From positions 2,627,501 through 2,691,500 of the forward strand of contig NC_018645.1 of NCBI RefSeq assembly GCF_000307105.1: DNA of 64,000 bases. Direction: 5' to 3'. Shown here piece after piece: positions 1 through 64,000 of this stretch. The notes beneath the pieces were generated by a model. It saw only the letters and a program-made list of their open reading frames with translations. It made no database searches and was not told the DNA's origin. Origin of the DNA: Desulfobacula toluolica Tol2 (lineage in GTDB: Bacteria; Desulfobacterota; Desulfobacteria; Desulfobacterales; Desulfobacteraceae). Position numbers and translations under genes: made by a program. Within the stretch, counting starts at the first letter, position 1; the number at the start of each line of letters is the position of its first letter.

Positions 1-180
1 GGCCCTGAATTGCGTAGGCTTGCCCCCTTCTATTTTAATATCAAGTTTCTGAACTTCTGCAATCCTTAAATCCTTTAATGAGGCACTTGCCTTTTCAATG
101 GCTTTAGTGGCTGCATCTTCCCAAGATGTGGGGCTTGAACCGACAAGATCAATAAGTTTGTAAACACTGTTGTCACCCAT
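1..180 (-). CDS. dodecin family flavin-binding protein (partial, 3' end outside window)
   Basis: The reverse strand starts at ATG 180 with an AGGAGGT-type ribosome site just upstream (about 185-191), and 60 codons stay open to the window edge. The translation begins MGDNSVYKLIDLVGSSPTSW and continues with EDAATKAIEKAS, the typical dodecin opening (VYK..ELVGSSPTS.EDA...A...A). Dodecins are about 70-residue proteins that form dodecamers storing riboflavin or FMN/FAD in the cytoplasm, so only about ten residues are missing. It appears monocistronic. The family call rests on this N-terminal signature; the ligand is inferred. Confidence 0.88.
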   Translation of the reverse strand, partial: MGDNSVYKLIDLVGSSPTSWEDAATKAIEKASASLKDLRIAEVQKLDIKIEGGKPTQFRA

Positions 181-354
181 AATTACCTCCTGTAATAAAC
201 AAAAAAAATTAATAAAAAAAGAGGAGCATGGAAATCAGATCTTTTAAACGCTGGCCAAATTTAAGACATGGAATATTGTTGATTATATAAAACTATAGAA
301 AATTGTCAAACCTATTTTAACCCATACTCTGAGTTAAGGCCTCTAAATTCAAAA

Positions 355-1107
355 CTATCGGATAATAATATTATTTCCCGGATAGATTTTAGCATTGTCG
401 GACATATTATTCAATTTTCGTAAGGTGTCAACACTGGTATTATACTTTTTGCTTATACTGTAAAGAGTTTCGCCCTTTTGAACTGCATGAGAAACCGAAG
501 CCTTTTTCTCTTTTTTCACGGCCTTTTTTACCGGTATTAAAGGTTTGAGTTCAACTTTTGGCGGTACTGCTTTTATCGGCAACGCTTTGGACGGTATTAC
601 TGCACCCGGCCCGGCTTTAATCTGAGAAATGCTTGTTTCAATTTTCCCCATTCTTTCTGTTAAAGAGTCAAATTTAACTAAAAATGCAGTTTCAAGTCTT
701 GTCACCCTCTCTTTTATGGGATCAATATCCTTTACGCCGTATGTCGATTGATCATTTGTTGATCCAAAAGAATTTTCCCCGGCTTGAAGTGCTTGTTCCA
801 AATTTTCAATTCTCTTTTCAAGATCAGTAAAGGATGAGCTTGATGTGTTTTTTTCAACCGTTTCAGTTTTCGTATCCTGTTTACTCTCTGATTTAATATC
901 CGATTTAATATCCGGGGATCTAAAAAAAAGAAAAAATACGATAAGAGTCAACAGTAATGCCCCGAAAATGATCATCGCAAATTCATTTTTTTTTAACAGC
1001 GCGGTATTAAACTTTTCACCAGTACCCGTAACATGAGTTGCATTTTTCTTATTGGGTGTGATTTTTGTTGTTGATATCTTTGCTTCAGGTTTATCTTTGT
1101 GGTCCAT
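355..1107 (-). CDS. membrane-anchored LysM-domain protein
   Basis: A 250-residue protein with a charged cytoplasmic N-terminus, one membrane segment at about residues 44-64, a Glu/Lys-rich helical stretch (about 90-165) likely to be coiled coil, a Pro/Lys linker, and a C-terminal LysM motif (about 205-250; HAVQKGETLYSISKKYNTS and KIYPGNNIIIR). LysM binds peptidoglycan GlcNAc, so the protein probably spans from inner membrane to cell wall. No enzymatic domain is visible. A weak AGGAGCTTTGAG site precedes ATG 1107. It stands alone between the dodecin gene and a divergent SUMF1-like gene. The exact role is unknown. Confidence 0.8.
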   Translation of the reverse strand: MDHKDKPEAKISTTKITPNKKNATHVTGTGEKFNTALLKKNEFAMIIFGALLLTLIVFFLFFRSPDIKSDIKSESKQDTKTETVEKNTSSSSFTDLEKRIENLEQALQAGENSFGSTNDQSTYGVKDIDPIKERVTRLETAFLVKFDSLTERMGKIETSISQIKAGPGAVIPSKALPIKAVPPKVELKPLIPVKKAVKKEKKASVSHAVQKGETLYSISKKYNTSVDTLRKLNNMSDNAKIYPGNNIIIR

Positions 1108-1252
1108 CTCAAAGCTCCTGCATTAATTTTTATTTTGAATAACCATTTAATACCATTTTAAGCTGATTTTTCAAGCTAATAAACCTCAAATGCAGATTAA
1201 TTTTCATTATTGAACAATCAATCAATTGTATGATAGGGTTCTTAAGTAACAG

Positions 1253-1335
1253 TTATATGAAAGTCTTAAAAAATTCACACAAAGACTTTCAATCTTTGTT
1301 GTGGGCAAATCCGAATAAAACAGCTAATTTGCCCA
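1253..1335 (-). repeat. dispersed double-hairpin repeat, copy A
   Basis: Two perfect inverted repeats lie next to each other: GAAAGTCTT (1259-1267) with AAGACTTTC (1282-1290), and TGGGCAAAT (1302-1310) with ATTTGCCCA (1327-1335). Read on the minus strand the element runs TTTGCCCACAACAAAGATTG, then GAAAG...CTTTCATATAA, almost identical to the copy at 35931-35990. It lies upstream of the SUMF1-like gene and may also be read as RNA. Confidence 0.7.
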
Positions 1336-1370
1336 TGACTATTGTTTTGATTATATAGCAGGATACTTTC

Positions 1371-2249
1371 ATGAAACATGACTTTAAATTTGTTACAACC
1401 TCTTTTTTCATCTTCTTTTTTACCCTTTTTATACTTCTTGCCCTTTTTCATCAACCTGTTTTTGCTCAGAGTAAAACTTATACCAATAAACTTGGGATGC
1501 GGTTTGTTCTCATTTCCAAGGGAAGTTTTTTAATGGGAAGCCCTGTATTCGAACCGGGTCGCCAGTGGAATGAGAAGCGCCACAAGGTTTTGATTTCAAA
1601 AGATTTTTATATGGGCGAAACAGAAGTAACCCAGGGACAGTGGGAAAAACTGGTTGGATTTAACCCGTCCTCGTTTTCAAAACTTGGAAAATCCTTTCCA
1701 ATCGATACTGTTTCATGGAACGACTGCATGGAATTTATACGAGTGTTAAATAAGTGGGAAGCAACGGACAAGTATAGACTCCCCACTGAAGCTGAATGGG
1801 AATACGCCTGCCGGGCCGGTTCCACATCAGCTTTTTCAAACGGTCCCATCACAACCTTTTCCTGTAATGAACCCGAGCCTGCCATTGTCAATATGGCCTG
1901 GTATTGCTACAACTCAGGACTGGCAAGCCCTGCAAGGGATTTCAAGCCCCACCCCGTTAAAACCAAAGCCCCTAATAAATGGGGGCTTTACGACATGCAT
2001 GGTAATGTCCAGGAATGGGTCCTTGATTCATGCAAATGGCGCGACATATTAAGAGCCAGAGTAGGAGCAGTAACAACAACCTATAAGGACAACATTGTCG
2101 ACCCTCTGAATGAAACGGGAAAACATAAAATAATTCGGGGAGGGGGCTGGTATCAGACAGGCAAATATCAACGGTCTGCTTACAGAAGCTATTATAAACC
2201 AAAGACAAGAAGAAACAGTTTGGGATTTCGCATTGTCAGGATGCGCTGA
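1371..2249 (+). CDS. secreted SUMF1/FGE-fold protein lacking the catalytic cysteines
   Basis: The 292-residue product has a signal peptide or anchor (about 1-32, ending PVFAQ) and then a full formylglycine-generating-enzyme (FGE-sulfatase) domain: GMRFVLISKGSFLMGS, RLPTEAEWEYACRAGS, YDMHGNVQEWV and the terminal RGGGWY...NSLGFRIVR. True FGEs carry two active-site cysteines in the segment between RGGSW and GFR; here that segment has none, so sulfatase activation is unlikely. Such cysteine-less relatives often act as carbohydrate-binding or EgtB-like folds, but the substrate cannot be read from sequence. No sulfatase gene is nearby. An AGGA site lies just upstream of ATG 1371. Confidence 0.85.
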   Translation: MKHDFKFVTTSFFIFFFTLFILLALFHQPVFAQSKTYTNKLGMRFVLISKGSFLMGSPVFEPGRQWNEKRHKVLISKDFYMGETEVTQGQWEKLVGFNPSSFSKLGKSFPIDTVSWNDCMEFIRVLNKWEATDKYRLPTEAEWEYACRAGSTSAFSNGPITTFSCNEPEPAIVNMAWYCYNSGLASPARDFKPHPVKTKAPNKWGLYDMHGNVQEWVLDSCKWRDILRARVGAVTTTYKDNIVDPLNETGKHKIIRGGGWYQTGKYQRSAYRSYYKPKTRRNSLGFRIVRMR

Positions 2250-2664
2250 TTTTTTTCCACAAATGAATTCCGGCTCCCAACAAAAAAACATCCCTTACCA
2301 GCAATGAAATATTGGATGCGGTATTGCTTTGACCTGAGAATGAAAAACAGCCGCAATCAAATTGATGCCCGCGCAACAGATTAAATCCAATGATAAAAAT
2401 AAACCCTGAAAGCAATATATTCATAATCAAAAGTGCGGATCTTGGATATACCCCCAGGATCAGACTGAACCCGGCAACTAACTCTAAAAATGGTATGGCT
2501 ATGGCCAGAAGATTGATAATGCCCCCCGGAAAAACAGCATATCCATATATTATCCCGGCAAATCCGGCAGGGTCTTCTATCTTGTGGTAACTTGCAACAA
2601 TAAACGTAATACCCAGAACAAGCTTGATGACAAAAGCAAATACTTCTGTGTAACTATTTTTCAT
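2236..2664 (-). CDS. MauE/DoxX-family redox-associated membrane protein
   Basis: A 142-residue protein with four predicted membrane helices, a conserved early SYHKIEDP motif, and a FDCGCFSF cysteine pair near residue 110. This pattern fits the MauE/DoxX group that passes reducing equivalents or helps thiol chemistry at the inner membrane. Its start overlaps the rhodanese stop by 11 nt, so the two are translationally coupled and probably act together in periplasmic sulfur or disulfide metabolism (inference). It is the last gene of the murJ operon, and its 3' end overlaps the convergent SUMF1-like gene by 14 nt. Confidence 0.82.
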   Translation of the reverse strand: MKNSYTEVFAFVIKLVLGITFIVASYHKIEDPAGFAGIIYGYAVFPGGIINLLAIAIPFLELVAGFSLILGVYPRSALLIMNILLSGFIFIIGFNLLRGHQFDCGCFSFSGQSNTASNISLLVRDVFLLGAGIHLWKKISAS

Positions 2665-3157
2665 TTTTTTCTATTTCATACCCCTTTTCCTGCCATAGCC
2701 GAAATCCGCCCGAAAACACCTTGACATCAGTATATCCCATATTTTTCAAACGGTCTGCAAACTCATGGCTGTCAGTACAGGCAACGCTTGAACAATAGAC
2801 CATGACAGGCGACGACCTGTTGATCAAATTTAATAATTCAGGGAAATCATCGTCAAACGTCATTAACGGGAAAGACAAGGCATGGGGCAGATGCCCTTGA
2901 TTATAGATTTCATGTGGTCTTACATCCAGAACGACCCTTTCCTTTTTTTGAACCATCTGCCAGATGATGTCAGAGCTGGTTATCTCAATTGAATTATTAA
3001 CGGAACCGGTTTTTGAAGCAGCAGAGACAACCCCTTTTGATGTCTCCCATTGGCCAAACAAAGCAATTCCGGAAGGGGAAAAATAATTATAGGAAAAAGC
3101 AGTCACCAAAGCCCCTAAAACAATGATTAAAGCTCCTGTCAAATCTTTTCGGATCAT
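2654..3157 (-). CDS. membrane-anchored rhodanese-domain protein
   Basis: The 167-residue protein has an N-terminal membrane anchor (about 7-25) followed by one rhodanese domain (about 60-160). The active-site loop reads VYCSSVACTDS, with the catalytic Cys in the usual place after a hydrophobic strand, and the domain closes with GGFRLWQEKGY. Rhodaneses move sulfane sulfur or sense redox state; being anchored, this one probably faces the periplasm. Start and stop overlap both neighbours (ATGA with the upstream gene, 11 nt with the MauE-like gene), showing tight operon coupling. The natural sulfur donor and acceptor are unknown. Confidence 0.85.
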   Translation of the reverse strand: MIRKDLTGALIIVLGALVTAFSYNYFSPSGIALFGQWETSKGVVSAASKTGSVNNSIEITSSDIIWQMVQKKERVVLDVRPHEIYNQGHLPHALSFPLMTFDDDFPELLNLINRSSPVMVYCSSVACTDSHEFADRLKNMGYTDVKVFSGGFRLWQEKGYEIEKNEK

Positions 3158-3459
3158 CGCTGCAAGAGCCTTGATTTTACTTTTTTAAATTTATCAAACC
3201 GATGTTTTAAAACCATCAAAGTCAACCATTTTTCACAAAGCCGGGATATGTTTTCTTCAGGATAAGCGCCTTGGACTTCATGACCTTTTTTTTTGATCTT
3301 TTTTTCCATACGCTTTAAACCTGCTGAAATCTCATTAAAAGATTCCTGGTTATCCGTTTTTTGCATACATAAGAACGAATAAATTTCAAAGGCATCTTCA
3401 TAATATCCCTGGCGTTCATAAATCCTTGCCAACTCAAGCGTTTGCATACTCTTACTCAT
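3154..3459 (-). CDS. small hypothetical helical (TPR-like) protein
   Basis: A 101-residue soluble protein. The first half (LARIYERQGYYEDAFEIYSF) matches one tetratricopeptide-type helical hairpin; the rest is highly basic and helical (KRMEKKIKKKG, then FDKFKKVKSRLLQR). I do not recognise a named family. It overlaps both neighbours by four bases (ATGA), lying between the FtsB-like gene and the rhodanese gene, so it is certainly expressed with them. A protein-protein adaptor role at the division or cell-wall machinery is a guess from context. Confidence 0.65.
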   Translation of the reverse strand: MSKSMQTLELARIYERQGYYEDAFEIYSFLCMQKTDNQESFNEISAGLKRMEKKIKKKGHEVQGAYPEENISRLCEKWLTLMVLKHRFDKFKKVKSRLLQR

Positions 3460-3761
3460 GGTCTATTATCCCTTTTATCACCTGATTTATCTTTAAAAAT
3501 AAGTTCGTCTTCTTCAGCCATATCATGCTCATGCTTTGCCACATGTTTGATATAATCCATATCGGTTTTTAAACTTTGAATTTCATTTTCAAGTTTATGA
3601 TTTACAACCTCGACAGCCCGTATCTGATCCTGAATAACGGCTTCTTTTTCTTTGAGTACCTTATAATCCAAAACACCGTTTTTTGAAAAGACAATGATGC
3701 ATAAAAGCGCCAGAAAAATAAATATGGCGGCAAAAAGGCCTGTTTTTTCTATAATAGTCAT
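3456..3761 (-). CDS. FtsB/DivIC-like septum formation initiator protein
   Basis: A 101-residue bitopic protein: a short cytoplasmic N-terminus, one membrane helix (about 8-25), the junction FSKNGVLDYKVLKEKE resembling the GKNGI.DY start of the FtsB periplasmic coiled coil, then about 45 residues of heptad-like coiled coil and the typical VAKHEHDMAEEDELIFK end (compare ARNELSMTRPGE in FtsB). FtsB/DivIC proteins form the FtsQLB division complex. It starts 6 nt after murJ, linking lipid II flipping with division. Family assignment is from motif layout rather than strong identity. Confidence 0.75.
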   Translation of the reverse strand: MTIIEKTGLFAAIFIFLALLCIIVFSKNGVLDYKVLKEKEAVIQDQIRAVEVVNHKLENEIQSLKTDMDYIKHVAKHEHDMAEEDELIFKDKSGDKRDNRP

Positions 3762-3767
3762 GAATTA

Positions 3768-5330
3768 CTATTTAGTCATTCCTTTTTTCAACATTTTAAG
3801 TTCAGGGGTTGAAATAAAAACATTTACACTAAAGTAAAATATCATTCCAAAACATATACATCCCATCACTCCTGTTCCAAACCAAAACCTATTCCATTCT
3901 TCTTTCAGTATAAAATCCGATGCCTGTCTGACAAGAAAAAACATTATAACAGACAGGAAAACAGATCTGCAAGCAGAAACAATGATCCCGTATTTATCAA
4001 CATTCACGGCTCCCGGCATATTGATCAACAAAAATACAAACCCTGCCATGCCGGATATTGAAACGGATAATGCAAGCCCTTTAAGCCCAAGACTGTCAAC
4101 AAACAGGAAACAAAATATCAGATTCAACACTATGGCAAGGATTCCCGAATAAAAAGGGATACGGATACTGGACAGTGCATAATGCAATGTGACAAACAAC
4201 CTTATACCTGTAAATGCCCACAAGCCTGAAACCAGAAAAAACAGGCAGTCCGCTGTCTGTTGAATGGCAATGCCTTTGAAAGCCCCGTGCCCAAACAATA
4301 ATGCAACAATTTTTTCATCCAGGGCCATCAATCCTGCCATTGCAGGGATGGTGATAAACAGCACAAGTTTGACCCCGTTTGAAAACAGGTCTGCTATTTC
4401 ATCCAAATGCCCCAAAACAGCTTTTTTTGATAATTCCGGCAGAAAAACCATAGAAAACGAGACGGCAAAAAGTGCCAATGGAAACTGTACCAGCCGGTCT
4501 GCATAATAGACAAAAGACACACTGCCTTCTTCAAGTTTTGAAGTAAAAAATGAAGCCACCATGATATTGATCTGATACGAGGCAGCACCAACCATACAGG
4601 GAACCATTATTTTCATGACTTTTAATAGTCCTGGATGAAAAAAACAAACCGATAACAGACGGTAAAATTGAAATAAAGGAATTTTAAACATCCCAAGACG
4701 GATCATAAATGGAATCTGTATGGCAAGCTGAACAGCGCCACCAATGGTAACACCGGCAGCCAAGCCTATTACGGGGATTTTAAAATAATTAGTAAAAAAA
4801 ATGGCAAACACGATTAAAACAAGATTAAACACAACAGGGGCAACGGCTGGCGCACCAAAATGCCCCAAAGAATTTAACACACCCATGCAAAGGGCGGTAA
4901 TGAGAACCAGCCAGAAATAGGGCAGCATAATTTTAAACAATATCATTGTCAGTCCGGACGTGTATGAATCACCAATAAATCCGGGGGCAATCACCTTAAT
5001 GATCAAAGGGGCACAAAATATCCCGGTCAGTACAATAAAAATACCGGCCAGGGAAATAAAACAAAAAAAAGAAAAAACCATTATAACTGCCTTTGAAAGC
5101 CCTTCATTTTCAAGGGTTTTAAAGAAGACCGGTACAAAGGAAACACTCAAAATCCCTTCGGAAAACAGTTTGCGTAAAAGATCAAAGGGCCGGAAGGCAA
5201 TAAAAAAGGCATCACTTTGATAAGATGTACCAAAACACATGGCAATGATGGCATCCCTAATAACTCCGAGCATACGACTGCTAAATGTTAAACTGCTTAT
5301 CATTGCTGTCTTTTTTAGTATTTTTCTCAC
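3768..5330 (-). CDS. murJ: lipid II flippase MurJ
   Basis: A 520-residue polytopic protein of the MOP/MviN superfamily, the usual length for MurJ (about 510-525) with about 14 membrane segments. The N-terminus has the family pattern SSLTFSSRMLGVIRDAIIA and an FFIAFRPFDLLRKLFSEG loop; SFVPVF and YYADRLVQFPLALF are further hallmarks. MurJ flips lipid-linked peptidoglycan precursor across the inner membrane. The start codon is GTG (5328-5330) with AAGGA six bases upstream. It heads an operon running to the MauE-like gene and diverges from rpsT. Confidence 0.95.
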   Translation of the reverse strand: MRKILKKTAMISSLTFSSRMLGVIRDAIIAMCFGTSYQSDAFFIAFRPFDLLRKLFSEGILSVSFVPVFFKTLENEGLSKAVIMVFSFFCFISLAGIFIVLTGIFCAPLIIKVIAPGFIGDSYTSGLTMILFKIMLPYFWLVLITALCMGVLNSLGHFGAPAVAPVVFNLVLIVFAIFFTNYFKIPVIGLAAGVTIGGAVQLAIQIPFMIRLGMFKIPLFQFYRLLSVCFFHPGLLKVMKIMVPCMVGAASYQINIMVASFFTSKLEEGSVSFVYYADRLVQFPLALFAVSFSMVFLPELSKKAVLGHLDEIADLFSNGVKLVLFITIPAMAGLMALDEKIVALLFGHGAFKGIAIQQTADCLFFLVSGLWAFTGIRLFVTLHYALSSIRIPFYSGILAIVLNLIFCFLFVDSLGLKGLALSVSISGMAGFVFLLINMPGAVNVDKYGIIVSACRSVFLSVIMFFLVRQASDFILKEEWNRFWFGTGVMGCICFGMIFYFSVNVFISTPELKMLKKGMTK

Positions 5331-5339
5331 AAGTTTTCC

Positions 5340-5368
5340 TTGACAAAAATCAACAAACCCTATAGTAT
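5340..5368 (+). promoter_or_regulatory. sigma-70-type promoter of rpsT
   Basis: A perfect -35 TTGACA (5340-5345), a 17-base spacer, and TAGTAT (5363-5368) as -10 (four of six). It starts just outside the divergent murJ start and points at rpsT with a leader of about 55 nt. Confidence 0.6.
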
Positions 5369-5431
5369 TCTTAATTTGAAATATGGAAAAATTTTTAAAT
5401 TAAATACACTTAAATAAGGAGCTATACCAAG

Positions 5432-5686
5432 TTGGCTAACCATAAATCTGCAAAAAAAAGGGCTAAACAGAGTCAGGTAAGACGGCTTAGAAACAGATCT
5501 GTAAAAACCACACTCAAGAACATGGAAAAAAAGGTTCGTGCTGCAAAAGAAGCCGGGGATGACAACAGGGATGAAATCCTGAGAAAAACTCAATCTGCGA
5601 TCCACAAAGCCGCTAAAAAGGGTGTTCTCCATAAAAAGACTGCTTCCAGAAAAATCTCAAGACTATTCAAGTTTATGAACACATAG
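5432..5686 (+). CDS. rpsT: 30S ribosomal protein S20
   Basis: An 84-residue, very basic protein beginning MANHKSAKKRAKQSQVRRLR with the S20 ending HKKTASRKISRLFKF. S20 binds 16S rRNA early in small-subunit assembly. The start codon is TTG (5432), preceded by AAGGAG (5417-5422). In E. coli rpsT also uses UUG, which matters for its translational autoregulation, so the rare start is probably functional rather than an error. It is monocistronic, with its own promoter and a strong terminator. Confidence 0.97.
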   Translation: MANHKSAKKRAKQSQVRRLRNRSVKTTLKNMEKKVRAAKEAGDDNRDEILRKTQSAIHKAAKKGVLHKKTASRKISRLFKFMNT

Positions 5687-5730
5687 TATTTATATTTTTT
5701 ACTTTTGTTGATAACGACTTAATTTATAAC

Positions 5731-5784
5731 AAGACAGGATTTGACTATTAATTTAATACTGCAGATCCTGTCTTTATTATTTTC
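5731..5784. terminator. bidirectional terminator between rpsT and lptE
   Basis: A 10-bp perfect stem: AAGACAGGAT (5731-5740) pairs with ATCCTGTCTT (5765-5774), loop 24 nt, followed by a T-rich run (5771-5783). It separates the convergent genes rpsT and lptE and could stop transcription from both sides. Confidence 0.75.
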
Positions 5785-5799
5785 AAGCTGACGTTCAAG

Positions 5800-6309
5800 C
5801 TAAAAATTATTCAGCATTCTGCTGATTACTTTTTCAGCACTTCTTGTGGCTATTTTCTCCACAGCATCCCTTATATTGTTTTCATCTTCGATATTATCTT
5901 CAGATACGGTATATTCCTCATCAGTCGCAAAATCCTTGACAGACCATATCATTTCGCCATCCTTGTTCACCAGCCTCAAATCAAGGACAGCACAAACCCT
6001 CCTTTCTATAACGGATTCCGTAGTTGAACGGGATAAGGTAGAAAAGGTGATCGCATTAATGGTTCCTTTGATAACAGCTGTTGCATGGGATTCATCAACA
6101 ACAGCCGTATCGGTTTTTTCAATGATCTCCCTGATCAAGGCATTGGTAAATACAACACCTGCTTCTGTTTGCAAACTATTATTATCCAGAATATTTACAG
6201 CAACTCGAGTCACATCTTTGTTAATATATCCGCCGCCTTCAAACTGGTAACCACAGGATGCAAAAACTGCAAACAAAAAACCACATAAGATCCAATTAAA
6301 TTTTTTCAT
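5800..6309 (-). CDS. lptE: LPS-assembly lipoprotein LptE family
   Basis: A roughly 169-residue lipoprotein: signal peptide MKKFNWILCGFLFAVFASC with lipobox FASC, then GYQFEGGGY, the standard start of mature LptE, and a VAVNILDN...TEAGVVFTNALIREI core. LptE plugs the LptD barrel and helps insert LPS in the outer membrane. I chose ATG 6309 rather than an earlier in-frame ATG at 6330 because it gives a proper signal peptide and sits one base after the leuS stop (TGATATG), which suggests coupling. The leuS-lptE pairing is common in Gram-negative bacteria. Confidence 0.85.
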   Translation of the reverse strand: MKKFNWILCGFLFAVFASCGYQFEGGGYINKDVTRVAVNILDNNSLQTEAGVVFTNALIREIIEKTDTAVVDESHATAVIKGTINAITFSTLSRSTTESVIERRVCAVLDLRLVNKDGEMIWSVKDFATDEEYTVSEDNIEDENNIRDAVEKIATRSAEKVISRMLNNF

Positions 6310-6310
6310 A

Positions 6311-8914
6311 TCAAATAACAATATTAACAAGTGTTTGTTTTTTCTTGATCACAATAATCTTTTTGGGCTGTTTATCACCCATATATTTTTTAATCTTTTC
6401 ATCAGCCAACGCCGTTTCTTTGACAACAGCATCTTCAGTGTCCGAACCAATTTTAAACTTGGATCGAAGCTTCCCGTTTACCTGCACAATAACAAGAACC
6501 TCATCTGTTTCAAGAGAGTCTTTTCTATATTCAGGCCAGGGCTGCTCAAGAATCGACCCGGTCTTGCCCAGCTTTTCATAAAGTTCTTCACAAAAATGCG
6601 GAATAATGGGGGACAACAGCAAAAGGATATTTTCAATACTGAACAGAATCACTTTTTTCACTTCATCGTCTACACAATCAGGATCAATAGCATACAGGTC
6701 ATTTACAAGCTCCATGACAGCAGAAATGGCTGTATTAAAATGAAAGCTCTTATCAATATCTTCCGTCACTTTTTTAATAGTCTGATTTGCCTTGATATAG
6801 AGATCTTTTGCCTGTTTTGATGCAAGATCACAAGCTGAACCGTTAAAGGGTTCAATTCCATCAATTTTTTCCAACCATTCCAGAACAAACCGCCACACCC
6901 TGTTTACAAACCTGTTGCTGCCCTCAACACCATCCTCATTCCACTCAAGATCTCTTTCAGGAGGAGCGGCAAACAAAGAGAACAACCGAGTCACATCAGC
7001 CCCGTATTTTTCAAGCAGTTCGTTGGGGTCCACAACATTTTTCTTGGATTTGGACATTTTAATAACACGCCCCACCTCAACATCACTGTTGCATCGTGTA
7101 CACACAAGTTTCCCGTCATCGTTTTTCACTGCTTCTTCCGGAAAAAGAAATCCATGATCAGGACAGGTCATGGTCTCTTTGCACACCATGCCCTGGGTGA
7201 GAAGCCGGGTAAACGGTTCTTTAAAATCAATCATGCCAAGGGTATGCAATACCCTCATAAAATACCGGGAATACAGCAAATGAAGCACTGCGTGTTCTAC
7301 GCCACCAATGTACTGGTCCACGGGAGCCCAGTATTTTACAGCTTCAGGATCAAACATGCCCTTCTCATATCGAGGGGAACAATACCTTAAATAATACCAG
7401 GAAGACTCAACAAAAGTATCCATGGTATCAGTATCTCTTTTCGCGTCCTGCCTGCCGCACGCAGGACAGGTGGCCTTGGCAAAAAAATCAAGGGTCGGCA
7501 AGGGAGATCCACCTTTTTCGAGAAGGTTGGCATCTTCAGGCAGGCGTATGGGAAGATCCGCCTCAGGAACCGGAACAACACCGCAATCCGGGCAATGAAT
7601 CACCGGAATCGGTGCCCCCCAGAATCGCTGTCGTGAAATTCCCCAGTCTCTTAATCTGTAGGAAACAGTTTTCTTTCCCCTGCCCTTTTCTTCCAGCCAG
7701 TCGGTCATCACATCCATGGCTTTTGTACTGTCCAGCCCGTTAAATTCTCCGGAATTCACCATAACACCTGAACCTGTAAAGGCTTCCGGCATTGTATTGC
7801 CGTCAAGTTCTTCACCTTCCGGCTGAACCACAACCCTGATTTCAAGCCCATACTTCCGGGCAAAATCAAAATCCCTCTGGTCACCTGCAGGAACAGACAT
7901 GATGGCACCGGTTCCATATTCCATTAAAACAAAATTGGCTGTATAAATGGGAATTTTCTCAAGAGTTGCGGGATTAATGCAATACGCACCCGTGAAGACC
8001 CCCTCTTTTTCATATTTTTCTATACCTTCGGCAGATCGTTCCTGGCTTGATACTTTTTTAACAAAAGCCGCCACTTCATCTTGCGTTTTTGTCCCTTTAG
8101 AAAGGCTTTCAACCAGAGGATGTTCCGGAGCAAGACACATGAAGGTTGCACCAAAAACCGTATCCGGCCTTGTGGTAAACACCACAAGATCTTCATCCCT
8201 GCCATGGATTTTAAATTTCAATTCAGACCCGACGCTCCTGCCGATCCAGTTTTTCTGCATCACAGTTACTTTATCGGGCCATCCCGGCAACTGATCACAA
8301 TGGACAAGCAAATCCTGAGCATAATCCGTAATTTTGAAAAACCATTGCCACAACTTTTTTTGCTGAACCGGTCGGGAGCATCTCCAGCATTTATCCTGTT
8401 CAACCTGCTCATTGGCAAGAACTGTCTGGCATTTTTCACACCAGTTTACATAAGATTCTTTCCGATAGGCCATACCTTTTTCAAGCATTTTAAGGAAAAG
8501 CCATTGCTCCCATTTATAATATTCCGGACGACAGGTTGCTATTTCACGGTCCCAGTCATATGAGAACCCCATCTTCTTGAGCTGCGCACGCATGGCACTG
8601 ATATTGCTATAAGTCCAGGCTGCAGGGTGTGTGTTATTATCAATGGCTGCATTTTCAGCGGGCATGCCAAATGCATCCCACCCCATGGGATGAAGAACAT
8701 TAAAGCCTTTCATCCTTTTGTACCTGACAACCACATCACCAATGGTATAATTACGCACATGGCCTATATGGATTTTACCGGAAGGATAAGGAAACATTTC
8801 CAATAGATAATATTTTTCTTTTGAAGGGTCTTCAGTGACTTTAAAAAGTTGATTTTCCTTCCAGTATGCCTGCCATTTTGGTTCTACCAATTCCGGATTA
8901 TACCGCTCCTCCAT
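6311..8914 (-). CDS. leuS: leucyl-tRNA synthetase
   Basis: An 867-residue class I aminoacyl-tRNA synthetase that charges tRNA-Leu; the length equals that of typical bacterial LeuRS (about 860). Visible motifs are the HIGH signature (PYPSGKIHIGHVRNYT), the CP1 editing domain with the TTRPDT sequence, YIGGVEHAVLHLLY, and the KMSKS loop (KMSKSKKN). The start is set at ATG 8914 (MEERYNPELVEPKW), with AAGGAG seven bases upstream; an upstream in-frame ATG at 8956 lacks this. lptE follows immediately. Confidence 0.97.
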   Translation of the reverse strand: MEERYNPELVEPKWQAYWKENQLFKVTEDPSKEKYYLLEMFPYPSGKIHIGHVRNYTIGDVVVRYKRMKGFNVLHPMGWDAFGMPAENAAIDNNTHPAAWTYSNISAMRAQLKKMGFSYDWDREIATCRPEYYKWEQWLFLKMLEKGMAYRKESYVNWCEKCQTVLANEQVEQDKCWRCSRPVQQKKLWQWFFKITDYAQDLLVHCDQLPGWPDKVTVMQKNWIGRSVGSELKFKIHGRDEDLVVFTTRPDTVFGATFMCLAPEHPLVESLSKGTKTQDEVAAFVKKVSSQERSAEGIEKYEKEGVFTGAYCINPATLEKIPIYTANFVLMEYGTGAIMSVPAGDQRDFDFARKYGLEIRVVVQPEGEELDGNTMPEAFTGSGVMVNSGEFNGLDSTKAMDVMTDWLEEKGRGKKTVSYRLRDWGISRQRFWGAPIPVIHCPDCGVVPVPEADLPIRLPEDANLLEKGGSPLPTLDFFAKATCPACGRQDAKRDTDTMDTFVESSWYYLRYCSPRYEKGMFDPEAVKYWAPVDQYIGGVEHAVLHLLYSRYFMRVLHTLGMIDFKEPFTRLLTQGMVCKETMTCPDHGFLFPEEAVKNDDGKLVCTRCNSDVEVGRVIKMSKSKKNVVDPNELLEKYGADVTRLFSLFAAPPERDLEWNEDGVEGSNRFVNRVWRFVLEWLEKIDGIEPFNGSACDLASKQAKDLYIKANQTIKKVTEDIDKSFHFNTAISAVMELVNDLYAIDPDCVDDEVKKVILFSIENILLLLSPIIPHFCEELYEKLGKTGSILEQPWPEYRKDSLETDEVLVIVQVNGKLRSKFKIGSDTEDAVVKETALADEKIKKYMGDKQPKKIIVIKKKQTLVNIVI

Positions 8915-9012
8915 TACCTTACTCCTTGTGAAAGCTTCTTCTACAGTGAAATACAATTTCTTTAATTTTGAGTTTTAATAGATGCCATAATCAACGGCAA
9001 ATAGCAAGAAAA

Positions 9013-9070
9013 TCAAGAGAATTCTGTGTTTGGATTTTTCTTTTCTTGAGGGACATCCAAGCGTTGGATG
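9013..9070 (-). terminator. hairpins downstream of the Tad operon
   Basis: Read on the minus strand after the last tad-operon gene there is a 7-bp perfect hairpin (CATCCAA/TTGGATG, 9054-9060 with 9064-9070) and then a 9-bp stem (9041-9049 with 9013-9021, one G-U pair) followed by TTTTCTTG. The second resembles an intrinsic terminator; its T-run is short. Confidence 0.4.
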
Positions 9071-9122
9071 AGATCGGACCTAAAGTTCGGAAGTTGACAG
9101 GCAGTGAAAAATACTATGCTAT

Positions 9123-10472
9123 CTATATGTTTAAACGCTTCTTTAATTCGGCATTAAACAAAGAGATGTCTTTTCCAAGCAATAACCGGATATTTGCTTT
9201 CAAGTTTGCCGATTCAACAAATTCTCCAGCAATTTTAAAACCAGGAATATCTTGAGCCATTTTTTGAGCATCCTTGTAATAACCAGGGGCATAATAAATT
9301 CTTGTAGACGGATGATTAAAATGGTTTGCATTTAAAGGAACTCCAACATTAAATCCTTTTTGTTCAAAATAAATACTTACTCTTTTAGCCATACGATAAA
9401 TTCCGTTGCCGTTTAACACTTCAATATTCAAACGACCATGATTTAAACGACCATGATTTAAACTGTCACGATTCAAATGTTCATTTTCTGTATAAAAGAC
9501 ATCTATGGGATAAGTTTCAATAACGGTTAATGAAGGTTTGCCAACTTTATCTAAATTTTGAGATGCCACCACCTCAGCTTCCGCCCTGGTTTGATATTTT
9601 CCAAACCGCACCCGATAATAGGGTTTGTTTTTTTCTATTTTTGTTATATACGGCCGATCATATCCTTTTTTTATGGCTTTTTTCAAAACCTTGATGGCGG
9701 CATTAACATCATAATAGACACCAAGCTGTACTGCGTAATAATTGGTTTCAATTTTTATTTCAACAGGCTTTTCAAAAGGTGAGGTTTCCAATTGTCTGTC
9801 ACCCAACCTATCCGTTATTTCGGTTGTTTTTTTCCGGGTAACTTGCTTTGTATCGAGAGTAGAAGTTAATATATCCTGCTTTTCAGGTGTGTAAGAATCT
9901 GCTGTAAAAGAATAATCTTGTCCTAATTTTGCCTGGGCCAGAGCCAGATTATTTTGATAAATCTTATTTTCCGAATTGATTGCGATGGCCTTTTCAAAGG
10001 CTTTTAATGCTGCCTTAAAATTTTGTTTCAGTAAATTTGAATAACCGATGTTGTTATACACATAATCCAGTTCTGGATTTATTTTCAGGGCGTTATGATA
10101 CGCCTCAATTGCCGAATCATGTTGTTTTAAAAAATCATAGGAAACCCCGAGGGCATTATAAGCATTATAAAATTCAGGATCTGTTTTTAATACTTTTATA
10201 AACTCTTCAACAGCAATTTCATGCTGATTTTGTTTTTGGAAATGCCTTGCCAGTTTGTACTGATTTTCCGCATAATCTGTAACAGGTTTCACAGTGGATA
10301 TAAATTGTTTAAAATCTTTTTCATCTAATTGATCAACGGTTTTAAACATGTTTGAATCAGTGACAAATGAGAACCAGTTCTTCATGGCAGCACAGCCTGA
10401 AAGACTAAAAAAACAGCAAAAAAACAACAAACATCCCATGAATAATTTTGACATTTGATTTCGAATTACCAT
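9123..10472 (-). CDS. TPR-SPOR-LytR_C lipoprotein of the Tad operon
   Basis: About 449 residues. A lipoprotein signal (FSLSGC) is followed by TPR units (about 85-200; AYNALGVSYDFLKQHDSAIE, YVYNNIGYSNLLKQN), a SPOR domain (about 240-320; NYYAVQLGVYYDVNAAIKVL...YYRVRFGKYQTRAEAE) that binds denuded peptidoglycan, and a LytR_C-type domain (about 345-430; IEVLNGNGIYRMAKRVS). I start at ATG 10472, which has GGGAG eight bases upstream. It is the last gene of the minus-strand Tad operon and may help place the pilus machine in the wall (inference). Near residue 335 a 15-bp tandem repeat encodes repeated LNHGR. Confidence 0.8.
   Translation of the reverse strand: MVIRNQMSKLFMGCLLFFCCFFSLSGCAAMKNWFSFVTDSNMFKTVDQLDEKDFKQFISTVKPVTDYAENQYKLARHFQKQNQHEIAVEEFIKVLKTDPEFYNAYNALGVSYDFLKQHDSAIEAYHNALKINPELDYVYNNIGYSNLLKQNFKAALKAFEKAIAINSENKIYQNNLALAQAKLGQDYSFTADSYTPEKQDILTSTLDTKQVTRKKTTEITDRLGDRQLETSPFEKPVEIKIETNYYAVQLGVYYDVNAAIKVLKKAIKKGYDRPYITKIEKNKPYYRVRFGKYQTRAEAEVVASQNLDKVGKPSLTVIETYPIDVFYTENEHLNRDSLNHGRLNHGRLNIEVLNGNGIYRMAKRVSIYFEQKGFNVGVPLNANHFNHPSTRIYYAPGYYKDAQKMAQDIPGFKIAGEFVESANLKANIRLLLGKDISLFNAELKKRLNI
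9430..9474. repeat. 15-bp in-frame tandem repeat (three units)
   Basis: Units of AAACGACCATGATTT at 9430-9444 and 9445-9459 are identical; a third at 9460-9474 is diverged. The repeat lies between the SPOR and LytR_C domains of the host gene, in frame, so copy number could vary without breaking the protein. Confidence 0.8.
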
Positions 10473-10518
10473 TTTTTGTTCTCCCGTATTTAAATTTATC
10501 ATCATCATTTTGAATTGA

Positions 10519-11478
10519 TTATTGCTGTTTTAACCTGCATTTTTTAAGATTCTCATTGGCTAACACATAAAATCTGGGACTCAGTTCAATTGCTTTTTCA
10601 AAACATTCTGCTGCTTTGGTTGTATTACCGTTTTTTAAATACCCCACCCCTATATTATTGTAGGCCGAAGCTTTGGTTCCCCCTTTTTCAAATGCTTCAA
10701 GGGCGTTATCATAAAGTTCCAATGCCACAAATGCCCGTCCCAGATTATTGTAAACCTTTTTACTGTTATAATTTGATCTCAAGGCCTGATAAAATGAATC
10801 CACAGCGTTTTTATACCTGCCGGACATATAAAGAGAAGCACCCATATTATTATGGATATACCCGGCATCAGGCTTAATGGTCAAAGCAGTCTTATATTCT
10901 TTTACAGCCAGGTCATAGTCTTTTTTAAAATCATATAAATTGCCCAGATATGCATATGAACGCCATAAAAGAGGATTCAAATCAACGGCTTTCTCAAAAT
11001 TCAATTTCGCAATATGATATGATTTGTTTTTAAAATTAACCCGTCCCATGCCTTCGTGGGCAAGCGCAAAGTCAGGTTGTTTCTGCAAAATCAATTTAAA
11101 TATTTTTTGGGCTTCCTCATTTCTGCCTCCGCCAAGAAGAGCTGCTCCTTTTTTATATTCAACTCTTATATTATCCTTGTTTTTTTTCAAAGAATTTTCA
11201 TACTGCATATACGCCATAAAATACTTGCCCTTTGAAAGAAGGGCGTCCCCTAATTTTTCATATTCATCTGCATTAATTTCAGGCAGTTGTTTGTTTTCAA
11301 TGGACTCTGAAAGAGCTTTGTATCGAACCTGTGGGATATCCCTTATGTGATCCTGAGAAGGGTTACCATAGGTTACACGGGGTTCAACCATAACCGTTTT
11401 TGAGCCACAGCCGGTCAAAAAGAAACAAATTAAGAGAACGATAATAATTGCAGATCGTTTTATCATTTTTAAAATCAT
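10519..11478 (-). CDS. tadD: TPR lipoprotein, TadD-like
   Basis: A 319-residue lipoprotein: signal peptide ending LLICFFLTGC, then at least six tetratricopeptide repeats (about 50-310), for example YEKLGDALLSKGKYFMAYMQ, AYLGNLYDFKKDYDLAVKEY and YNNLGRAFVALELYDNALEA. TadD-type TPR lipoproteins are pilotins/assembly factors needed for Tad pilus secretion. AGGAGG lies close to ATG 11478. It follows tadC in the operon but is separated from it by a dispersed repeat element. The TadD label rests on context plus architecture. Confidence 0.75.
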   Translation of the reverse strand: MILKMIKRSAIIIVLLICFFLTGCGSKTVMVEPRVTYGNPSQDHIRDIPQVRYKALSESIENKQLPEINADEYEKLGDALLSKGKYFMAYMQYENSLKKNKDNIRVEYKKGAALLGGGRNEEAQKIFKLILQKQPDFALAHEGMGRVNFKNKSYHIAKLNFEKAVDLNPLLWRSYAYLGNLYDFKKDYDLAVKEYKTALTIKPDAGYIHNNMGASLYMSGRYKNAVDSFYQALRSNYNSKKVYNNLGRAFVALELYDNALEAFEKGGTKASAYNNIGVGYLKNGNTTKAAECFEKAIELSPRFYVLANENLKKCRLKQQ

Positions 11479-11500
11479 AAGCCTCCTGGTTTTTAATAAA

Positions 11501-11577
11501 GGTCATGGCAAATTGACCTACCACAACAAAAAATGAAAGAAATCTTATTCCAACAAGTCAGAAGTTCTTTCATATAA
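11501..11577 (+). repeat. dispersed double-hairpin repeat, copy B (inside Tad operon)
   Basis: A 77-bp element in the tadC-tadD gap: GGTCA...TGACC hairpin, CCACAACAAA spacer, then ATGAAAGAA (11533-11541) pairing with TTCTTTCAT (11565-11573) and ending CATATAA. About 80 percent of positions match the copy at 35823-35900. Confidence 0.75.
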
Positions 11578-11588
11578 AAAACTCATCA

Positions 11589-12557
11589 TTATTTTAAGAT
11601 AATATTATTATAAATTGTAATTGCAGCAGGTCCCAATATTACGACAAACAAAGACGGAAAAATAAATAAAATCAAAGGAAACAATATGTTTACAGGCAAC
11701 TTTGCGGCAATTTCTTCTGCTTTTTGAAATCTTTTTGTTCTGAATGAATCAGAAAACACTTTAAGGGCTGAACCCACACTTGTACCGAATTTATCTGTTT
11801 GAATCAATAAGGTAACAAGACTTGCCATCTCGTCAATGCCGGTTCGACGGGCAAGATTCCTGAGTGCGTCCTGCCTCATTTTCCCTGCTCTCATTTCAAG
11901 GTTCATAAGAGAAAATTCCCGGCTGAGATCAGGATACGTTAATCTTAATTCCTGCCCCACCCGATTCATTGCACTGTCAAGCCCCATACCGGCTTCTACA
12001 CATACCAGCAGGAGATCTAAAGCATCCGGCAACCCTTTAAAGAGAATCTCCTTTCTTTTATCTGTTTTTTGTTTCAGCCATATTTCAGGCAGATAGAATC
12101 CAAACAAACCTAGTAGTACGGTAATGCTGACTGTCATGGGGTCGGCCATCACCTTAAAAATAAAAATTCTTGAAAGAATAAAACATCCTACAAAGAATAA
12201 AGGCAAACATAATTTTGCACCCCAGAATGCTGATTCAGCATTTTCCCATTGAAGACCTGCCCTTAAAAACTTGATTTTCATTTCACCCGGATCTGAAAGA
12301 TCTTTATTACTGCTTTTTTTGGAAAAAAGACTGAAAAATGCAGCAAAAGGATTGATTGACTTTTTAGACGAAGCAGAGGAATTTTTGTCATAATTCACAG
12401 CACCATCATCAAAACCGCCTCTTTTAATCTTATTGATCATTTCCTTGTTTTTTTTTCGAACATTTGAATATTGTATTATCCCCATGCATAAAAGGAAAAA
12501 GGCGACAAAAAAAAGAGGAAAAATCATCATGGAAAAATTCTGATCTAATGAAAGCAT
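11589..12557 (-). CDS. tadC: Tad pilus inner-membrane platform protein TadC
   Basis: A 322-residue member of the type II secretion F (GspF/PilC) family. It has an N-terminal membrane helix, a variable Ser/Lys-rich linker, two helices near 115-165, the cytoplasmic T2SSF domain (about 175-285; ALDLLLVCVEAGMGLDSAMNR and LVTLLIQTDKFGTSVGSALK), and a C-terminal helix. TadC and TadB form the platform that couples the TadA ATPase to pilin extraction. It lies 29 nt after tadB. Confidence 0.9.
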   Translation of the reverse strand: MLSLDQNFSMMIFPLFFVAFFLLCMGIIQYSNVRKKNKEMINKIKRGGFDDGAVNYDKNSSASSKKSINPFAAFFSLFSKKSSNKDLSDPGEMKIKFLRAGLQWENAESAFWGAKLCLPLFFVGCFILSRIFIFKVMADPMTVSITVLLGLFGFYLPEIWLKQKTDKRKEILFKGLPDALDLLLVCVEAGMGLDSAMNRVGQELRLTYPDLSREFSLMNLEMRAGKMRQDALRNLARRTGIDEMASLVTLLIQTDKFGTSVGSALKVFSDSFRTKRFQKAEEIAAKLPVNILFPLILFIFPSLFVVILGPAAITIYNNIILK

Positions 12558-12586
12558 TATTTAACCCCCTGTTAAACTTTAATCTG

Positions 12587-13549
12587 CTAAACTTCAATTT
12601 TAACAATTTTTTTAATTACAAACATCCCGACAATCATCATGACTCCGGCAACTCCCAACAATATCCTGCCAATAGGTTCGGTAAAAAGAGGTTTCATAAA
12701 ACCTGGTGAAGATATCTGCAGCCACAAACCGATGAGAAATGGAATCAGGCACAGTACCACTCCGGACAACCTGCCTTCAGCACTCAAAATTCTTACTTTT
12801 CCTTCAAACTTGAAAGTTTCACGGACAATATGGGCAAGGCTTTCTATCAATTCAGCCAGATTACCCCCTGTATCTCTTTGAATAATAACCGCCACCACAA
12901 AATAATTTATCTCCTTGCAGTCAACGCGCTGGGAAAGATTCCTGAGTGCTACAGGTACACTGACACCAAAATTAATTTCATCCAGGGTTTCTTCAAATTC
13001 AATTCCCAACGGGTCTCCAAATTCATCCGCAGCAAGTTTCATGCTGCTGGTAAAAGAATGACCTGCACGCAAAGCCCTTGCTATCAAATCAAGAGCTTCG
13101 TGCAATTGTTGTTTAAATTTTTGAATTCTTTTATCTTTTAAATATTTAAGATACAGGCAGGGTGAGTACATTAACAACAGCCCCCCACCCAATGCAAGCA
13201 ATATATTATTAAGAAAATAAAGAAAGCCTAAAGCACCTAAAGCACCCAGCAAAAAAGACATCAAAATATAAAACCCTACGGGATATTTTGCATTAGCCTG
13301 CATGACAAGATTGTCCCAGGATTTCACAAAAGGAAGTGACAATAGAATATTGTTTAAAAAAGGGATATCGCTAAGATCCCTTTTCTTTAATATCCCCCCA
13401 AAATCATCTTCCACAAAGGTATACTTTCTCAGCCGTTTTTTTATTTTTGCATTACGATTGCTCAATGAGTGGCGATAAGCATAAAGGCACAATTCAATAA
13501 TAAGTAAAGACACAATAAAGATAATAACACTTAAGATCATGAAATCCAT
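12587..13549 (-). CDS. tadB: Tad pilus inner-membrane platform protein TadB
   Basis: A 320-residue GspF-family protein with an N-terminal helix, a pair of helices near 95-130, a T2SSF domain (about 150-270; ALDLIARALRAGHSFTSSMK, then VVAVIIQRDTGGNLAELIES) and two C-terminal helices. It works with TadC as the platform of the Flp pilus machine. It starts 17 nt after tadA, with GGAG upstream of ATG 13549. Confidence 0.9.
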   Translation of the reverse strand: MDFMILSVIIFIVSLLIIELCLYAYRHSLSNRNAKIKKRLRKYTFVEDDFGGILKKRDLSDIPFLNNILLSLPFVKSWDNLVMQANAKYPVGFYILMSFLLGALGALGFLYFLNNILLALGGGLLLMYSPCLYLKYLKDKRIQKFKQQLHEALDLIARALRAGHSFTSSMKLAADEFGDPLGIEFEETLDEINFGVSVPVALRNLSQRVDCKEINYFVVAVIIQRDTGGNLAELIESLAHIVRETFKFEGKVRILSAEGRLSGVVLCLIPFLIGLWLQISSPGFMKPLFTEPIGRILLGVAGVMMIVGMFVIKKIVKIEV

Positions 13550-13566
13550 GGCATGCTCCTTTCTAA

Positions 13567-14889
13567 TTAAACTTCAATTTGAAAAGAAGGATCAAATATA
13601 TTACTTTTGACATTTATTCCCGTTATCCTGAATTTATCAAGAAATTTCGGCCTGATCCCGTTAAACCGGAAAAATCCCTTAACATCTCCTTTTTCATCAA
13701 CCCTTGTCTGTTTAAATGAAAATATTTCCTGCATGGTAATCATGTTGCCTTCCATTCCGGTAATTTCCTGCAGACTTACAACCTTTCTTTTACCGTCTGA
13801 AAGCCTTGAGACCTGGATTACGATGTGTATTGCAGAACTTATAAACCGCCTTATGAATTCACTGGGTATATCAAAATTTGCCATGGCCACCATTGTCTCA
13901 AGTCTCATCAATGCATCCCTTGCACTGTTGGCATGAATCGTGGTCAAAGACCCGTCATGCCCCGTATTCATGGCCTGCAGCATATCAAATGATTCAGACC
14001 CTCTTACCTCTCCTACAATAATCCTGTCCGGTCTCATTCTAAGGCTGTTTTTAAGCAGATCCCGCTGAATTATCTCTCCTTTGCCCTCTATATTTGCCGG
14101 CCTTGTTTCCATTCTGACAAGATGCTCCTGTTTGAGCTGAAGTTCAGCCGCATCTTCAATGGTTACAATCCTCTCAGTTTCAGGAATAAACCGGGAAAGA
14201 ACGTTAAGCAGCGTTGTTTTTCCGCTGCCGGTTCCCCCTGAAATAAGAATATTTAATCTTGATTGTACCAATCCCTCTAAAATACTCCTGAATTCAGGTA
14301 CAAGAGTTTGATTTTTAATGAGATCATCAAGTTCCAGCGGCACAACTGAAAATCTTCTAATGGATACCATGGGGCCGTCAAGGGCAAGGGGAGGTATGAT
14401 AACATTAACCCTGGAACCGTCGGCAAGCCTTGCATCCACCATTGGATTTGATTCATCAATCCGTCTTCCGATTGAAGAAACTATTTTATCAATGATTTTC
14501 ATCAAATGTTCATCATTTCTGAATCTTGCATTGGTTGACTCAATTTTTCCAAACCGTTCCACATAAATCTTTTTGTAAGAATTAACCATAATATCTGAGA
14601 TGGTCGGATCTTTTAAAAACGGTTCCAAAGGTCCAAGCCCCAGGACTTCATCAATCAATTCCGTTAAAATTTTCTCTCGTTCGGAAAAATTTAACGGCAT
14701 CTCATCGGATTCTTCTCGTAAAATTTTTTCCGTAACATGCTTGATTTGTTTGACCAGTGTTTCCTTGTCCATGGTATCAATGATGGACAGATCAATAATA
14801 TCAAGAAGACGTTCATGAATCATGGCCTTGAATTCAAAATATTCATCAGGGATATATTTGTTTAAGCCGGACTTCGGAGCTATAGTCAT
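13567..14889 (-). CDS. tadA: Tad pilus assembly ATPase TadA/CpaF
   Basis: A 440-residue secretion ATPase of the VirB11/CpaF group. It shows Walker A ([12 protein letters not shown], about residues 217-228), an Asp box, Walker B ([14 protein letters not shown]), the His box ([18 protein letters not shown]) and the N-terminal [19 protein letters not shown] motif. It powers Flp pilin assembly, and in some species retraction, from the cytoplasm. It lies 42 nt downstream of tadZ with a GGAG ribosome site. Confidence 0.95.
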
Positions 14890-14931
14890 TGAATACTCCT
14901 TGTATTTTTATTGTTTTTACCGGAAACTGCC

Positions 14932-16077
14932 TTAAAAGAACCACATTTTTTTTCTCTTTATATTTTCAACCCCCAGGAGTTTTTCAACATAATCATTAAA
15001 ACTTTTAACAATCCTCGACTTTTGTGCAACCTGGTAAAGAGGTTTGCCCGAATTGATTGCCGACATGGTTGTAGAATAATCGTTTGGAATAACCCAGGAC
15101 AATTTTTTTCCTACTCCTTCCTCAGCACTGCTCAGGGAAACCATGCCTTTCTTAAGATATCTGTTTAATACTATTTTTACATTTTCTTTATCAATATAAC
15201 CATACTCAACAATTGAATTAACAAGCCTGTTTGTATTAGACAGACAAGGAAGGCTTTGAATGGCAATGACATGGACAAGATCAGACATTTGAACAATTCT
15301 CAAAGCAGTTTCATTCATAGACTGACCAAGATCAATAATGATATAATCATATTTGTTTTTCATCAGATCCAGAAGTGTTTCCATAATGGTAGGTGTGGGT
15401 GACGGATGGTTGTTTAAATACCTGGGTGACGGTAAAACATGTACGCCTGTGGCGTGTTCGGTTAAAATATTTGCTAAAAAAAACTCATCCAGACGTTCTA
15501 TGTTTTGAGTGATGTCACCCCAGTTATGTTTGGGGGAAATGTCCAGTAATATGGGCACGTCTCCAAATATTATATTCATATCAAGCAGTGCAACTGAGGG
15601 GTTTTCTTGATTTACGGCTATACTTACCGCAAGATTGACTGCAACGGTTGTGGTTCCAACCCCTCCTTTACTGCCGAGAATACTGTAAATTTTTCCTGAA
15701 GAGCCGGATGTCGTATGCTGAAGCTTTTCATATCTTTTTTTAAATCGATTTAATGCATCCTTAATAAGTTCAGGCTTCAAAGGAACTGGGAAAAACTCCT
15801 TAATACCGATTCTCAATGCCTGGATTAAAATTTCAGGATCTGACCGTTTGGATACCAGGAATATTTCTGTTGTATCAGCCTTGTCCAAAAACAACTGAAG
15901 ATTATTCAACTCTTCTTCATAATTTTCGCCCAATTCGCATATCAGCAAATCCGGTTCTTGCTTTTCTTCCTGAGAGATGACTTTAAATACTCCGGTTTCA
16001 TTAATCGCCGTTTTAAATTCAGTATTGAGTTCTTGATTTTTGACAGATAGATTAACAAAAAATTTAATTCCTGGCAT
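14932..16077 (-). CDS. tadZ: Tad pilus localization protein TadZ/CpaE
   Basis: A 381-residue protein: an N-terminal receiver-like atypical domain (about 1-120, no obvious phosphoacceptor pattern) followed by a MinD/ParA-type ATPase domain with a deviant Walker A (GSKGGVGTTTVAVNLA, about 132-147), switch I region and IIDLGQSMNETAL Walker B. TadZ/CpaE marks the pole or site where the Tad machine assembles. It lies between the tadG-like gene and tadA, its usual position. Confidence 0.92.
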   Translation of the reverse strand: MPGIKFFVNLSVKNQELNTEFKTAINETGVFKVISQEEKQEPDLLICELGENYEEELNNLQLFLDKADTTEIFLVSKRSDPEILIQALRIGIKEFFPVPLKPELIKDALNRFKKRYEKLQHTTSGSSGKIYSILGSKGGVGTTTVAVNLAVSIAVNQENPSVALLDMNIIFGDVPILLDISPKHNWGDITQNIERLDEFFLANILTEHATGVHVLPSPRYLNNHPSPTPTIMETLLDLMKNKYDYIIIDLGQSMNETALRIVQMSDLVHVIAIQSLPCLSNTNRLVNSIVEYGYIDKENVKIVLNRYLKKGMVSLSSAEEGVGKKLSWVIPNDYSTTMSAINSGKPLYQVAQKSRIVKSFNDYVEKLLGVENIKRKKMWFF

Positions 16078-16101
16078 CAGCTCTTTCTCCTATTCCACAA
16101 C

Positions 16102-17469
16102 TTATTGAACTAAATTGGGAATATTCCCTTTAATATTAGTACCAGTACCGCCACCACCACGCCCGTCAGCAACAATTGTTCCGCAGTCGATACAAACTTC
16201 AATATTATTATCAGGCGGTCCATTGGGCATTCTAACTTTGATAGTCGCAACTTTTATTATTTTTTGAGTTTGGTTTGGGTTCTCACAGGGTAATGATTCT
16301 TCATAAACAGGAACTGTAGATGTCCATATAAGATCTGCATCCACACAATCCCCACAAAAAAAGGTTTGAGTTGACGCACATCCCCATTCAGAATTGATAT
16401 CTTCATCATTATCACGGAACCTAAAAAAATCAAACAAAGTATAAAAAGGAATGGGCCCAGGCAACTTCCCATCCTTATCCAATTTCTTCGATGCAGTAGT
16501 TTGGTCAGGGATACCGTCGGCATTATATGTTCCATAATAAGTCCCAGTAAACAAGGACGCAATGGTTCCACCTTGAAACTCAAAATCTGTAGGGAGATTA
16601 TATTCGGGCATTGTTGCTACCACAACATCCTTATTAAATGAAAAATAAGTATTTAACCAATCTTTACCTTCTGTTTTTGAATCACCTTCATAGGCTTCAA
16701 TAAACCCAAAAAATCTATCGGCAAGGACACTTGCATTAATTGGATCTTTAAAATTATGCCATCCGGCACAACTGGTATTTGTTGGAGAAAAGTCTATGAT
16801 TTCCTTACAAAAGTCTTCATCCTCCAGCATCCAAATATCTGAAATCCCAATTGGCATAACCAGCTCTCCCTCTCCTATCACTGAGGGTCCAGATAAAGCG
16901 GCTGTAGCAATAGTGAAAGATTCAAATGTATCATGGCTTGCACCAAAAAGTGAAAACATCTTTCCAAAAAATGTTGCAACAGGACTGTTGATAACAGAAT
17001 CTCTTCTTGCTCTGACACGAACCGCATCAGACCCAACTAATGTTGGTGTTAAAGCATTCATAAGATTTGTTTCATCCCAATCCCAGGTTCCAATAACAAT
17101 ATCATCACTTGCAATATCAATGGGTATTTTAGCTGCTTCATTTTCCTTTGCGATATTTATGGCAGCATTTTTGATTACAGTTTGTTGATCAATTGAAAAA
17201 TTATAATTAGTATGAGATGCTTGAGGCAGGGTCAAATAAATTCTTCCCAGTTCACTTGTTGCGGCAAGAGCGGCAGCATCAGCTACATCCTGTAGTTCAT
17301 TACGCGTAGCATACATATACCCGACATCAACAGCTAAAGCCGTAAAACAAAAAAGCATAGCTAAAACAATTGCAACGATAATTGCGGAAACACCATTTTG
17401 ATTATTTAGAATGAGGTTGGGCTTTATTCTTTTAAAAGAAAATTTTTTGTTAAATAAATTATAAATCAT
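16102..17469 (-). CDS. TadG-like pilus-associated protein
   Basis: A 455-residue protein starting with a prepilin-like segment: basic leader, QNGVSAIIVAIVLAMLFCFT membrane stretch, then the TadG hallmark VDVGYMYATRNELQDVADAA...LAATSEL. The long C-terminal part is periplasmic, has scattered Cys pairs (FFCGDCVDAD, EVCIDCG) and no recognised enzymatic domain. TadG proteins are minor components linked to pilus stability or surface binding. It follows two TadE-like genes in the operon. Confidence 0.82.
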   Translation of the reverse strand: MIYNLFNKKFSFKRIKPNLILNNQNGVSAIIVAIVLAMLFCFTALAVDVGYMYATRNELQDVADAAALAATSELGRIYLTLPQASHTNYNFSIDQQTVIKNAAINIAKENEAAKIPIDIASDDIVIGTWDWDETNLMNALTPTLVGSDAVRVRARRDSVINSPVATFFGKMFSLFGASHDTFESFTIATAALSGPSVIGEGELVMPIGISDIWMLEDEDFCKEIIDFSPTNTSCAGWHNFKDPINASVLADRFFGFIEAYEGDSKTEGKDWLNTYFSFNKDVVVATMPEYNLPTDFEFQGGTIASLFTGTYYGTYNADGIPDQTTASKKLDKDGKLPGPIPFYTLFDFFRFRDNDEDINSEWGCASTQTFFCGDCVDADLIWTSTVPVYEESLPCENPNQTQKIIKVATIKVRMPNGPPDNNIEVCIDCGTIVADGRGGGGTGTNIKGNIPNLVQ

Positions 17470-17474
17470 TTTTT

Positions 17475-17921
17475 TTACTCCATTTTCATATTTGAATTGC
17501 CTTGTATATCAATTGATCCAACTATGGGAAAAAGAAATAAAAAACTATACTCATAGTTCACTTGAACCTGAAGATTGCTTCCTTGCAAAAACGGGTCTGA
17601 TTCTCTGGTGATAGGTATATCAGTAGAATCTTTTTCCAGTTCATCACTGCCAAATGTAATAAGGTGTTGTTTTGCAAATTGGATAACTCTGTCTCGTATT
17701 TCAAGATCTTCTGCATCAACATCCCTTGACGATAATTCCCTCATAATAACTCCTCGCCTAGCACCTTCTCTAGCCGCATTTGTAATCACCTGAGTATTAA
17801 ACAAAAACAGACCAAATTCAATTACACCGAAAATTAATGTCAGAAGCAAAGGAAAAACAATAGCAAACTCGACCAAAGCAGCACCATCCTGACTTTTGAT
17901 TGTTTTTTTGTGAGGATACAT
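17475..17921 (-). CDS. TadE/TadF-like minor pseudopilin
   Basis: About 148 residues with the class III prepilin pattern: basic leader, DGAALVEFAIVFPLLLTLIF hydrophobic segment with Glu at +5 and the GVIEFGLFLFNTQVITNAAR continuation common to TadE. It is processed by the TadV peptidase and acts as a minor pilin. I start at ATG 17921 because AAAGGAG sits six bases upstream; an in-frame ATG at 17954 would overlap the preceding gene. Confidence 0.85.
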   Translation of the reverse strand: MYPHKKTIKSQDGAALVEFAIVFPLLLTLIFGVIEFGLFLFNTQVITNAAREGARRGVIMRELSSRDVDAEDLEIRDRVIQFAKQHLITFGSDELEKDSTDIPITRESDPFLQGSNLQVQVNYEYSFLFLFPIVGSIDIQGNSNMKME

Positions 17922-17950
17922 TATCCTTTCTCCTTTATTAGATCCAATAC

Positions 17951-18382
17951 TCATGAATCATCCCATTCCTGCCTCATAACAGTCTTACCCGTTAAAGTTG
18001 TTTTGCTGATTCCAATAATAGAACTAAAAAGATGATCGTAATCATAGGTAACTGTTGCGATTATAAAATTTCCGGCATCCACAATAGTTGGATCATTTTT
18101 CAAATTATTATCGCCACCAAGATTAACCAGGTGATTTAAACAATAAAATTTTATAATATTTACAGGTTCAGTTGCATTACCTGTTGGGAAACCATTAGAA
18201 TCTTTAGAATCCCAATTATTTGCTATAATTGCCGCCCGTGCCCCCTCCCTGCTGGCATTGGTAAGAACCTGTTTGTTATAAAAAAGCAATGCAAAATCAA
18301 TGGTACCAAACAAAATTAAAGCCAGTAAAGGCAAAACAATTGCAAACTCCACTGCTGCACCGCCTCGCTGATTTTTAAGCAT
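17951..18382 (-). CDS. TadE-like minor pseudopilin
   Basis: About 143 residues, clearly paralogous to the next gene: QRGGAAVEFAIVLPLLALIL leader/helix with conserved Glu, then FALLFYNKQVLTNASREGAR. The start is set at ATG 18382, preceded by GGAAAGGGG; an upstream ATG at 18424 would overlap the lipoprotein gene. As a minor pseudopilin it needs TadV processing. Two tandem TadE-type genes replace the usual TadE-TadF pair. Confidence 0.85.
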   Translation of the reverse strand: MLKNQRGGAAVEFAIVLPLLALILFGTIDFALLFYNKQVLTNASREGARAAIIANNWDSKDSNGFPTGNATEPVNIIKFYCLNHLVNLGGDNNLKNDPTIVDAGNFIIATVTYDYDHLFSSIIGISKTTLTGKTVMRQEWDDS

Positions 18383-18413
18383 GCTTATCCCCTTTCCAAT
18401 TTTGTACTGCGTT

Positions 18414-18725
18414 CTAATCACCACTCAAATCATTACCTAAATTTATATTAAAAATCTGAGAAGGTGATTTTTGTTTTTTAAAATCGTCTTGATATTGATC
18501 GTAGTTATACTTACCTGCCACTCCATCCATGCTTTGATCTTCCACCATGCCCTCACCTGCATCAGGATTTATAATCTGGCTGAACCGGGCGGTTTCATGA
18601 GATCTTCCCCAATTTTTTTCAACCATTAATTCTCTTTGACTCATATGGCCGCAGCCGGACAAAACCGAAAATATAATTGTTATTGCAATAATGATGATTA
18701 TTTTTTGCACGATATTTTCCTCCAT
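18414..18725 (-). CDS. small Tad-locus lipoprotein
   Basis: A 103-residue lipoprotein: signal peptide with lipobox SVLSGC, then HETARFSQIINPDAGEGMVE, DQSMDGVAG and YDQYQDDFKK. The INPDAG...DG pattern is, to my knowledge, typical of small lipoproteins coded between the secretin and TadE in other Tad loci; no function is established. Being outer-membrane anchored, it may help the secretin channel (inference). Confidence 0.72.
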   Translation of the reverse strand: MEENIVQKIIIIIAITIIFSVLSGCGHMSQRELMVEKNWGRSHETARFSQIINPDAGEGMVEDQSMDGVAGKYNYDQYQDDFKKQKSPSQIFNINLGNDLSGD

Positions 18726-18745
18726 GGCATCTGTTTAGCACCTTG

Positions 18746-20125
18746 TTATTCCTCAAATGAATGACCAAACTGTCCATCCATATTTACTTTAACATTGGTG
18801 TTTTCTGATATTTTTTGAGCAGATTTATCAACATTAAAGTAAAACTCGGGATCATCGGGTTCCCCATAATAATCAGTGGGAACAGGTTGTGCTTCTTTAT
18901 TAATGGGGTTAACAAACCGTGGCGTAACGAGAATCACCAACTCTGTTTCATTTTTCAAGAATGACGAACTTCTAAAAAGCGTTCCCAGCAATGGTATATC
19001 ACCCAAAAAAGGAAATTTTTTCACATCCTCACGAATGGATTCAGACAAAAGCCCGGCAATGACAAAGCTTTGTCCATCAGCAAGTTCAACTGTTGTTGCT
19101 GCTCTTCTAATACTGACTCCCGGAACAATATACCCTGAGAATTGAACGGCAGTTGTGAAATCAAGTTCTGAAACACTGGACTGAACTTTAATGTTGATTT
19201 TTTCCTGACTAAGCACATTGGGAGTAAATGAAAGGCCCACACCAAAATCCTTATAATCAATTGTAATTCCATTCTCATCCGGGACAGGGATGGGATATTC
19301 GCCCCCGGCCAGAAAACTTGCAGTCTGGCCACTTAAAGCAATCAAATTAGGTTCCGCTAAAATTTTAATCAAGGAATTTTCTTTTAATGCTTTAATCATC
19401 GCATTCCATGTTAAATCTCCCTGAGAGTACTGAAAGAAGCCTTCAAGTCCGGATGTCGCTTCTGTAGCTCTCCCGAGAGTCAAGAGCGGTTGTACAAGCA
19501 AATTATCACTTACAGAAATATTCCCAAGATTAATCCCCAAATCTCTGCCTACGGAACGGGATATCTCCGCGACTTTCACCTCCAGCATCACCTGGTGGGT
19601 ACCGCCTACTTTAACCAGGTTGTTTATTTTTCCCTCCGGCGCATAAGCACCGGCAATTGCCATGGCCCGGGATAGATTTGCCGCATTGGATATTTTTCCT
19701 AAAAGCGTTATGGAGTTATTCGTGGCCGTTACCATAAGATCTTTTTCGTCCGGAAACACCTGATATAATTTTTCTTTCAATCGTGATACATCAAATTTTA
19801 CTTCAATATCATATATGGCAATCAGATCGCCTTCCTGCCACAATATCAGATTTGTAACCCCGGCTGTTTTACCTTTAATATAAATTTCATTGGAAGAAAG
19901 AACAAGACAATCCGCTATTTCTTCCGATCCAATTGAAATTCTCATTTTTTTCTTTACCGGAGCCGGCAGTTTCATCACAAGGGATTTCCCCAATATGATT
20001 TCAATTTTATTCGGCTCAATTGGTTTTGGAATAAGAACATTTTGAGCATTAGAATTAATAAAAACAACAAAAGAAAAGAGAAAAACAAGACCTATTATCT
20101 TTGCAAATCTAAGTGATTGTAACAT
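18746..20125 (-). CDS. rcpA: Tad pilus secretin RcpA/CpaC
   Basis: A 459-residue outer-membrane secretin. After a signal peptide (to about 27) come the pilus-assembly N-terminal domain (EIILGKSLVMKLPAPVKKKM), a BON-like domain (about 105-165) and the secretin C-domain (about 235-410; VPDENGITIDYKDFGVGLSF, the VPGVSIRRAATTVELADGQS segment and PLLGTLFRSSSF). It forms the outer-membrane channel for the Flp pilus. It lies between cpaB and the small lipoprotein. Confidence 0.93.
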   Translation of the reverse strand: MLQSLRFAKIIGLVFLFSFVVFINSNAQNVLIPKPIEPNKIEIILGKSLVMKLPAPVKKKMRISIGSEEIADCLVLSSNEIYIKGKTAGVTNLILWQEGDLIAIYDIEVKFDVSRLKEKLYQVFPDEKDLMVTATNNSITLLGKISNAANLSRAMAIAGAYAPEGKINNLVKVGGTHQVMLEVKVAEISRSVGRDLGINLGNISVSDNLLVQPLLTLGRATEATSGLEGFFQYSQGDLTWNAMIKALKENSLIKILAEPNLIALSGQTASFLAGGEYPIPVPDENGITIDYKDFGVGLSFTPNVLSQEKINIKVQSSVSELDFTTAVQFSGYIVPGVSIRRAATTVELADGQSFVIAGLLSESIREDVKKFPFLGDIPLLGTLFRSSSFLKNETELVILVTPRFVNPINKEAQPVPTDYYGEPDDPEFYFNVDKSAQKISENTNVKVNMDGQFGHSFEE

Positions 20126-20157
20126 TTATAACAGTCTCCTAAACAATAGTTAATATA

Positions 20158-21048
20158 TCAAAGTGTAATTTCCTTCCTGGTAAGACTTAATCCCTTAATA
20201 ATTTCAATGGTTGCTTTGTTGCTTTTCTTTGGTGCTATATATTTTATTTTCCGATAATTTCTTTTTGTTGAAGATCCAACAGATGAAACAGCCGGTTTGC
20301 CGGGATTAGCGTCAACAATAAGTAAAGATTTAAGCATCTCAGGGACAGTTACCCCTTTGGTAAGAACAATATCGGAATCAGTCGCACCTCTGAGGGCGAA
20401 TTGAAGACGGCCTTTAGTGGCAGCTAAAGTTAATCGTTCCCCCTGATCAGGCGTGACCTCGAGTGTATACACATCAACAGGTGCTGCTTCCCCTTTACCG
20501 TTTTCCTGGATTTGCCTCCCGGATGCCAGCACCAGAATGTTTTCAAGTACGATTTTTGTGACATCCATCTCCTTGTCAGGGTCTTCAATGGTAACCAGGA
20601 CATCCACCCGGTTTCCCGGATTTATAAATCCGGCAATACCAAGAACATTATTACCTTTAACTGAAACAGCACGTTTTCCCGACTCTAATATGGCGGAAAC
20701 CCCGCCTGTTTTCATGCTGACTGGAGCAAGCCTGTACTCTAAAACAGGCTCTCCTTCCCCTATCTGAGCAATGACGATTCTGTCGACGATATCTTCAGAT
20801 TTGGAAAAGCAACCTTTGGGAAGACTTTCCTCTAAGTAAGGAGTTGTTGTCAACATTTCCGGGGTGAGTTTTACCCCCCATGGGATGCCGGCTTTTGCAA
20901 CAACAACCGGAATAGCCTTGCTTTCCGTTACCGTCACTACTTTGTCAGGCGAAGTTTTTTGTTTTACCCATTGATATAAATAGTAACTGCCGGCCAATGC
21001 AATCAATATTGAGAGCAAAATTGGAACAAAAGTCCGTATGTTTCCCAT
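20158..21048 (-). CDS. cpaB: Flp pilus assembly protein RcpC/CpaB
   Basis: A 296-residue periplasmic protein with an N-terminal membrane anchor (about 8-26), a SAF domain (about 45-110; IPVVVAKAGIPWGVKLTPEM) and the RcpC domain (about 115-245; GKRAVSVKGNNVLGIAGFIN, then GNRVDVLVTIEDP). CpaB supports the secretin and may contact peptidoglycan. AGGAGGAAAC precedes ATG 21048. Confidence 0.92.
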   Translation of the reverse strand: MGNIRTFVPILLSILIALAGSYYLYQWVKQKTSPDKVVTVTESKAIPVVVAKAGIPWGVKLTPEMLTTTPYLEESLPKGCFSKSEDIVDRIVIAQIGEGEPVLEYRLAPVSMKTGGVSAILESGKRAVSVKGNNVLGIAGFINPGNRVDVLVTIEDPDKEMDVTKIVLENILVLASGRQIQENGKGEAAPVDVYTLEVTPDQGERLTLAATKGRLQFALRGATDSDIVLTKGVTVPEMLKSLLIVDANPGKPAVSSVGSSTKRNYRKIKYIAPKKSNKATIEIIKGLSLTRKEITL

Positions 21049-21064
21049 TAGTTTCCTCCTTTAT

Positions 21065-21643
21065 TCAAGGTAAAAATTTATATCCAAAAATATGTAACCC
21101 CATATATGTAAATGTTCCCAGGGCAATGGCAATACCATAACAAAGCCTTGGTTTTTTTTTGTTTTCTGTTAAAGGAGCAGGTGAATATTTTCTTGTTAAA
21201 AGAAAATTTAATATCGAATGAAACAACTGCCTGAAATAACCCTGAAATATTTTCCTGAATACTAAAATAATTATTAAAGCATAAACACCGCCAAACAAGG
21301 CAGTGAATAAAAATGAAATAAAGACGCCTTTAGCCCCAAGGAATGAACCGACAGCCCCCATCAGCTTTACATCTCCTGCACCCATGCCTCCCATGGCATA
21401 AGGAATGATAAGAACAACAATGCCGATAAAAACACCGAAAAAACTAAAAAGGAATCCTTGAAAGCCGCCGGAGTACAAATGATAACTTATCGCGACGAAA
21501 ACACTTGTAAGCGTAAGAATATTGGGTATCTTTTGCGTGCAAAAATCGGTAAATGAAGCGATAAGCAAAATTATGGTTAAACAGATAAGTGGAAAATACT
21601 GAATAATAACATTGTGGTTTAATTGTAATGTCATAGTTTCCAT
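21065..21643 (-). CDS. tadV: prepilin peptidase TadV/CpaA
   Basis: A 192-residue A24-type aspartic peptidase with about five membrane helices. The two catalytic Asp regions are SFTDFCTQKIPN and GGMGAGDVKLMGAVG (the GxGD motif). It removes the leader from Flp and TadE-type prepilins at the inner membrane. A second in-frame ATG lies at 21634. It is the first machinery gene after the flp pilin, separated by a stem-loop. Confidence 0.92.
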   Translation of the reverse strand: METMTLQLNHNVIIQYFPLICLTIILLIASFTDFCTQKIPNILTLTSVFVAISYHLYSGGFQGFLFSFFGVFIGIVVLIIPYAMGGMGAGDVKLMGAVGSFLGAKGVFISFLFTALFGGVYALIIILVFRKIFQGYFRQLFHSILNFLLTRKYSPAPLTENKKKPRLCYGIAIALGTFTYMGLHIFGYKFLP

Positions 21644-21705
21644 ATCGCCCCGGTTCTAATCTGTTAACAAAATCAAAACACCAGTAAACTTTTTAAAGAG
21701 ATGGT

Positions 21706-21747
21706 TTAAATCGTCTGATCTATTATTACATAAATCAGACGATTTAA
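21706..21747 (-). promoter_or_regulatory. 14-bp stem-loop between flp and tadV
   Basis: TTAAATCGTCTGAT (21706-21719) pairs perfectly with ATCAGACGATTTAA (21734-21747), loop 14 nt. There is no long T-run after it on the minus strand, so it is more likely an mRNA processing/stability or partial-termination element that lets flp be expressed more than the downstream machinery genes. Confidence 0.6.
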
Positions 21748-21799
21748 GTTGCATTAATTAGTTAGTTAAGAAAGGATCTGAATACTAATCAACGCATTA

Positions 21800-21961
21800 C
21801 TACTGCAATGCCGTTTCTACCACTCCAAACTTGGTGTTTAGATTCGTACCAATAGAAGTCACCACCGTAACAATCACAGCAGCTATAAGCGCCACCATAA
21901 TCCCATACTCTACAGCAGTTGCACCCTCTTCATCCTTGAAAAAACTAAAAATTTTCTGCAT
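21800..21961 (-). CDS. flp: Flp/Fap-type major pilin (flp-1)
   Basis: A 53-residue prepilin: MQKIFSFFKDEEGATAVEYG then IMVALIAAVIVTVV. It contains the Flp signature G-A-T-A-V-E-Y with Glu at +5 of the mature protein and a single hydrophobic helix; cleavage by TadV is expected at the Gly of EEG. The start is ATG 21961, with AAGGAG upstream (about 21969-21974). It heads the Tad operon and is preceded by a sigma-54-type promoter. Confidence 0.93.
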   Translation of the reverse strand: MQKIFSFFKDEEGATAVEYGIMVALIAAVIVTVVTSIGTNLNTKFGVVETALQ

Positions 21962-22032
21962 GATTTTCTCCTTATTTAATGATTAATATGTGAATCACAC
22001 TAAGTCAGACTTGACTTTTAATAAGGAGCTGA

Positions 22033-22048
22033 TGCAAATTGCAGACCA
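22033..22048 (-). promoter_or_regulatory. sigma-54-type (-24/-12) promoter of the Tad operon
   Basis: On the minus strand the sequence is TGGTCTGCAATTTGCA. The invariant GG and GC are exactly 10 nt apart and the -12 half is TTGCA. Predicted transcription start is about 22023, giving a leader of about 60 nt before flp ATG 21961. No competing good sigma-70 promoter was noticed there. Confidence 0.6.
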
Positions 22049-22335
22049 TTTTAATAATAATTTTCCAATGAGCTTTAAATATGAAATTGATTTAGCCTTG
22101 ATCCTTGATAATAACTATATACATAGATTGATCTACTGGTGCAGTCAATAATTAAATTCATTTTTCATTTAACTTCCGATAAAGTCAAATGCATTAAATA
22201 ACGATTAATCACAATGAATCAAGACAGTTAAACCACAAAAACCTTGTTATCTTATAATATAAAAATATCGTTAAACACGAAACATGATTCAATTCTCAGA
22301 TACTTTCAAATCATCACAATCAGAGAAATGATGGC

Positions 22336-22376
22336 AAAAAGGTTATAAATTATGGAAAAAAGGTTATAAATTATGG
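22336..22376. repeat. 20-bp tandem duplication
   Basis: AAAAAGGTTATAAATTATGG occurs twice head to tail (22336-22355 and about 22357-22376), followed by a partial third start (AAAAAAAAGTTA). It lies in the spacer between the divergent flp genes, about 310 bp upstream of flp-2. Confidence 0.75.
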
Positions 22377-22683
22377 AAAAAAAAGTTACATTTAATAAAA
22401 AATAACAGCTAATTTTCATAAGAGTCGTCATCAGGATAAATTTTTCGCAGCTAAATTGTGATTGATGAGTAGATTATTTCAGGGGGGTATGCTTTATAAT
22501 TAACTTATAACCTGGTGACTGACAAACAGATCAAATACATACTTGTTTATGCTTTTTTAGAACAAATTGTTTTTTTATTCAAATTTAATTCTAAAACTTA
22601 TCATGAATTGTACACAAGTTGCATACAATTCAAGTAATCATAGTTTGATACGTTTCAAATGATAATAAAGAAAGGAGAGTATT

Positions 22684-22842
22684 ATGCAAAAAATTATTAG
22701 TTTTCTATTTAACGAAGAAGGATCGACTGCAGTAGAATATGCAATTTTGGCATCAGCCATAGCTGCTGTAATTGTTTTGGCTGTTACTGCAATTGGTGTT
22801 AATACAGATAACTTGTTTAACAAGGTAAAAAATAACTGGTAA
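22684..22842 (+). CDS. second Flp-type pilin (flp-2)
   Basis: A 52-residue prepilin, MQKIISFLFNEEGSTAVEYA then ILASAIAAVIVLAVT, clearly paralogous to the 21800-21961 pilin (same MQKI..F, EEG-TAVEY and helix), with a different C-terminus (NKVKNNW). AAAGGAGAG lies upstream (about 22672-22680). It is transcribed away from the Tad operon, 52 nt ahead of an AAA+ ATPase gene, so it may be an alternative or minor pilin under separate control. It must share the TadV peptidase of the main operon. Confidence 0.9.
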   Translation: MQKIISFLFNEEGSTAVEYAILASAIAAVIVLAVTAIGVNTDNLFNKVKNNW

Positions 22843-22894
22843 CACCCTACTTTTTGTAATTATTCTCAACAACCAATACGTCAGGAGAAATAGT

Positions 22895-24304
22895 ATGCAC
22901 AGCTTAATGGGAAAACGACTAATCCAAAAAAAAGAACTGACTCATGAACAATTGCAACAGGCTTTGGAATATCAAAGGCTTAATGGTGGAAGGCTGGGAA
23001 ACAGTATTGTCACCCTTGGATTTCTCACTGAAGAGGAAGTTCTTGAGTTTTTCAAATCTGTCCCAAAAGTACCGGATACCCTGGAAAAAATTGATCTGCC
23101 CTACTCTTCCATAGAAGATCTGGTTATTAAACATGCATTGAATTTAAGGGTATTCAACATACACGACATGTGTAACAGCACAAAGCTACCCATGTTTATC
23201 ATCAGTGAAACCATTGATATATTGCGTCAAAATCATTTCCTCCAGGTAAAAGGTTCAGGAGGACAGCTGTCCAGACTTTCATACACGTTTGATCTTACAG
23301 AAGCCGGTGTCAAAAAGGCAAAGGAATTGCTTGGCATCACAAGATATACAGGACCGGCTCCTGTTTCCTTTCGTGATTATCGCAACCAGGTGGAGGCCCA
23401 AACCATTAAAAGCATTTTTGTTGATGAAGACAAGATCAGAAATGCGTTTTCCGAAATAGTCATTTCCGAATCCCTTATTCAGCAGTTTGGGCCTGCAATC
23501 AGTTCGGGCAAATCAATATTTCTTTACGGACCTCCGGGCAATGGGAAGACAACCGTTGCTGAAATCGTCGGAAGAGTCATGCCTGATGAGGTTTATGTCC
23601 CCTATGCCGTCCAGATTGAAGGTGAAATTATTACGGTTTATGACAATGCGAGCCATGTCAAGGTTGATTCTGATGACGCAAAAGAATCCCGGGATCAAAG
23701 ATGGGTAAAGGTAAAAAGGCCGGTAATGATGACGGGCGGGGAAATGACATTAAAAGGACTGGATCTTGATTTTAACGCCATTTCAAAATTCTATGAGGCA
23801 CCCTTGCAGATGAAGGCGAACAACGGCATTTTCATTGTCGATGATTTTGGACGCCAGCGGGTGGATTCCCAGGCGCTTTTAAACCGGTGGATAGTTCCCC
23901 TGGAGCGCAGAACGGATTTTTTAACCTTGCATACCGGGATGAAAATAGAAATTCCATTTGATCAGCTGGTGATTTTCTCCACAAACCTTGAGCCTGAAAA
24001 ACTTGTTGATGCCGCTTTTTTAAGGCGAATTCGCTATAAAATAAAGATTGGATATCCCAACCTTTCAGAATACAAACAAATTTTTAAAAGAATTTGTGAC
24101 TCCAATGGTATTACTTTTGATGGAGCTGTCTTCAATTTTCTGATTAATAACCTGTATAAAAGAACCAGGACCAATCTGTCTGCCTGCCATTGCAGGGATC
24201 TTCTTGACTGGATTATAGACAATGCCCATTACAGGGACGAAAAACCTGAACTGACGGAAGAGACAATTTCTGCTGCCTGGAAAAGCTATTTTGTGGAGAT
24301 GTAG
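22895..24304 (+). CDS. AAA+ ATPase with N-terminal MshEN-like domain
   Basis: A 469-residue soluble protein. The first 55 residues (LIQKKELTHEQLQQALEYQR...GFLTEEEVLEFF) look like the c-di-GMP-binding MshEN/GspE N-terminal module; a middle helical domain follows (60-160). The ATPase domain has Walker A GPPGNGKTT (about 212-220), Walker B GIFIVDDFGR, sensor 1 VIFSTN and an AFLRRI arginine-finger region. It looks like a MoxR-like remodeller, not a pilus motor. Downstream of flp-2 with a GGAG site, it may be a co-transcribed pilus or secretion regulator (inference). Confidence 0.8.
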   Translation: MHSLMGKRLIQKKELTHEQLQQALEYQRLNGGRLGNSIVTLGFLTEEEVLEFFKSVPKVPDTLEKIDLPYSSIEDLVIKHALNLRVFNIHDMCNSTKLPMFIISETIDILRQNHFLQVKGSGGQLSRLSYTFDLTEAGVKKAKELLGITRYTGPAPVSFRDYRNQVEAQTIKSIFVDEDKIRNAFSEIVISESLIQQFGPAISSGKSIFLYGPPGNGKTTVAEIVGRVMPDEVYVPYAVQIEGEIITVYDNASHVKVDSDDAKESRDQRWVKVKRPVMMTGGEMTLKGLDLDFNAISKFYEAPLQMKANNGIFIVDDFGRQRVDSQALLNRWIVPLERRTDFLTLHTGMKIEIPFDQLVIFSTNLEPEKLVDAAFLRRIRYKIKIGYPNLSEYKQIFKRICDSNGITFDGAVFNFLINNLYKRTRTNLSACHCRDLLDWIIDNAHYRDEKPELTEETISAAWKSYFVEM

Positions 24305-24309
24305 CCTGT

Positions 24310-26064
24310 TTAATTATTGCAGGATCTGATTAATTTTATATCGTCACCCACCACCTGGAACAGTTCAAGAAATTTGACAGGTTCTCCTGTCATATCAAAC
24401 GATGTCGGGCAGGTTACGCCCTTTTTAAACATGTTTGACTGAAGATATGTTATCACATCTTGTCTTGACCTGACCCTTGGAGAAGACAAGGCGTCCATAA
24501 ACATCATGGCAGTATCATAGGCAATTGATTCGGTATAACCTGGAAAATTGCCCGTGACTTCAAAATAGGATGAAACAAAGCTTGTCACCCTTTTTGATTC
24601 GGAACCCAAATAAAACCCATCCGGAAAAACAGCTGCCTGGACATAATCTTTTGTCTTGAGCAGTTTTTTTGAATTCCAGAGATTGGTTCCCATTAGCGCT
24701 ACGTCAATCCCGTGATATTTGAGTTGGGGTGCAATCATGCTGATCTTGGCTGCCGTATCAGGAATAAACAATACGTCAAAATCAATCTTGGCCCTGTATA
24801 TCCTGTTTTTTTCTTTTGTTTCATCATCGTTCATATCAACATATTCACCGTTTTCATCAATCTTTTGATATCCTTTGATAAATTGATTAATCTGATGAAA
24901 AAAATCGGTTTGAGACGGCTCAAAAGAAACCATTGAAACCAATTTTGCATTATAATGCGAAACAATATCACTGAAACTGTCTTTAAACGAAATGCCGTAT
25001 TTTTCATTGGGATATAAAATGGAGAACCTCGTAAATCCGTACTCTTCGACAAAATAAGAGATTCCTGCTCTTATCTGCATGGCCGGCGTCATAAAATTTC
25101 TTAAAACATACTTGCCTGCCTGTGTCACACCGGATTTCTGGGACATAATAATCATTGGAATGCCACGTTTGTTGGATTCAGCCGCAGCAGAACCAACATT
25201 TACCATCGGGCCGATAATGCAGGAAACCTTTTCTTTTTCCAGTTTTTTGACTGCCTTTACAGCCTTGGACGAATCAGCGGCAGTATCTTCAACGCAAAAA
25301 TAAAATTCCTTTGATTTATGAGTGTCATTAAACTCTTTAAGTGCAAGTTTAAGGGCTTCCAATACACCATGGCCTATTATTTTATAATATCCGCTTAAAG
25401 GCAGCAAAACGCCTATTTTCGTTTTTTTAAAATCATTTTTTTCTTTTATTTGCTTTATCAGCGATTGAGCATGCTCCCTGTCTTTGTGCTGCGAAAATTT
25501 TTCAACAAACTCATTCAAAAGGAAAATCGCATCTGCTTCTTTGCCGGCCTCTATTTTTGCTAATCCTGACTGAAAAAGGAATAGTCCGGAAATATTTGGT
25601 TTGTTTGTCCGGGGTGTTAAAGATACAATCTTTTGAGTCCTCATATGAGAAGTAGCCTCAACCATTTTTTTTATCAGGGTTTGGGTCTTGGAGTCACTTA
25701 TGTCATACTTCAGGACTTCTTCATAAAAATAAAATGCATTTATATGCTCTTTTCTCGCTTTAAAAACGTCACCGATCAACTCCACAGACGTTAAATAATT
25801 TCCAACAGAACAAGGGCTTTCAACAATTGTACCCGCTATTTTTAATGCTGCTTTGAATTTTCTTTTCGACAACAGCCTTCTTATCTCTTTTAGCTCATGA
25901 TTTTGTTGGTTACAGACTTCAGGATTTGCCATACCAGGCGTTATCTCAGGAAGCGGAGGAAAATAAATGGCCTCCTGATGTTTTTTTTGAACACAAGAAT
26001 AAAAAACAATAAAACAGAGGATAACCAGCACAATAAAAATTTTATGAACCAAGTTTAGTTTCAC
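24310..26064 (-). CDS. periplasmic-binding-fold lipoprotein with N-terminal TPR (LpoA/LivK-like)
   Basis: A 584-residue lipoprotein: signal peptide ending IVFYSC, a helical TPR-like region (about 50-200), then a type I periplasmic binding fold (about 215-575; TKIGVLLPLSGYYKIIGHGV, SCIIGPMVNVGSAAAESNKR and YTESIAYDTAMMFMDAL). TPR plus binding fold is the architecture of LpoA, the outer-membrane activator of penicillin-binding proteins, and also of some ABC amino-acid receptors. No ABC permease genes are adjacent, which favours the LpoA-like role. Confidence 0.8.
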   Translation of the reverse strand: MKLNLVHKIFIVLVILCFIVFYSCVQKKHQEAIYFPPLPEITPGMANPEVCNQQNHELKEIRRLLSKRKFKAALKIAGTIVESPCSVGNYLTSVELIGDVFKARKEHINAFYFYEEVLKYDISDSKTQTLIKKMVEATSHMRTQKIVSLTPRTNKPNISGLFLFQSGLAKIEAGKEADAIFLLNEFVEKFSQHKDREHAQSLIKQIKEKNDFKKTKIGVLLPLSGYYKIIGHGVLEALKLALKEFNDTHKSKEFYFCVEDTAADSSKAVKAVKKLEKEKVSCIIGPMVNVGSAAAESNKRGIPMIIMSQKSGVTQAGKYVLRNFMTPAMQIRAGISYFVEEYGFTRFSILYPNEKYGISFKDSFSDIVSHYNAKLVSMVSFEPSQTDFFHQINQFIKGYQKIDENGEYVDMNDDETKEKNRIYRAKIDFDVLFIPDTAAKISMIAPQLKYHGIDVALMGTNLWNSKKLLKTKDYVQAAVFPDGFYLGSESKRVTSFVSSYFEVTGNFPGYTESIAYDTAMMFMDALSSPRVRSRQDVITYLQSNMFKKGVTCPTSFDMTGEPVKFLELFQVVGDDIKLIRSCNN

Positions 26065-26078
26065 AATACCTCAAAAAT

Positions 26079-26125
26079 CAGTATAGACCCAAAAAGCAAT
26101 ATAAACCCAAAAAAGCAGTATAAAA
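26079..26125. repeat. 18-19-bp tandem repeat (two full, one partial unit)
   Basis: Units CAGTATAGACCCAAAAAG (26079-26096), CAATATAAACCCAAAAAAG (26097-26115) and a truncated CAGTATAAAA (26116-26125) lie directly upstream of the binding-fold lipoprotein gene. Confidence 0.75.
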
Positions 26126-26234
26126 TTGTGGAGTCCGCTACAGTATTGACAGTTGCAAAATTCCTTTGAATTATTGATATATGACATATGATGTTCGCTT
26201 ATACAAGTACGAATATGCGATTTTCAAACAAAGG

Positions 26235-26263
26235 TTGACATTTTCCGGAATTTTAAACATACT
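26235..26263 (+). promoter_or_regulatory. sigma-70-type promoter
   Basis: TTGACA (26235-26240), 17-base spacer, CATACT (26258-26263; four of six). It points to the two-gene unit starting at 26326. Confidence 0.5.
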
Positions 26264-26325
26264 GTTTTTATACATCATATAGCAGACAGGTATAAGTCCT
26301 TCCAAAAATATAATTGAGATCAATT

Positions 26326-26517
26326 ATGAAAAGAAAACCATGCAGACATTGCGGATATAATGTTTCTATTGATGATTTAGAATGCCCCAAATGCAAAGGT
26401 AAAACTCCCTACGAAAAAAAGTCTTTCTCCATATCAATGTTGCTGTCTTTGTTTGTTCTATTTTTCCTGTTATTTTATCTTATTGATAATTTATTTTTAA
26501 TGGGGAGCTTATTTTAA
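26326..26517 (+). CDS. small zinc-ribbon membrane protein
   Basis: A 63-residue protein. The N-terminus has a four-cysteine ribbon, CRHCGYNVSIDDLECPKC (C-x2-C-x10-C-x2-C), which probably binds zinc; the C-terminal half is one membrane helix (about 35-58). ATG 26326 is preferred over the upstream TTG at 26314. Its stop overlaps the next start (TAATG), so the two are coupled. No function is known to me. Confidence 0.65.
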   Translation: MKRKPCRHCGYNVSIDDLECPKCKGKTPYEKKSFSISMLLSLFVLFFLLFYLIDNLFLMGSLF

Positions 26518-26711
26518 TGATAGAATATGCCCTTGTGATTGGAAACAATTTTATAAAGACTTTTCTTGCTCACCTCCAGGTGGGAACCATGCCCGTAACA
26601 CATTTTTTTGCCAGAATGGGCATATTTTTATCAAGTAAAGAAACCCTCCTTGTTATCCTTGCCGTGTTAGGCGTCTTGGTTGGAATGCTGTTTTTCCCCA
26701 AAAGGCACTAA
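26517..26711 (+). CDS. small membrane protein
   Basis: A 64-residue protein with a mildly hydrophobic N-terminal half and a strong C-terminal membrane helix (about 40-59; LLVILAVLGVLVGMLFFP) ending KRH. It is translationally coupled to the preceding zinc-ribbon protein through TAATG. I do not recognise a family; the pair may form a small membrane complex. Confidence 0.55.
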   Translation: MIEYALVIGNNFIKTFLAHLQVGTMPVTHFFARMGIFLSSKETLLVILAVLGVLVGMLFFPKRH

Positions 26712-26791
26712 AGTCTTCGCCGTAAAAGCCGGATTAAAATTAATATTGACCCCAAAAGGCTTTAATGATATTTATAATAGTTTTTTATACC

Positions 26792-26817
26792 GGATCTGAT
26801 AACCAGATCCTTTTTTT
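26792..26817 (+). terminator. intrinsic terminator upstream of rpsF
   Basis: GGATCTG (26792-26798) and CAGATCC (26804-26810) form a 7-bp stem with a 5-nt loop, followed at once by seven T. A possible promoter (TTGACC 26746-26751, 17 nt, TATTTA 26769-26774) lies upstream, so besides ending the small-protein unit it could act as an attenuator in the rpsF leader. Confidence 0.75.
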
Positions 26818-26825
26818 GTATTAAT

Positions 26826-26865
26826 CCTTGCTCTGATAAATTATCAGGGCTTTATATCCGTAAGG
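26826..26865 (+). promoter_or_regulatory. candidate S6:S18 autoregulatory leader of rpsF
   Basis: Stem 1 pairs CCTT (26826-26829) with AAGG (26862-26865), covering the ribosome site AAGGAG; stem 2 pairs GCTCTGAT (26830-26837) with ATCAGGGC (26843-26850). Between them on the 3' side lies a bulge with CCG (26858-26860), the hallmark of the S6:S18-binding leader described for rpsF operons. The fold is my own hand pairing. Confidence 0.5.
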
Positions 26866-26872
26866 AGAAAAA

Positions 26873-27325
26873 ATGAGGAAGTATGAAACTATTTTTATTT
26901 CTGACCCTGACCTTCAGGATCAAACCCGTAAGGAATTGTTTGATAAAATCAGAAATATTATTACCAAAGAAAATGGTATCCTTTTAAATTTTGATGAATG
27001 GGGCAACAAAAAGCTTGCCTATGAAATCAAGAAAAAATTACGTGGCCATTATGTTTGCATCACTTACGGCGGAACAGGCGATCTTGTAAAAGAGCTTGAG
27101 AGAAATATGCGGTTAAGCGATGCTGTATTAAAATTTATGACAATCCTTCTTTCTGATGATGTGACAAGAGAACAACTTGAAAAAGAGGTGCGCGAAGCAC
27201 AGGAAGCAGAAGAGCAATCCAAACAGGCAGAGACGGCAAAAGCGGAAACTGCAGAAGAAGCTGTGGAAGCGCCTGTAGAAGAAGAAGCTTCCAATGAAGA
27301 TGAAAAAGTTGAGGAAACCGAATAA
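26873..27325 (+). CDS. rpsF: 30S ribosomal protein S6
   Basis: A 150-residue protein with the S6 fold: MRKYETIFISDPDLQDQ, ENGILLNFDEWGNKKLAYEI, then HYVCITYGGTGDLVKELERN. Residues after about 105 form a long acidic Ala/Glu-rich tail (EEAVEAPVEEEASNEDE), as in other deltaproteobacteria. S6 pairs with S18 on the 16S platform. AAGGAG lies just upstream of ATG 26873. It is first in rpsF-rpsR-DUF2232-rplI-dnaB. Confidence 0.97.
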   Translation: MRKYETIFISDPDLQDQTRKELFDKIRNIITKENGILLNFDEWGNKKLAYEIKKKLRGHYVCITYGGTGDLVKELERNMRLSDAVLKFMTILLSDDVTREQLEKEVREAQEAEEQSKQAETAKAETAEEAVEAPVEEEASNEDEKVEETE

Positions 27326-27359
27326 AAAACGGAATAATTAAGAATGGAGGATAATAATA

Positions 27360-27623
27360 ATGTACGACCGTAAAAACAAAAGAGGCGGTGGTAAAAACAA
27401 ATTTTATCAACGTCGTAAAATATGCAGATTCTGTGTGGACAATGACCTTGAAATAGACTACAAAACTCCGAAAGCACTCAGGCAATTCATTACGGAACGC
27501 GGAAAAATAATCCCCAGAAGAATCACTGGAACCTGTGCCAAACACCAGCGTCAGCTTACCGTAGCTGTCAAGCAGGCTCGCCAGATAGCATTGCTGCCGT
27601 TTGTCGGCAGACCAATGTATTAA
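27360..27623 (+). CDS. rpsR: 30S ribosomal protein S18
   Basis: An 87-residue protein with the S18 core [40 protein letters not shown] and [20 protein letters not shown]. It binds S6 and 16S rRNA. The N-terminal extension is rich in Arg/Lys/Gly. GGAGG is present about 12 bases upstream of the ATG. It lies 34 nt after rpsF; no ssb gene intervenes. Confidence 0.97.
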
Positions 27624-27647
27624 AATCGATTTTCAGGAGTACTACAG

Positions 27648-28598
27648 GTGACAGGCACTCTCATACAAATTTCAGCAATCAGGGATATTCTAACCGGTAT
27701 CCTCTTATGTATGCTGATCATTGCCATCATGCACATCATACCGTTGATCGGTATCTTTGCCTGGATGTTCCTTCCTTTGCCGGTTCTGTTTTACAGACTC
27801 AAGACAGGAAGAAACGGTGGCGGGATTATCATGATGGCCAGTTTGGCTGTGCTGATTGTATTTACCAGTAATGTTGCATTCAATACACTCTACTTTGGTT
27901 CATTATTGATGACAGGTTTTTTCCTTGGCGAATTCATAGAAAAGCACTTGAGTATTGAAAAAATAATACTATACACATGCCTTGCGGTTTTCGGGGCATG
28001 TGTGTCTGCCGTGCTTGTTTATTCTTCAACTCAAAGCCGGGGAATTGAACAATTAATTACAGATTATGTTTCCAGGTATCATGCCTTGTCATCCCAACTT
28101 TTTTCAGAATCTGCTCAGCTCTACCCGGACATGAAAGTTGACCGGCAAATGCTTGAACGAGCAAGTTCATTGTTTGTCAGTGCTTTTCCGGGAATCTTTA
28201 TCAATTCATACCTGACAATGGTATGGCTGAACATTTTATTGATAAAAAAACTATTGTTGAAAAAAGGGATCACAGTTCAAAGTATTGAAAATTTAAATCA
28301 ATGGAAAGCACCCGATTACCTGGTCTTTGGTGTAATTGGTTTATCTGTTGCAATATTTTTACCCTTGGGAGTGTTAAAACTGCTTGCGGTAAACTGCTTG
28401 ATCATTTTAATGTTTGTATATTTTTTCCAGGGAATTGCAGTGGTATCATTTTTTTTTCAAACAAAAAGAGCCCCTTTTGCATTAAGATTTTTTTTTTACG
28501 TCTTGATTACAATTCAACCTCTTTTTATGTTCCTTGTAATCGGATTCGGATTATTTGATACCTGGTTCAATTTTAGAAAACTTGATACGGTTGTGTGA
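27648..28598 (+). CDS. DUF2232 (YybS-like) membrane protein
   Basis: A 316-residue polytopic protein with about eight membrane segments. DUF2232/YybS proteins typically sit between rpsR and rplI, exactly as here; their function is unknown. Motifs include FAWMFLPLPVLFYRLKTGRN and a SAFPGIFINSYLTMVWLNIL segment. The start codon is GTG 27648 with CAGGAG eight bases upstream. Confidence 0.88.
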   Translation: MTGTLIQISAIRDILTGILLCMLIIAIMHIIPLIGIFAWMFLPLPVLFYRLKTGRNGGGIIMMASLAVLIVFTSNVAFNTLYFGSLLMTGFFLGEFIEKHLSIEKIILYTCLAVFGACVSAVLVYSSTQSRGIEQLITDYVSRYHALSSQLFSESAQLYPDMKVDRQMLERASSLFVSAFPGIFINSYLTMVWLNILLIKKLLLKKGITVQSIENLNQWKAPDYLVFGVIGLSVAIFLPLGVLKLLAVNCLIILMFVYFFQGIAVVSFFFQTKRAPFALRFFFYVLITIQPLFMFLVIGFGLFDTWFNFRKLDTVV

Positions 28599-28663
28599 TA
28601 AAAAATAAACTAAAAGTCAGCCGAATTAAAGAAAACAGAAGCTGAACTTTTTTGGAGGTTTAA

Positions 28664-29122
28664 ATGAGAGTTATATTAAAAGAAACCATTGACACGCTGG
28701 GCATCGCCGGGACAGAATGTGATGTGGCGGCCGGTTATGGCCGCAACTATCTGCTGCCCCAGAGCAAGGCCATCCTTGCGACCCCCCAGAACAGAAAAGT
28801 CATGGAACAGGCAAAAGCAAAGCTTGAGCTTCAAATTGCCAAAGAACGCAAACTTGCCGAGGAAATGGCTGATAAAATCAAAACCGTGGTATGTACAATT
28901 AAAGCCAAAGTACATGAAGATGTCCGCCTTTATGGGTCTGTTACAACCCATGATATCAAAGAAGCCCTGAACAAACAGGACATCACGCTGGAACGCCGTG
29001 CCATCCTTCTTGCCGAGCCCATAAAAGAGATCGGTGAATATAAAGTTCCCATACGTCTTTACAAGGATGTTGAGCCTGAAATTACGGTAAATGTCATTGA
29101 AGAAGAAAAAGAAGAAAAATAA
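28664..29122 (+). CDS. rplI: 50S ribosomal protein L9
   Basis: A 152-residue protein with the L9 N-domain (MRVILKETIDTLGIAGTECD, then GYGRNYLLPQSKAI), the long connecting helix and the C-domain (LYGSVTTHDIKEAL, EIGEYKVPIRLYKDVEPE). L9 binds 23S rRNA domain V near the L1 stalk and affects frame maintenance. TGGAGGT lies eight bases upstream. It is followed by a strong hairpin and dnaB. Confidence 0.97.
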   Translation: MRVILKETIDTLGIAGTECDVAAGYGRNYLLPQSKAILATPQNRKVMEQAKAKLELQIAKERKLAEEMADKIKTVVCTIKAKVHEDVRLYGSVTTHDIKEALNKQDITLERRAILLAEPIKEIGEYKVPIRLYKDVEPEITVNVIEEEKEEK

Positions 29123-29141
29123 GAAGAATAAGGTTCAAAAC

Positions 29142-29182
29142 GCATCCGGGAAGATTTATAAATTTTCCCGGATGCATATTTT
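29142..29182 (+). terminator. strong hairpin between rplI and dnaB
   Basis: GCATCCGGGAA (29142-29152) pairs perfectly with TTCCCGGATGC (29165-29175), loop 12 nt, then ATATTTT. The stem ends 20 bases before the dnaB GTG, so it may partly end transcription of the ribosomal genes and set a lower dnaB level. Confidence 0.55.
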
Positions 29183-29195
29183 GAAATCATAAATT

Positions 29196-30575
29196 GTGCC
29201 CATAAAAAATAAAATAGCCACAGACCCGCTTCTCAGCAGAACACCTCCCCATGACCTTGATGCGGAAGAATCCATATTAAGCGCCATATTTATCAATAAC
29301 AACAGTCTTCATGATATTATTGATATTCTATCTCCGGAGGACTTTTACAAAGGCGCCCATAAAAAAATATTCAAGGTAATTATCGAGCTTGCCCTCAGGG
29401 AAGAACCTGCAGACCTTGTTACAGTTGCCAATCGGCTCAAGGAAAAAGATGAACTTGAAAGTATTGGTGGTGCCGCCTATCTTGCAGCCATTTCCGATGC
29501 AGCCCCAATTGCTGTAAATGCCGTCCATTATGCCAAAATCATTCATGGCAAGGCGTCTTTAAGACAAATGATCACGGCTGCTTCAGATATTATTGAAAGA
29601 TGTCTGAAAGACAAAGGTGATGTGGAAGAAATTATTGATTTTGCTGAAAGCTCGATCTTTAATATAGCAGAAAAAAAATCAAAAAGTTCATTTCAAAGCC
29701 TGGGAGAGCTGATAAGTTTAAATATTGACAAACTTGAAGAGCAGCAGGGAAAAGACGGCGGATTATCAGGACTTTCCACAGGATATACAAAATTAAACAA
29801 TATCACATCAGGACTGCAAAAATCCGATCTGATTATTCTGGCGGCAAGGCCCAGCATGGGAAAAACCGCTTTTGCCTTGAACATGGCCAGGAATGTTGCC
29901 GTTGAAGAACGCAAACCCGTTGCTGTTTTTTCTCTTGAAATGTCCAATGAGCAACTTTCCATGAGACTTTTGACATCCGAGGCCCGCATAGATTCAAACA
30001 GGCTTCGAACCGGTTTTATCAACCAGGAAGACTGGCAAAACGCAACAGATGCGGCAGGCGTTTTAAATGACTTGCCAATTTTCATAGATGATACGCCCAA
30101 CATTACTGCAATGGAAATACGGGCAAAGGCAAGAAAGCTGTATCAAAAGCACAATGAAATCGGGCTGATTATTATAGATTACCTCCAGCTGATGAGGCCC
30201 CCGTTTAAAACAGATCGAAGAGACCTGGAAATTGCAGAAATTTCAAGATCTTTAAAAGCTCTTGCCAAAGAACTTGAGGTGCCTATCATTGCTTTGTCCC
30301 AGCTGAACCGTATGCTTGAACAACGCGCGGACAAACGTCCCATGCTGTCTGATCTTCGCGAGTCAGGCGCCCTTGAACAGGATGCGGATATTGTGGCTTT
30401 CATTTACAGAGATGAGGTCTATAATAAGGAAGCAGACAATCCTAAAAAAGGTACTGCGGAAATCATTGTTGCCAAAAACAGGAACGGTGCTACAGGCACA
30501 GCGTTCATGCATTTTATGGGTCAATACACCCGTTTTGAAGAACTTGCACCGGATTCATATCAGGAATTTCAATGA
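29196..30575 (+). CDS. dnaB: replicative DNA helicase DnaB
   Basis: A 459-residue hexameric helicase. The N-terminal primase-interacting domain (TPPHDLDAEESILSAIFINN) is followed by the RecA-like ATPase: Walker A ARPSMGKTAFALNMA (about 216-230), VFSLEMSNEQLSMRLL, Walker B LIIIDYLQLM, and DLRESGALEQDADIVAFIYR. The start codon is GTG 29196 and no clear ribosome site precedes it, suggesting modest translation. hflX overlaps its stop by four bases. Confidence 0.96.
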   Translation: MPIKNKIATDPLLSRTPPHDLDAEESILSAIFINNNSLHDIIDILSPEDFYKGAHKKIFKVIIELALREEPADLVTVANRLKEKDELESIGGAAYLAAISDAAPIAVNAVHYAKIIHGKASLRQMITAASDIIERCLKDKGDVEEIIDFAESSIFNIAEKKSKSSFQSLGELISLNIDKLEEQQGKDGGLSGLSTGYTKLNNITSGLQKSDLIILAARPSMGKTAFALNMARNVAVEERKPVAVFSLEMSNEQLSMRLLTSEARIDSNRLRTGFINQEDWQNATDAAGVLNDLPIFIDDTPNITAMEIRAKARKLYQKHNEIGLIIIDYLQLMRPPFKTDRRDLEIAEISRSLKALAKELEVPIIALSQLNRMLEQRADKRPMLSDLRESGALEQDADIVAFIYRDEVYNKEADNPKKGTAEIIVAKNRNGATGTAFMHFMGQYTRFEELAPDSYQEFQ

Positions 30576-32194
30576 AGAAAAAACTGCACGGTAACACTTC
30601 AGGTCTGAGAAATACTCAGATCAAAAAAATAGAAACTCTTTATAACTACAGTACACCGCCCGAGTATCTTGCAGATCCTGAACTTGCACAATTTCTGGTT
30701 GATCTGTCCCATGATATCCGGCGTCAGATAGGTCTGCTCATCGACCGGAACGGAAAAATCATTTATGTCATTGTCGGGGAACCCCACAGAGTCGTCATCC
30801 CGATAACCTCCGGATATATGGCCATTCCCGGCAAGCTCAAGGGGCTTCGCCTGATCCACACCCATTTAAAAGACGAACCCCTGACCCGTGATGATTTAAC
30901 AGACCTTGCTCTCTTGCGCCTGGACTATATCACGGCCATTTGCATCACACAAAACGGGAAACCCGGATCTGTGTATTCAGGACACATTCTCCCGGATGAG
31001 GACTCAGATCCTTACCAGGTTCTTGAACCCGCCACCATCAAAGACCTGAATAATGATTGCCTGGCTCAAATTATTGCGCTTGAATCGGAATTAACCAGGA
31101 AAAATTCTTTATACAGACCTGAAACAGGCCGGGAAAATGCATTTTTAATCAACGCAACCACTTTGGATACAAAAGAAGCCTATGCCTCTATTGAAGAACT
31201 CAAAGAGCTGTGCAAAACAAGTCATATAAATGTAATCGGCACAGCCGTTCAAAGAAGAAAAGCAATTGATCCAAAATTCGTGGTGGGCAAGGGAAAGCTC
31301 TCCAGCCTTATTATCAAGGCGATTCAAAACTATGCCACCCTGCTGGTGTTTGACCGGGAATTGTCAGCATCCCAGATTCGGTCTATTACTGATTTTGTTG
31401 AAATGAAAGTCATTGACCGCACTCAGCTGATCCTTGATATTTTTGCCAAACAGGCAAAATCAAGAGAAGGCAAGTTTCAGGTGGAACTGGCCCAGATGGA
31501 ATATCTTCTGCCAAGGCTGATTAGCAAGAATACTGCCATGTCAAGGTTGACCGGTGGAATTGGCGGCAGGGGGCCGGGTGAAACAAAACTTGAACTCAAC
31601 CGGCGGCGGGTCAGAGAAAAAATCAACCAGCTGAAAAAAGAGATCGCTAAAATCCGCAAACAGCGGCAGCAGCAAAAATCTCGGCGTAAAAGAAAAGAAC
31701 TGCCCATTATTTCAATTGTAGGGTATACAAATGCCGGTAAGTCCACTTTACTGAACACATTGACACAAAGCAGGATTACGGCTGCCAACCGCCTTTTTGC
31801 CACACTTGATCCATCCAGCAGACGTCTGCGGTTTCCCAGAGATACGGAAGTCATTATCACCGATACGGTCGGTTTTATCCAGGATCTTCCCAAAGAGCTT
31901 ATGGAAGCATTCCATGCCACTTTGGATGAACTGTCGGATGCCGATATTATCCTTCATGTAATAGATATCAGCAATCCGCGTTACCGGCAGCAAAAAGAAT
32001 CAGTTGAAAAAATTCTTAAAAATTTAAAGTTGGAACACATTCCAACCCTTTATATTTTTAACAAAACAGATAAAATAAGTCTTGATGACTTTGATGATCA
32101 ATGGTTGCTGAACCAGGGTTTTCCTGTTTGTGCAACTCAAAAGCAATCTTTAAAACTGTTGGTGGAAAAATTAGAATCAATGGTTAAAACCTAA
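30572..32194 (+). CDS. hflX: ribosome-splitting GTPase HflX (long form)
   Basis: A 540-residue GTPase, longer than E. coli HflX (426) because of an N-terminal domain of about 170 residues (GLLIDRNGKIIYVIVGEPHR, GLRLIHTHLKDEPLTRDDLT) seen in many non-enteric HflX proteins. The core has VGKGKLSSL, TGGIGGRGPGETKLELNRRR, G1 GYTNAGKSTLLN, G3 DTVGFIQDLP and G4 NKTD. HflX rescues stalled ribosomes under stress. ATGA overlap with dnaB shows coupling. Confidence 0.95.
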   Translation: MKKKLHGNTSGLRNTQIKKIETLYNYSTPPEYLADPELAQFLVDLSHDIRRQIGLLIDRNGKIIYVIVGEPHRVVIPITSGYMAIPGKLKGLRLIHTHLKDEPLTRDDLTDLALLRLDYITAICITQNGKPGSVYSGHILPDEDSDPYQVLEPATIKDLNNDCLAQIIALESELTRKNSLYRPETGRENAFLINATTLDTKEAYASIEELKELCKTSHINVIGTAVQRRKAIDPKFVVGKGKLSSLIIKAIQNYATLLVFDRELSASQIRSITDFVEMKVIDRTQLILDIFAKQAKSREGKFQVELAQMEYLLPRLISKNTAMSRLTGGIGGRGPGETKLELNRRRVREKINQLKKEIAKIRKQRQQQKSRRKRKELPIISIVGYTNAGKSTLLNTLTQSRITAANRLFATLDPSSRRLRFPRDTEVIITDTVGFIQDLPKELMEAFHATLDELSDADIILHVIDISNPRYRQQKESVEKILKNLKLEHIPTLYIFNKTDKISLDDFDDQWLLNQGFPVCATQKQSLKLLVEKLESMVKT

Positions 32195-32258
32195 AAAGTT
32201 ATGGGTTGACCTATAAATTGTTTTACACTAAATAAGAATATAATAACTTATATATGGA

Positions 32259-32486
32259 ATGACTATGGAAATAAAATCGATGAACCAAAGCATAACTAAT
32301 GATACGCCCAGGAAGGACTCTGTCGATACACCGGATTGTTTTGGAGAATTTAATAAAAAGAATAAACTTTGCTCAACATACTGCTCAATATCGATAAAAT
32401 GCTGTGTTCTGCATAGTAAAAGTCCCAAAATTGATGTTTTGGAAAAAATATTAATCCAAAACCATTATGCAATAAAGCCACATTGA
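32259..32486 (+). CDS. small cysteine-rich hypothetical protein
   Basis: A 75-residue protein with five Cys clustered in the middle (DCFGEFNKKNKLCSTYCSIS, then IKCCVLHSKS) and a helical tail (KIDVLEKILIQNHY). The pattern C-x11-C-x3-C could bind metal or an Fe-S cluster. A TATAAT box lies at 32239-32244 but no good -35 goes with it. ATG 32265 is an alternative start. I do not know the family; it may be a real lineage-specific gene. Confidence 0.5.
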   Translation: MTMEIKSMNQSITNDTPRKDSVDTPDCFGEFNKKNKLCSTYCSISIKCCVLHSKSPKIDVLEKILIQNHYAIKPH

Positions 32487-32538
32487 TTTTGAATATTGGG
32501 GTGTTGGAAATGGATTTTTGGTGCTGAGTGCAAGAACT

Positions 32539-33918
32539 TTAGCAAAAAATCTTGCCGGGGTTTAATATATTCTGAGGATCAAATACTTTTTTAATCCCTT
32601 TCATCAGTTCAATTTGTGTTGTACCTATTTCCATGGGCAGGTATTTAATTTTGGTTATACCGACACCATGTTCTCCGGTAATGGTGCCCCCCAGATTCAA
32701 AGTCGCTTCAAAAAGTTCATCAACTGCTTTTTGGGCTCTTTTTGACTCATCTTTATCTGCTTTATGATACATGATATTACAATGAATATTTCCATCCCCT
32801 GCATGACCGAAACTGACCACTTTTAAACCGAACTTTTTTTGTAAATCCTGAGTCACCTGAACCATTTCAGGAATTTTATCAATGGGAACAACAATATCTT
32901 CATTGATCTTGTTGGTTGCAATTTTATACAGCACCGGTGACAATGCTTTTCTGGCGTCCCAAAGTTTTTGCGCCTCTGTTTGATCTTTTGCGACCATCAC
33001 CTCCATAGCACCATAGGATAAACATAATTCTTTAATCTTTTTGGCATCTTTTTCAACATCCGCCATATCTCCATCCAGTTCTATGATCAACAGAGCTTTA
33101 ATCCCTCTGGGCAACTCAAAACTGAGGGACTCTTGTACAAGATGCAGACAGGCTTCATCCAGATATTCAACACATCTTGGGACTACGGCTTCTCTCATAA
33201 TATTGGATACGGTTTTCGCAGCCATTTGCATGCTGTCAAAAAACACAGCCATTGTTTTAACGGCATCCGGCTTGGGCAACAGCTTTAAGGTAATTTCAGT
33301 GACCACAGCCAATGTTCCTTCAGATCCTACAATCAATCGGGTCAGATCGTATCCGGCCACCCCTTTTGCAGTGGATACGCCGGTTTGAATCACCTCACCG
33401 GAAGGCAATACCGCCCTCAACCCCAGGACATAATCCCGTGTCACTCCGTATTTTACGGCCTTTGGCCCACCTGCACATTCACCGATATTCCCTCCAATTG
33501 TACACACGGATGAACTTGACGGATCAGGAGGATAAAACAGACCTTTTTGCTCTGCGATTTTGTGGATATCCGCGACAATCACACCTGGTTGAACCCTCAC
33601 GATAAGATTGTTTTCATCAACATCAAAAATCTTATTCATACGGGTTGTTACCAGCACCAGTCCGCCTTTAACCGGCACTGCCCCTCCGGTCATCCCGGAA
33701 CCCGTGCCACGGGGAACCACAATCAATCTTTCTTTTGATGCAAATTTTAAAATCCGGGAAACTTCTTTCTCAGACCCTGGAAAGATAACAGCATCAGGCA
33801 GAAAACATGTCCCTGTGGAATCATATGCGTAACACAACAGGTCTTCTTTTTCTCTGGTGCAATTTTGTTTTCCTGATATCTTTTGAAGCTGTCTGTAAAG
33901 AGTACCGGAAAGTCCCAT
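32539..33918 (-). CDS. FAD-linked oxidase, glycolate oxidase GlcD / D-lactate dehydrogenase type
   Basis: A 459-residue flavoprotein with an FAD_binding_4 domain (about 40-180; VVPRGTGSGMTGGAVPVKGG, DPSSSSVCTIGGNIGECAGG) and the FAD-oxidase_C domain (about 215-455; SFGHAGDGNIHCNIMYHKAD, GEHGVGITKIKYL). It oxidises a 2-hydroxy acid such as glycolate or D-lactate. No glcE or Fe-S glcF partner is adjacent, so the electron acceptor is unclear. It starts directly after the dnaA stop. Confidence 0.9.
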   Translation of the reverse strand: MGLSGTLYRQLQKISGKQNCTREKEDLLCYAYDSTGTCFLPDAVIFPGSEKEVSRILKFASKERLIVVPRGTGSGMTGGAVPVKGGLVLVTTRMNKIFDVDENNLIVRVQPGVIVADIHKIAEQKGLFYPPDPSSSSVCTIGGNIGECAGGPKAVKYGVTRDYVLGLRAVLPSGEVIQTGVSTAKGVAGYDLTRLIVGSEGTLAVVTEITLKLLPKPDAVKTMAVFFDSMQMAAKTVSNIMREAVVPRCVEYLDEACLHLVQESLSFELPRGIKALLIIELDGDMADVEKDAKKIKELCLSYGAMEVMVAKDQTEAQKLWDARKALSPVLYKIATNKINEDIVVPIDKIPEMVQVTQDLQKKFGLKVVSFGHAGDGNIHCNIMYHKADKDESKRAQKAVDELFEATLNLGGTITGEHGVGITKIKYLPMEIGTTQIELMKGIKKVFDPQNILNPGKIFC

Positions 33919-35310
33919 TTAGAGTTTTCCTGCTTCGATTTTCTTGGAAAGATAGTTCATTTGCTCAAACAGAACCCCTTTTTGCTTTAACTCTTTTTCA
34001 ACTGCATTGATGGAATATATGGCAGTCGCATGATACCGGTTAAAACTTGTGCCGATTTTTTTTATTGGTTGGTCTGTATATTTTTTGGAAAGAAAAATTG
34101 CCATTTGCCGTGGTTTTACAATTCTTTTTTTCCTGGAAGGCGATACGATATCTTCTTCTGAAAGCGAAAATTCTTTGCAAACCAGCTTTTTAATGGATTC
34201 AATCGAAATTCTTTTCTTTACATTGGTAATATTGGCCAACACGCTTTTTGCAAGCTCAATATCAATATTATATCCCATCAGCTGACCTTTTGCCGCCACA
34301 CCAAACAGACCGCTTTCCAACTGCCGGACATCGTCACTTAATTCCTGGGCAATATACTCGGTCACATGATTGGGAATTTTACACCCGAAACTTTTTGATT
34401 TCTTTTTTAATATTCTGACTCGTGTTGAATAATCAGGTTTTCCAATTTCCGTAACAAGCCCAAGAGTTAATCTGGATCTTAGCTGATCATTGAGTTTTGG
34501 GATCTCATCTGGAAGCTCACACCCTGAAAATATAATTTTTTTATCCGCTTCAAGAAGATAATCCAATGTAACGGCAAGTTCACTTTGTGTTGCATCCTTG
34601 CCTGATAAAAAATGAACATCTTCTAAAATCAACACATCACATTTTCTTCTGAATTTCTCTTTAAACTGTTCTATAGTCTTATTTTTCAAAGAAAAAATCA
34701 TCTCATTGGTAAAATCTTCCGCTGTTACATAATAGACTCTTTTTGACTGGCTGTTCTTAATAATATGATATCCGACAGCCTGGGACAAATGACTTTTTCC
34801 AAGACCTGTTTTTGATAAAAGATAAAGAATGCTTGATCCGTTGATGTTTCCCTGGGCAAGGGACAAAGATGCGGAATAGGCAAAATTTGAATTATCCCCT
34901 ACAACAAAATCATCAAATGTAAATCCTTTTTTAAACATCCGTCCATTGTTAAATTTTAACTGTAGTCCTGGAAGCTCCAATTGTTTTGACCGGTTAGCCA
35001 CCAGAGGAATGGCTGAAACAGTGTCTGAAGTTTTATTATTTTTCCCTGAACCTGTTTCTTTTTTGGAAGACACCTTAAAATCAATACGTATATCATCCAC
35101 CCCTAATTTTGAAAATTCTTCTTTAAAAGTTAAAAGATAATTGTCTTTTAACCGTTTGATAAAATAGTCGTTAGGGCTGGACAATTCAAGATGATCCTGA
35201 TCAAAATCCAGAAGTTCAACCGGGTCTATCCACATCCTATAACTATGATCAGGTAATGTTTTTTTAATACGGCCTTTTACTTCTGTCCAGCATGATTCTA
35301 TATTTTTCAA
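33919..35310 (-). CDS. dnaA: DnaA-family replication initiator, divergent
   Basis: A 463-residue protein with all four DnaA domains: domain I (about 1-70), linker (75-125), AAA+ domain III (130-340; Walker A SKTGLGKSHLSQA, Walker B CDVLILEDVHFLSG, box VII LRSRL, sensor 2 DVRQLES) and helix-turn-helix domain IV (350-463; KPRQMAIFLSKKYTD). Several signature positions differ: Walker B has ED rather than DD, and the recognition motif RDHTTV reads RYHATA, changing two base-contacting residues. The start is TTG 35310. No dnaN or gyrB is adjacent, so it may be a second DnaA rather than the main initiator. Confidence 0.85.
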   Translation of the reverse strand: MKNIESCWTEVKGRIKKTLPDHSYRMWIDPVELLDFDQDHLELSSPNDYFIKRLKDNYLLTFKEEFSKLGVDDIRIDFKVSSKKETGSGKNNKTSDTVSAIPLVANRSKQLELPGLQLKFNNGRMFKKGFTFDDFVVGDNSNFAYSASLSLAQGNINGSSILYLLSKTGLGKSHLSQAVGYHIIKNSQSKRVYYVTAEDFTNEMIFSLKNKTIEQFKEKFRRKCDVLILEDVHFLSGKDATQSELAVTLDYLLEADKKIIFSGCELPDEIPKLNDQLRSRLTLGLVTEIGKPDYSTRVRILKKKSKSFGCKIPNHVTEYIAQELSDDVRQLESGLFGVAAKGQLMGYNIDIELAKSVLANITNVKKRISIESIKKLVCKEFSLSEEDIVSPSRKKRIVKPRQMAIFLSKKYTDQPIKKIGTSFNRYHATAIYSINAVEKELKQKGVLFEQMNYLSKKIEAGKL

Positions 35311-35718
35311 AAAAAAGCCCTTTCTTCCAAATTGAAATACCGAATTTATACGGTAAATTTAATAATTAATGATGAATAAAATTGATGTTCGAAAAAGTAT
35401 GAGGGTTTTTTTATTGAAATATCGAGTATTGGTCAAATCGAATCAACAGCATTAAATAAATATTAGATTTTAATTTGGCATCATTTTTCAACTATCTTAT
35501 TTTATTTGATTTTTTTTCGTGAAACAAGATTTTCCCCTAACATTACAATTGGTTCGACAACCTGCTATATTTCCAAGAGATCTCTATGTGTCAAGGCAAA
35601 GTTTTAATTATTTGAAAAAAAATTTTCCTCTTATTTACTCTTGTTTTCTATTATTTCCTCCAAATTAAATTAAAATTTCTTTTTTTTTTCAATTCTTAAT
35701 TTAATAAGGGTTTCACAA

Positions 35719-35754
35719 TTTTGAACATAGTTTTGAACATAGTTTTGAACACAA
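35719..35754. repeat. 12-bp tandem iteron-like repeat (three units)
   Basis: TTTTGAACATAG at 35719-35730 and 35731-35742, then a variant TTTTGAACACAA at 35743-35754. The 12-bp period, near-helical spacing and AT-rich setting upstream of dnaA resemble iterons or operator repeats. Confidence 0.8.
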
Positions 35755-35822
35755 TTTATATTTACACTTTTATTTTCCAATAGTATATTGCACTTTGTTT
35801 TACAAAAATTTTCCTTAAATAA

Positions 35823-35990
35823 CGGCCATGGCAGATTATGCTGCCACAATAAAGCATGAAAGATATTTGATTCCAACAGGTTAGAAGTTCTTTCATATAA
35901 CTGTCACAAGCAGACCTGGTATTTCATCCTGGTTTGCCCACAACAAAGATTGAAAGTTGCTGTTTGGATTTTTTAAGGACTTTCATATAA
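35823..35990 (+). repeat. dispersed double-hairpin repeat, copies C1 and C2
   Basis: Two head-to-tail units. C1 (35823-35900): GGCAG/CTGCC hairpin, CCACAATAAAG, then ATGAAAGA pairing with TCTTTCAT and ending CTTTCATATAA. C2 (35901-35990): GGTTTGCCCACAACAAAG, then GAAAG...CTTTC and the same CTTTCATATAA end. C1 matches copies B and D; C2 matches copy A. The element ends 33 bp before pdxA. Confidence 0.8.
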
Positions 35991-36023
35991 AACATAAATA
36001 TTTTAAAGGTATGGCTATTTATT

Positions 36024-37064
36024 ATGAAACATTCAAACGCCCGGCACATTATCGGCATAACCATGGGAGACCCTGTGGGAATAGGTCCAGAGATACTTGT
36101 AAAAGCCTTAAACGATTCAACTCTTTATGCTGTGTGCAAACCGCTTATTCTTGGTGACTCCCATATTATAAAAAAGGCCTTAAGTCTTTTAAATATCAGC
36201 AACAATATTAATATCATAGACAACCCTGAACAAGGCAAATATCAATCCGGCACTCTGGATATCATGGATATTTCAACTATTGACACAAATCAATCCGATC
36301 TTTCATACCCAACAGTTGAAACCGGAACCGCCATGCAAAATTATATCACCTGTGCAATTGATCTTGCCCTTGCCGGACGTATTGCAGGTCTTGTCACTTG
36401 CCCCATCACAAAAACGGCCATGAAACTTGCCGGTTCTCAATTTCATGGCCACACAGAACTGCTGGCGCATCGGACAGATGCCAAAGAATACGCCATGATG
36501 CTGACCGGCAATAGGCTTAAAGTCATCCTGGTCACGATTCATATTCCGTTATCCCGGGTGTCTGAAAGTCTGACCACACAAGGGATTCTCAAGAAAATAA
36601 AACTGGCCCACACCTCTTTAAAAGACCGGTTCAATATTCCAATGCCAAACATTGCCGTTGCAGGACTCAATCCCCATGCCGGAGAAGAATCCATGTTTGG
36701 AAGAGAAGAAGAAGACATTATTGCGCCTGCGGTAATGCTTGCCAAAGAAGAAGGATTAAAGGTTACAGGCCCTCTGCCTCCGGATACTGTTTTTTACCAG
36801 GCCGTCAATGGCCGTTATGATGCTGTTATCTGCATGTACCATGACCAGGGTCTGATTCCATTTAAACTCATTCATTTTAAAGACGGCGTCAACACCACAC
36901 TGGGCCTTTCAATTATCAGGACATCCGTAGATCACGGAACCGCCTATGATATTGCCTGGCAGGGAATTGCAGACCCTTCAAGCCTGATTCAAGCCGTTAA
37001 AACAGCCGCATTCCAGGCTCAAAACAGAAAACGAGAACAAATAGAAAACGAGAACAAATGGTAA
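36024..37064 (+). CDS. pdxA: 4-hydroxythreonine-4-phosphate dehydrogenase
   Basis: A 346-residue enzyme of pyridoxal phosphate synthesis that oxidises 4-phosphohydroxy-L-threonine using NAD. It carries the family motifs [13 protein letters not shown] at the N-terminus, metal-binding [21 protein letters not shown] and [18 protein letters not shown]. Length is slightly above E. coli PdxA (329). ATG 36024 has a weak AAAGG site. uvrA starts three bases after its stop. Confidence 0.95.
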
Positions 37065-37067
37065 TAA

Positions 37068-39923
37068 ATGGCTACAGATAAAATCATCATTGAGGGTGCA
37101 AGGGAACACAACCTTAAAAATATTAATGTAGAAATACCCAGAAACAGTTTTACGGTGATTACAGGACTTTCAGGGTCAGGCAAATCCACACTGGCTTTTG
37201 ACACATTGTATGCCGAAGGCCGGCGACGGTATGTTGAGTCCCTGTCCACCTATGCCAGACAATTTTTAGGACAGATGGACAAACCCGATGTTGACTCTAT
37301 CATAGGTCTTAGTCCCGCCATATCCATTGAGCAAAAAACCGCAAGCCACAACCCCAGATCAACGGTTGGCACGGTCACGGAAATTTACGATTATCTTCGA
37401 TTATTATTTGCAAGAATCGGCAAGCCCTATTGTTATAAATGCGGTTCACCCATTTCTTCCATGTCCGTTGACCAGATAACAGACAGGGTCATGGCAATGG
37501 AAGAAAAATCAAAAATAATCATCTTGGCACCCTTGGTAACCGGACAAAAAGGTTCCCATGAAAAATTGTTTGCAAAGATAAAAAAAGATGGCTTTGCCAG
37601 GGTCAGAGTTGATTTTGACATCTATTTAATGGATGATATTCCCAAGCTTGAAAAAAACAAAAACCATGTCATTGATGTGGTTGTTGACCGCCTGGTCATT
37701 AAGGACGGTATTGAAAAACGCCTGGCAGACTCTTTGGAACTTGCGCTTTCCATGTCCGAGGGACAGGTCACTTTACTTGATCTCACCCATGACAAAGAAA
37801 CCCTTTTCAGTGAAACAGCCTCCTGTGTTAAATGCGGAATCAGCTACCCTGAATTCACACCCGCGTCTTTCTCATTTAACTCGCCTCAGGGGGCATGCAC
37901 AAAATGTGACGGGCTGGGATCAATAACCCAGTTTGATCCTGACCTGATTGTTCCTGATAAAAATCTTTCATTAAGACAAGGTGCGATCATCCCCTGGGAA
38001 AACAGGGATTCGGTTCAGTTCATGGAATTTCTTGATGCCCTGGTTACCCATTATAAAACCGATATTTATACGCCGTTTAAAGAGCTGTCTCCTGAATTTC
38101 AACAGGTGTTGCTGTATGGATCAAAAAAAGAAGAAATACCTTTTTATGTCGAGAGGATGGAAAAAAAAATTGTTTATAAAAAAACCTTTGAAGGCGTGAT
38201 TCCAAATTTAAAAAAACGATATCATGAGGCAGACTCAGCTTACACAAAAGAATCGATAAAAAAATTTATGAACTATAAACCCTGCTCTTTTTGCAATGGG
38301 ACTCGACTCAATAAAGCCTCGGGTTCCGTAAGGGTCGGGGATAAAACCATTTGGGAGATCACGTCTCTTTCAATCCGGCACTCAGGTGAGTTTATCTCGT
38401 CACTGAAGCTTAAAGACAAGGATAAAATCATTGCAGATCGAATTACCAAGGAATTGGCGGAACGGCTGGGTTTTTTACAGAACGTCGGCCTTGAGTACCT
38501 TACACTTGACCGTTCGGCTGCAACCCTGTCCGGCGGAGAGAGCCAGAGAATCCGGTTGGCCACCCAGATCGGATCAAAACTGACAGGGGTGCTTTATGTA
38601 CTGGATGAACCCAGTATCGGGCTTCATCAACGGGACAACGCCAGATTGCTGGCCACCTTAATAAATCTTAGAAATCTTGGCAATACCGTTTTGGTTGTGG
38701 AACACGATGAAGAAACCATTCTTGCGTCCGATCATATAATTGATATCGGACCCGCAGCCGGGGTAAAAGGTGGTGAAGTGGTTTTTTCAGGTCCGCCGGA
38801 AGAGTTGATCAAAAGTGAAACCTCACTCACCGGCCTGTATCTGTCCGGAAAAAAAAGCATCCAAATTCCTGAAAAAAGAAGAAAAGGGACTGGAAAATTC
38901 TTAACCATTTACCAGGCAAATTCAAACAACCTTAAAAATATTGATGTTTCTTTTCCTTTGGGCTGTTTTACATGCGTTACAGGTGTTTCAGGTTCGGGAA
39001 AATCAACTCTTGTGTTGTCCACTCTTTACCAAATTCTTGCAAACCGGATCAACCTGTCCAAAAAAATGACCGGAAGTTTTCAAGATATCAAAGGTCTTGA
39101 ACATATCGACAAGGTTGTCCACATTGACCAGTCTCCCATCGGAAAAACCCCCAGAAGCAATCCTGGCACGTATACCCAGGTCTTTAACCCCATACGGGAT
39201 CTGTTTTCCAAAACCAGGGAAGCAAAGGCAAGGGGGTACAAACCCGGCCGGTTCAGCTTTAATGTTAAGGGCGGCAGGTGTGAGGCCTGTTCAGGGGATG
39301 GTATCATTAAAATTGAAATGCATTTTCTGCCCGATGTTTATGTGGCGTGTGATGTCTGCAAAGGGAAACGCTATAACAGGGAAACCCTGGATATCAAATA
39401 TAAAGATAAAAATATTGACCAGGTTCTTAATATGACAATTAACCAGGCAGTACGGTTTTTTGAAAATATTTCATCCATCCGTACCAAGCTTTCCACCCTT
39501 CAGGAAGTGGGCTTAGGGTATATAAAACTTGGGCAGGCGGCCACAACCTTGTCAGGGGGTGAGGCTCAGAGAATAAAGCTGGCAAAAGAGCTGACCAAAA
39601 AAGGAACCGGAAAAACCATATATATATTGGATGAGCCCACCACAGGACTGCATTCAGATGATATTAACAAATTATTGTTTGTCCTGAACAAACTTGTGGA
39701 TGCAAACAATACAGTGGTGGTGATAGAACACAACCTTGATGTCATAAAATGTGCGGATCACGTCATTGATCTTGGGCCGGAAGGCGGCGAGAAAGGCGGG
39801 CAAATTGTTGCATTGGGAACGCCCGAAAATATTGCTGAAAACAAAAAATCCTACACAGGCTTTTACCTTAACAAGATGCTAAAAAAATTCAAAACAGCAT
39901 CTTATCCTTACACATCGGATTGA
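37068..39923 (+). CDS. uvrA: excinuclease ABC subunit UvrA
   Basis: A 951-residue double ABC ATPase of nucleotide excision repair. Both Walker A motifs are present ([13 protein letters not shown] near residue 33 and [13 protein letters not shown] near 645), both LSGGE signatures, and the zinc modules [11 protein letters not shown]...[17 protein letters not shown] and CEACSGDG...CDVCKGKRY. UvrA scans DNA for damage and loads UvrB. It is co-transcribed with pdxA (three-base gap); uvrB is not in the window. Confidence 0.97.
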
Positions 39924-39939
39924 TTATTTAATTGATTAG

Positions 39940-40503
39940 TTAAAGAATACAGACATCTGAATCGCAAGGACAGGCTCCGTCCACTTCACAGGCGTATGCA
40001 ATCCTTGAGGCCTGATCAAACCTGACCGTTTTAACCGGTTCAAACAAAAAAGATGACATATTTTTTTCCACTGCGTTTTTATCAGGCAAATTTTTAAGCC
40101 CGGTTGCAACGACCTTTCCTGAATTCCCATCAATAATCTCGGCATCCTCACCGTTTGTGATCACTACAATCGGAACCTGGTACGGTTTGATTATTCTGGA
40201 CAGGGCCAGTGTAGAAAGCCTTCTGGTAACCAGCGAGCCTGGCGCGAACTTGATCAATGCAATGATTTTTTTCTTGTGCCGGACAAGAAAATCAATTTTT
40301 ACGGAAGCTTTTTTCTCTCCTGCAGCAACTTCAAGATTTACATTGCTTTGAATATCTTTTTTTTCAAACCCGCAGACTGATACAAGATGTTTTGCAATTT
40401 TCTGCCGGTATCGTTCATCAAGAGTGTCTGCCAAAACAGCACCGGTCAAAAAATCATTGAGCTTTCCAAGAATTAAATGATGAGGGTTAGATTGAGTTTC
40501 CAT
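39940..40503 (-). CDS. HsdR N-terminal-domain (type I restriction-like) protein
   Basis: A 187-residue protein resembling the stand-alone HSDR_N nuclease-fold domain: DERYRQKIAKHLVSVCGFEK, then VKIDFLVRHKKKIIALIKFA, corresponding to the D...(E/Q)xK region of PD-(D/E)XK folds. The second acidic residue of the motif is replaced (ALIKFA), so nuclease activity is doubtful. The C-terminus is Cys-rich (YACEVDGACPCDSDVCIL) and may bind metal. It is convergent with uvrA. No methylase or specificity subunit is nearby. Confidence 0.7.
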   Translation of the reverse strand: METQSNPHHLILGKLNDFLTGAVLADTLDERYRQKIAKHLVSVCGFEKKDIQSNVNLEVAAGEKKASVKIDFLVRHKKKIIALIKFAPGSLVTRRLSTLALSRIIKPYQVPIVVITNGEDAEIIDGNSGKVVATGLKNLPDKNAVEKNMSSFLFEPVKTVRFDQASRIAYACEVDGACPCDSDVCIL

Positions 40504-40532
40504 TTATGCTTCACCTATGTTTATGGTTAACT

Positions 40533-40572
40533 AACGGCCATGACAGATCACCCTGCCACGACAAAAAAAGAT
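40533..40572 (+). repeat. dispersed hairpin repeat, partial copy D
   Basis: AACGGCCATGACAGATCACC followed by CTGCCACGACAAAAAAAG matches the first half of copy C1 (35821-35860) with few changes; the GAAAG...CTTTCATATAA half is missing. Confidence 0.6.
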
Positions 40573-40737
40573 TCATCCAAATTTTGCCGACTCCGAAAAT
40601 GGAGTTACTTTAATATTAAAACAATCAATAAAGATTACAAGCCTTGTGTTGAATAAACACGGATTACCTCACCCACACTCTTCTTTTTGATGTAACGGTT
40701 ATTTATGGTTAATTTTAGTTTAAATTCTATTTATTTC

Positions 40738-40766
40738 TTGACTTAGCTCAAAGTGAAAACTATAGA
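40738..40766 (+). promoter_or_regulatory. sigma-70-type promoter of wtpABC
   Basis: TTGACT (40738-40743), 17-base spacer, TATAGA (40761-40766). The predicted start lies about 30 nt before the wtpA ATG, with AGGAG in between. Confidence 0.55.
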
Positions 40767-40803
40767 TAACGGTGTTTTATAATAATTAATAGGAGAAAAT
40801 ATA

Positions 40804-41793
40804 ATGAAAAATCAAATGTTCAACCTGACATCTGTCTTTATCTGGCCTGTTTTATGCGCCTTAATCCTGTATCCATTTTCCGCACAAGCTGCACCAACCG
40901 GCAAGCTGACCATTTTTCATGCGGGAAGTTTAACCGTACCGTTTGCAAAGATTGAAAAAGCATTTGAAGCCAAATATCCCGGAGTTGACGTACAGCGTGA
41001 AGCCGGCGGCAGCACAAAAATGGCACGCCTTATTTCAGAAGTCGGCAAAACCGCCGACATCATGGCATCTGCAGATTACACAGTTATTGATAATAACCTG
41101 ATCCCGAAATTTGCCGACTGGAATGTGCGGTTTGCCACAAACCAGCTGGTTCTGTGTTACACAGACCAAAGCAGGTATTCAAATCAGATCAATGATAAAA
41201 ACTGGTATGAAATTTTACAAAAAAAAGATGTGGTCTGGGGCCATTCCGATCAGAATATTGATCCCTGCGGATACCGCAGTATTATGGTGTTGCAGCTGGC
41301 TGAAAAATTTTACAATATCGACGGACTTTATCAAAAACTCATTGACAATCGTCCCCAGAAAAACATCCGGCCCAAATCCGTTGAACTGGTCAATCTGCTG
41401 AAAACCGGGAACATGGATTATGCCTGGGAATACATGTCAGTGGCTATTCAGCATGAATTAAAATTTGTAACGCTTAACGATCACATCAACCTTGGCAATT
41501 ACAAATATGACGACTTTTACAAACAGGCCCAGGTAAAAGTCACGGGTAAAAAACCCAACACATGGATTACAAAAAAAGGAAAATCCTGCACATACGGGAT
41601 TACCCTTATTAAAGACGCTCCCAATCCTGAGGCGGCAAAAGCCTTCTTAAGCTTTCTTCTTTCTTCCGAGCATGGTTTAAAGACTTTAAAAGAGATGGGA
41701 CAGCCTCCTTTTATTCCCTGCCGTGTGCCGACCCAGGAGATGGCGGCCAAACTTCCGTCTGAAATCAAATCCCTGGTTGAAGTAAAAAATTAG
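40804..41793 (+). CDS. wtpA: tungstate/molybdate ABC transporter substrate-binding protein, WtpA type
   Basis: A 329-residue periplasmic protein with a signal peptide (to about 29, FSAQAA). The mature part starts [15 protein letters not shown] and has EREAGGS-like [35 protein letters not shown] and [13 protein letters not shown], which follow the archaeal-type WtpA/ModA family binding tungstate or molybdate by octahedral coordination. An AGGAG site precedes the ATG. Permease and ATPase genes follow. Confidence 0.9.
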
Positions 41794-41797
41794 ATCA

Positions 41798-42580
41798 ATG
41801 AAACGGATCGAACCCTTAAACTGGCTGTTCATGTTTTTAAGCCTGCCGTTGATTCTTCTTCTGACATTGCCTCTGATTAAAATGACATTTGAACCCACTT
41901 TTGAAATGCTCATAGAGACAATATCAGACAAGGATGTAGTGGCTGCCATCGCAAGATCCATAAGCCTGTCTCTTTGTGCAGGCATTCTTTCTTTTGCAAT
42001 GGGAACCCCTCTTGCGTATCTTCTGGCCAGAAAGAGCATCATGGGGAAAAAAATAATAGAGGGGATCATTGATTTACCGATCATGATCCCCCATCCTGTT
42101 GTGGGTATTGCCATTCTCAGCCTTGCCGGAAGAAACCATCCCATTGGCAGGTTCCTGTCTGAATTTGGAATCCAAATCATGGGCACCCGGACCGGTATTG
42201 TCTGTGTGTTGCTCTTTGTGGGTCTTCCATTTTATGTAAACACTGTAAAAGCAGGTTTTGACAGCGTCCCGGTCCGACTTGAAAACGCCTCCCGCACACT
42301 TGGTGCGGGAGCATTCTCAACCTTTATGCGCATCACATTTCCGCTGACCTGGCGGCACATGATACTGGGCATCATCATGTGTACGGCCAGGGCAATCAGT
42401 GAATTCGGAGCGGTTGTCATCGTGGCCTATCATCCTATGACCGCACCTGTTATGATCTATGAAAGATTTACGGCTTACGGACTGAAATACTCACAACCCA
42501 TTGCTGTCTGGCTGATTATCATTTCATTTATTTTATTTGTTGTTTTGCGAATGCTGTCACGATCAATTAATCAATCATAA
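41798..42580 (+). CDS. wtpB: tungstate/molybdate ABC transporter permease, WtpB type
   Basis: A 260-residue permease with six membrane segments and the EAA-type loop (ENASRTLGAGAFSTFMRITF), plus PLAYLLARKSIMGK and RAISEFGAVVIVAYHPMTAP typical of ModB/WtpB. It starts four bases after the wtpA stop, without a separate ribosome site, so it is translated by coupling. Confidence 0.92.
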   Translation: MKRIEPLNWLFMFLSLPLILLLTLPLIKMTFEPTFEMLIETISDKDVVAAIARSISLSLCAGILSFAMGTPLAYLLARKSIMGKKIIEGIIDLPIMIPHPVVGIAILSLAGRNHPIGRFLSEFGIQIMGTRTGIVCVLLFVGLPFYVNTVKAGFDSVPVRLENASRTLGAGAFSTFMRITFPLTWRHMILGIIMCTARAISEFGAVVIVAYHPMTAPVMIYERFTAYGLKYSQPIAVWLIIISFILFVVLRMLSRSINQS

Positions 42581-42624
42581 ACCTTATTAAAAATTAAAAA
42601 AACAATAATAGTATCCATAAAAAC

Positions 42625-43665
42625 ATGATCCGTCTAAAAAACATCAGCCTGACCTTGCCTGACTTCACATTGGAGGAAATAAACCTTCATATAAAAAAGA
42701 ATGACTTTTTTGCATTGATCGGTCCCACAGGCTCTGGAAAGTCTTTGCTGCTTGAGGGAATGATTGGGCTTATCCCGTTTTCAAGCGGGAATCTATTGCT
42801 TGAAAACCATGACAGCACAACCATGGCTGTTGAAAAACGAAACCTTGCCATTGTTTACCAGGATTTTGCATTGTTTCCCCACCTGGATGTGACACAAAAT
42901 ATATTTTATGGTGTGTCCTATCACAAAATCCCCAGGCAGACCGCCCAAAAAAGGTTTGATGCCCTTGTCTGCACACTGGGACTGGAAAAAATAACCAGGC
43001 GTCGTCCGCAAAATTTGAGCGGTGGTGAAAAACAGCGGGTTGCCCTTGCTCGATCTCTGATTTTAAATCCCAGGGTGCTGCTTTTAGATGAACCCTTATC
43101 TGCGTTGGACCCGGTATTTCACGAAGAGGCCAAACAACTGTTAAAAAAAATCCACGCTGACCTGGAGATCACCATCATAATGGTATCCCATAATTTTTCA
43201 GATGTGCTGTATCTTGCCAACAGGGGCGCAATCATAAAAAACGGCCGAATCATGCAGCAAGGCGAAATCGTAACCATATTTGAAAGACCTAATTCAAAAT
43301 TTACAGCTTCTTTTGTCGGAATGAAAAATATCAATCCCATCAGTAAACTAAACGGCGAAATAATTTTAAAAGACAAGAACATTAAAATAACACCTGCCCA
43401 CAAACCCGGTAACACGGATAAATATATGGGCATTAGACCCGAAGACATTTCTTTAAACACCTTTGATTCAAACAATTTTAAAAACTGCTTTGAGGGACAA
43501 ATTAAAAGAATAACAAGTAATGGTGTTTTTTTAAATATTTATATTCAAACTCAAAATTTTGAGTTTGAAGCAATTTGGCCGCGAAGCTATATTCGGGATC
43601 ATGACCTGGATATTGGCAAACGCGTCAGGTTTGGATTTCACCCCGAATCCGTCCATACCTTTTGA
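42625..43665 (+). CDS. wtpC: tungstate/molybdate ABC transporter ATPase, WtpC type
   Basis: A 346-residue ABC ATPase: Walker A GPTGSGKSLLLE (about 32-43), Q-loop VYQDFALFPHLDV, signature LSGGEKQRVALARSL, Walker B VLLLDEPLSALDP and the H-loop VSHNF. The C-terminal 100 residues form a TOBE-like domain (MGIRPEDISL...) common in oxyanion importers. It completes the wtpABC operon, 44 nt after wtpB. Substrate is inferred from WtpA. Confidence 0.9.
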   Translation: MIRLKNISLTLPDFTLEEINLHIKKNDFFALIGPTGSGKSLLLEGMIGLIPFSSGNLLLENHDSTTMAVEKRNLAIVYQDFALFPHLDVTQNIFYGVSYHKIPRQTAQKRFDALVCTLGLEKITRRRPQNLSGGEKQRVALARSLILNPRVLLLDEPLSALDPVFHEEAKQLLKKIHADLEITIIMVSHNFSDVLYLANRGAIIKNGRIMQQGEIVTIFERPNSKFTASFVGMKNINPISKLNGEIILKDKNIKITPAHKPGNTDKYMGIRPEDISLNTFDSNNFKNCFEGQIKRITSNGVFLNIYIQTQNFEFEAIWPRSYIRDHDLDIGKRVRFGFHPESVHTF

Positions 43666-44055
43666 ATAAGGTTCTCAAACTCCAAAAAATAAAACAAAGA
43701 CCTTTCAAAACCAAGGGCTGTTGTTAAAAAACAGACAGATAACTTTTAATTTTAAAACAATGACTTAACCACACTAAATGAAAAAGAACAAAAAATGTCC
43801 TATATTGTGAATTTTTTTTCACAGTGGATGTGAACTATTTTTCATAATCTTTAATCTTCCTGAGAGTACCTGTTAATTTTCACGCTTAATAAAGGATGAT
43901 TTCCAATTTATTTAAAAAAATATTTTTTCTGGTCAGTATCTATAATTGCATCATTATTGCAATATTGACGATTGTACTTTTCAAGAATATAAAATTACAA
44001 ATTTACGAAATTAAAATTTTAAAAAACAGGAGGGGATCACTACCAAAAGAGACAC

Positions 44056-44071
44056 TGGCATTATAATTGCT
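44056..44071 (+). promoter_or_regulatory. sigma-54-type (-24/-12) promoter
   Basis: TGGCATTATAATTGCT fits the -24/-12 consensus closely (TGGCA and TTGCT) with exactly 10 nt between GG and GC. The predicted start is about 44083, about 590 nt upstream of the first secreted-protein gene. PEP-CTERM proteins in other bacteria are known to be controlled by RpoN with the PrsK/PrsR two-component system, which supports the call. Confidence 0.72.
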
Positions 44072-44134
44072 TATATAATTGCTTAGTATATTGACATATA
44101 TTTAAAATTAATACGATAGGAGGTGATTACAAAA

Positions 44135-44218
44135 TTGGGAAACCATATAAAATGGGAACGTTTGAATGTTGAAATCCAAACATTCAAACCATCGGGAATT
44201 AATGTTACCCCAAATTAA
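44135..44218 (+). CDS. leader mini-ORF (27 codons), putative
   Basis: TTG start at 44135 preceded by AGGAGGTGAT (44118-44127), a ten-base perfect complement to the 16S rRNA 3' end. The product would begin MGNHIKWERLNVEIQ and end INVTPN. It lies inside the predicted leader of the secreted-protein operon, followed directly by another AGGAGG (44221-44226). Coding is uncertain; it may be a leader peptide or just a ribosome-loading site. Confidence 0.3.
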   Translation: MGNHIKWERLNVEIQTFKPSGINVTPN

Positions 44219-44548
44219 AAAGGAGGTTCAAATTTTATAAGAGTTTGGGACACAAATCAAAAATTTTGATACAAAAAGAAACATGAATACTCCTTTTCAA
44301 AAAGTTACTCCCATTATACAACTCTGAAATTGAATGACATTCTATAAGCCAAACCACACAACAAGTGGGAAGTATCTTGCATAAGTTATCTCTGTTACCA
44401 CTCCGCTATCTGTATTAGTATCTGATTTATATACAAATTCAATTCGGCTATAACGGCACAAATATTGCTTATTAAATATCAATTTTTATGAAACCTTAAA
44501 AAATCCCCCCTCAACAAAAAAAGTTGAGCTAATACAATTAATTTTAAG

Positions 44549-44568
44549 GATCGCTACCGGTGGCGATC
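44549..44568 (+). promoter_or_regulatory. leader hairpin upstream of secreted-protein gene
   Basis: GATCGC (44549-44554) pairs with GCGATC (44563-44568) around TACCGGTG. A second hairpin, CTCAAC (44510-44515) with GTTGAG (44523-44528), lies just upstream. GC-rich stems in a very AT-rich leader suggest a selected RNA structure. Confidence 0.45.
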
Positions 44569-44675
44569 GGAAATAGAGGGCACCATGAGCGAGTCAAAAT
44601 CCCAACATACTGTTTGGGTTGAAAATAAATTTTTATGAGGACATCAATTTAAACCAGCAAAAAAGGAGAAGGATT

Positions 44676-46346
44676 ATGAAAAGAAAAATAATCTGCTTAG
44701 CTGCTTTTTTTTTAGCATTTATCATGGTGCAGATTGTAAATGCAGCGGGGCCTGTCGCCGGGTTATTCCTTGTTGATTCGCCAACCCTGCTTTCCGATAA
44801 TAGTGCCGAGATATTTATAGACAAGAACTCAGATGGCGAAGTTACACCAGGGGATATTCTTGTGACGATAACCGGTATAACGACCATCCATAGTACCACG
44901 ATCGGATCCGGCACTGCCTACAACGAAGTAACCGCCCTTACGGCCATTAAAATCTTATCAAGTAACAACACAGATGTTGGACCAGTGGGACCGGACGATA
45001 GCTTTGGTGATCAAAATATCGATCTGTATGAGTTTCTCGCAGGGCCGGTTGGCCCAGCAGATTCAGCCTGGTTTAACTGGTCAACGGGAGAAATCAACTT
45101 GGATGGGGCGGGGACGGCGGAATTTACCTTCACACCGGTTTCAGGTGCTTCAAATGACGGAATATTATTGGGATTTGTGTATGAAGATTCTGCACAAAAC
45201 TATAACCGGTCAATAGGGATACAAGAAGGCTTAACCGCCACATCCGACGGGGATTTGCGGCTTACTATAGGGCTTATCCCCGAAAACAGTGATTTTCTTT
45301 CTGTAAGAGCCCCTCTTTACCCCGGCGCTTTCGGAGCCATCACGTCATCAACTGCAATAGACAATACAAATATCTCTCTCGATGCCACAATTCTTACTCA
45401 AAATTGGGCACCCCTGAATTTCAACGACAATTTCACCGGTGGTAACGGCGGATTTTCCAGCCCGGAATCGAGCAGCCAATGGCCAATTTACGACAACCTG
45501 GATTTTACTGTTACAGTCGTCTCAGAAGTCATTCCGGGAGAGTGCAGGATGACAGGCGGAAATGCGACGGTCAGCCCCGCTGTTGGTGCCGATGGACTGC
45601 CAACATGGACCTATCTTTATGAGGGCGAGGATAACGACTACTGGATAACCACCGGAGGGCAGATCGGTGCGCCCTCAGGAGGTGAGTCTCGTGGGCACTG
45701 GACCCATACGCAGCACGGCGGTGCCGAAGGCAGCTTTGGCTTCCACTCCGGCACATCATCTGCGCCTGAAGGAACTGAGATCAGTACAATTGAATGCGCG
45801 GATCCGGGCTGGTGCGTGCAGGCCCGTTGTGCTCCCTTCAAGCAGATTTTCTGGACAGGAATCGGTATTTTTGCCTTCCAGCATTTTGATGCGGAATTGC
45901 CGGGCGTTGTTCCTTACAAAAAGAATAACCCGGCCAGTACCTTTCATTATTACAGAGCCATGGTAGGCGATTTCGGAGAAAACGACAGGCCCACGAGGGA
46001 AGCATCACTTATCGACGAGAACACGGACGGCTGCAACTGGATAGACAGACTCAAAGAGGCCGGTTTTGATACCCCTCCCGGACCCTACGAAGCCTCTGAT
46101 GCTGTTTTTCTGGATAGTGAGCCGGATCCTCAATTTGGCGATAAAGGCGGACAAATCTGCGACAAATGCCCCGATTACTATCAGATCGAGATTTACGCCA
46201 AAGGAGATCCGAACGATCCGGGAGAGATCATTTACAAATTTCAGGGCTTTCTGGAGCATGGCAACTATCAGATACACCCTGAAACAGGTGAAAAATGTCC
46301 GGCAATTATTGAGCTGATTCCGGAGCTTTTTGAATCAAAAAAATAA
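44676..46346 (+). CDS. secreted protein: PEP-CTERM-paralogue N-half plus unique Cys/His-rich C-module
   Basis: About 556 residues. A signal peptide (1-23, IVNAAG) is followed by an N-terminal half (about 25-285) clearly homologous to the next gene (DNSAE.FI..., TTIGSGTAYNEVTALTAIKI, GPDDSFGDQNIDLYEF, FTGGNGGFSSPESSSQWP). The C-terminal 270 residues differ: CRMTGGNATVSP, RGHWTHTQHGGAEGSFGFHS, ECADPGWCVQARCAPFKQIF, then CDKCPDYYQIEIYAKGD. It has no PEP-CTERM tail, so it is probably released, or attached in another way. ATG 44676 has AAAAGGAG upstream. The C-module resembles repeated uncharacterised bacterial extracellular domains; function unknown. Confidence 0.8.
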   Translation: MKRKIICLAAFFLAFIMVQIVNAAGPVAGLFLVDSPTLLSDNSAEIFIDKNSDGEVTPGDILVTITGITTIHSTTIGSGTAYNEVTALTAIKILSSNNTDVGPVGPDDSFGDQNIDLYEFLAGPVGPADSAWFNWSTGEINLDGAGTAEFTFTPVSGASNDGILLGFVYEDSAQNYNRSIGIQEGLTATSDGDLRLTIGLIPENSDFLSVRAPLYPGAFGAITSSTAIDNTNISLDATILTQNWAPLNFNDNFTGGNGGFSSPESSSQWPIYDNLDFTVTVVSEVIPGECRMTGGNATVSPAVGADGLPTWTYLYEGEDNDYWITTGGQIGAPSGGESRGHWTHTQHGGAEGSFGFHSGTSSAPEGTEISTIECADPGWCVQARCAPFKQIFWTGIGIFAFQHFDAELPGVVPYKKNNPASTFHYYRAMVGDFGENDRPTREASLIDENTDGCNWIDRLKEAGFDTPPGPYEASDAVFLDSEPDPQFGDKGGQICDKCPDYYQIEIYAKGDPNDPGEIIYKFQGFLEHGNYQIHPETGEKCPAIIELIPELFESKK

Positions 46347-46359
46347 AAACAGAACCGTT

Positions 46360-46400
46360 GGCGAGGAGTCACTCCAATCACAGACAAAGGGCTCCTTGCC
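46360..46400 (+). promoter_or_regulatory. intergenic stem-loop between the two paralogues
   Basis: GGCGAGGAG (46360-46368) pairs with CTCCTTGCC (46392-46400), nine pairs including one G-U, loop 23 nt. No T-run follows, so this is probably an mRNA-stabilising or processing element rather than a terminator. Confidence 0.45.
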
Positions 46401-46504
46401 GGCACATCACACATAAATTGTGAAGGGAGGTGATAAATTAGGCAACGATACTCAATTATGATTTTTTTATCTGTTCTAATTTTAAACTAAAGGAGAAAAT
46501 ACAA

Positions 46505-47446
46505 ATGAAACTCAAAGCGATTTTATCAGTTTTTTTATTTGTATCAATGTGTTTCGCTACAAGCGCTGCTGCCTTATCGGTTTCTCCCCTGATTGACACC
46601 ACAGGGGGGAGTACCCTTTTTTCAGACAACAGTGCTGATTATTTTATCAACGTAGATGGTTCGGTCTCGGGGGGTGGTACTGCAACGGTTACCACGGGTG
46701 ATATCCTTTTTACAATGGTCGGCATAAATACCATTGGTGATACCACCATCGGCAGTGGAACCTCGTATAATGAAGTAACTGGGTTTACCGCAGTTAAAAT
46801 TGCAACCGCTAGTGATGTTGATTTGGGTCCTGCAGGCCCCGACGACAGCTTTGGAACCCAAGCCATTGATCTGTTTCAATACACTGCAACGCCCCTGACT
46901 GCTGCAGATGCTATATACTTCAATTGGGCGACCGGTCAAATCAACACAGATGGCGCTGGCGCTGCTGAATTTACATTTGCGACCGACGGCAAGACCACCA
47001 ATGATGGGAACTTCCTGGGTTGGGTGTTTGAGGATGCCGGGCGGGATTATAACAGGGATGGCACCGTTCAGGCGGGGATCGATTCAGCAGTAGGTGGAGA
47101 TCTTCGCCTTTGGCTGGATATGTCAAATGCAGGTGATTTCCTGTCTGTAATAGCACCTTTTGACCTTGGCGATTTCGGAAGCATCCCGAATTCAACCGCA
47201 ATAGACAATGCAAATATTGCGCTGGATGCGACTATCCGAGACTATGATTGGGGATCGCTTATCTTTGGATCTAACATTACCGGCGGAAATGGCGGTTTTT
47301 CATCACCAACTGACAGTTCAAGCTGGCCGGCTTTTGACAATCTTGACTTCACACTTACCGCTAGCATCCCTGAGCCTGCCACATTGGCATTGTTTGGTAT
47401 CGGCTTGCTTTCAATCGCTGCAGTGGGCCGAAGACGTAAAGGCTAA
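46505..47446 (+). CDS. PEP-CTERM sorting-domain extracellular protein
   Basis: A 313-residue secreted protein: signal peptide (to about 24, TSAAAL), a beta-rich Gly/Asp/Thr body without Cys beyond the signal, and a textbook PEP-CTERM tail (SIPEPATLALFGIGLLSIAA then GRRRKG). Exosortase (EpsH/XrtA type) recognises Pro-Glu-Pro, cuts, and the protein goes to the surface or exopolysaccharide. The exosortase itself is not in this window. AAAGGAG lies eight bases upstream. Its body is paralogous to the N-half of the preceding gene. Confidence 0.92.
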   Translation: MKLKAILSVFLFVSMCFATSAAALSVSPLIDTTGGSTLFSDNSADYFINVDGSVSGGGTATVTTGDILFTMVGINTIGDTTIGSGTSYNEVTGFTAVKIATASDVDLGPAGPDDSFGTQAIDLFQYTATPLTAADAIYFNWATGQINTDGAGAAEFTFATDGKTTNDGNFLGWVFEDAGRDYNRDGTVQAGIDSAVGGDLRLWLDMSNAGDFLSVIAPFDLGDFGSIPNSTAIDNANIALDATIRDYDWGSLIFGSNITGGNGGFSSPTDSSSWPAFDNLDFTLTASIPEPATLALFGIGLLSIAAVGRRRKG

Positions 47447-47488
47447 AAAAGCAGACACTTCATTTTTTTGAAGTATCGTCTCAAATGA

Positions 47489-47528
47489 TAATGGGAACTT
47501 CCTTAAAAAGAAGCTCCCATTATTTTTA
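47489..47528 (+). terminator. intrinsic terminator after the PEP-CTERM gene
   Basis: AATGGGAACTTC (47490-47501) pairs with GAAGCTCCCATT (47510-47521), one mismatch, loop 8 nt, followed by ATTTTTAT. It ends the two-gene plus-strand unit ahead of the convergent ThiF gene. Confidence 0.8.
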
Positions 47529-47543
47529 TCCGCAGTCTTATGA

Positions 47544-49565
47544 TTATTTGGTGATGCTTAATAAAGGAGATTCCCTTTGTGTTCTTCTGGAATTTTTATC
47601 GCAGGTTCCCATCCTGAAAAACATCAGATAATGCAAGCCTTTGTTGATGCCTTTAATTTGATTCAAACTGTTTTGAAATGTTTGAATCCATTGTTGATGA
47701 TCAGATCTGAACTGGTGCGCCCCATCAGCAGCCAAATGATTTAAAAGAAAGACAAACCCGGCCATGGGCTGCAAAGAGAGACCAAGTGAATTTGCCTTGA
47801 TCCAAAATCTTTCCATGATTCTGCCGCCGGCAACGTAGGTTTCAGGCTTCCTTTTTTTTATTGCTATCAACCCATATGCCGGAGACGATTTCAGAAGTCT
47901 GACGGAATTCAATGCTGCCATGCGGCTTGCACCAAATTTATTCATAAATTGCATCTTCTTCCAGTCAGACATCAAAGGGAAGATTAATTGTTGTATGTAA
48001 TTCAAACCAAGGACATCTAAATTCATGCCGTCTTTTTTATGGCCTTTACTCAAATTTAACCATTGAAACAGACCGTTGTGCAGTCTTTCTTCTTCAAACA
48101 GTACCCGATCTGCATCAAACACGATTTTCTGCAATATTTTTTTATCTTTCGCATTATCGATCCATATTAATTCAGCCTCAGATGTTTGAGCGACCAACTC
48201 TTTTAATGCAGTAAAAATTTTTTGATCAATTTCTTTTTTAGCATAAGGTTCCCTGTTTACACATCTTGACAAAACACAAGAAAAAAGAGGATCTTCCCTG
48301 ATCCTTTCAACAACGAATTTTAAATCAATAATGATATCTGAATCATAGCCAGCCGGAAACAACTCTATTTGGGTTTTTAATCCAAAATGAGATGCGGCAA
48401 TGGATATGTTTTCCATTAAAGCGCCGAAGGTCAGGTATGTTGATTCCTGGTTAACATCATAAAAAAAACCGCACTTTTCCGGATCTTTAAGCAGAGACAG
48501 CACATTACCATCCCATACAAATTTCCATGGCTGACAATTATCTGCAGAAGGCGCCCATATCCCGACAGTTATTATGTATTTAAGGATGTCTTCCGGGATA
48601 CCATTGTTAAAGTTTTCCGGAATGGGCGGAATATCTATTTTGGGTGGCATGAATTTTTTATTTTTTTCAAGTATATTTTTTATTATAAACATCTTTATTA
48701 TCTGCAAGGGATTTTTATTTCCCATAAAAAGACGACCTTTACGTAGTTTCTGAAGATAAGGATCATACTGAACATAATACGGCACAGGTTTTATTGTTCC
48801 TTTTTTTAAAATAATCTTTAAACTTTCAGTTGCTGCCATGCCGGAACAAATCTGACAGGCAATGTTTAAAGACGGGCCGGCCTTTGACTCAAGATCAACT
48901 TTTTTCAAATTCATATATCGGATGTGGGTCGGTTTTGGAGAAAGCCCTATAGCAAAAGAAAGATACTTATCTTTATCTTTCAGACCATCTCGTATATTAA
49001 AATATTCATCAAAGCCCATTCCATCAGGGGAGAAGACAAGCATAGCAGAACTGAAACCCATGGGACCGGCTGTAATGACATAAATCCCTTTTTCAGCGGC
49101 CTTATTAAAAAGCAGTCTTCTGATATCAAATTTAAAAAAATCAAGTCCGTCTATGACAACTTCCACCCCGTCAAGGAATCGATCCATATTTGATTCATTT
49201 ATCCCATCCTTGAAAAGAGAAATCTCAAGATAGGGGTTAATGGAAAGGGCCTGTTCTTTCATCACTTCTATTTTAGGTCTTCCAAAATCCGGTACCCTGG
49301 CGCCAAACTGACGATTGATATTAACAGGCTCATACACATCAAAATCTGCAATATGAAATTTGCCGACCCCTGTCCTGGCCATAGTGATCAGATGAATTCC
49401 CCCTACTCCGCCCATGCCGGGGATTGCAATTTTAGCATGGGAAAGCTTTTTTTGTTCTTTCAGGGTTAACAGGCCGATATTTCTGGCAAATGCCTGGGAA
49501 ATATATTCTTCCTTGTTTGTAATCCCATAATTTTCAAGTGTTTCAAACATGGAATCAGGTTCCAT
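47544..49565 (-). CDS. ThiF/E1-like adenylyltransferase fused to nitroreductase (Rv1355c-like)
   Basis: A 673-residue fusion. The N-half (about 25-275) is a ThiF/MoeB/E1 fold with nucleotide loop GMGGVGGIHLI, DFDVYEPVNINRQF and DGLDFFKFDIRRLL; the C-half (about 320-640) is a nitroreductase-type FMN domain (GIWAPSADNCQPWKFVWDG, then GGRIMERFWIKANSLGLSLQ). This matches the little-known Rv1355c family. ThiF domains adenylate a C-terminal carboxylate, and nitroreductase domains perform FMN redox steps, so a biosynthetic or tailoring role is likely (inference). AAGGAG precedes ATG 49565; it follows the MMPL gene by 11 nt. Confidence 0.85.
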   Translation of the reverse strand: MEPDSMFETLENYGITNKEEYISQAFARNIGLLTLKEQKKLSHAKIAIPGMGGVGGIHLITMARTGVGKFHIADFDVYEPVNINRQFGARVPDFGRPKIEVMKEQALSINPYLEISLFKDGINESNMDRFLDGVEVVIDGLDFFKFDIRRLLFNKAAEKGIYVITAGPMGFSSAMLVFSPDGMGFDEYFNIRDGLKDKDKYLSFAIGLSPKPTHIRYMNLKKVDLESKAGPSLNIACQICSGMAATESLKIILKKGTIKPVPYYVQYDPYLQKLRKGRLFMGNKNPLQIIKMFIIKNILEKNKKFMPPKIDIPPIPENFNNGIPEDILKYIITVGIWAPSADNCQPWKFVWDGNVLSLLKDPEKCGFFYDVNQESTYLTFGALMENISIAASHFGLKTQIELFPAGYDSDIIIDLKFVVERIREDPLFSCVLSRCVNREPYAKKEIDQKIFTALKELVAQTSEAELIWIDNAKDKKILQKIVFDADRVLFEEERLHNGLFQWLNLSKGHKKDGMNLDVLGLNYIQQLIFPLMSDWKKMQFMNKFGASRMAALNSVRLLKSSPAYGLIAIKKRKPETYVAGGRIMERFWIKANSLGLSLQPMAGFVFLLNHLAADGAHQFRSDHQQWIQTFQNSLNQIKGINKGLHYLMFFRMGTCDKNSRRTQRESPLLSITK

Positions 49566-49576
49566 TTTTTATCTCC

Positions 49577-51859
49577 TTAATCTTTATAAAACTCAACTCC
49601 CATACCAGACAAAAGGAGTGCCACAGAAGGAAGAATCAGAATATCACCAATAACTGCTGTTACCATAATAATTGAGCTGAGAACCCCGAAATTGATTGTG
49701 GGTACAAACCGGCTGAATACCATCACTCCGAAGCCTATGCATAAAATCAGGGAAGAAAGAAGAATTGCCCTGCCTTTAAACAAAATTGAATTTTTTACTG
49801 AGTCTTTGATATCTTTCCTCTTTGAAAGATTGCGCTTAAACTCGGAAAGGAAATGAATGGTATCATCCACGGCAATACCAATGGCAACAGCTGCGATCAA
49901 AGCTGTGGCCGTGTTCAAGGGAATTTTAAACAGTCCCATGATCCCGAAATTAAACAAAATTGGAAAAAGATTAGGGATGATGCTGATTGTTCCCATTGAA
50001 AAGGATCTCAAAACAAAAAACATGATGAGAATAATAATTCCGGCGGCAGCGGAAAGGCTGTAGATCTGACCTTTTACAAGTGCATCAATGGTATTTACGT
50101 CCTGTAGAGCCCTTCCCGTGATTCGAATTTCCATGCCATTGGGTTTAAGATTATTGATAAATTCGTCAATTTTCTTAATGATCATCTCCTGGATTCTGGT
50201 TGAATGCTCTGACAATCTTACAGAAATCTTAGCATGATCAAATGATTCATTTACAAAATCATTGATATCATCCGAGTCATACATGAGAAGATATTGAGAG
50301 ATCAGCGCTTTTGAGTCTGGAATACTCAAATATTTCAAATTTTCATTATGGAAGGATTGATTCATATCCTTTATGAAATCAACAAAGGAAAGGGTTTTGT
50401 CAACTCCTTCAAGACTATTGATGTACATCTGAATCTTCTCAACAACTTTTAATTTATCAGGATTTTTAAAAGCATCTTCCTGAGCAGAACTGATGGAAAT
50501 GTCCAACGTCACCATACCTGCCAGGTTGCCTTCAACAAAATCAGAAGATATTCGGACCCCACTGTTTTTTTTAAAATAATCAAGAAGATTAGTTTCAACC
50601 TGGATCCTGGAAGAAAACCAAATTGATCCCATAATGATAAAAAGCCCGAAACAACAAATCAGTTTAAAATTATTGACAACAAAGTTTGATATTTGCCCAA
50701 GAATCCTGTGTATTTTTTTCTCCTTTTGTTTATCCTGGAATATTTTCTTTTCATTTAAAATAAGAATAAGCGGCGGTAGAAACACAAAAGAAAAGAAAAA
50801 CTCAAAAATCATTCCGCAAGCTGCAACAAGTGCAAAATCCTTTATGGGCGGAATGTCACTTAAGTATAATGAAAGAAATCCAACGGCCGTTGTAAGAGTT
50901 GTTAAAAAACAGGGCGCAATAACTTTTTTCAAAACATGGGCCAGGGCTTTTTCTTTTGTTCCAAACCTCACCAAAAGATCTTTGTTTAAATGGGAAAAAA
51001 TATGTACCGTATCACAAAGGGCCAACGCCATGACAACTGGCGGGACTATTGTTGTGACATTATTCAGGGTTATATCAAAAACAGGAAACAACCCCATAGT
51101 GGACCCCATGCATATTGATATATTAAGGATTGCAATAAGGGTAAGCCATATATTACGGAAAAAGAAAAAAACGGCAAGAGTGATAAAAAGGTATGTAATG
51201 GGTATGAACGTTGCTATATCCTTTTTCATATACTGGCTTAAATACAAATTTGTTGTTGTCCAGCCAGCCATATAAATTTTACCGGTTCGGCTCTTGTAGT
51301 TATCAAGAATTTTTTCACATTTCCCAATAAGCCTTTTTCTATACCCAGGGTCATCAGGCTTGTCATAAACGGAAATAATAATTGCGGTTGTTTTCCCGTC
51401 AGACGAGATAAGATTGTTAACATACAGAGGATTGGTCAGGGCGCTTGTTTTTAGTTTGTCAAGATACTCTCTGCTATCGGACATTTCTTCAAGAAACTTT
51501 TGAACAATAAAAAAATCATTTTCCCCTATTGTATCATTAACATTGGCAAGACTTTTGACCTCCCGCAATTCTTCAATCTGCTCAAGGTCGTCGGTGATGT
51601 CTTTTAAAATCGTCAGAGTATCATATGTAAAGATATTCTCTTTTTTAAAGGCTATAATAAAAAATTCATCGTTACCAAAAATTTCTTTGATATCATCATA
51701 AAACTCGATATCCGGATCATTTTCCAGGGTGAAATAATCGACATTATCTACTGTTTTGATTTTGGGAAGATACACAACAAAGGGGATTGAAATCAAAAGT
51801 GAAAGTATTAAAAAAAAAACCTTGTGTTGTGTAATTTTATCCATATAAAAAACAGGCAT
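49577..51859 (-). CDS. MMPL/RND-family exporter
   Basis: A 760-residue transporter with two repeats of six membrane helices and large periplasmic loops (about 40-210 and 430-570). RND hallmarks include ALALCDTVHIFSHLNKD in helix 4 and AVAIGIAVDDTIHFLSEFKR in helix 10, with the conserved Asp residues for proton relay. Such single-subunit MMPL proteins usually move lipids, hopanoids or other hydrophobic products to the periplasm. It diverges from the acyltransferase gene and precedes the ThiF-nitroreductase gene. Confidence 0.9.
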   Translation of the reverse strand: MPVFYMDKITQHKVFFLILSLLISIPFVVYLPKIKTVDNVDYFTLENDPDIEFYDDIKEIFGNDEFFIIAFKKENIFTYDTLTILKDITDDLEQIEELREVKSLANVNDTIGENDFFIVQKFLEEMSDSREYLDKLKTSALTNPLYVNNLISSDGKTTAIIISVYDKPDDPGYRKRLIGKCEKILDNYKSRTGKIYMAGWTTTNLYLSQYMKKDIATFIPITYLFITLAVFFFFRNIWLTLIAILNISICMGSTMGLFPVFDITLNNVTTIVPPVVMALALCDTVHIFSHLNKDLLVRFGTKEKALAHVLKKVIAPCFLTTLTTAVGFLSLYLSDIPPIKDFALVAACGMIFEFFFSFVFLPPLILILNEKKIFQDKQKEKKIHRILGQISNFVVNNFKLICCFGLFIIMGSIWFSSRIQVETNLLDYFKKNSGVRISSDFVEGNLAGMVTLDISISSAQEDAFKNPDKLKVVEKIQMYINSLEGVDKTLSFVDFIKDMNQSFHNENLKYLSIPDSKALISQYLLMYDSDDINDFVNESFDHAKISVRLSEHSTRIQEMIIKKIDEFINNLKPNGMEIRITGRALQDVNTIDALVKGQIYSLSAAAGIIILIMFFVLRSFSMGTISIIPNLFPILFNFGIMGLFKIPLNTATALIAAVAIGIAVDDTIHFLSEFKRNLSKRKDIKDSVKNSILFKGRAILLSSLILCIGFGVMVFSRFVPTINFGVLSSIIMVTAVIGDILILPSVALLLSGMGVEFYKD

Positions 51860-51875
51860 AATTCCTTAAAATATC

Positions 51876-51904
51876 TTGACAAACGGCCTATAAAAATAAA
51901 TTAT
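51876..51904 (+). promoter_or_regulatory. sigma-70-type promoter of the acyltransferase unit
   Basis: TTGACA (51876-51881), 17-base spacer, AATTAT (51899-51904; four of six). On the opposite strand a perfect TATAAT (51903-51908) may serve the MMPL gene, so the two promoters overlap and could be co-regulated. Confidence 0.45.
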
Positions 51905-51965
51905 AAAACAATGACCATTTAACAAATATATTCAATTCAGTCAATTCTAAACAGGACTAATTTCA

Positions 51966-52736
51966 ATGATTAACAAAAACAACAATCTCCGTTATGGAAA
52001 ATTCAGATTTGGATTGGTTGAACATAAAAATGTACTGGAAGATACTTTTCGAATGCGTTATGAAGTCTATGTCCGGGAATTTGGTTTTGAAAAAGCAACC
52101 GATCATCCCGGCGGACTTGAAACAGACGATTATGAAAATGATTCGATCCATTTTGCCTGCCTGAATGAAAATGATTCAGTGGTTGGAACCATAAGGCTGG
52201 TATTGGATTCAGATAAAGGCTTTCCCATTGAACATGCCGTCAAAACAAGCTTTGTCGGTGAAAAACCTGACAGATCAAAAATTGGTGAAATTTCAAGACT
52301 GACTGTGAGTAAGGATCTTAGACGAAGAAAAGAAGACGGGATGTATGGCGTGGAAGCCTATCTCAAAAAAAAAGAAGGAGGGGTGTTGCCTGATGACGGC
52401 TCCATTCCCGCTGAAATGCAGGGAAGAAAAAATCCCATTATTGTACTGGGACTCTACCAGGTCATGTACCATGAAAGCCGAAGACGCAGTATAACCCACT
52501 GGTACATGATCACAGAAAAAAAAATATTTTACGCCCTGAAAAAATACGGGTTTCTATTTCACCGGATCGGAGAGTCCGTGCAATATCATGGTGAAAGAAT
52601 TCCCTATCTTGGGATTATTGATGAAATTGAAAAAAATTTGATTAAAAATGATCCGGATATGCTTAACATCATGCTGGCAGGACTTGAAAAACAATATCAT
52701 CCGTCCCTTAAAATTGATCAGGCTAAAAATGAATAA
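51966..52736 (+). CDS. PEP-CTERM/exosortase-associated acyltransferase (LuxI/FeeM-like GNAT)
   Basis: A 256-residue protein of the autoinducer-synthase-like GNAT superfamily: FRMRYEVYVREFGFE (the R-Y/H-x-V-F/Y motif), DSIHFACLNENDSVVGTIRL, IGEISRLTVSKDLRRRKED and THWYMITEKKIFYALKKYGF. It fits the family annotated as PEP-CTERM/exosortase system-associated acyltransferase, related to N-acyl amino acid synthases. It probably joins an acyl chain from acyl-ACP to an amine substrate (inference). Its stop overlaps the next start by eight bases. Confidence 0.87.
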   Translation: MINKNNNLRYGKFRFGLVEHKNVLEDTFRMRYEVYVREFGFEKATDHPGGLETDDYENDSIHFACLNENDSVVGTIRLVLDSDKGFPIEHAVKTSFVGEKPDRSKIGEISRLTVSKDLRRRKEDGMYGVEAYLKKKEGGVLPDDGSIPAEMQGRKNPIIVLGLYQVMYHESRRRSITHWYMITEKKIFYALKKYGFLFHRIGESVQYHGERIPYLGIIDEIEKNLIKNDPDMLNIMLAGLEKQYHPSLKIDQAKNE

Positions 52737-53523
52737 ATATTGTTTTATATTAAAAATATTGTTTCTTGCCGTCTTCATAGGCATTACGGGGGGTAACCTG
52801 CTGGCTGCTGCCCAGAAAAAATTAACAGGCCATTGGATTGCACAACAGGTTTTTGACAGAGACCGTGGTAAAAATTCAATTTCATCTGCTTCTATGGTTT
52901 TGGTCAACAAAAAAGGCAAGAAAAGATCACGAACATTTACAAACCTCAGAATTCTGGAAGATGGATTGGAAAAACAGCTCATCAGATTCACCTCTCCTGC
53001 AGACATTGAGGGTACGGGCTTTCTCACCATAGAAAAAACCGGGGATGAAACAGATCAATTTTTATATCTCCCAGCATTGAGGCGCACCAGAAGGATTGTA
53101 TCCTCCCAAAAATCTCACAGGTTTGTAAACAGTGATTTCACGTACGAAGATATGGAAAGACATCCGGTTGATAATTATACTTATGAGCTGAAAGGGGAGA
53201 AAACAGTCGAAAACATCGAATGCCATATCCTTGAAATCCGGCCTAAAAAAAATATTGCCTCTCAGTATTCTTTGACGAAAAGTCTCATTTCAAAAACCTC
53301 ATTTGTGCCGGTTTTTGCAGAATATTTTGACCAAAAAGGCAAACAGATAAAAACCTATAAAGCTCTTAAACTGGAATTACAGCAAAACATCTGGACAGAA
53401 TCCATCGTTGTGATGGAGGATTTAATTAAAAATCATAAAACCTTTATAAAAATCCAGCATATTGAATATAATACCGATATTACTTCAAAGCAGGTTTCAA
53501 GGGCTGCTCTTGAAAACTATTAA
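52729..53523 (+). CDS. LolA-fold periplasmic (outer-membrane lipoprotein-sorting-like) protein
   Basis: About 264 residues. After a signal peptide (to about 25, GGNLLAAA) comes the LolA/LppX-like fold described as outer membrane lipoprotein-sorting protein: SSASMVLVNKKGKKRSRTFT, LIRFTSPADIEGTGFLTIEK, DQFLYLPALRRTRRIVSSQK and FVNSDFTYEDMERHPVDNYT. Members of this subgroup occur beside MMPL transporters and probably carry the exported lipid across the periplasm. ATG 52729 is preferred over an upstream codon because it yields the signal peptide and an ATGAATAA overlap with the acyltransferase. Confidence 0.87.
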   Translation: MNKYCFILKILFLAVFIGITGGNLLAAAQKKLTGHWIAQQVFDRDRGKNSISSASMVLVNKKGKKRSRTFTNLRILEDGLEKQLIRFTSPADIEGTGFLTIEKTGDETDQFLYLPALRRTRRIVSSQKSHRFVNSDFTYEDMERHPVDNYTYELKGEKTVENIECHILEIRPKKNIASQYSLTKSLISKTSFVPVFAEYFDQKGKQIKTYKALKLELQQNIWTESIVVMEDLIKNHKTFIKIQHIEYNTDITSKQVSRAALENY

Positions 53524-53604
53524 CCCAAATCATTCTCTATCTATCATTATTTTGGCATTATGTTTGCTTTAACCCTATTTAACATTTTATTAAAAAATTT
53601 ATGC

Positions 53605-55074
53605 ATGCTTAAAATTTCAAAAAATACCATTATATTAACACCCTTTATTTTTTTAGGGGTACTTTCTATCTTTCTTCCTACAGAAATCCATGCACAACCT
53701 TCAAACAAAACCATACAGCCTTCATTTGATATAACCGCCCAAAACGAAACTCTGGAAGAATCGATCTTTGATGAAACTGAAGACATAAAACATAAAAAAA
53801 CGGAATTGAATTTTTCCGGTTCTCTTATTTTGCGGCCATCCATTGATATGGATCATGATAAAACAAATGAAAACAAAACCAGTTTTAAAAACAAAATTAT
53901 TCTTGAAGCCAACTACAAGAAAAAATTTGTCATATCCGGGATTTCAGATTATCTGTTTTTTGGGAGTCAAAATGAAACAGATGATTATGATATAAATTTT
54001 TATGAATTATATTTTAAGCATCGTATAAATTATTTTAATATCTCCGTAGGAAAACAGATTAAACGATGGGGCAAGACTGACCAGATTAGTCCAATAGACA
54101 CATTAAATCCTGAAAATACAACTGAATTTATTATCCCGTCCTATGACGAAAGAAAAATCCCTGTCTGGATGGCTGATGTTGTGTTCAAGAAGAATATTTT
54201 TTTTATTGAATGCGTATTAATCCCATTTTTCGAACCATCAAAATTCAACTATTTTGGAACTGACTGGGCAACCTTTTCCCATTTAAAAGAGGATATTAAA
54301 GATTCATCTCTTCCCTCCACCCTGAAATCCTATTTTGATTCTATAAAAATTAACGAAACCGAACCAAATGATAACGTGGACAGTTTTGAATATGCCCTGA
54401 GAGTGGGAGGAACGATTCAGCAATTGGATTTTGGATTTACCTATCACCATGCATTTGAGGATTTACCCTGTTTTAAAAGTTTTCCGGTTAAGAACCTGTC
54501 CCTGGAAAATCCAAATTCCATTCAAAGCCTGCTATCAAACCCGGGAAATCTAACATTAACAAATGAAAAAATTGAAGCCACATACCTGCGAAGCAATATT
54601 TTCGATTTTGAATTTGAAACCATAGTATCTGATCTGGGGATCAGGGGTGAGGCCGTGTGGAAGGACAATGAATCATTCCTGACCCGTTCATTTACTTCGC
54701 TCAGGAATCCTACATTTTTCTGGATTATCGGGGCAGATTATACCAGTTCAAATAATTGGTATTTCAACCTTCAATTCGCTCACCAACACATTTCAAATTA
54801 TGATGCCTCCACTTTATTTTTCGATAGAGACACTTATTCACTTATTGGAGAGATCAACAAAGATCTGTTTTCCGACTGGTTAAACGCTGTTGTTCAATAT
54901 ACCATCATATTAAACGACGGTTCTTATTATGTATCCCCCCGATTGGTTTCCACTCATATTAAAAACCTGGAAGTGACCTTGGGTTTGAATCTGTTTGAAG
55001 GTTCTGACAACAGTATATTAGGTCGCTACGATGTAAACGATCAGGTTTTTATTGATTTGAAATATTATTTCTGA
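53605..55074 (+). CDS. outer-membrane beta-barrel protein (DUF1302-like)
   Basis: About 489 residues: signal peptide (to about 30, PTEIHAQ), then alternating beta strands such as FYELYFKHRINYFNISVGKQ, IKRWGKTDQISPIDTLNPEN and a C-terminal aromatic residue (DLKYYF) typical of BAM-inserted barrels. Its layout (G-K-Q...W-G...P-x-D) resembles DUF1302 proteins, which co-occur with MMPL and LolA-like genes. It probably completes an envelope-spanning export route. The true start could also be ATG 53560; neither has a clear ribosome site. Confidence 0.75.
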   Translation: MLKISKNTIILTPFIFLGVLSIFLPTEIHAQPSNKTIQPSFDITAQNETLEESIFDETEDIKHKKTELNFSGSLILRPSIDMDHDKTNENKTSFKNKIILEANYKKKFVISGISDYLFFGSQNETDDYDINFYELYFKHRINYFNISVGKQIKRWGKTDQISPIDTLNPENTTEFIIPSYDERKIPVWMADVVFKKNIFFIECVLIPFFEPSKFNYFGTDWATFSHLKEDIKDSSLPSTLKSYFDSIKINETEPNDNVDSFEYALRVGGTIQQLDFGFTYHHAFEDLPCFKSFPVKNLSLENPNSIQSLLSNPGNLTLTNEKIEATYLRSNIFDFEFETIVSDLGIRGEAVWKDNESFLTRSFTSLRNPTFFWIIGADYTSSNNWYFNLQFAHQHISNYDASTLFFDRDTYSLIGEINKDLFSDWLNAVVQYTIILNDGSYYVSPRLVSTHIKNLEVTLGLNLFEGSDNSILGRYDVNDQVFIDLKYYF

Positions 55075-55151
55075 TTTTTAATTCAGTGAAATTTCATGAT
55101 CCTGTTGATGCTGAAGTTGATAAAAAAAATCAAGCAGGGATTTAACATTGA

Positions 55152-55292
55152 AAAAGCTACCCAGCCGTGGTTTTCAAAGAAAAAGTTTATATCTTTGAAT
55201 TCAAAGTCAACGAACTCACAAAACCGGCACAAATGAAATCAAAAAAAACCCTTCCAAAATTGAAGAAGATTCATAAACCTTCTCAATTTTGA
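55152..55292 (+). pseudogene. remnant of a PD-(D/E)XK (DUF1703/AAA-ATPase-like) gene
   Basis: An open stretch without a start codon reads KSYPAVVFKEKVYIFEFKVN and continues ELTKPAQMKSKKTLP to a stop at 55290. VYIFEFKV is the E-x-K core strand of the PDDEXK_9/DUF1703 family. An in-frame stop lies just before (55149-55151) and the downstream ALEQIK-type helix is absent, so only a short fragment remains. It overlaps the 3' end of the convergent DUF4091 gene by ten bases. Confidence 0.45.
55241..55290 (-). terminator. terminator of the minus-strand polysaccharide operon
   Basis: Read on the minus strand, AAAATTGAGAAG pairs with CTTCTTCAATTTT (12 pairs, one bulge; plus coordinates 55279-55290 with 55256-55268) and is followed by GGAAGGG and eight T (55241-55248). 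The DUF4091 stop codon is inside the stem. Confidence 0.6.
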
Positions 55293-57427
55293 TTGGTTTC
55301 AACACCCCTTAAAAGCTCTATCGCCCAGCTCACAATCTGCTTGCGTCGTTCTGCAAAAGAATCCGGAGACCAATCACCATAATCGTTTTCGCCCCAAGCA
55401 GGAGCTTTGCCCAGATTTTGCTTGAATAGACGAAGTTTCTGTTCGATCCGAACAGATTTTTGATTGCCTCTTGCTTTTTCTGAAGCAATCAATTTGTTTA
55501 GTTGATAAATATACTTATAATCATTGATACCTTCTCTTATGGTCTCCCAGGTAGGCGTGGAGATTGGCCCGTGAACACCGGGATACGCCACCATGACCTC
55601 CGAACCATCCAAAACAGTAAAAGGATTGCCGTTGCACCCCTGGGTTACCTGAAAGGTCCAGGGAACAACCCCATCCACATCCCATCGCCAGGCCCCAAAC
55701 CCAAACACATACCGCACATAGGCCCTGTTTTGGGTAGAGAGTGCATCATTCGGATAAATCCACCACTGTTTTCCCACTTCCCGTATTTGTTTTGCCTTGC
55801 CGTCACTGCGGGGAGGGAGAGTGCAGATAATATCCACGTCATGCCACTTACGGGTGATAAGAGTTTTGAACCCCCTATCTCCGGCTATCCTGTTCAGGAA
55901 TTTGCCGGCATCAATTCGGTCCTCACGGTCCGGTTCATCAACGGTTTGGACAATTAATTTATTTTTGGGAATGCCAAACGCACTGGCCGTCTTTTCATAT
56001 ACATCCAGAAGAAAACGAAGCCGTTTTTCCGCTGTCTGCCCATCATAGTTCAGGATACTTCCTGGATGAAAAACTTTTGCCGACTGCAATAAATGGCCTA
56101 AATACCAGCAAAACGGACCCGGGAATTTAAGGTCGGCATAGGCTTTTAAACTTGCCTCCAGACTCCGCAGGACAGGCTCTCCATTTTCATCTCTCCTGAA
56201 ATAAAAATAAGAGTGCGGATACATCATCGTCATGCCGTGAGCCCTTAAATCCTCACATATGGCTAATCCATTTTGGCGGATCAATGCCAGCTCATCATCG
56301 GACCATATATCATTATCGAGCTCGTAAAATTCATAGCTCATCATCATGCCGTACTGAATATCCGTATCTGTCAAACAAAAGGGAAGTACCTTGACAATCA
56401 ACGGAATCTTTGTTTGGCTGCCGGACTCCGGAATAATGATAATGGTGCCTTTATATTCGCCCGGCCGAACATCCGTCGGAATTTTCAGCGTCAGCCAATA
56501 TCTTTGGCTGCTTCCCTCATAAATGACGGCATCTGCGGAGCGAATAATCTTAGGCCCCCAACGGTAATCTACCGTTCTTTCTTTCTTCTTAATATTCACT
56601 GTTTCTGTTAAATACCCGACGGTGCCCACCCGTATTGAACCGGCAGGCAACACCCCTTGCTGCCCGATACAGTCAGAGACTTTGACCTGTACTCTCCCGA
56701 GATTCTTAAGCGCCTTTATGGATAAAGTAATCGGCCTGAATTCATCTCTTGCCGCCGCCACATGTATAGACGAAACAATCTCGGCCGGGTTCGGCTTTGT
56801 GTATGGGAAAACCCGATCCAAATAATTTTTCTGAAAAACAACATATTCAGTGCTGCCCCAGGGCCCTTTTACAGGATCGGCGGTCAGGTCATCCGGGTTG
56901 CCAATAGATTCAGACAGTTCAACGTACCGGGGGCGATCATATGTTTTTCCCAATCCGTCAAACCGCCTGGATAACTGGTTACTCTTAATCTTTTTTTCGA
57001 TTCCTGCAAAAACAGTATTATTTTTATCAACAAGGTGAATAACAACCCTGAATCTCCCTTCGGGAATCGTAAAAGGGCGGTCTTTGTCCACCGGCCCGTC
57101 AAAAAGGGAAAATTGAAACTCCAAATTATCCCCCTTTGGAGCCGGATAAAATATCTTGTCCCTTGATATCATCCGATCATCAAAATATAGTTCTCCCTGT
57201 ACTTGTGTATCTTGCGGCAAAGGCGAAATCCGGGAGGAAAACTTAAAACCGACTATCATAAACGACCTGATAACCAGCTCATCCAAAGGAACAGCACGAT
57301 CCCTTACCAGATATGATATAATCTCTATATCCGGTTCCTTGCCATGATGACTATCAATCGAACCTAACAAACCACAAATGACCATGGCCAATACTGCCGA
57401 TATAACACCGAATTTGATAGCACTCAT
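55283..57427 (-). CDS. DUF4091-containing glycoside-hydrolase-like protein
   Basis: A 714-residue secreted protein with an N-terminal signal (1-22), a beta-sandwich region (about 25-340) and a TIM-barrel-like C-half (about 345-690). The ending WETIREGINDYKYIYQLNKL is typical of DUF4091, and TVDEPDREDRIDAGKFL could place catalytic acids. DUF4091 domains are found in predicted polysaccharide-processing enzymes. It lies 19 nt after the heparinase-like gene, so both probably act on the same polymer. Activity is unproven. Confidence 0.8.
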   Translation of the reverse strand: MSAIKFGVISAVLAMVICGLLGSIDSHHGKEPDIEIISYLVRDRAVPLDELVIRSFMIVGFKFSSRISPLPQDTQVQGELYFDDRMISRDKIFYPAPKGDNLEFQFSLFDGPVDKDRPFTIPEGRFRVVIHLVDKNNTVFAGIEKKIKSNQLSRRFDGLGKTYDRPRYVELSESIGNPDDLTADPVKGPWGSTEYVVFQKNYLDRVFPYTKPNPAEIVSSIHVAAARDEFRPITLSIKALKNLGRVQVKVSDCIGQQGVLPAGSIRVGTVGYLTETVNIKKKERTVDYRWGPKIIRSADAVIYEGSSQRYWLTLKIPTDVRPGEYKGTIIIIPESGSQTKIPLIVKVLPFCLTDTDIQYGMMMSYEFYELDNDIWSDDELALIRQNGLAICEDLRAHGMTMMYPHSYFYFRRDENGEPVLRSLEASLKAYADLKFPGPFCWYLGHLLQSAKVFHPGSILNYDGQTAEKRLRFLLDVYEKTASAFGIPKNKLIVQTVDEPDREDRIDAGKFLNRIAGDRGFKTLITRKWHDVDIICTLPPRSDGKAKQIREVGKQWWIYPNDALSTQNRAYVRYVFGFGAWRWDVDGVVPWTFQVTQGCNGNPFTVLDGSEVMVAYPGVHGPISTPTWETIREGINDYKYIYQLNKLIASEKARGNQKSVRIEQKLRLFKQNLGKAPAWGENDYGDWSPDSFAERRKQIVSWAIELLRGVETNQN

Positions 57428-57446
57428 ATTATCTGTATTATCGCTT

Positions 57447-60284
57447 TCATCTTCCTGCTCTTCCCTTGAGCGCCTTGTCTGTTTTTATTTCACCATTTTG
57501 TAAAACCTTGAGATGGGCATTCTGCGATTGTCTATCAAAGGTAAGCGTATATTCTTTTGATGCGCCTTTTATATTAAGGGAAATAAAATTATCTCCATCA
57601 TTATATTCTATGTTCTCCATCAGTGCCACTTTTGTACCGCCAACTGTTTCCTTGTCACAAGGACGCAAGACAGTGAGAAACACATCTGCATTTTTTTTCT
57701 CTAACGGTTCGACTTCCATGCGCCAGGAGCCATGCTGCATATGGTAAGGTCCTGCATTAGCTACGGATTCTCCGTGCATCTGCCATTGATTGTATTCGGC
57801 GTCCATGAATTCAAAGGAATTGGCATTTGCGTGATTACTACGGATGACAACAGCCCCCTCCGGCAATTCAGGAATCCCGTACCGATAGGGAACCATCATA
57901 AGCGATTTTTTAGCGTGGTCTACTTTTTTTATTTTGCCCCACCCTCTGTAAAAGATATCATCCACCTGCCAGTGAGGGCGTCCATGGGTCGACTTGGAAT
58001 ACGGGTCACTGGTCGGTTCCAGATAAACAAAATCTCCGGAATTAAACCCTTCTGTATTTTCAATAAAAAGCAGCCCCCCTTTTTGATACGGTCTGCTTAA
58101 ATTTGACTGTCTGGTTCCGTATGGATCAACGCCACCCACAACACGAACGATCCGTTTTTCAGGCAAAAGCGTCCTGACTACCAAACGGCCGTCTGACGGG
58201 CCGAAATTCCAGCCGCGAATGGTAACTAATTTCGTATCCCTGGATTCTGAAATCCCGCCGAGAAGGTCGCCTGTCAGTTCTATGCCCCTCCTTTTTCCAG
58301 GAATCTTTTTTGAATAAGGAACTATGCCATCGAAGATTTCTCTTCCATCAGGTTCAGGTCTATATATGGAATGTAGAAGCCACCGCTTCGGATATTCTGA
58401 CTTTTCAGAATTCACCCGGTCAAAAATAACAACATACTCTTCTGGACGCAAAAAAATAATGGTTCTCGTAACACGTGACACTTTGGGCCTGTGATTTTCA
58501 CTGGTCACATAAGTGCAATTGTAAGCGCGGGTGATGTCGGCATGCACATAATCATATTCGCCCGGCATGCTTTCAAAGTTTGCAATGCCTCCCAGAAAAT
58601 GATCTTTGTCCTTAACCATTTCAGCAGACTTCACAAACCTGCCCCATCGCTGCCCTCCATCATTGCTATACCCGTACCAGACAGGGTCTGTTTTCTCTTT
58701 ATCCAGATTTTCACCAGGTCTATAAACAAGAAGGCTGTTGTGTGCAACGCTTCGAAGGGTGTAATTACCGCGATGCGGTGTTTCCTCATACTGCCCGCTG
58801 TCTATGGCCAGCCATCCTTTTTTATATATTTGAAAACTCCCCTGATCACGATGGGAATGGCTGAGCATGTGGCTGGAAGCTTTAAACCACACCAATGTGG
58901 CGTCAGGGTCTTCCCAGGCACTTCTTATTGTTACAACGCCCGCGCCTTCGGGCCTTCCGTCAGGAAAATCCGGCAGCATAGTCGGTCCTGAATTGGGCGA
59001 TCCGGAACAAAAGCTAAGGGGAAGCTTGGCTTCCTTTGGAGATTTTGCCGCCACAAGTCCATCTCGAAAGATTAAATCCCAAACCAGATTCGGACCCGGG
59101 CTAATCCATCTCCTCGTTGAAACCGGACCGCCGAATGCAGTGACTTCGAGACCTCCCTGCTGCTGTATCTGCCAATTGTATACGGCCGCCAAATCGTTTT
59201 TTCCCTGTCTTACAGACACTCCCTGTACCAGGGCTGTAATCGTATTGGTCCCCCGACTCGCAACCGGTGAGTATCCAACATAGCGGTAATCCCCGTAGCG
59301 AACCAGCCCCCCCGGCCTGTCAATCCTGCCATTTGCATTGTCATACCGTACATGTGTCCGGTAAGGCAGCATATTATAGAGCCAAAAAAGGGGATACCCT
59401 GTAATATAGGTGGTTCTGTCAAACAAACAGTTTTTACTTGCCGTTTCCCAGGCAGCTAAAGGCCATAACCTGCCGGGATAGGGGGCCTTGCCATACATTG
59501 TCCCATCTGGCGTGGCACCTCCCTTGCAAGCCGTCTCCAGCGTGACGACATGCTGCCCCAGATGCCAGGATGCGAAGAAATCAACATACGAGTTAGCTTT
59601 CTTGTCAATCCGCTCCGCCTGCAATTTATCATTGGTAAAAATATCTGCCCCATCATTATAAAATGCCAGGCCATAGTATGCAAACACTTCTCTTGCACCG
59701 CGCCAGCGGTTGCCCATACTTTTTTTCAACAGGTCTTTTTTTTCATCGCAGGCTGAAATAAAATGGTTAATGACCACCGCCCTTTCTTCTTTTGCCATTG
59801 CAGAATACAACCAGTCATAACAGGAAATAAACCGCGGAGAGTATCGTTGGAAATAAGACAGATCCTTTGGGGGATGAAGTTTTAGCAACAGATCAGCACC
59901 CAGCCTTCCATATTCGGCAATTGAACGTTTGGAGTAGTCAAAACCGGGAATTTCTCCAATAATATGAGCAAATGCCAGAATCATGCAATCAAAGGAAGAC
60001 GGTTTCTTTTTCCCCGGTGTATATTTATCTGCGTACTTTTTAATCGCAGTATAGTATTTTGATTGCACCCCTCGTTTATCTCCACATCTCTTTCGTATCT
60101 TCGGAATTTTTTGTCTTGTTATGAACAGCCGTGGATGCTCTTTCATTATGGTATATGGGCTATACGTGGTTTCCTTGGAATCAGCATTTAAATTGCCTGG
60201 ATCAGCCAGTCTTGGGTAAACAAACAAAATGATGCAACTCATCAGAATAAAGAGAAAGCTTTTTGTTTTTTTTAAGTTTACCAT
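57447..60284 (-). CDS. heparinase II/III-family polysaccharide lyase-like protein
   Basis: A 945-residue secreted protein. After a signal peptide (to about 27) comes an alpha/alpha toroid with HPRLFITRQKIPKIRKRCGD and, around 480-560, the heparinase II/III core (SHMLSHSHRDQGSFQIYKKG, DSGQYEETPHRGNYTLRSVA, HNSLLVYRPGEN) containing candidate catalytic His and Tyr residues. The C-terminal third is beta-sheet. Such lyases cleave uronic-acid polymers such as heparin or alginate. Its start overlaps the preceding gene by seven bases. Confidence 0.87.
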   Translation of the reverse strand: MVNLKKTKSFLFILMSCIILFVYPRLADPGNLNADSKETTYSPYTIMKEHPRLFITRQKIPKIRKRCGDKRGVQSKYYTAIKKYADKYTPGKKKPSSFDCMILAFAHIIGEIPGFDYSKRSIAEYGRLGADLLLKLHPPKDLSYFQRYSPRFISCYDWLYSAMAKEERAVVINHFISACDEKKDLLKKSMGNRWRGAREVFAYYGLAFYNDGADIFTNDKLQAERIDKKANSYVDFFASWHLGQHVVTLETACKGGATPDGTMYGKAPYPGRLWPLAAWETASKNCLFDRTTYITGYPLFWLYNMLPYRTHVRYDNANGRIDRPGGLVRYGDYRYVGYSPVASRGTNTITALVQGVSVRQGKNDLAAVYNWQIQQQGGLEVTAFGGPVSTRRWISPGPNLVWDLIFRDGLVAAKSPKEAKLPLSFCSGSPNSGPTMLPDFPDGRPEGAGVVTIRSAWEDPDATLVWFKASSHMLSHSHRDQGSFQIYKKGWLAIDSGQYEETPHRGNYTLRSVAHNSLLVYRPGENLDKEKTDPVWYGYSNDGGQRWGRFVKSAEMVKDKDHFLGGIANFESMPGEYDYVHADITRAYNCTYVTSENHRPKVSRVTRTIIFLRPEEYVVIFDRVNSEKSEYPKRWLLHSIYRPEPDGREIFDGIVPYSKKIPGKRRGIELTGDLLGGISESRDTKLVTIRGWNFGPSDGRLVVRTLLPEKRIVRVVGGVDPYGTRQSNLSRPYQKGGLLFIENTEGFNSGDFVYLEPTSDPYSKSTHGRPHWQVDDIFYRGWGKIKKVDHAKKSLMMVPYRYGIPELPEGAVVIRSNHANANSFEFMDAEYNQWQMHGESVANAGPYHMQHGSWRMEVEPLEKKNADVFLTVLRPCDKETVGGTKVALMENIEYNDGDNFISLNIKGASKEYTLTFDRQSQNAHLKVLQNGEIKTDKALKGRAGR

Positions 60285-61753
60285 TTTTTTTGCACCATAT
60301 TCTCCACCAACCGGAGCAGACGCTCTGACTTTTCCATGCCCATGAGGGCCTCATGCCAGTCTGGCGGCAGTTCAACCTGGTATACATCCACATCTCCACC
60401 TGATTTAAAAGGGGTACCCCAGTTGGAGGCAAAAAAAATCTTGTTCCCGAACCGCCCAAATGTTGCAAAGGGGTCATCATTATAGCTGCCCCGGTTGACG
60501 TGTGTATGGCAAATTCTCCAGATTCTAGGCAAGGGATTCTTTCTTCGCGTCAACTCAACAAGATGAATGGAATATTCGGCCCAGTGGGTTTGAATATCAG
60601 GAGCGATATGATACGTAGAGACTAAGCCCCAACCGGGTGTAAATATTGCACTCACGTCGAAATGCATTCCCATGCCTTTTGGTCCGCCGATTTTATCACT
60701 CAGCACAGTTTCCATGCCTGTTTCCAGATCACACATGGCATAACAACCATCACTCTGCCCTTGAGGGCTATAGGTTCTCCCTCCTGGATAAAAAATGACT
60801 TCCCGTCCTTCATCATCCAGCCCGATATCGCAATGCCATCCACCGCCATGGGTCAATTTAACCGGTGGTTTTGAAAATTTGCGATCATAGACCAGTACAG
60901 GGGCGGTTCCTAACAGAACATATTTCCCTGAAGGACTCATTCCGACCCAATTACCTGCACCCTGTCGTTCGAATCCCGGAATGGGCAAATCAAGTTTTCC
61001 AGTTATCCGTTGTTTAACCCGATCATAGCAAACAACTGACTTATGGGCCCATTTGTCTCCGCCTTTGGGTGCCCTCACAAGAAAGGCGAAATACCGGCTG
61101 TCGTAGGAGCAGTTCCCTTCTTCCGCCATTGTAATTGATGTCGCATCCGGAAACTCGTTTCTGAAATCGTGTATAATTTTGTATTGATCGGTTTTGATAT
61201 TATAAACAGAGAGGGCTGTTGGGGGGCGAAAATGAAAATAGAAAGTGTATGGATCATGTGAATCCCAACGAGCTTCTATGGGGGCGTTCCAATTAACGGC
61301 CTTTGTACTCAATGTTTTAATTAAAGTTAAACTTTTTGAATCATAAAGCAATTGTCCGCTGCCCCTGGAACCCTGAAACAGTAGAAAATTACCTGTGGCG
61401 TTGTCATAATGATGCTTCGGGTAGCTGGTGTGTACTAATGAACCATAGTTTTTTTTCGGCCAATGACGCAGTTGGTCTTTTTTCCGGTCGCTAATTCGGG
61501 TTATCTTGGTTCCAAAAACCTTATCAAAATAGGAGATGCCTTTTTGTGGTTTACTCATATCAGGCAGCGGGTAGAGTTCTTTGTCGAAAACATACCGGTG
61601 AGTTTTTATCCGCCCTTTTTCCTGGTATGAAAAACGCAACCCTTCATATTCTCCTGTTTCCTGTCCCCATGCCGTAAATTGCCAGAGCAGCAGCAAGACC
61701 GATGAAAAGAAAAAGCCCCAAAGCATGCTATGGGGCTTAATGTCAAAATTCAT
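60278..61753 (-). CDS. secreted beta-propeller protein (oligogalacturonate-lyase-like fold)
   Basis: A 491-residue protein with an N-terminal signal (about 10-32) and repeated propeller blades: YDSRYFAFLVRAPKGGDKWA, VGMSPSGKYVLLGTAPVLVY, HGGGWHCDIGLDDEGREVIF, FATFGRFGNKIFFASNWGTP. The last two and conserved His residues resemble oligogalacturonate lyase and related propellers. A GAGGTG site precedes ATG 61753. It is co-transcribed with a heparinase-like gene, so a role in polymer binding or cleavage is likely. Confidence 0.72.
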   Translation of the reverse strand: MNFDIKPHSMLWGFFFSSVLLLLWQFTAWGQETGEYEGLRFSYQEKGRIKTHRYVFDKELYPLPDMSKPQKGISYFDKVFGTKITRISDRKKDQLRHWPKKNYGSLVHTSYPKHHYDNATGNFLLFQGSRGSGQLLYDSKSLTLIKTLSTKAVNWNAPIEARWDSHDPYTFYFHFRPPTALSVYNIKTDQYKIIHDFRNEFPDATSITMAEEGNCSYDSRYFAFLVRAPKGGDKWAHKSVVCYDRVKQRITGKLDLPIPGFERQGAGNWVGMSPSGKYVLLGTAPVLVYDRKFSKPPVKLTHGGGWHCDIGLDDEGREVIFYPGGRTYSPQGQSDGCYAMCDLETGMETVLSDKIGGPKGMGMHFDVSAIFTPGWGLVSTYHIAPDIQTHWAEYSIHLVELTRRKNPLPRIWRICHTHVNRGSYNDDPFATFGRFGNKIFFASNWGTPFKSGGDVDVYQVELPPDWHEALMGMEKSERLLRLVENMVQKKW

Positions 61754-61816
61754 TTTTCACCTCTTTCAGGGTTCAGTGTCCATGATCATTTAATCAAAGC
61801 AGACCCAGAACCCTAT

Positions 61817-62821
61817 TCATTTTTTATCAACAAATGACTCGACAATAATTTTCTCCAGGTCGAGAGATATTTCCAGAGGTACCTCTATGTTATAATCATC
61901 CTTATACACAAAAGAGGGCTTTTCCTTATACGCATAATGGTGCCAAACGGGTGAAAATTCTGTAATCAGAAAATGGTCTTTTTCAGGTATAAGGTCAATA
62001 TTCAACCATGAAGCGTTAAGATCTTTAGCAAGTTTAACTGACAGATCGATAGCCTTCTGGGGCACCTTCCCCCATACCCCTATACCGCCATCGTCTATAT
62101 TGACCTTCCACTGTTCTTCATAGGCCTGGTGACGCCAGTGGGCCTCTACAACCTTGTAATTGCCTGTGACTGTTTTTAAGTCCCTGTCGATATGGATAAA
62201 TTTCTGTGCTATAAGGGGGGGAGAAAGAAACGGATAAAGCATTCTTTTTTGTTTAATCAGATAGTAATAAAAAATCCTCTTTTTCAGCAGTCTAAAAAAA
62301 TAATTCAGTGAAAACCCGTTAACAAAATTAAATGTCGACAACTTATAAAAAGAAATTAATTCTTTTAAAGAGTTTACCCTATAAACAGAACCTCCACCGG
62401 CACCATATCTATTTTTAATCACCATTGGATAACCGAGTTTTTTATCGGCTAATTTAACTGAATCCATTGAAAAAAGCGGATAAGTCTCGGGGATAGGGTA
62501 TTGATTATGCTTTAAAAATAAATATTGTCTGTATTTGTCATTATAATAAGGAATAATCTTCGGGTCAGGGAACATACCAATATCCGGGTACATCGATTTG
62601 ATATGTGTCAAATTATCATAAACATCCTGAAGTGCAAGTGGATAGCTGGAACTGTATTTAAAGGAAGGATAATAAATAACAAAGTCGATACTGCTGTAAT
62701 CAAAATCAATCCATTCATTATCTGAAAAATCGAGTACAATACAATTTATCCCGTGATCCTCTAACGTACGCTTGAAGTCAGAAAACCGTTCCTGAGATTT
62801 AAAAAGCACTGCTTTCTGCAT
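61817..62821 (-). CDS. ATP-grasp ligase-like protein
   Basis: A 334-residue cytoplasmic protein with the ATP-grasp layout: an N-terminal Rossmann-like part (1-95), KYRQYLFLKHNQYPIPETYP, KLGYPMVIKNRYGAGGGSVY (the flexible ATP-binding loop), QKFIHIDRDLKTVTGNYKVV, and ASWLNIDLIPEKDHFLITEF with the metal-binding acids. It resembles RimK/glutathione synthase-type enzymes that join a carboxylate to an amine. In a polysaccharide locus it may add an amino acid to a sugar acid (inference). It starts three bases after the glycosyltransferase stop. Confidence 0.78.
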   Translation of the reverse strand: MQKAVLFKSQERFSDFKRTLEDHGINCIVLDFSDNEWIDFDYSSIDFVIYYPSFKYSSSYPLALQDVYDNLTHIKSMYPDIGMFPDPKIIPYYNDKYRQYLFLKHNQYPIPETYPLFSMDSVKLADKKLGYPMVIKNRYGAGGGSVYRVNSLKELISFYKLSTFNFVNGFSLNYFFRLLKKRIFYYYLIKQKRMLYPFLSPPLIAQKFIHIDRDLKTVTGNYKVVEAHWRHQAYEEQWKVNIDDGGIGVWGKVPQKAIDLSVKLAKDLNASWLNIDLIPEKDHFLITEFSPVWHHYAYKEKPSFVYKDDYNIEVPLEISLDLEKIIVESFVDKK

Positions 62822-62824
62822 AAG

Positions 62825-64000
62825 CTATCCTTTCTTTTTTTGTTGATAATTATAGATTGCTTGTCTATACACAGCCTCCTGTTTCTCTTCGATTTTTTCC
62901 CAGTCATACGTCCGGGCCAGGTCACGTGCATTCTTCTGCAGGAGCTCTCTTTGTTTCGGATTATTCAGCAAATGAACTACCCTGTCGGCAAAATCCTCCG
63001 GCGTATCTCCTATGAAAATATCCTTTCCATCCGTAACATTCAATCCCTCACATCCAACTCTGGTCGAAACTATGGCTTTTCCCATTGCCATCGAGTCCAG
63101 TATCTTCAACCGGGTTCCGCTGCCGATTCTGATGGGAACCATCAACACCATGGCCTCATCCAGATAAGGACGGATATCGTTTACAAAACCCGTTGTTTTA
63201 ATGTTTTTGTCCTTTTTTTCCGCTTCAGTTATTTCTGTCGGTGGAGATGTTCCAACGAATATAATGCGGACATCCGGGCATTTCATTTTCAGTACTGGAT
63301 ATATATCTCGCATAAAATACAACACCGCATCCAGATTTGTGTGGACATCCATGTGGCCGATCCAGAGAACCGATTTTTCAATTTTGTTTCGCCCTAATGG
63401 TTTAAAAAAATTTGTATCCGTGCCGTTTGGCACCACAACTATTTTGTTCTCCCCCCCCATTGCTTGTAAAATGTTACGGTCAATCTCGGAAACAGCAACG
63501 CAACAGTCAAATTTTCGCATTGCAATGCGCTCAAATGCTTTTAATTTAATATATTGTATTCCGAGATAAATTTTCTTTAATATATTTTTTTCATTTTGAC
63601 ACCACCTGAAAAGCCGAAGGGATTCGACATTATGGTTGACCAATATCTTGGGTATATCACTGAATTCTTGTTCATATGCAGTCAATGGCAGCATATCCAC
63701 ATGCACCAGGTCTATAGTTCCCTTTTTTAATATCTCCTGTATCTTACGCCGCATCAACGGGAAATCGTATTTTTGTGCAACAAAAGGCTTTAAAGAAAAA
63801 AGGTTTTTTATAAGGGCAGAAACAAGTTTGAACCTTGATGCATCTGCCGGGATTCTATACGGGTAAACTGCTTTACATATGGATTTGAGATGGTCTATAT
63901 TTTCCGACTTCAACTCTTCATCAAGTTGGATATGCGTAACAAGTGTTACATTGTGCCTTTTGGCCACCCCCCTCATAATATGATAGGTTCTCAAACTGTG
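62825..64000 (-). CDS. glycosyltransferase family 4 (partial, 5' end outside window)
   Basis: At least 391 codons; the frame is open to the window edge (HSLRTYHIMRGVAKRHNVTL), so the true start lies beyond. GT4 features are ILVNHNVESLRLFRW, VPNGTDTNFFKP, VLWIGHMDVHTNLDAVLYFM, and the donor-binding segment VPIRIGSGTRLKILDSMAMG with KAIVSTRVGCEGL. It resembles sugar transferases associated with PEP-CTERM/EpsH exopolysaccharide loci. It adds a sugar from a nucleotide donor during polysaccharide assembly at the inner membrane. Confidence 0.88.
   Translation of the reverse strand, partial: HSLRTYHIMRGVAKRHNVTLVTHIQLDEELKSENIDHLKSICKAVYPYRIPADASRFKLVSALIKNLFSLKPFVAQKYDFPLMRRKIQEILKKGTIDLVHVDMLPLTAYEQEFSDIPKILVNHNVESLRLFRWCQNEKNILKKIYLGIQYIKLKAFERIAMRKFDCCVAVSEIDRNILQAMGGENKIVVVPNGTDTNFFKPLGRNKIEKSVLWIGHMDVHTNLDAVLYFMRDIYPVLKMKCPDVRIIFVGTSPPTEITEAEKKDKNIKTTGFVNDIRPYLDEAMVLMVPIRIGSGTRLKILDSMAMGKAIVSTRVGCEGLNVTDGKDIFIGDTPEDFADRVVHLLNNPKQRELLQKNARDLARTYDWEKIEEKQEAVYRQAIYNYQQKKKG

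Follow-up and report, generated by a model that had tools for sequence, protein, structure and literature searches.

The question raised by this locus, which lies in a 64,000-nucleotide stretch (the window) of the genome of the sulfate-reducing bacterium Desulfobacula toluolica Tol2, is what its two divergent gene units make and where the product is sent. The initial annotation had proposed that five genes make, tailor and export an acylated amide, next to a PEP-CTERM gene. Coordinates and domain matches bear out all five ORFs on which it drew, the sequence shows the divergent gap of 106 bp and the overlap of 8 bp, and the PEP-CTERM gene does adjoin the cluster:

46505..47446, plus strand: PEP-CTERM protein gene adjoining the cluster (PF07589, 29.5 bits, cut-off 20.7)
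47544..49565, minus strand: ThiF-nitroreductase fusion, OxzB/TrzS-like (Pfam, NCBIfam, predicted structure)
49577..51859, minus strand: MMPL/HAE3-type RND inner-membrane pump (Pfam MMPL, 3.1e-33)
51860..51965: divergent intergenic region, 106 bp (sequence)
51966..52736, plus strand: N-acyl amino acid synthase (NAS) of the FeeM/LuxI superfamily, a PEP-CTERM/exosortase system-associated acyltransferase (TIGR03694)
52729..53523, plus strand: LolA-like periplasmic carrier with an N-terminal signal-like stretch (Pfam LolA_like, 8e-57)
53560..55074, likelier start 53605, plus strand: outer-membrane beta-barrel, remote DUF1302 relative (predicted structure, homologue match)

The MMPL gene comes first in the minus-strand unit and is followed, after an 11-bp gap, by the ThiF-nitroreductase gene, which has AAGGAG 7 bases 5' of its ATG. 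The acyltransferase and LolA-like genes overlap by exactly 8 bp; the mechanical ORF start of the latter is 52648, and we read 52729 as the preferable one because a signal-peptide-like stretch begins there. For the barrel ORF (53560-55074), 53605 is the likelier true start. A promoter scan of the intergenic region gave a single hit (51876-51904), which is not above shuffles (mean 1.6). The divergent arrangement of the acyltransferase and MMPL genes is retained in relatives, and the acyltransferase and the ThiF-nitroreductase fusion sit in one cluster, two genes apart.

The acyltransferase matches TIGR03694 at 171.4 bits (cut-off 111.95) and Pfam FeeM at 39.3 bits (7.2e-10, cut-off 27), and its Glu108 is conserved in 79 of 82 aligned sequences. 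We also considered an AHL quorum synthase and rejected it, as Autoind_synth scored 26.5 bits against the 171 bits of TIGR03694. The fusion protein combines a ThiF cyclase domain (residues ~1-300; Pfam ThiF, 3.3e-46) with a flavin-dependent oxidase of the nitroreductase type (~310-673; Pfam Nitroreductase, 1.1e-7). It matches NF011424 (PRK14851) over residues 1-665 at 780.2 bits, below the curated cut-off of 1170, and, over residues 22-306, the ThiF-type model NF006077 (PRK08223, of unnamed function) at 387.5 bits, above the cut-off of 266. By its match to NF005901 (NCBIfam Rv1355c family, TrzS; 2.9e-77, 260.5 bits, below the curated cut-off of 476) the fusion appears related to TrzS, yet it is not filed as TrzS. 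Its GxGGxG motif, D74/D76, N82, R85-Q86, K98 and D142 align with E. coli ThiF, so that the ATP/adenylation residues are intact. D142, aligned with E. coli D125, is the residue found in all 23 of the 23 fusions compared, and we infer that it is the counterpart of Asp217 in TrzS, whose ThiF cyclase has an essential Asp (PMC12856293). The predicted structure (pLDDT 88) has Foldseek matches to ThiF/AclA and to Acg 2YMV, the flavin domain aligning with the latter at a TMt of 0.80. In this domain Q599 is kept in 22 of 23 fusions and R487 only partly; their spacing of 112 residues, against 111 in TrzS, hints that they may correspond to its Arg540 and Gln651.

Other roles known for ThiF proteins were rejected. 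The named ThiF/MoeB models reach at most 96 bits, against 780 for PRK14851 and 387 for PRK08223, and neither unit contains a MoaD/ThiS-like gene, which argues against a role in molybdopterin or thiamine synthesis. The partner gene for a ubiquitin-like conjugation is likewise absent from both units, and the score for an anti-phage Cap2-like protein is only 29 bits.

An acyltransferase with a ThiF-nitroreductase protein is a described pair, the acyl-oxazolone synthetase, which the initial annotation did not name, and the products of OxzAB and TrzAS are experimentally known (PMC10404671, PMC12856293). As the two mycobacterial papers relay it, OxzAB is the synthetase of Pseudoalteromonas rubra (de Rond et al. 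2021, via PMC10404671, PMC12856293); it too encodes an acyltransferase and a single-chain fusion together, while the window differs from what is relayed there in its adjoining exporter genes, its presumed anaerobic host and its exosortase-associated acyltransferase. Mycobacterial TrzAS and TyzACB share the acyltransferase, the ThiF cyclase and an Acg-type flavin oxidase (PMC12856293, PMC10404671), and the tyz locus resembles the window further in that mmpL9 adjoins it and tyzA lies on the opposite strand from tyzBC (PMC10404671). They differ in that TyzB and TyzC are separate proteins whereas the fusion is one chain, in the O2 dependence of TyzACB/TrzAS, and in that the accessible parts of both papers mention no LolA-type carrier or outer-membrane barrel (PMC12856293, PMC10404671). 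Export by the neighboring mmpL9 was raised as a possibility by the Tyz authors (PMC10404671); against export, tyrazolones and tryptazolones are mostly found in cells (PMC12856293, PMC10404671).

The remaining three genes encode what resembles a complete export route. The pump matches Pfam MMPL above cut-off (3.1e-33, 115.6 bits) and TIGR00921 (HAE3) below it (4.8e-54, 183.6 bits, cut-off 351.9), and its relatives with solved structures include MmpL3 and HpnN. The carrier matches LolA_like above cut-off (8e-57, 192.3 bits) and has relatives with solved structures in 9tp6, 4z48 and 3bk5. The barrel protein matches no Pfam family above cut-off; its predicted structure is a large beta-barrel (pLDDT 75) with Foldseek matches to OmpF/AlgE, and its homologue at locus L222 matches DUF1302 (1.3e-16, 61.2 bits, cut-off 23.2). 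Together, these three proteins resemble AmeABD of Castellaniella defragrans, where an HAE3-family RND pump, a LolA-superfamily periplasmic protein and a DUF1302 barrel are found. AmeABCD differs in conferring monoterpene tolerance and in having a second periplasmic protein, AmeC, and the accessible part of that report mentions neither acyltransferase nor ThiF (PMC6394551). Neither unit of the window locus contains a further gene for an AmeC-like protein. As far as that part of the report goes, the nearest studied exporter handles monoterpenes, an observation that speaks against lipid export (PMC6394551). TOL_3187/TOL_3188 of Thalassolituus oleivorans joins MMPL and LolA-like domains in one protein, as at locus L156, beside a porin; it differs in its induction by long-chain alkane, with oxazolone enzymes unmentioned in the accessible text (PMC6304351).

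Do the two halves belong together? From a scan of genome contigs we kept the best 80 of at least 399 confirmed relatives, and we took phylum loci from 20 of the 22 genomes with a strong ThiF match, the Tol2 genome being counted apart and G391 and G344 left out. After 9 loci without this ThiF type and 7 duplicates were removed from 115, there were 99 distinct loci. As controls we used the first 20 generic ThiF rows, skipping nitroreductase rows and the second ThiF row of G356; the control loci have a mean length of 15.2 kb and the phylum loci 15.6 kb. Scores are inflated in Desulfobacterota loci because the first six profiles were trained there, on phmmer matches of the window proteins, and counts for FeeM, ABC, FtsX, GT and MT are partly by construction there because these profiles were built from recurrent neighbors of those loci.

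A nitroreductase occurs at 76 of the 99 distinct loci (31 fused), an acyltransferase at 58, a methyltransferase at 8 and a complete carrier-barrel-pump exporter in the stretch at only 24. The complete exporter is found at 11 of 20 phylum loci and 0 of 20 control loci (p 7e-5, Fisher, kinship ignored). No control locus has MMPL, LolA, barrel, NAS, FeeM, nitroreductase or FtsX; ABC-ATPase matches occur in three, one of which also has AMP-binding and methyltransferase matches. The reading frames of ThiF and MMPL lie directly next to each other on the same strand at 20 listed loci, or 18 when contigs are counted once and the window is included, and single-ORF fusions join FeeM, ThiF and nitroreductase at L230 and L232 and MMPL with LolA at L156. 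On a quick ThiF tree with SH-aLRT support only, the pump type switches at least nine times between MMPL and a MacB/LolCD-like ABC transporter; the exporter label is absent from 68 of 113 rows, a class that includes loci truncated where a contig ends. The LolA profile trained on the window gives no more than 32-53 bits to the carriers of 10 of the 11 complete loci of the ABC type; one carrier of this type, that of L222, is PF17131 (157 bits). The coupling of these genes is real and beyond chance, as neighborhood counts and control loci show, and the proposal that they belong together holds, their neighborhood being conserved in relatives. As a fixed set of five it does not hold: some relatives yielded no ThiF of this type, and elsewhere an ABC transporter takes the place of MMPL. 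Among 22 loci that have MMPL, 12 show no nitroreductase, and LolA-barrel-MMPL modules occur with no ThiF in the stretch at L185, L189, L190, L194 and L195, three of the genomes concerned (G344, G391, G543) having such a ThiF elsewhere.

Among 86 genomes of the family, 21 have a close acyltransferase, 21 a close carrier and 14 both (p 1.5e-6, Fisher, kinship ignored); 7 of the 21 with the carrier have no close acyltransferase, and in many cases the carrier and barrel genes lie some 2-32 kb off or on another contig. As five of the 14 genomes with both yielded no ThiF of this type, the exporter seems tied primarily to the acyltransferase, with the oxazolone step optional. Since these relatives keep acyltransferase and exporter without cyclase and oxidase, whatever the acyltransferase makes is probably what the exporter handles.

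We favor the view that the locus serves to make a long-chain acyl-oxazolone lipid and to export it, and give this reading a probability of roughly 0.6. The acyltransferase would take a fatty acyl group from acyl-ACP or acyl-CoA and attach it to the amino nitrogen of what is probably an aromatic amino acid. The ThiF domain would then adenylate the carboxylate, and the amide oxygen would close the 5-oxazolone ring. In the least certain step, the flavin domain may desaturate the alpha-beta bond with an acceptor other than O2; alternatively it may be idle without O2, the saturated oxazolone being the product. The neutral lipid would leave the inner membrane by the MMPL pump, be ferried by the LolA-like carrier and reach the surface of the cell through the DUF1302-like barrel. 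This pathway draws support from the gene content, the conserved residues, the recurrence of the clustering, the swap of the pump for an ABC engine and the fusions inside each half. The genes fit a system that, as first proposed, synthesizes, tailors and exports an acylated amino acid; because the acyltransferase and the fusion match a described acyl-oxazolone synthetase pair, the product is likely to be more specific than an acylated amide of any kind, namely an oxazolone, as in OxzAB/TrzAS, or the dehydro amino acid formed by its hydrolysis. The host genome carries dsrA, and the host is presumably a strict anaerobe. Desaturation by TyzC/TrzS requires O2 (PMC10404671, PMC12856293), a need that, set against such a host, speaks against this reading, as do the many loci that have no complete exporter in the stretch, the family genomes with the carrier but no close acyltransferase or with both but no such ThiF found, the MMPL loci that show no nitroreductase and the exporter modules that stand without ThiF.

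A less likely alternative is that the exported product is an N-acyl amino acid with an open chain, or the dehydro form of one, as with stieleriacines and kyonggic acids; the oxazolone would then be a transient before desaturation and be hydrolysed, and the system would export a biosurfactant or signal. Loci for stieleriacines, kyonggic acids and thalassotalic acids have NAS, ThiF and nitroreductase genes like the window and a methyltransferase like relatives of the window locus, and, in the accessible part of the source, yield open-chain N-acyl (dehydro)tyrosines, with no oxazolone observed and no exporter mentioned (PMC12479983). In the five of those 14 family genomes that yielded no ThiF of this type, acyltransferase and exporter parts persist, which also fits this alternative. 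The ThiF domain residues, however, are strongly conserved, and because oxazolones are lost to hydrolysis in acid and to reaction with alcohols (PMC12856293), their absence from extracts is weak evidence. We find it improbable that carrier, barrel and MMPL are a general hydrophobe or solvent efflux pump, like AmeABCD, lying near acyltransferase genes by chance, with the fusion unrelated to its cargo. The protection against monoterpenes described in the accessible part of the AmeABCD report (PMC6394551) and the several loci with the same module and no ThiF or NAS in the stretch would suit such a pump, but not the contrast of complete exporters between phylum and control loci, the repeated switching of pump type beside the same synthetase, or the abutting ThiF and MMPL frames in 18 distinct loci.

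It is also possible, if rather doubtful, that the locus serves the neighboring exosortase/PEP-CTERM exopolysaccharide system, its acyl amino acid lipid being an envelope component, acceptor or signal for the display of polysaccharide or PEP-CTERM protein. TIGR03694 is named for its exosortase link, the PEP-CTERM gene is adjacent, and the genome has three PEP-CTERM matches and one exosortase match (200.6 bits), the latter lying with XrtA-type EPS genes about 25-26 kb beyond the window end; an acyl-CoA ligase (TIGR03098) and a decarboxylase (TIGR03099) lie between. According to the accessible part of one study, a Methylomonas LW13 NAS mutant lacked the normal polysaccharide band and complementation restored it, but the gradient system used there did not support growth of the mutant either, which makes an indirect effect possible (PMC11072679). 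The link seen here, moreover, is one of proximity at the window locus, and no acceptor chemistry is known. A bolder version, which we regard as highly improbable, has the oxazolone (azlactone) as an activated acyl donor, sent from the cytoplasm through MMPL, LolA and barrel to acylate an amine or hydroxyl of EPS or PEP-CTERM protein at the surface; it would thereby provide the exosortase system with its lipid anchor or acceptor instead of acting as a secreted signal, with the saturated azlactone as the working form in anaerobes.

The synthesis enzymes match a known pathway, whereas no earlier account seems to link them to the exporter that accompanies them in relatives. The initial annotation knew of no described system with this exact set; in the open-licence literature we came across none that treats synthetase and exporter as a single system, while each half has a described relative (OxzAB/TrzAS and AmeABCD). 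Both mycobacterial papers leave open what becomes of acyl-oxazolones and what they do (PMC12856293, PMC10404671), and an exporter that recurs next to the synthetase across several Gram-negative lineages, its engine exchangeable, points to the probable destination of the lipid. Hosts that bear dsrA and are presumably anaerobic also raise the question of how a flavin oxidase that uses O2 can function when there is none, or how the cell manages without it, and the exosortase neighborhood offers a lead on the chemistry of PEP-CTERM anchoring.

The initial annotation had proposed a divergent five-gene system that would make, tailor and export an acylated amide beside a PEP-CTERM gene. Its five open reading frames, the 106-bp gap between the divergent units and the 8-bp overlap were all confirmed in the sequence:

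47544–49565, minus strand: ThiF-nitroreductase fusion
49577–51859, minus strand: MMPL pump
51966–52736, plus strand: acyltransferase (N-acyl amino acid synthase, NAS)
52729–53523, plus strand: LolA-like carrier
53560–55074, plus strand: barrel

Pfam and NCBIfam profile searches identified ThiF, Nitroreductase, MMPL, FeeM/TIGR03694 and LolA_like domains, while the barrel of the window matched no Pfam family above its cut-off. The genome, a single contig of 5,197,905 bases, contains dsrA (600.9 bits against a cut-off of 392.85), which makes sulfate reduction by the host very likely. Of the named loci listed, those with the closest ThiF domains belong to a Desulfobacula MAG (72%) and a Deltaproteobacteria MAG (71%). 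The window also holds genes resembling a Tad/Flp pilus set (9123–17469, minus strand; T2SSE ATPase, TadE/G-like, TPR-LytR_C) and tungstate-type ABC uptake genes (40804–43665; WtpA above its cut-off, WtpB- and WtpC-like genes under theirs).

By its anatomy, the synthesis half belongs to a known kind, the acyl-oxazolone synthetases, and its product is predicted. Excerpts of the published reports describe acyl-oxazolones as products of OxzA/OxzB, TrzA/TrzS and TyzA/B/C: an aromatic amino acid is N-acylated, the ThiF part cyclises the product using ATP, and an Acg-type flavin oxidase desaturates it in an O2-dependent reaction (PMC10404671, PMC12856293, PMC12479983), the O2 dependence having been demonstrated for Tyz and Trz (PMC10404671, PMC12856293). 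This step is a weak point of the prediction, as the host is presumed to be anaerobic. The window fusion has the same build as these synthetases, and matches the Rv1355c (TrzS) model at 2.9e-77, yet below that model's cut-off. Its ATP-site residues are kept in alignment, with D142 in 23/23 fusions, and in its structure model (pLDDT 88) one half matches ThiF and AclA structures and the other Acg (2YMV). Glu108 of the acyltransferase, within an EISR motif, is kept in 79 of 82 aligned sequences; it is probably the counterpart of the catalytic Glu of Nas354, whose exchange abolished activity according to an excerpt of that study (PMC4897644). A second FeeM-type acyltransferase gene (140.5 bits) lies outside the window, far from the cluster, at genome position 1253279–1253770.

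In the export half, profile searches identified the pump as MMPL/HAE3-like and the carrier as LolA-like; relatives of the carrier with solved structures bear lipoprotein-sorting annotations or are uncharacterised. The barrel model is porin-like (pLDDT 75), and at an ABC-type locus a homologue of the barrel belongs to DUF1302 (61.2 bits against a cut-off of 23.2). The AmeABCD core, as excerpted, consists of a pump, a LolA superfamily protein and DUF1302 (PMC6394551). The export half would by analogy work like AmeABD; however, we do not class it as AmeABCD, because the cassette is without AmeC and the barrel is remote. What is new is the union of the two halves: we found no description of synthetase and exporter as one system in the open-licence literature, and in the excerpted Tyz study mmpL9 is raised only as a possible transporter (PMC10404671). 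The window cluster is predicted to be a synthesis and export system for an oxazolone lipid.

We collected 115 loci, drawn partly from the best 80 of at least 399 confirmed relatives; 99 of these loci were distinct and carried this ThiF type. A nitroreductase is present in 76 (fused in 31), an acyltransferase in 58, a barrel in 28, LolA in 26, MMPL in 22 and an ABC pair in 13. The claim that the genes are conserved together held in part. Clustering recurs: a complete exporter (carrier, barrel and pump) is present in 11/20 Desulfobacterota ThiF loci (mean length 15.6 kb), and at least one of MMPL, LolA and barrel in 15/20, compared with 0/20 control loci around generic ThiF genes from the same set of genomes (15.2 kb). 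However, co-occurrence of synthesis and export genes is incomplete, with a complete exporter in 24/99 distinct loci, which is a further weak point. Complete exporters were found in Desulfobacterota, an Acidobacteria MAG, Ectothiorhodospira, Thioalkalivibrio, Porticoccus and Candidatus Nitrotoga, among others. Counting the window, 18 distinct loci have the ThiF and MMPL reading frames directly adjoining on the same strand, and within the family the divergent order acyltransferase//MMPL-ThiF-nitroreductase is also seen at L220, L221, L223 and L224. Single-ORF FeeM-ThiF-nitroreductase proteins at two loci, L230 (874 aa, 4197–6818) and L232 (905 aa, 8326–11040), would each unite every step of the predicted oxazolone pathway in a single polypeptide, and at the Candidatus Nitrotoga locus L156 an MMPL-LolA-like carrier fusion (11018–14209, one 1064-aa ORF) lies beside an oxazolone-type ThiF. 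In the fusions seen, enzymes are joined with enzymes and exporter parts with exporter parts. GT1/EryCIII-like glycosyltransferases (18/99 loci) and methyltransferases (8/99) also recur, with L022, L069, L083, L096, L139 and L222 among the loci concerned, and the lipid may be decorated further.

An ABC ATPase with an FtsX/MacB-type permease occurs in 13/99 loci, 11 of them with a barrel. On a quick-method ThiF tree of 113 rows, the 45 labelled MMPL or ABC require at least nine changes of label, even between near sisters (L071/L096, L069/L072). Across these changes the barrel family is retained and the carrier remains LolA-like, although ABC-type carriers are mostly divergent (32–53 bits in 10/11; the L222 carrier matches PF17131 at 157 bits). 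This exchange fits a demand for exporting the synthetase product by whichever engine is available. The same-family locus L022 has a carrier-barrel pair beside the acyltransferase, as well as an ABC-type exporter that has a separate LolA and barrel. A nitroreductase was found in 10/22 MMPL loci versus 12/13 ABC-pair loci, some at contig edges. Six loci with an oxazolone-type ThiF and MMPL exporter (L126, L156, L158, L073, L233, L234) had no nitroreductase within the stretch; such loci perhaps perform saturated oxazolone or other carboxylate chemistry.

Regarding the surroundings, the genome has three PEP-CTERM hits, one in a gene beside the cluster, and one exosortase, 25 kb past the window end within an XrtA-type exopolysaccharide locus. 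TIGR03098 ligase and TIGR03099 decarboxylase genes lie in between. The gene beside the cluster is one of two encoding tandem related proteins (~266 bits to each other):

44619–46346: first tandem protein, whose C-terminal part is longer, without a Pfam match at 1e-5
46505–47446: second tandem protein, ending in a PEP-CTERM motif

In an excerpted study of Methylomonas LW13, a NAS mutant failed to produce the normal polysaccharide band and also did not grow in that system; complementation restored both (PMC11072679).

Among 86 genomes of the family, this ThiF type occurs in 18, two of which (G581 and G591) have matches that lack the oxidase part. At E-values of 1e-20 or below the acyltransferase is present in 27 genomes (21 at >380 bits), and at 1e-40 or below the carrier is present in 22 (21 at >300 bits). 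With kinship ignored, the pairing of close acyltransferase with close carrier is seen in 14 genomes (p 1.5e-6), that of acyltransferase with ThiF in 12 (p 1.7e-5), and that of ThiF with carrier in 9 (p 0.0075). The carrier and acyltransferase genes of the 14 overlap in the window, lie ~2–32 kb apart on one contig in nine and are on different contigs in four. In two genomes with acyltransferase and exporter in which no ThiF of this kind was found (loci L243, L246), an AMP-binding ligase near the MMPL pump is a possible substitute tailoring enzyme. Because this ThiF type was not found in 5 of the 14 genomes, these two included, the exporter seems linked primarily to the acyltransferase, with oxazolone formation as a common but dispensable modification.
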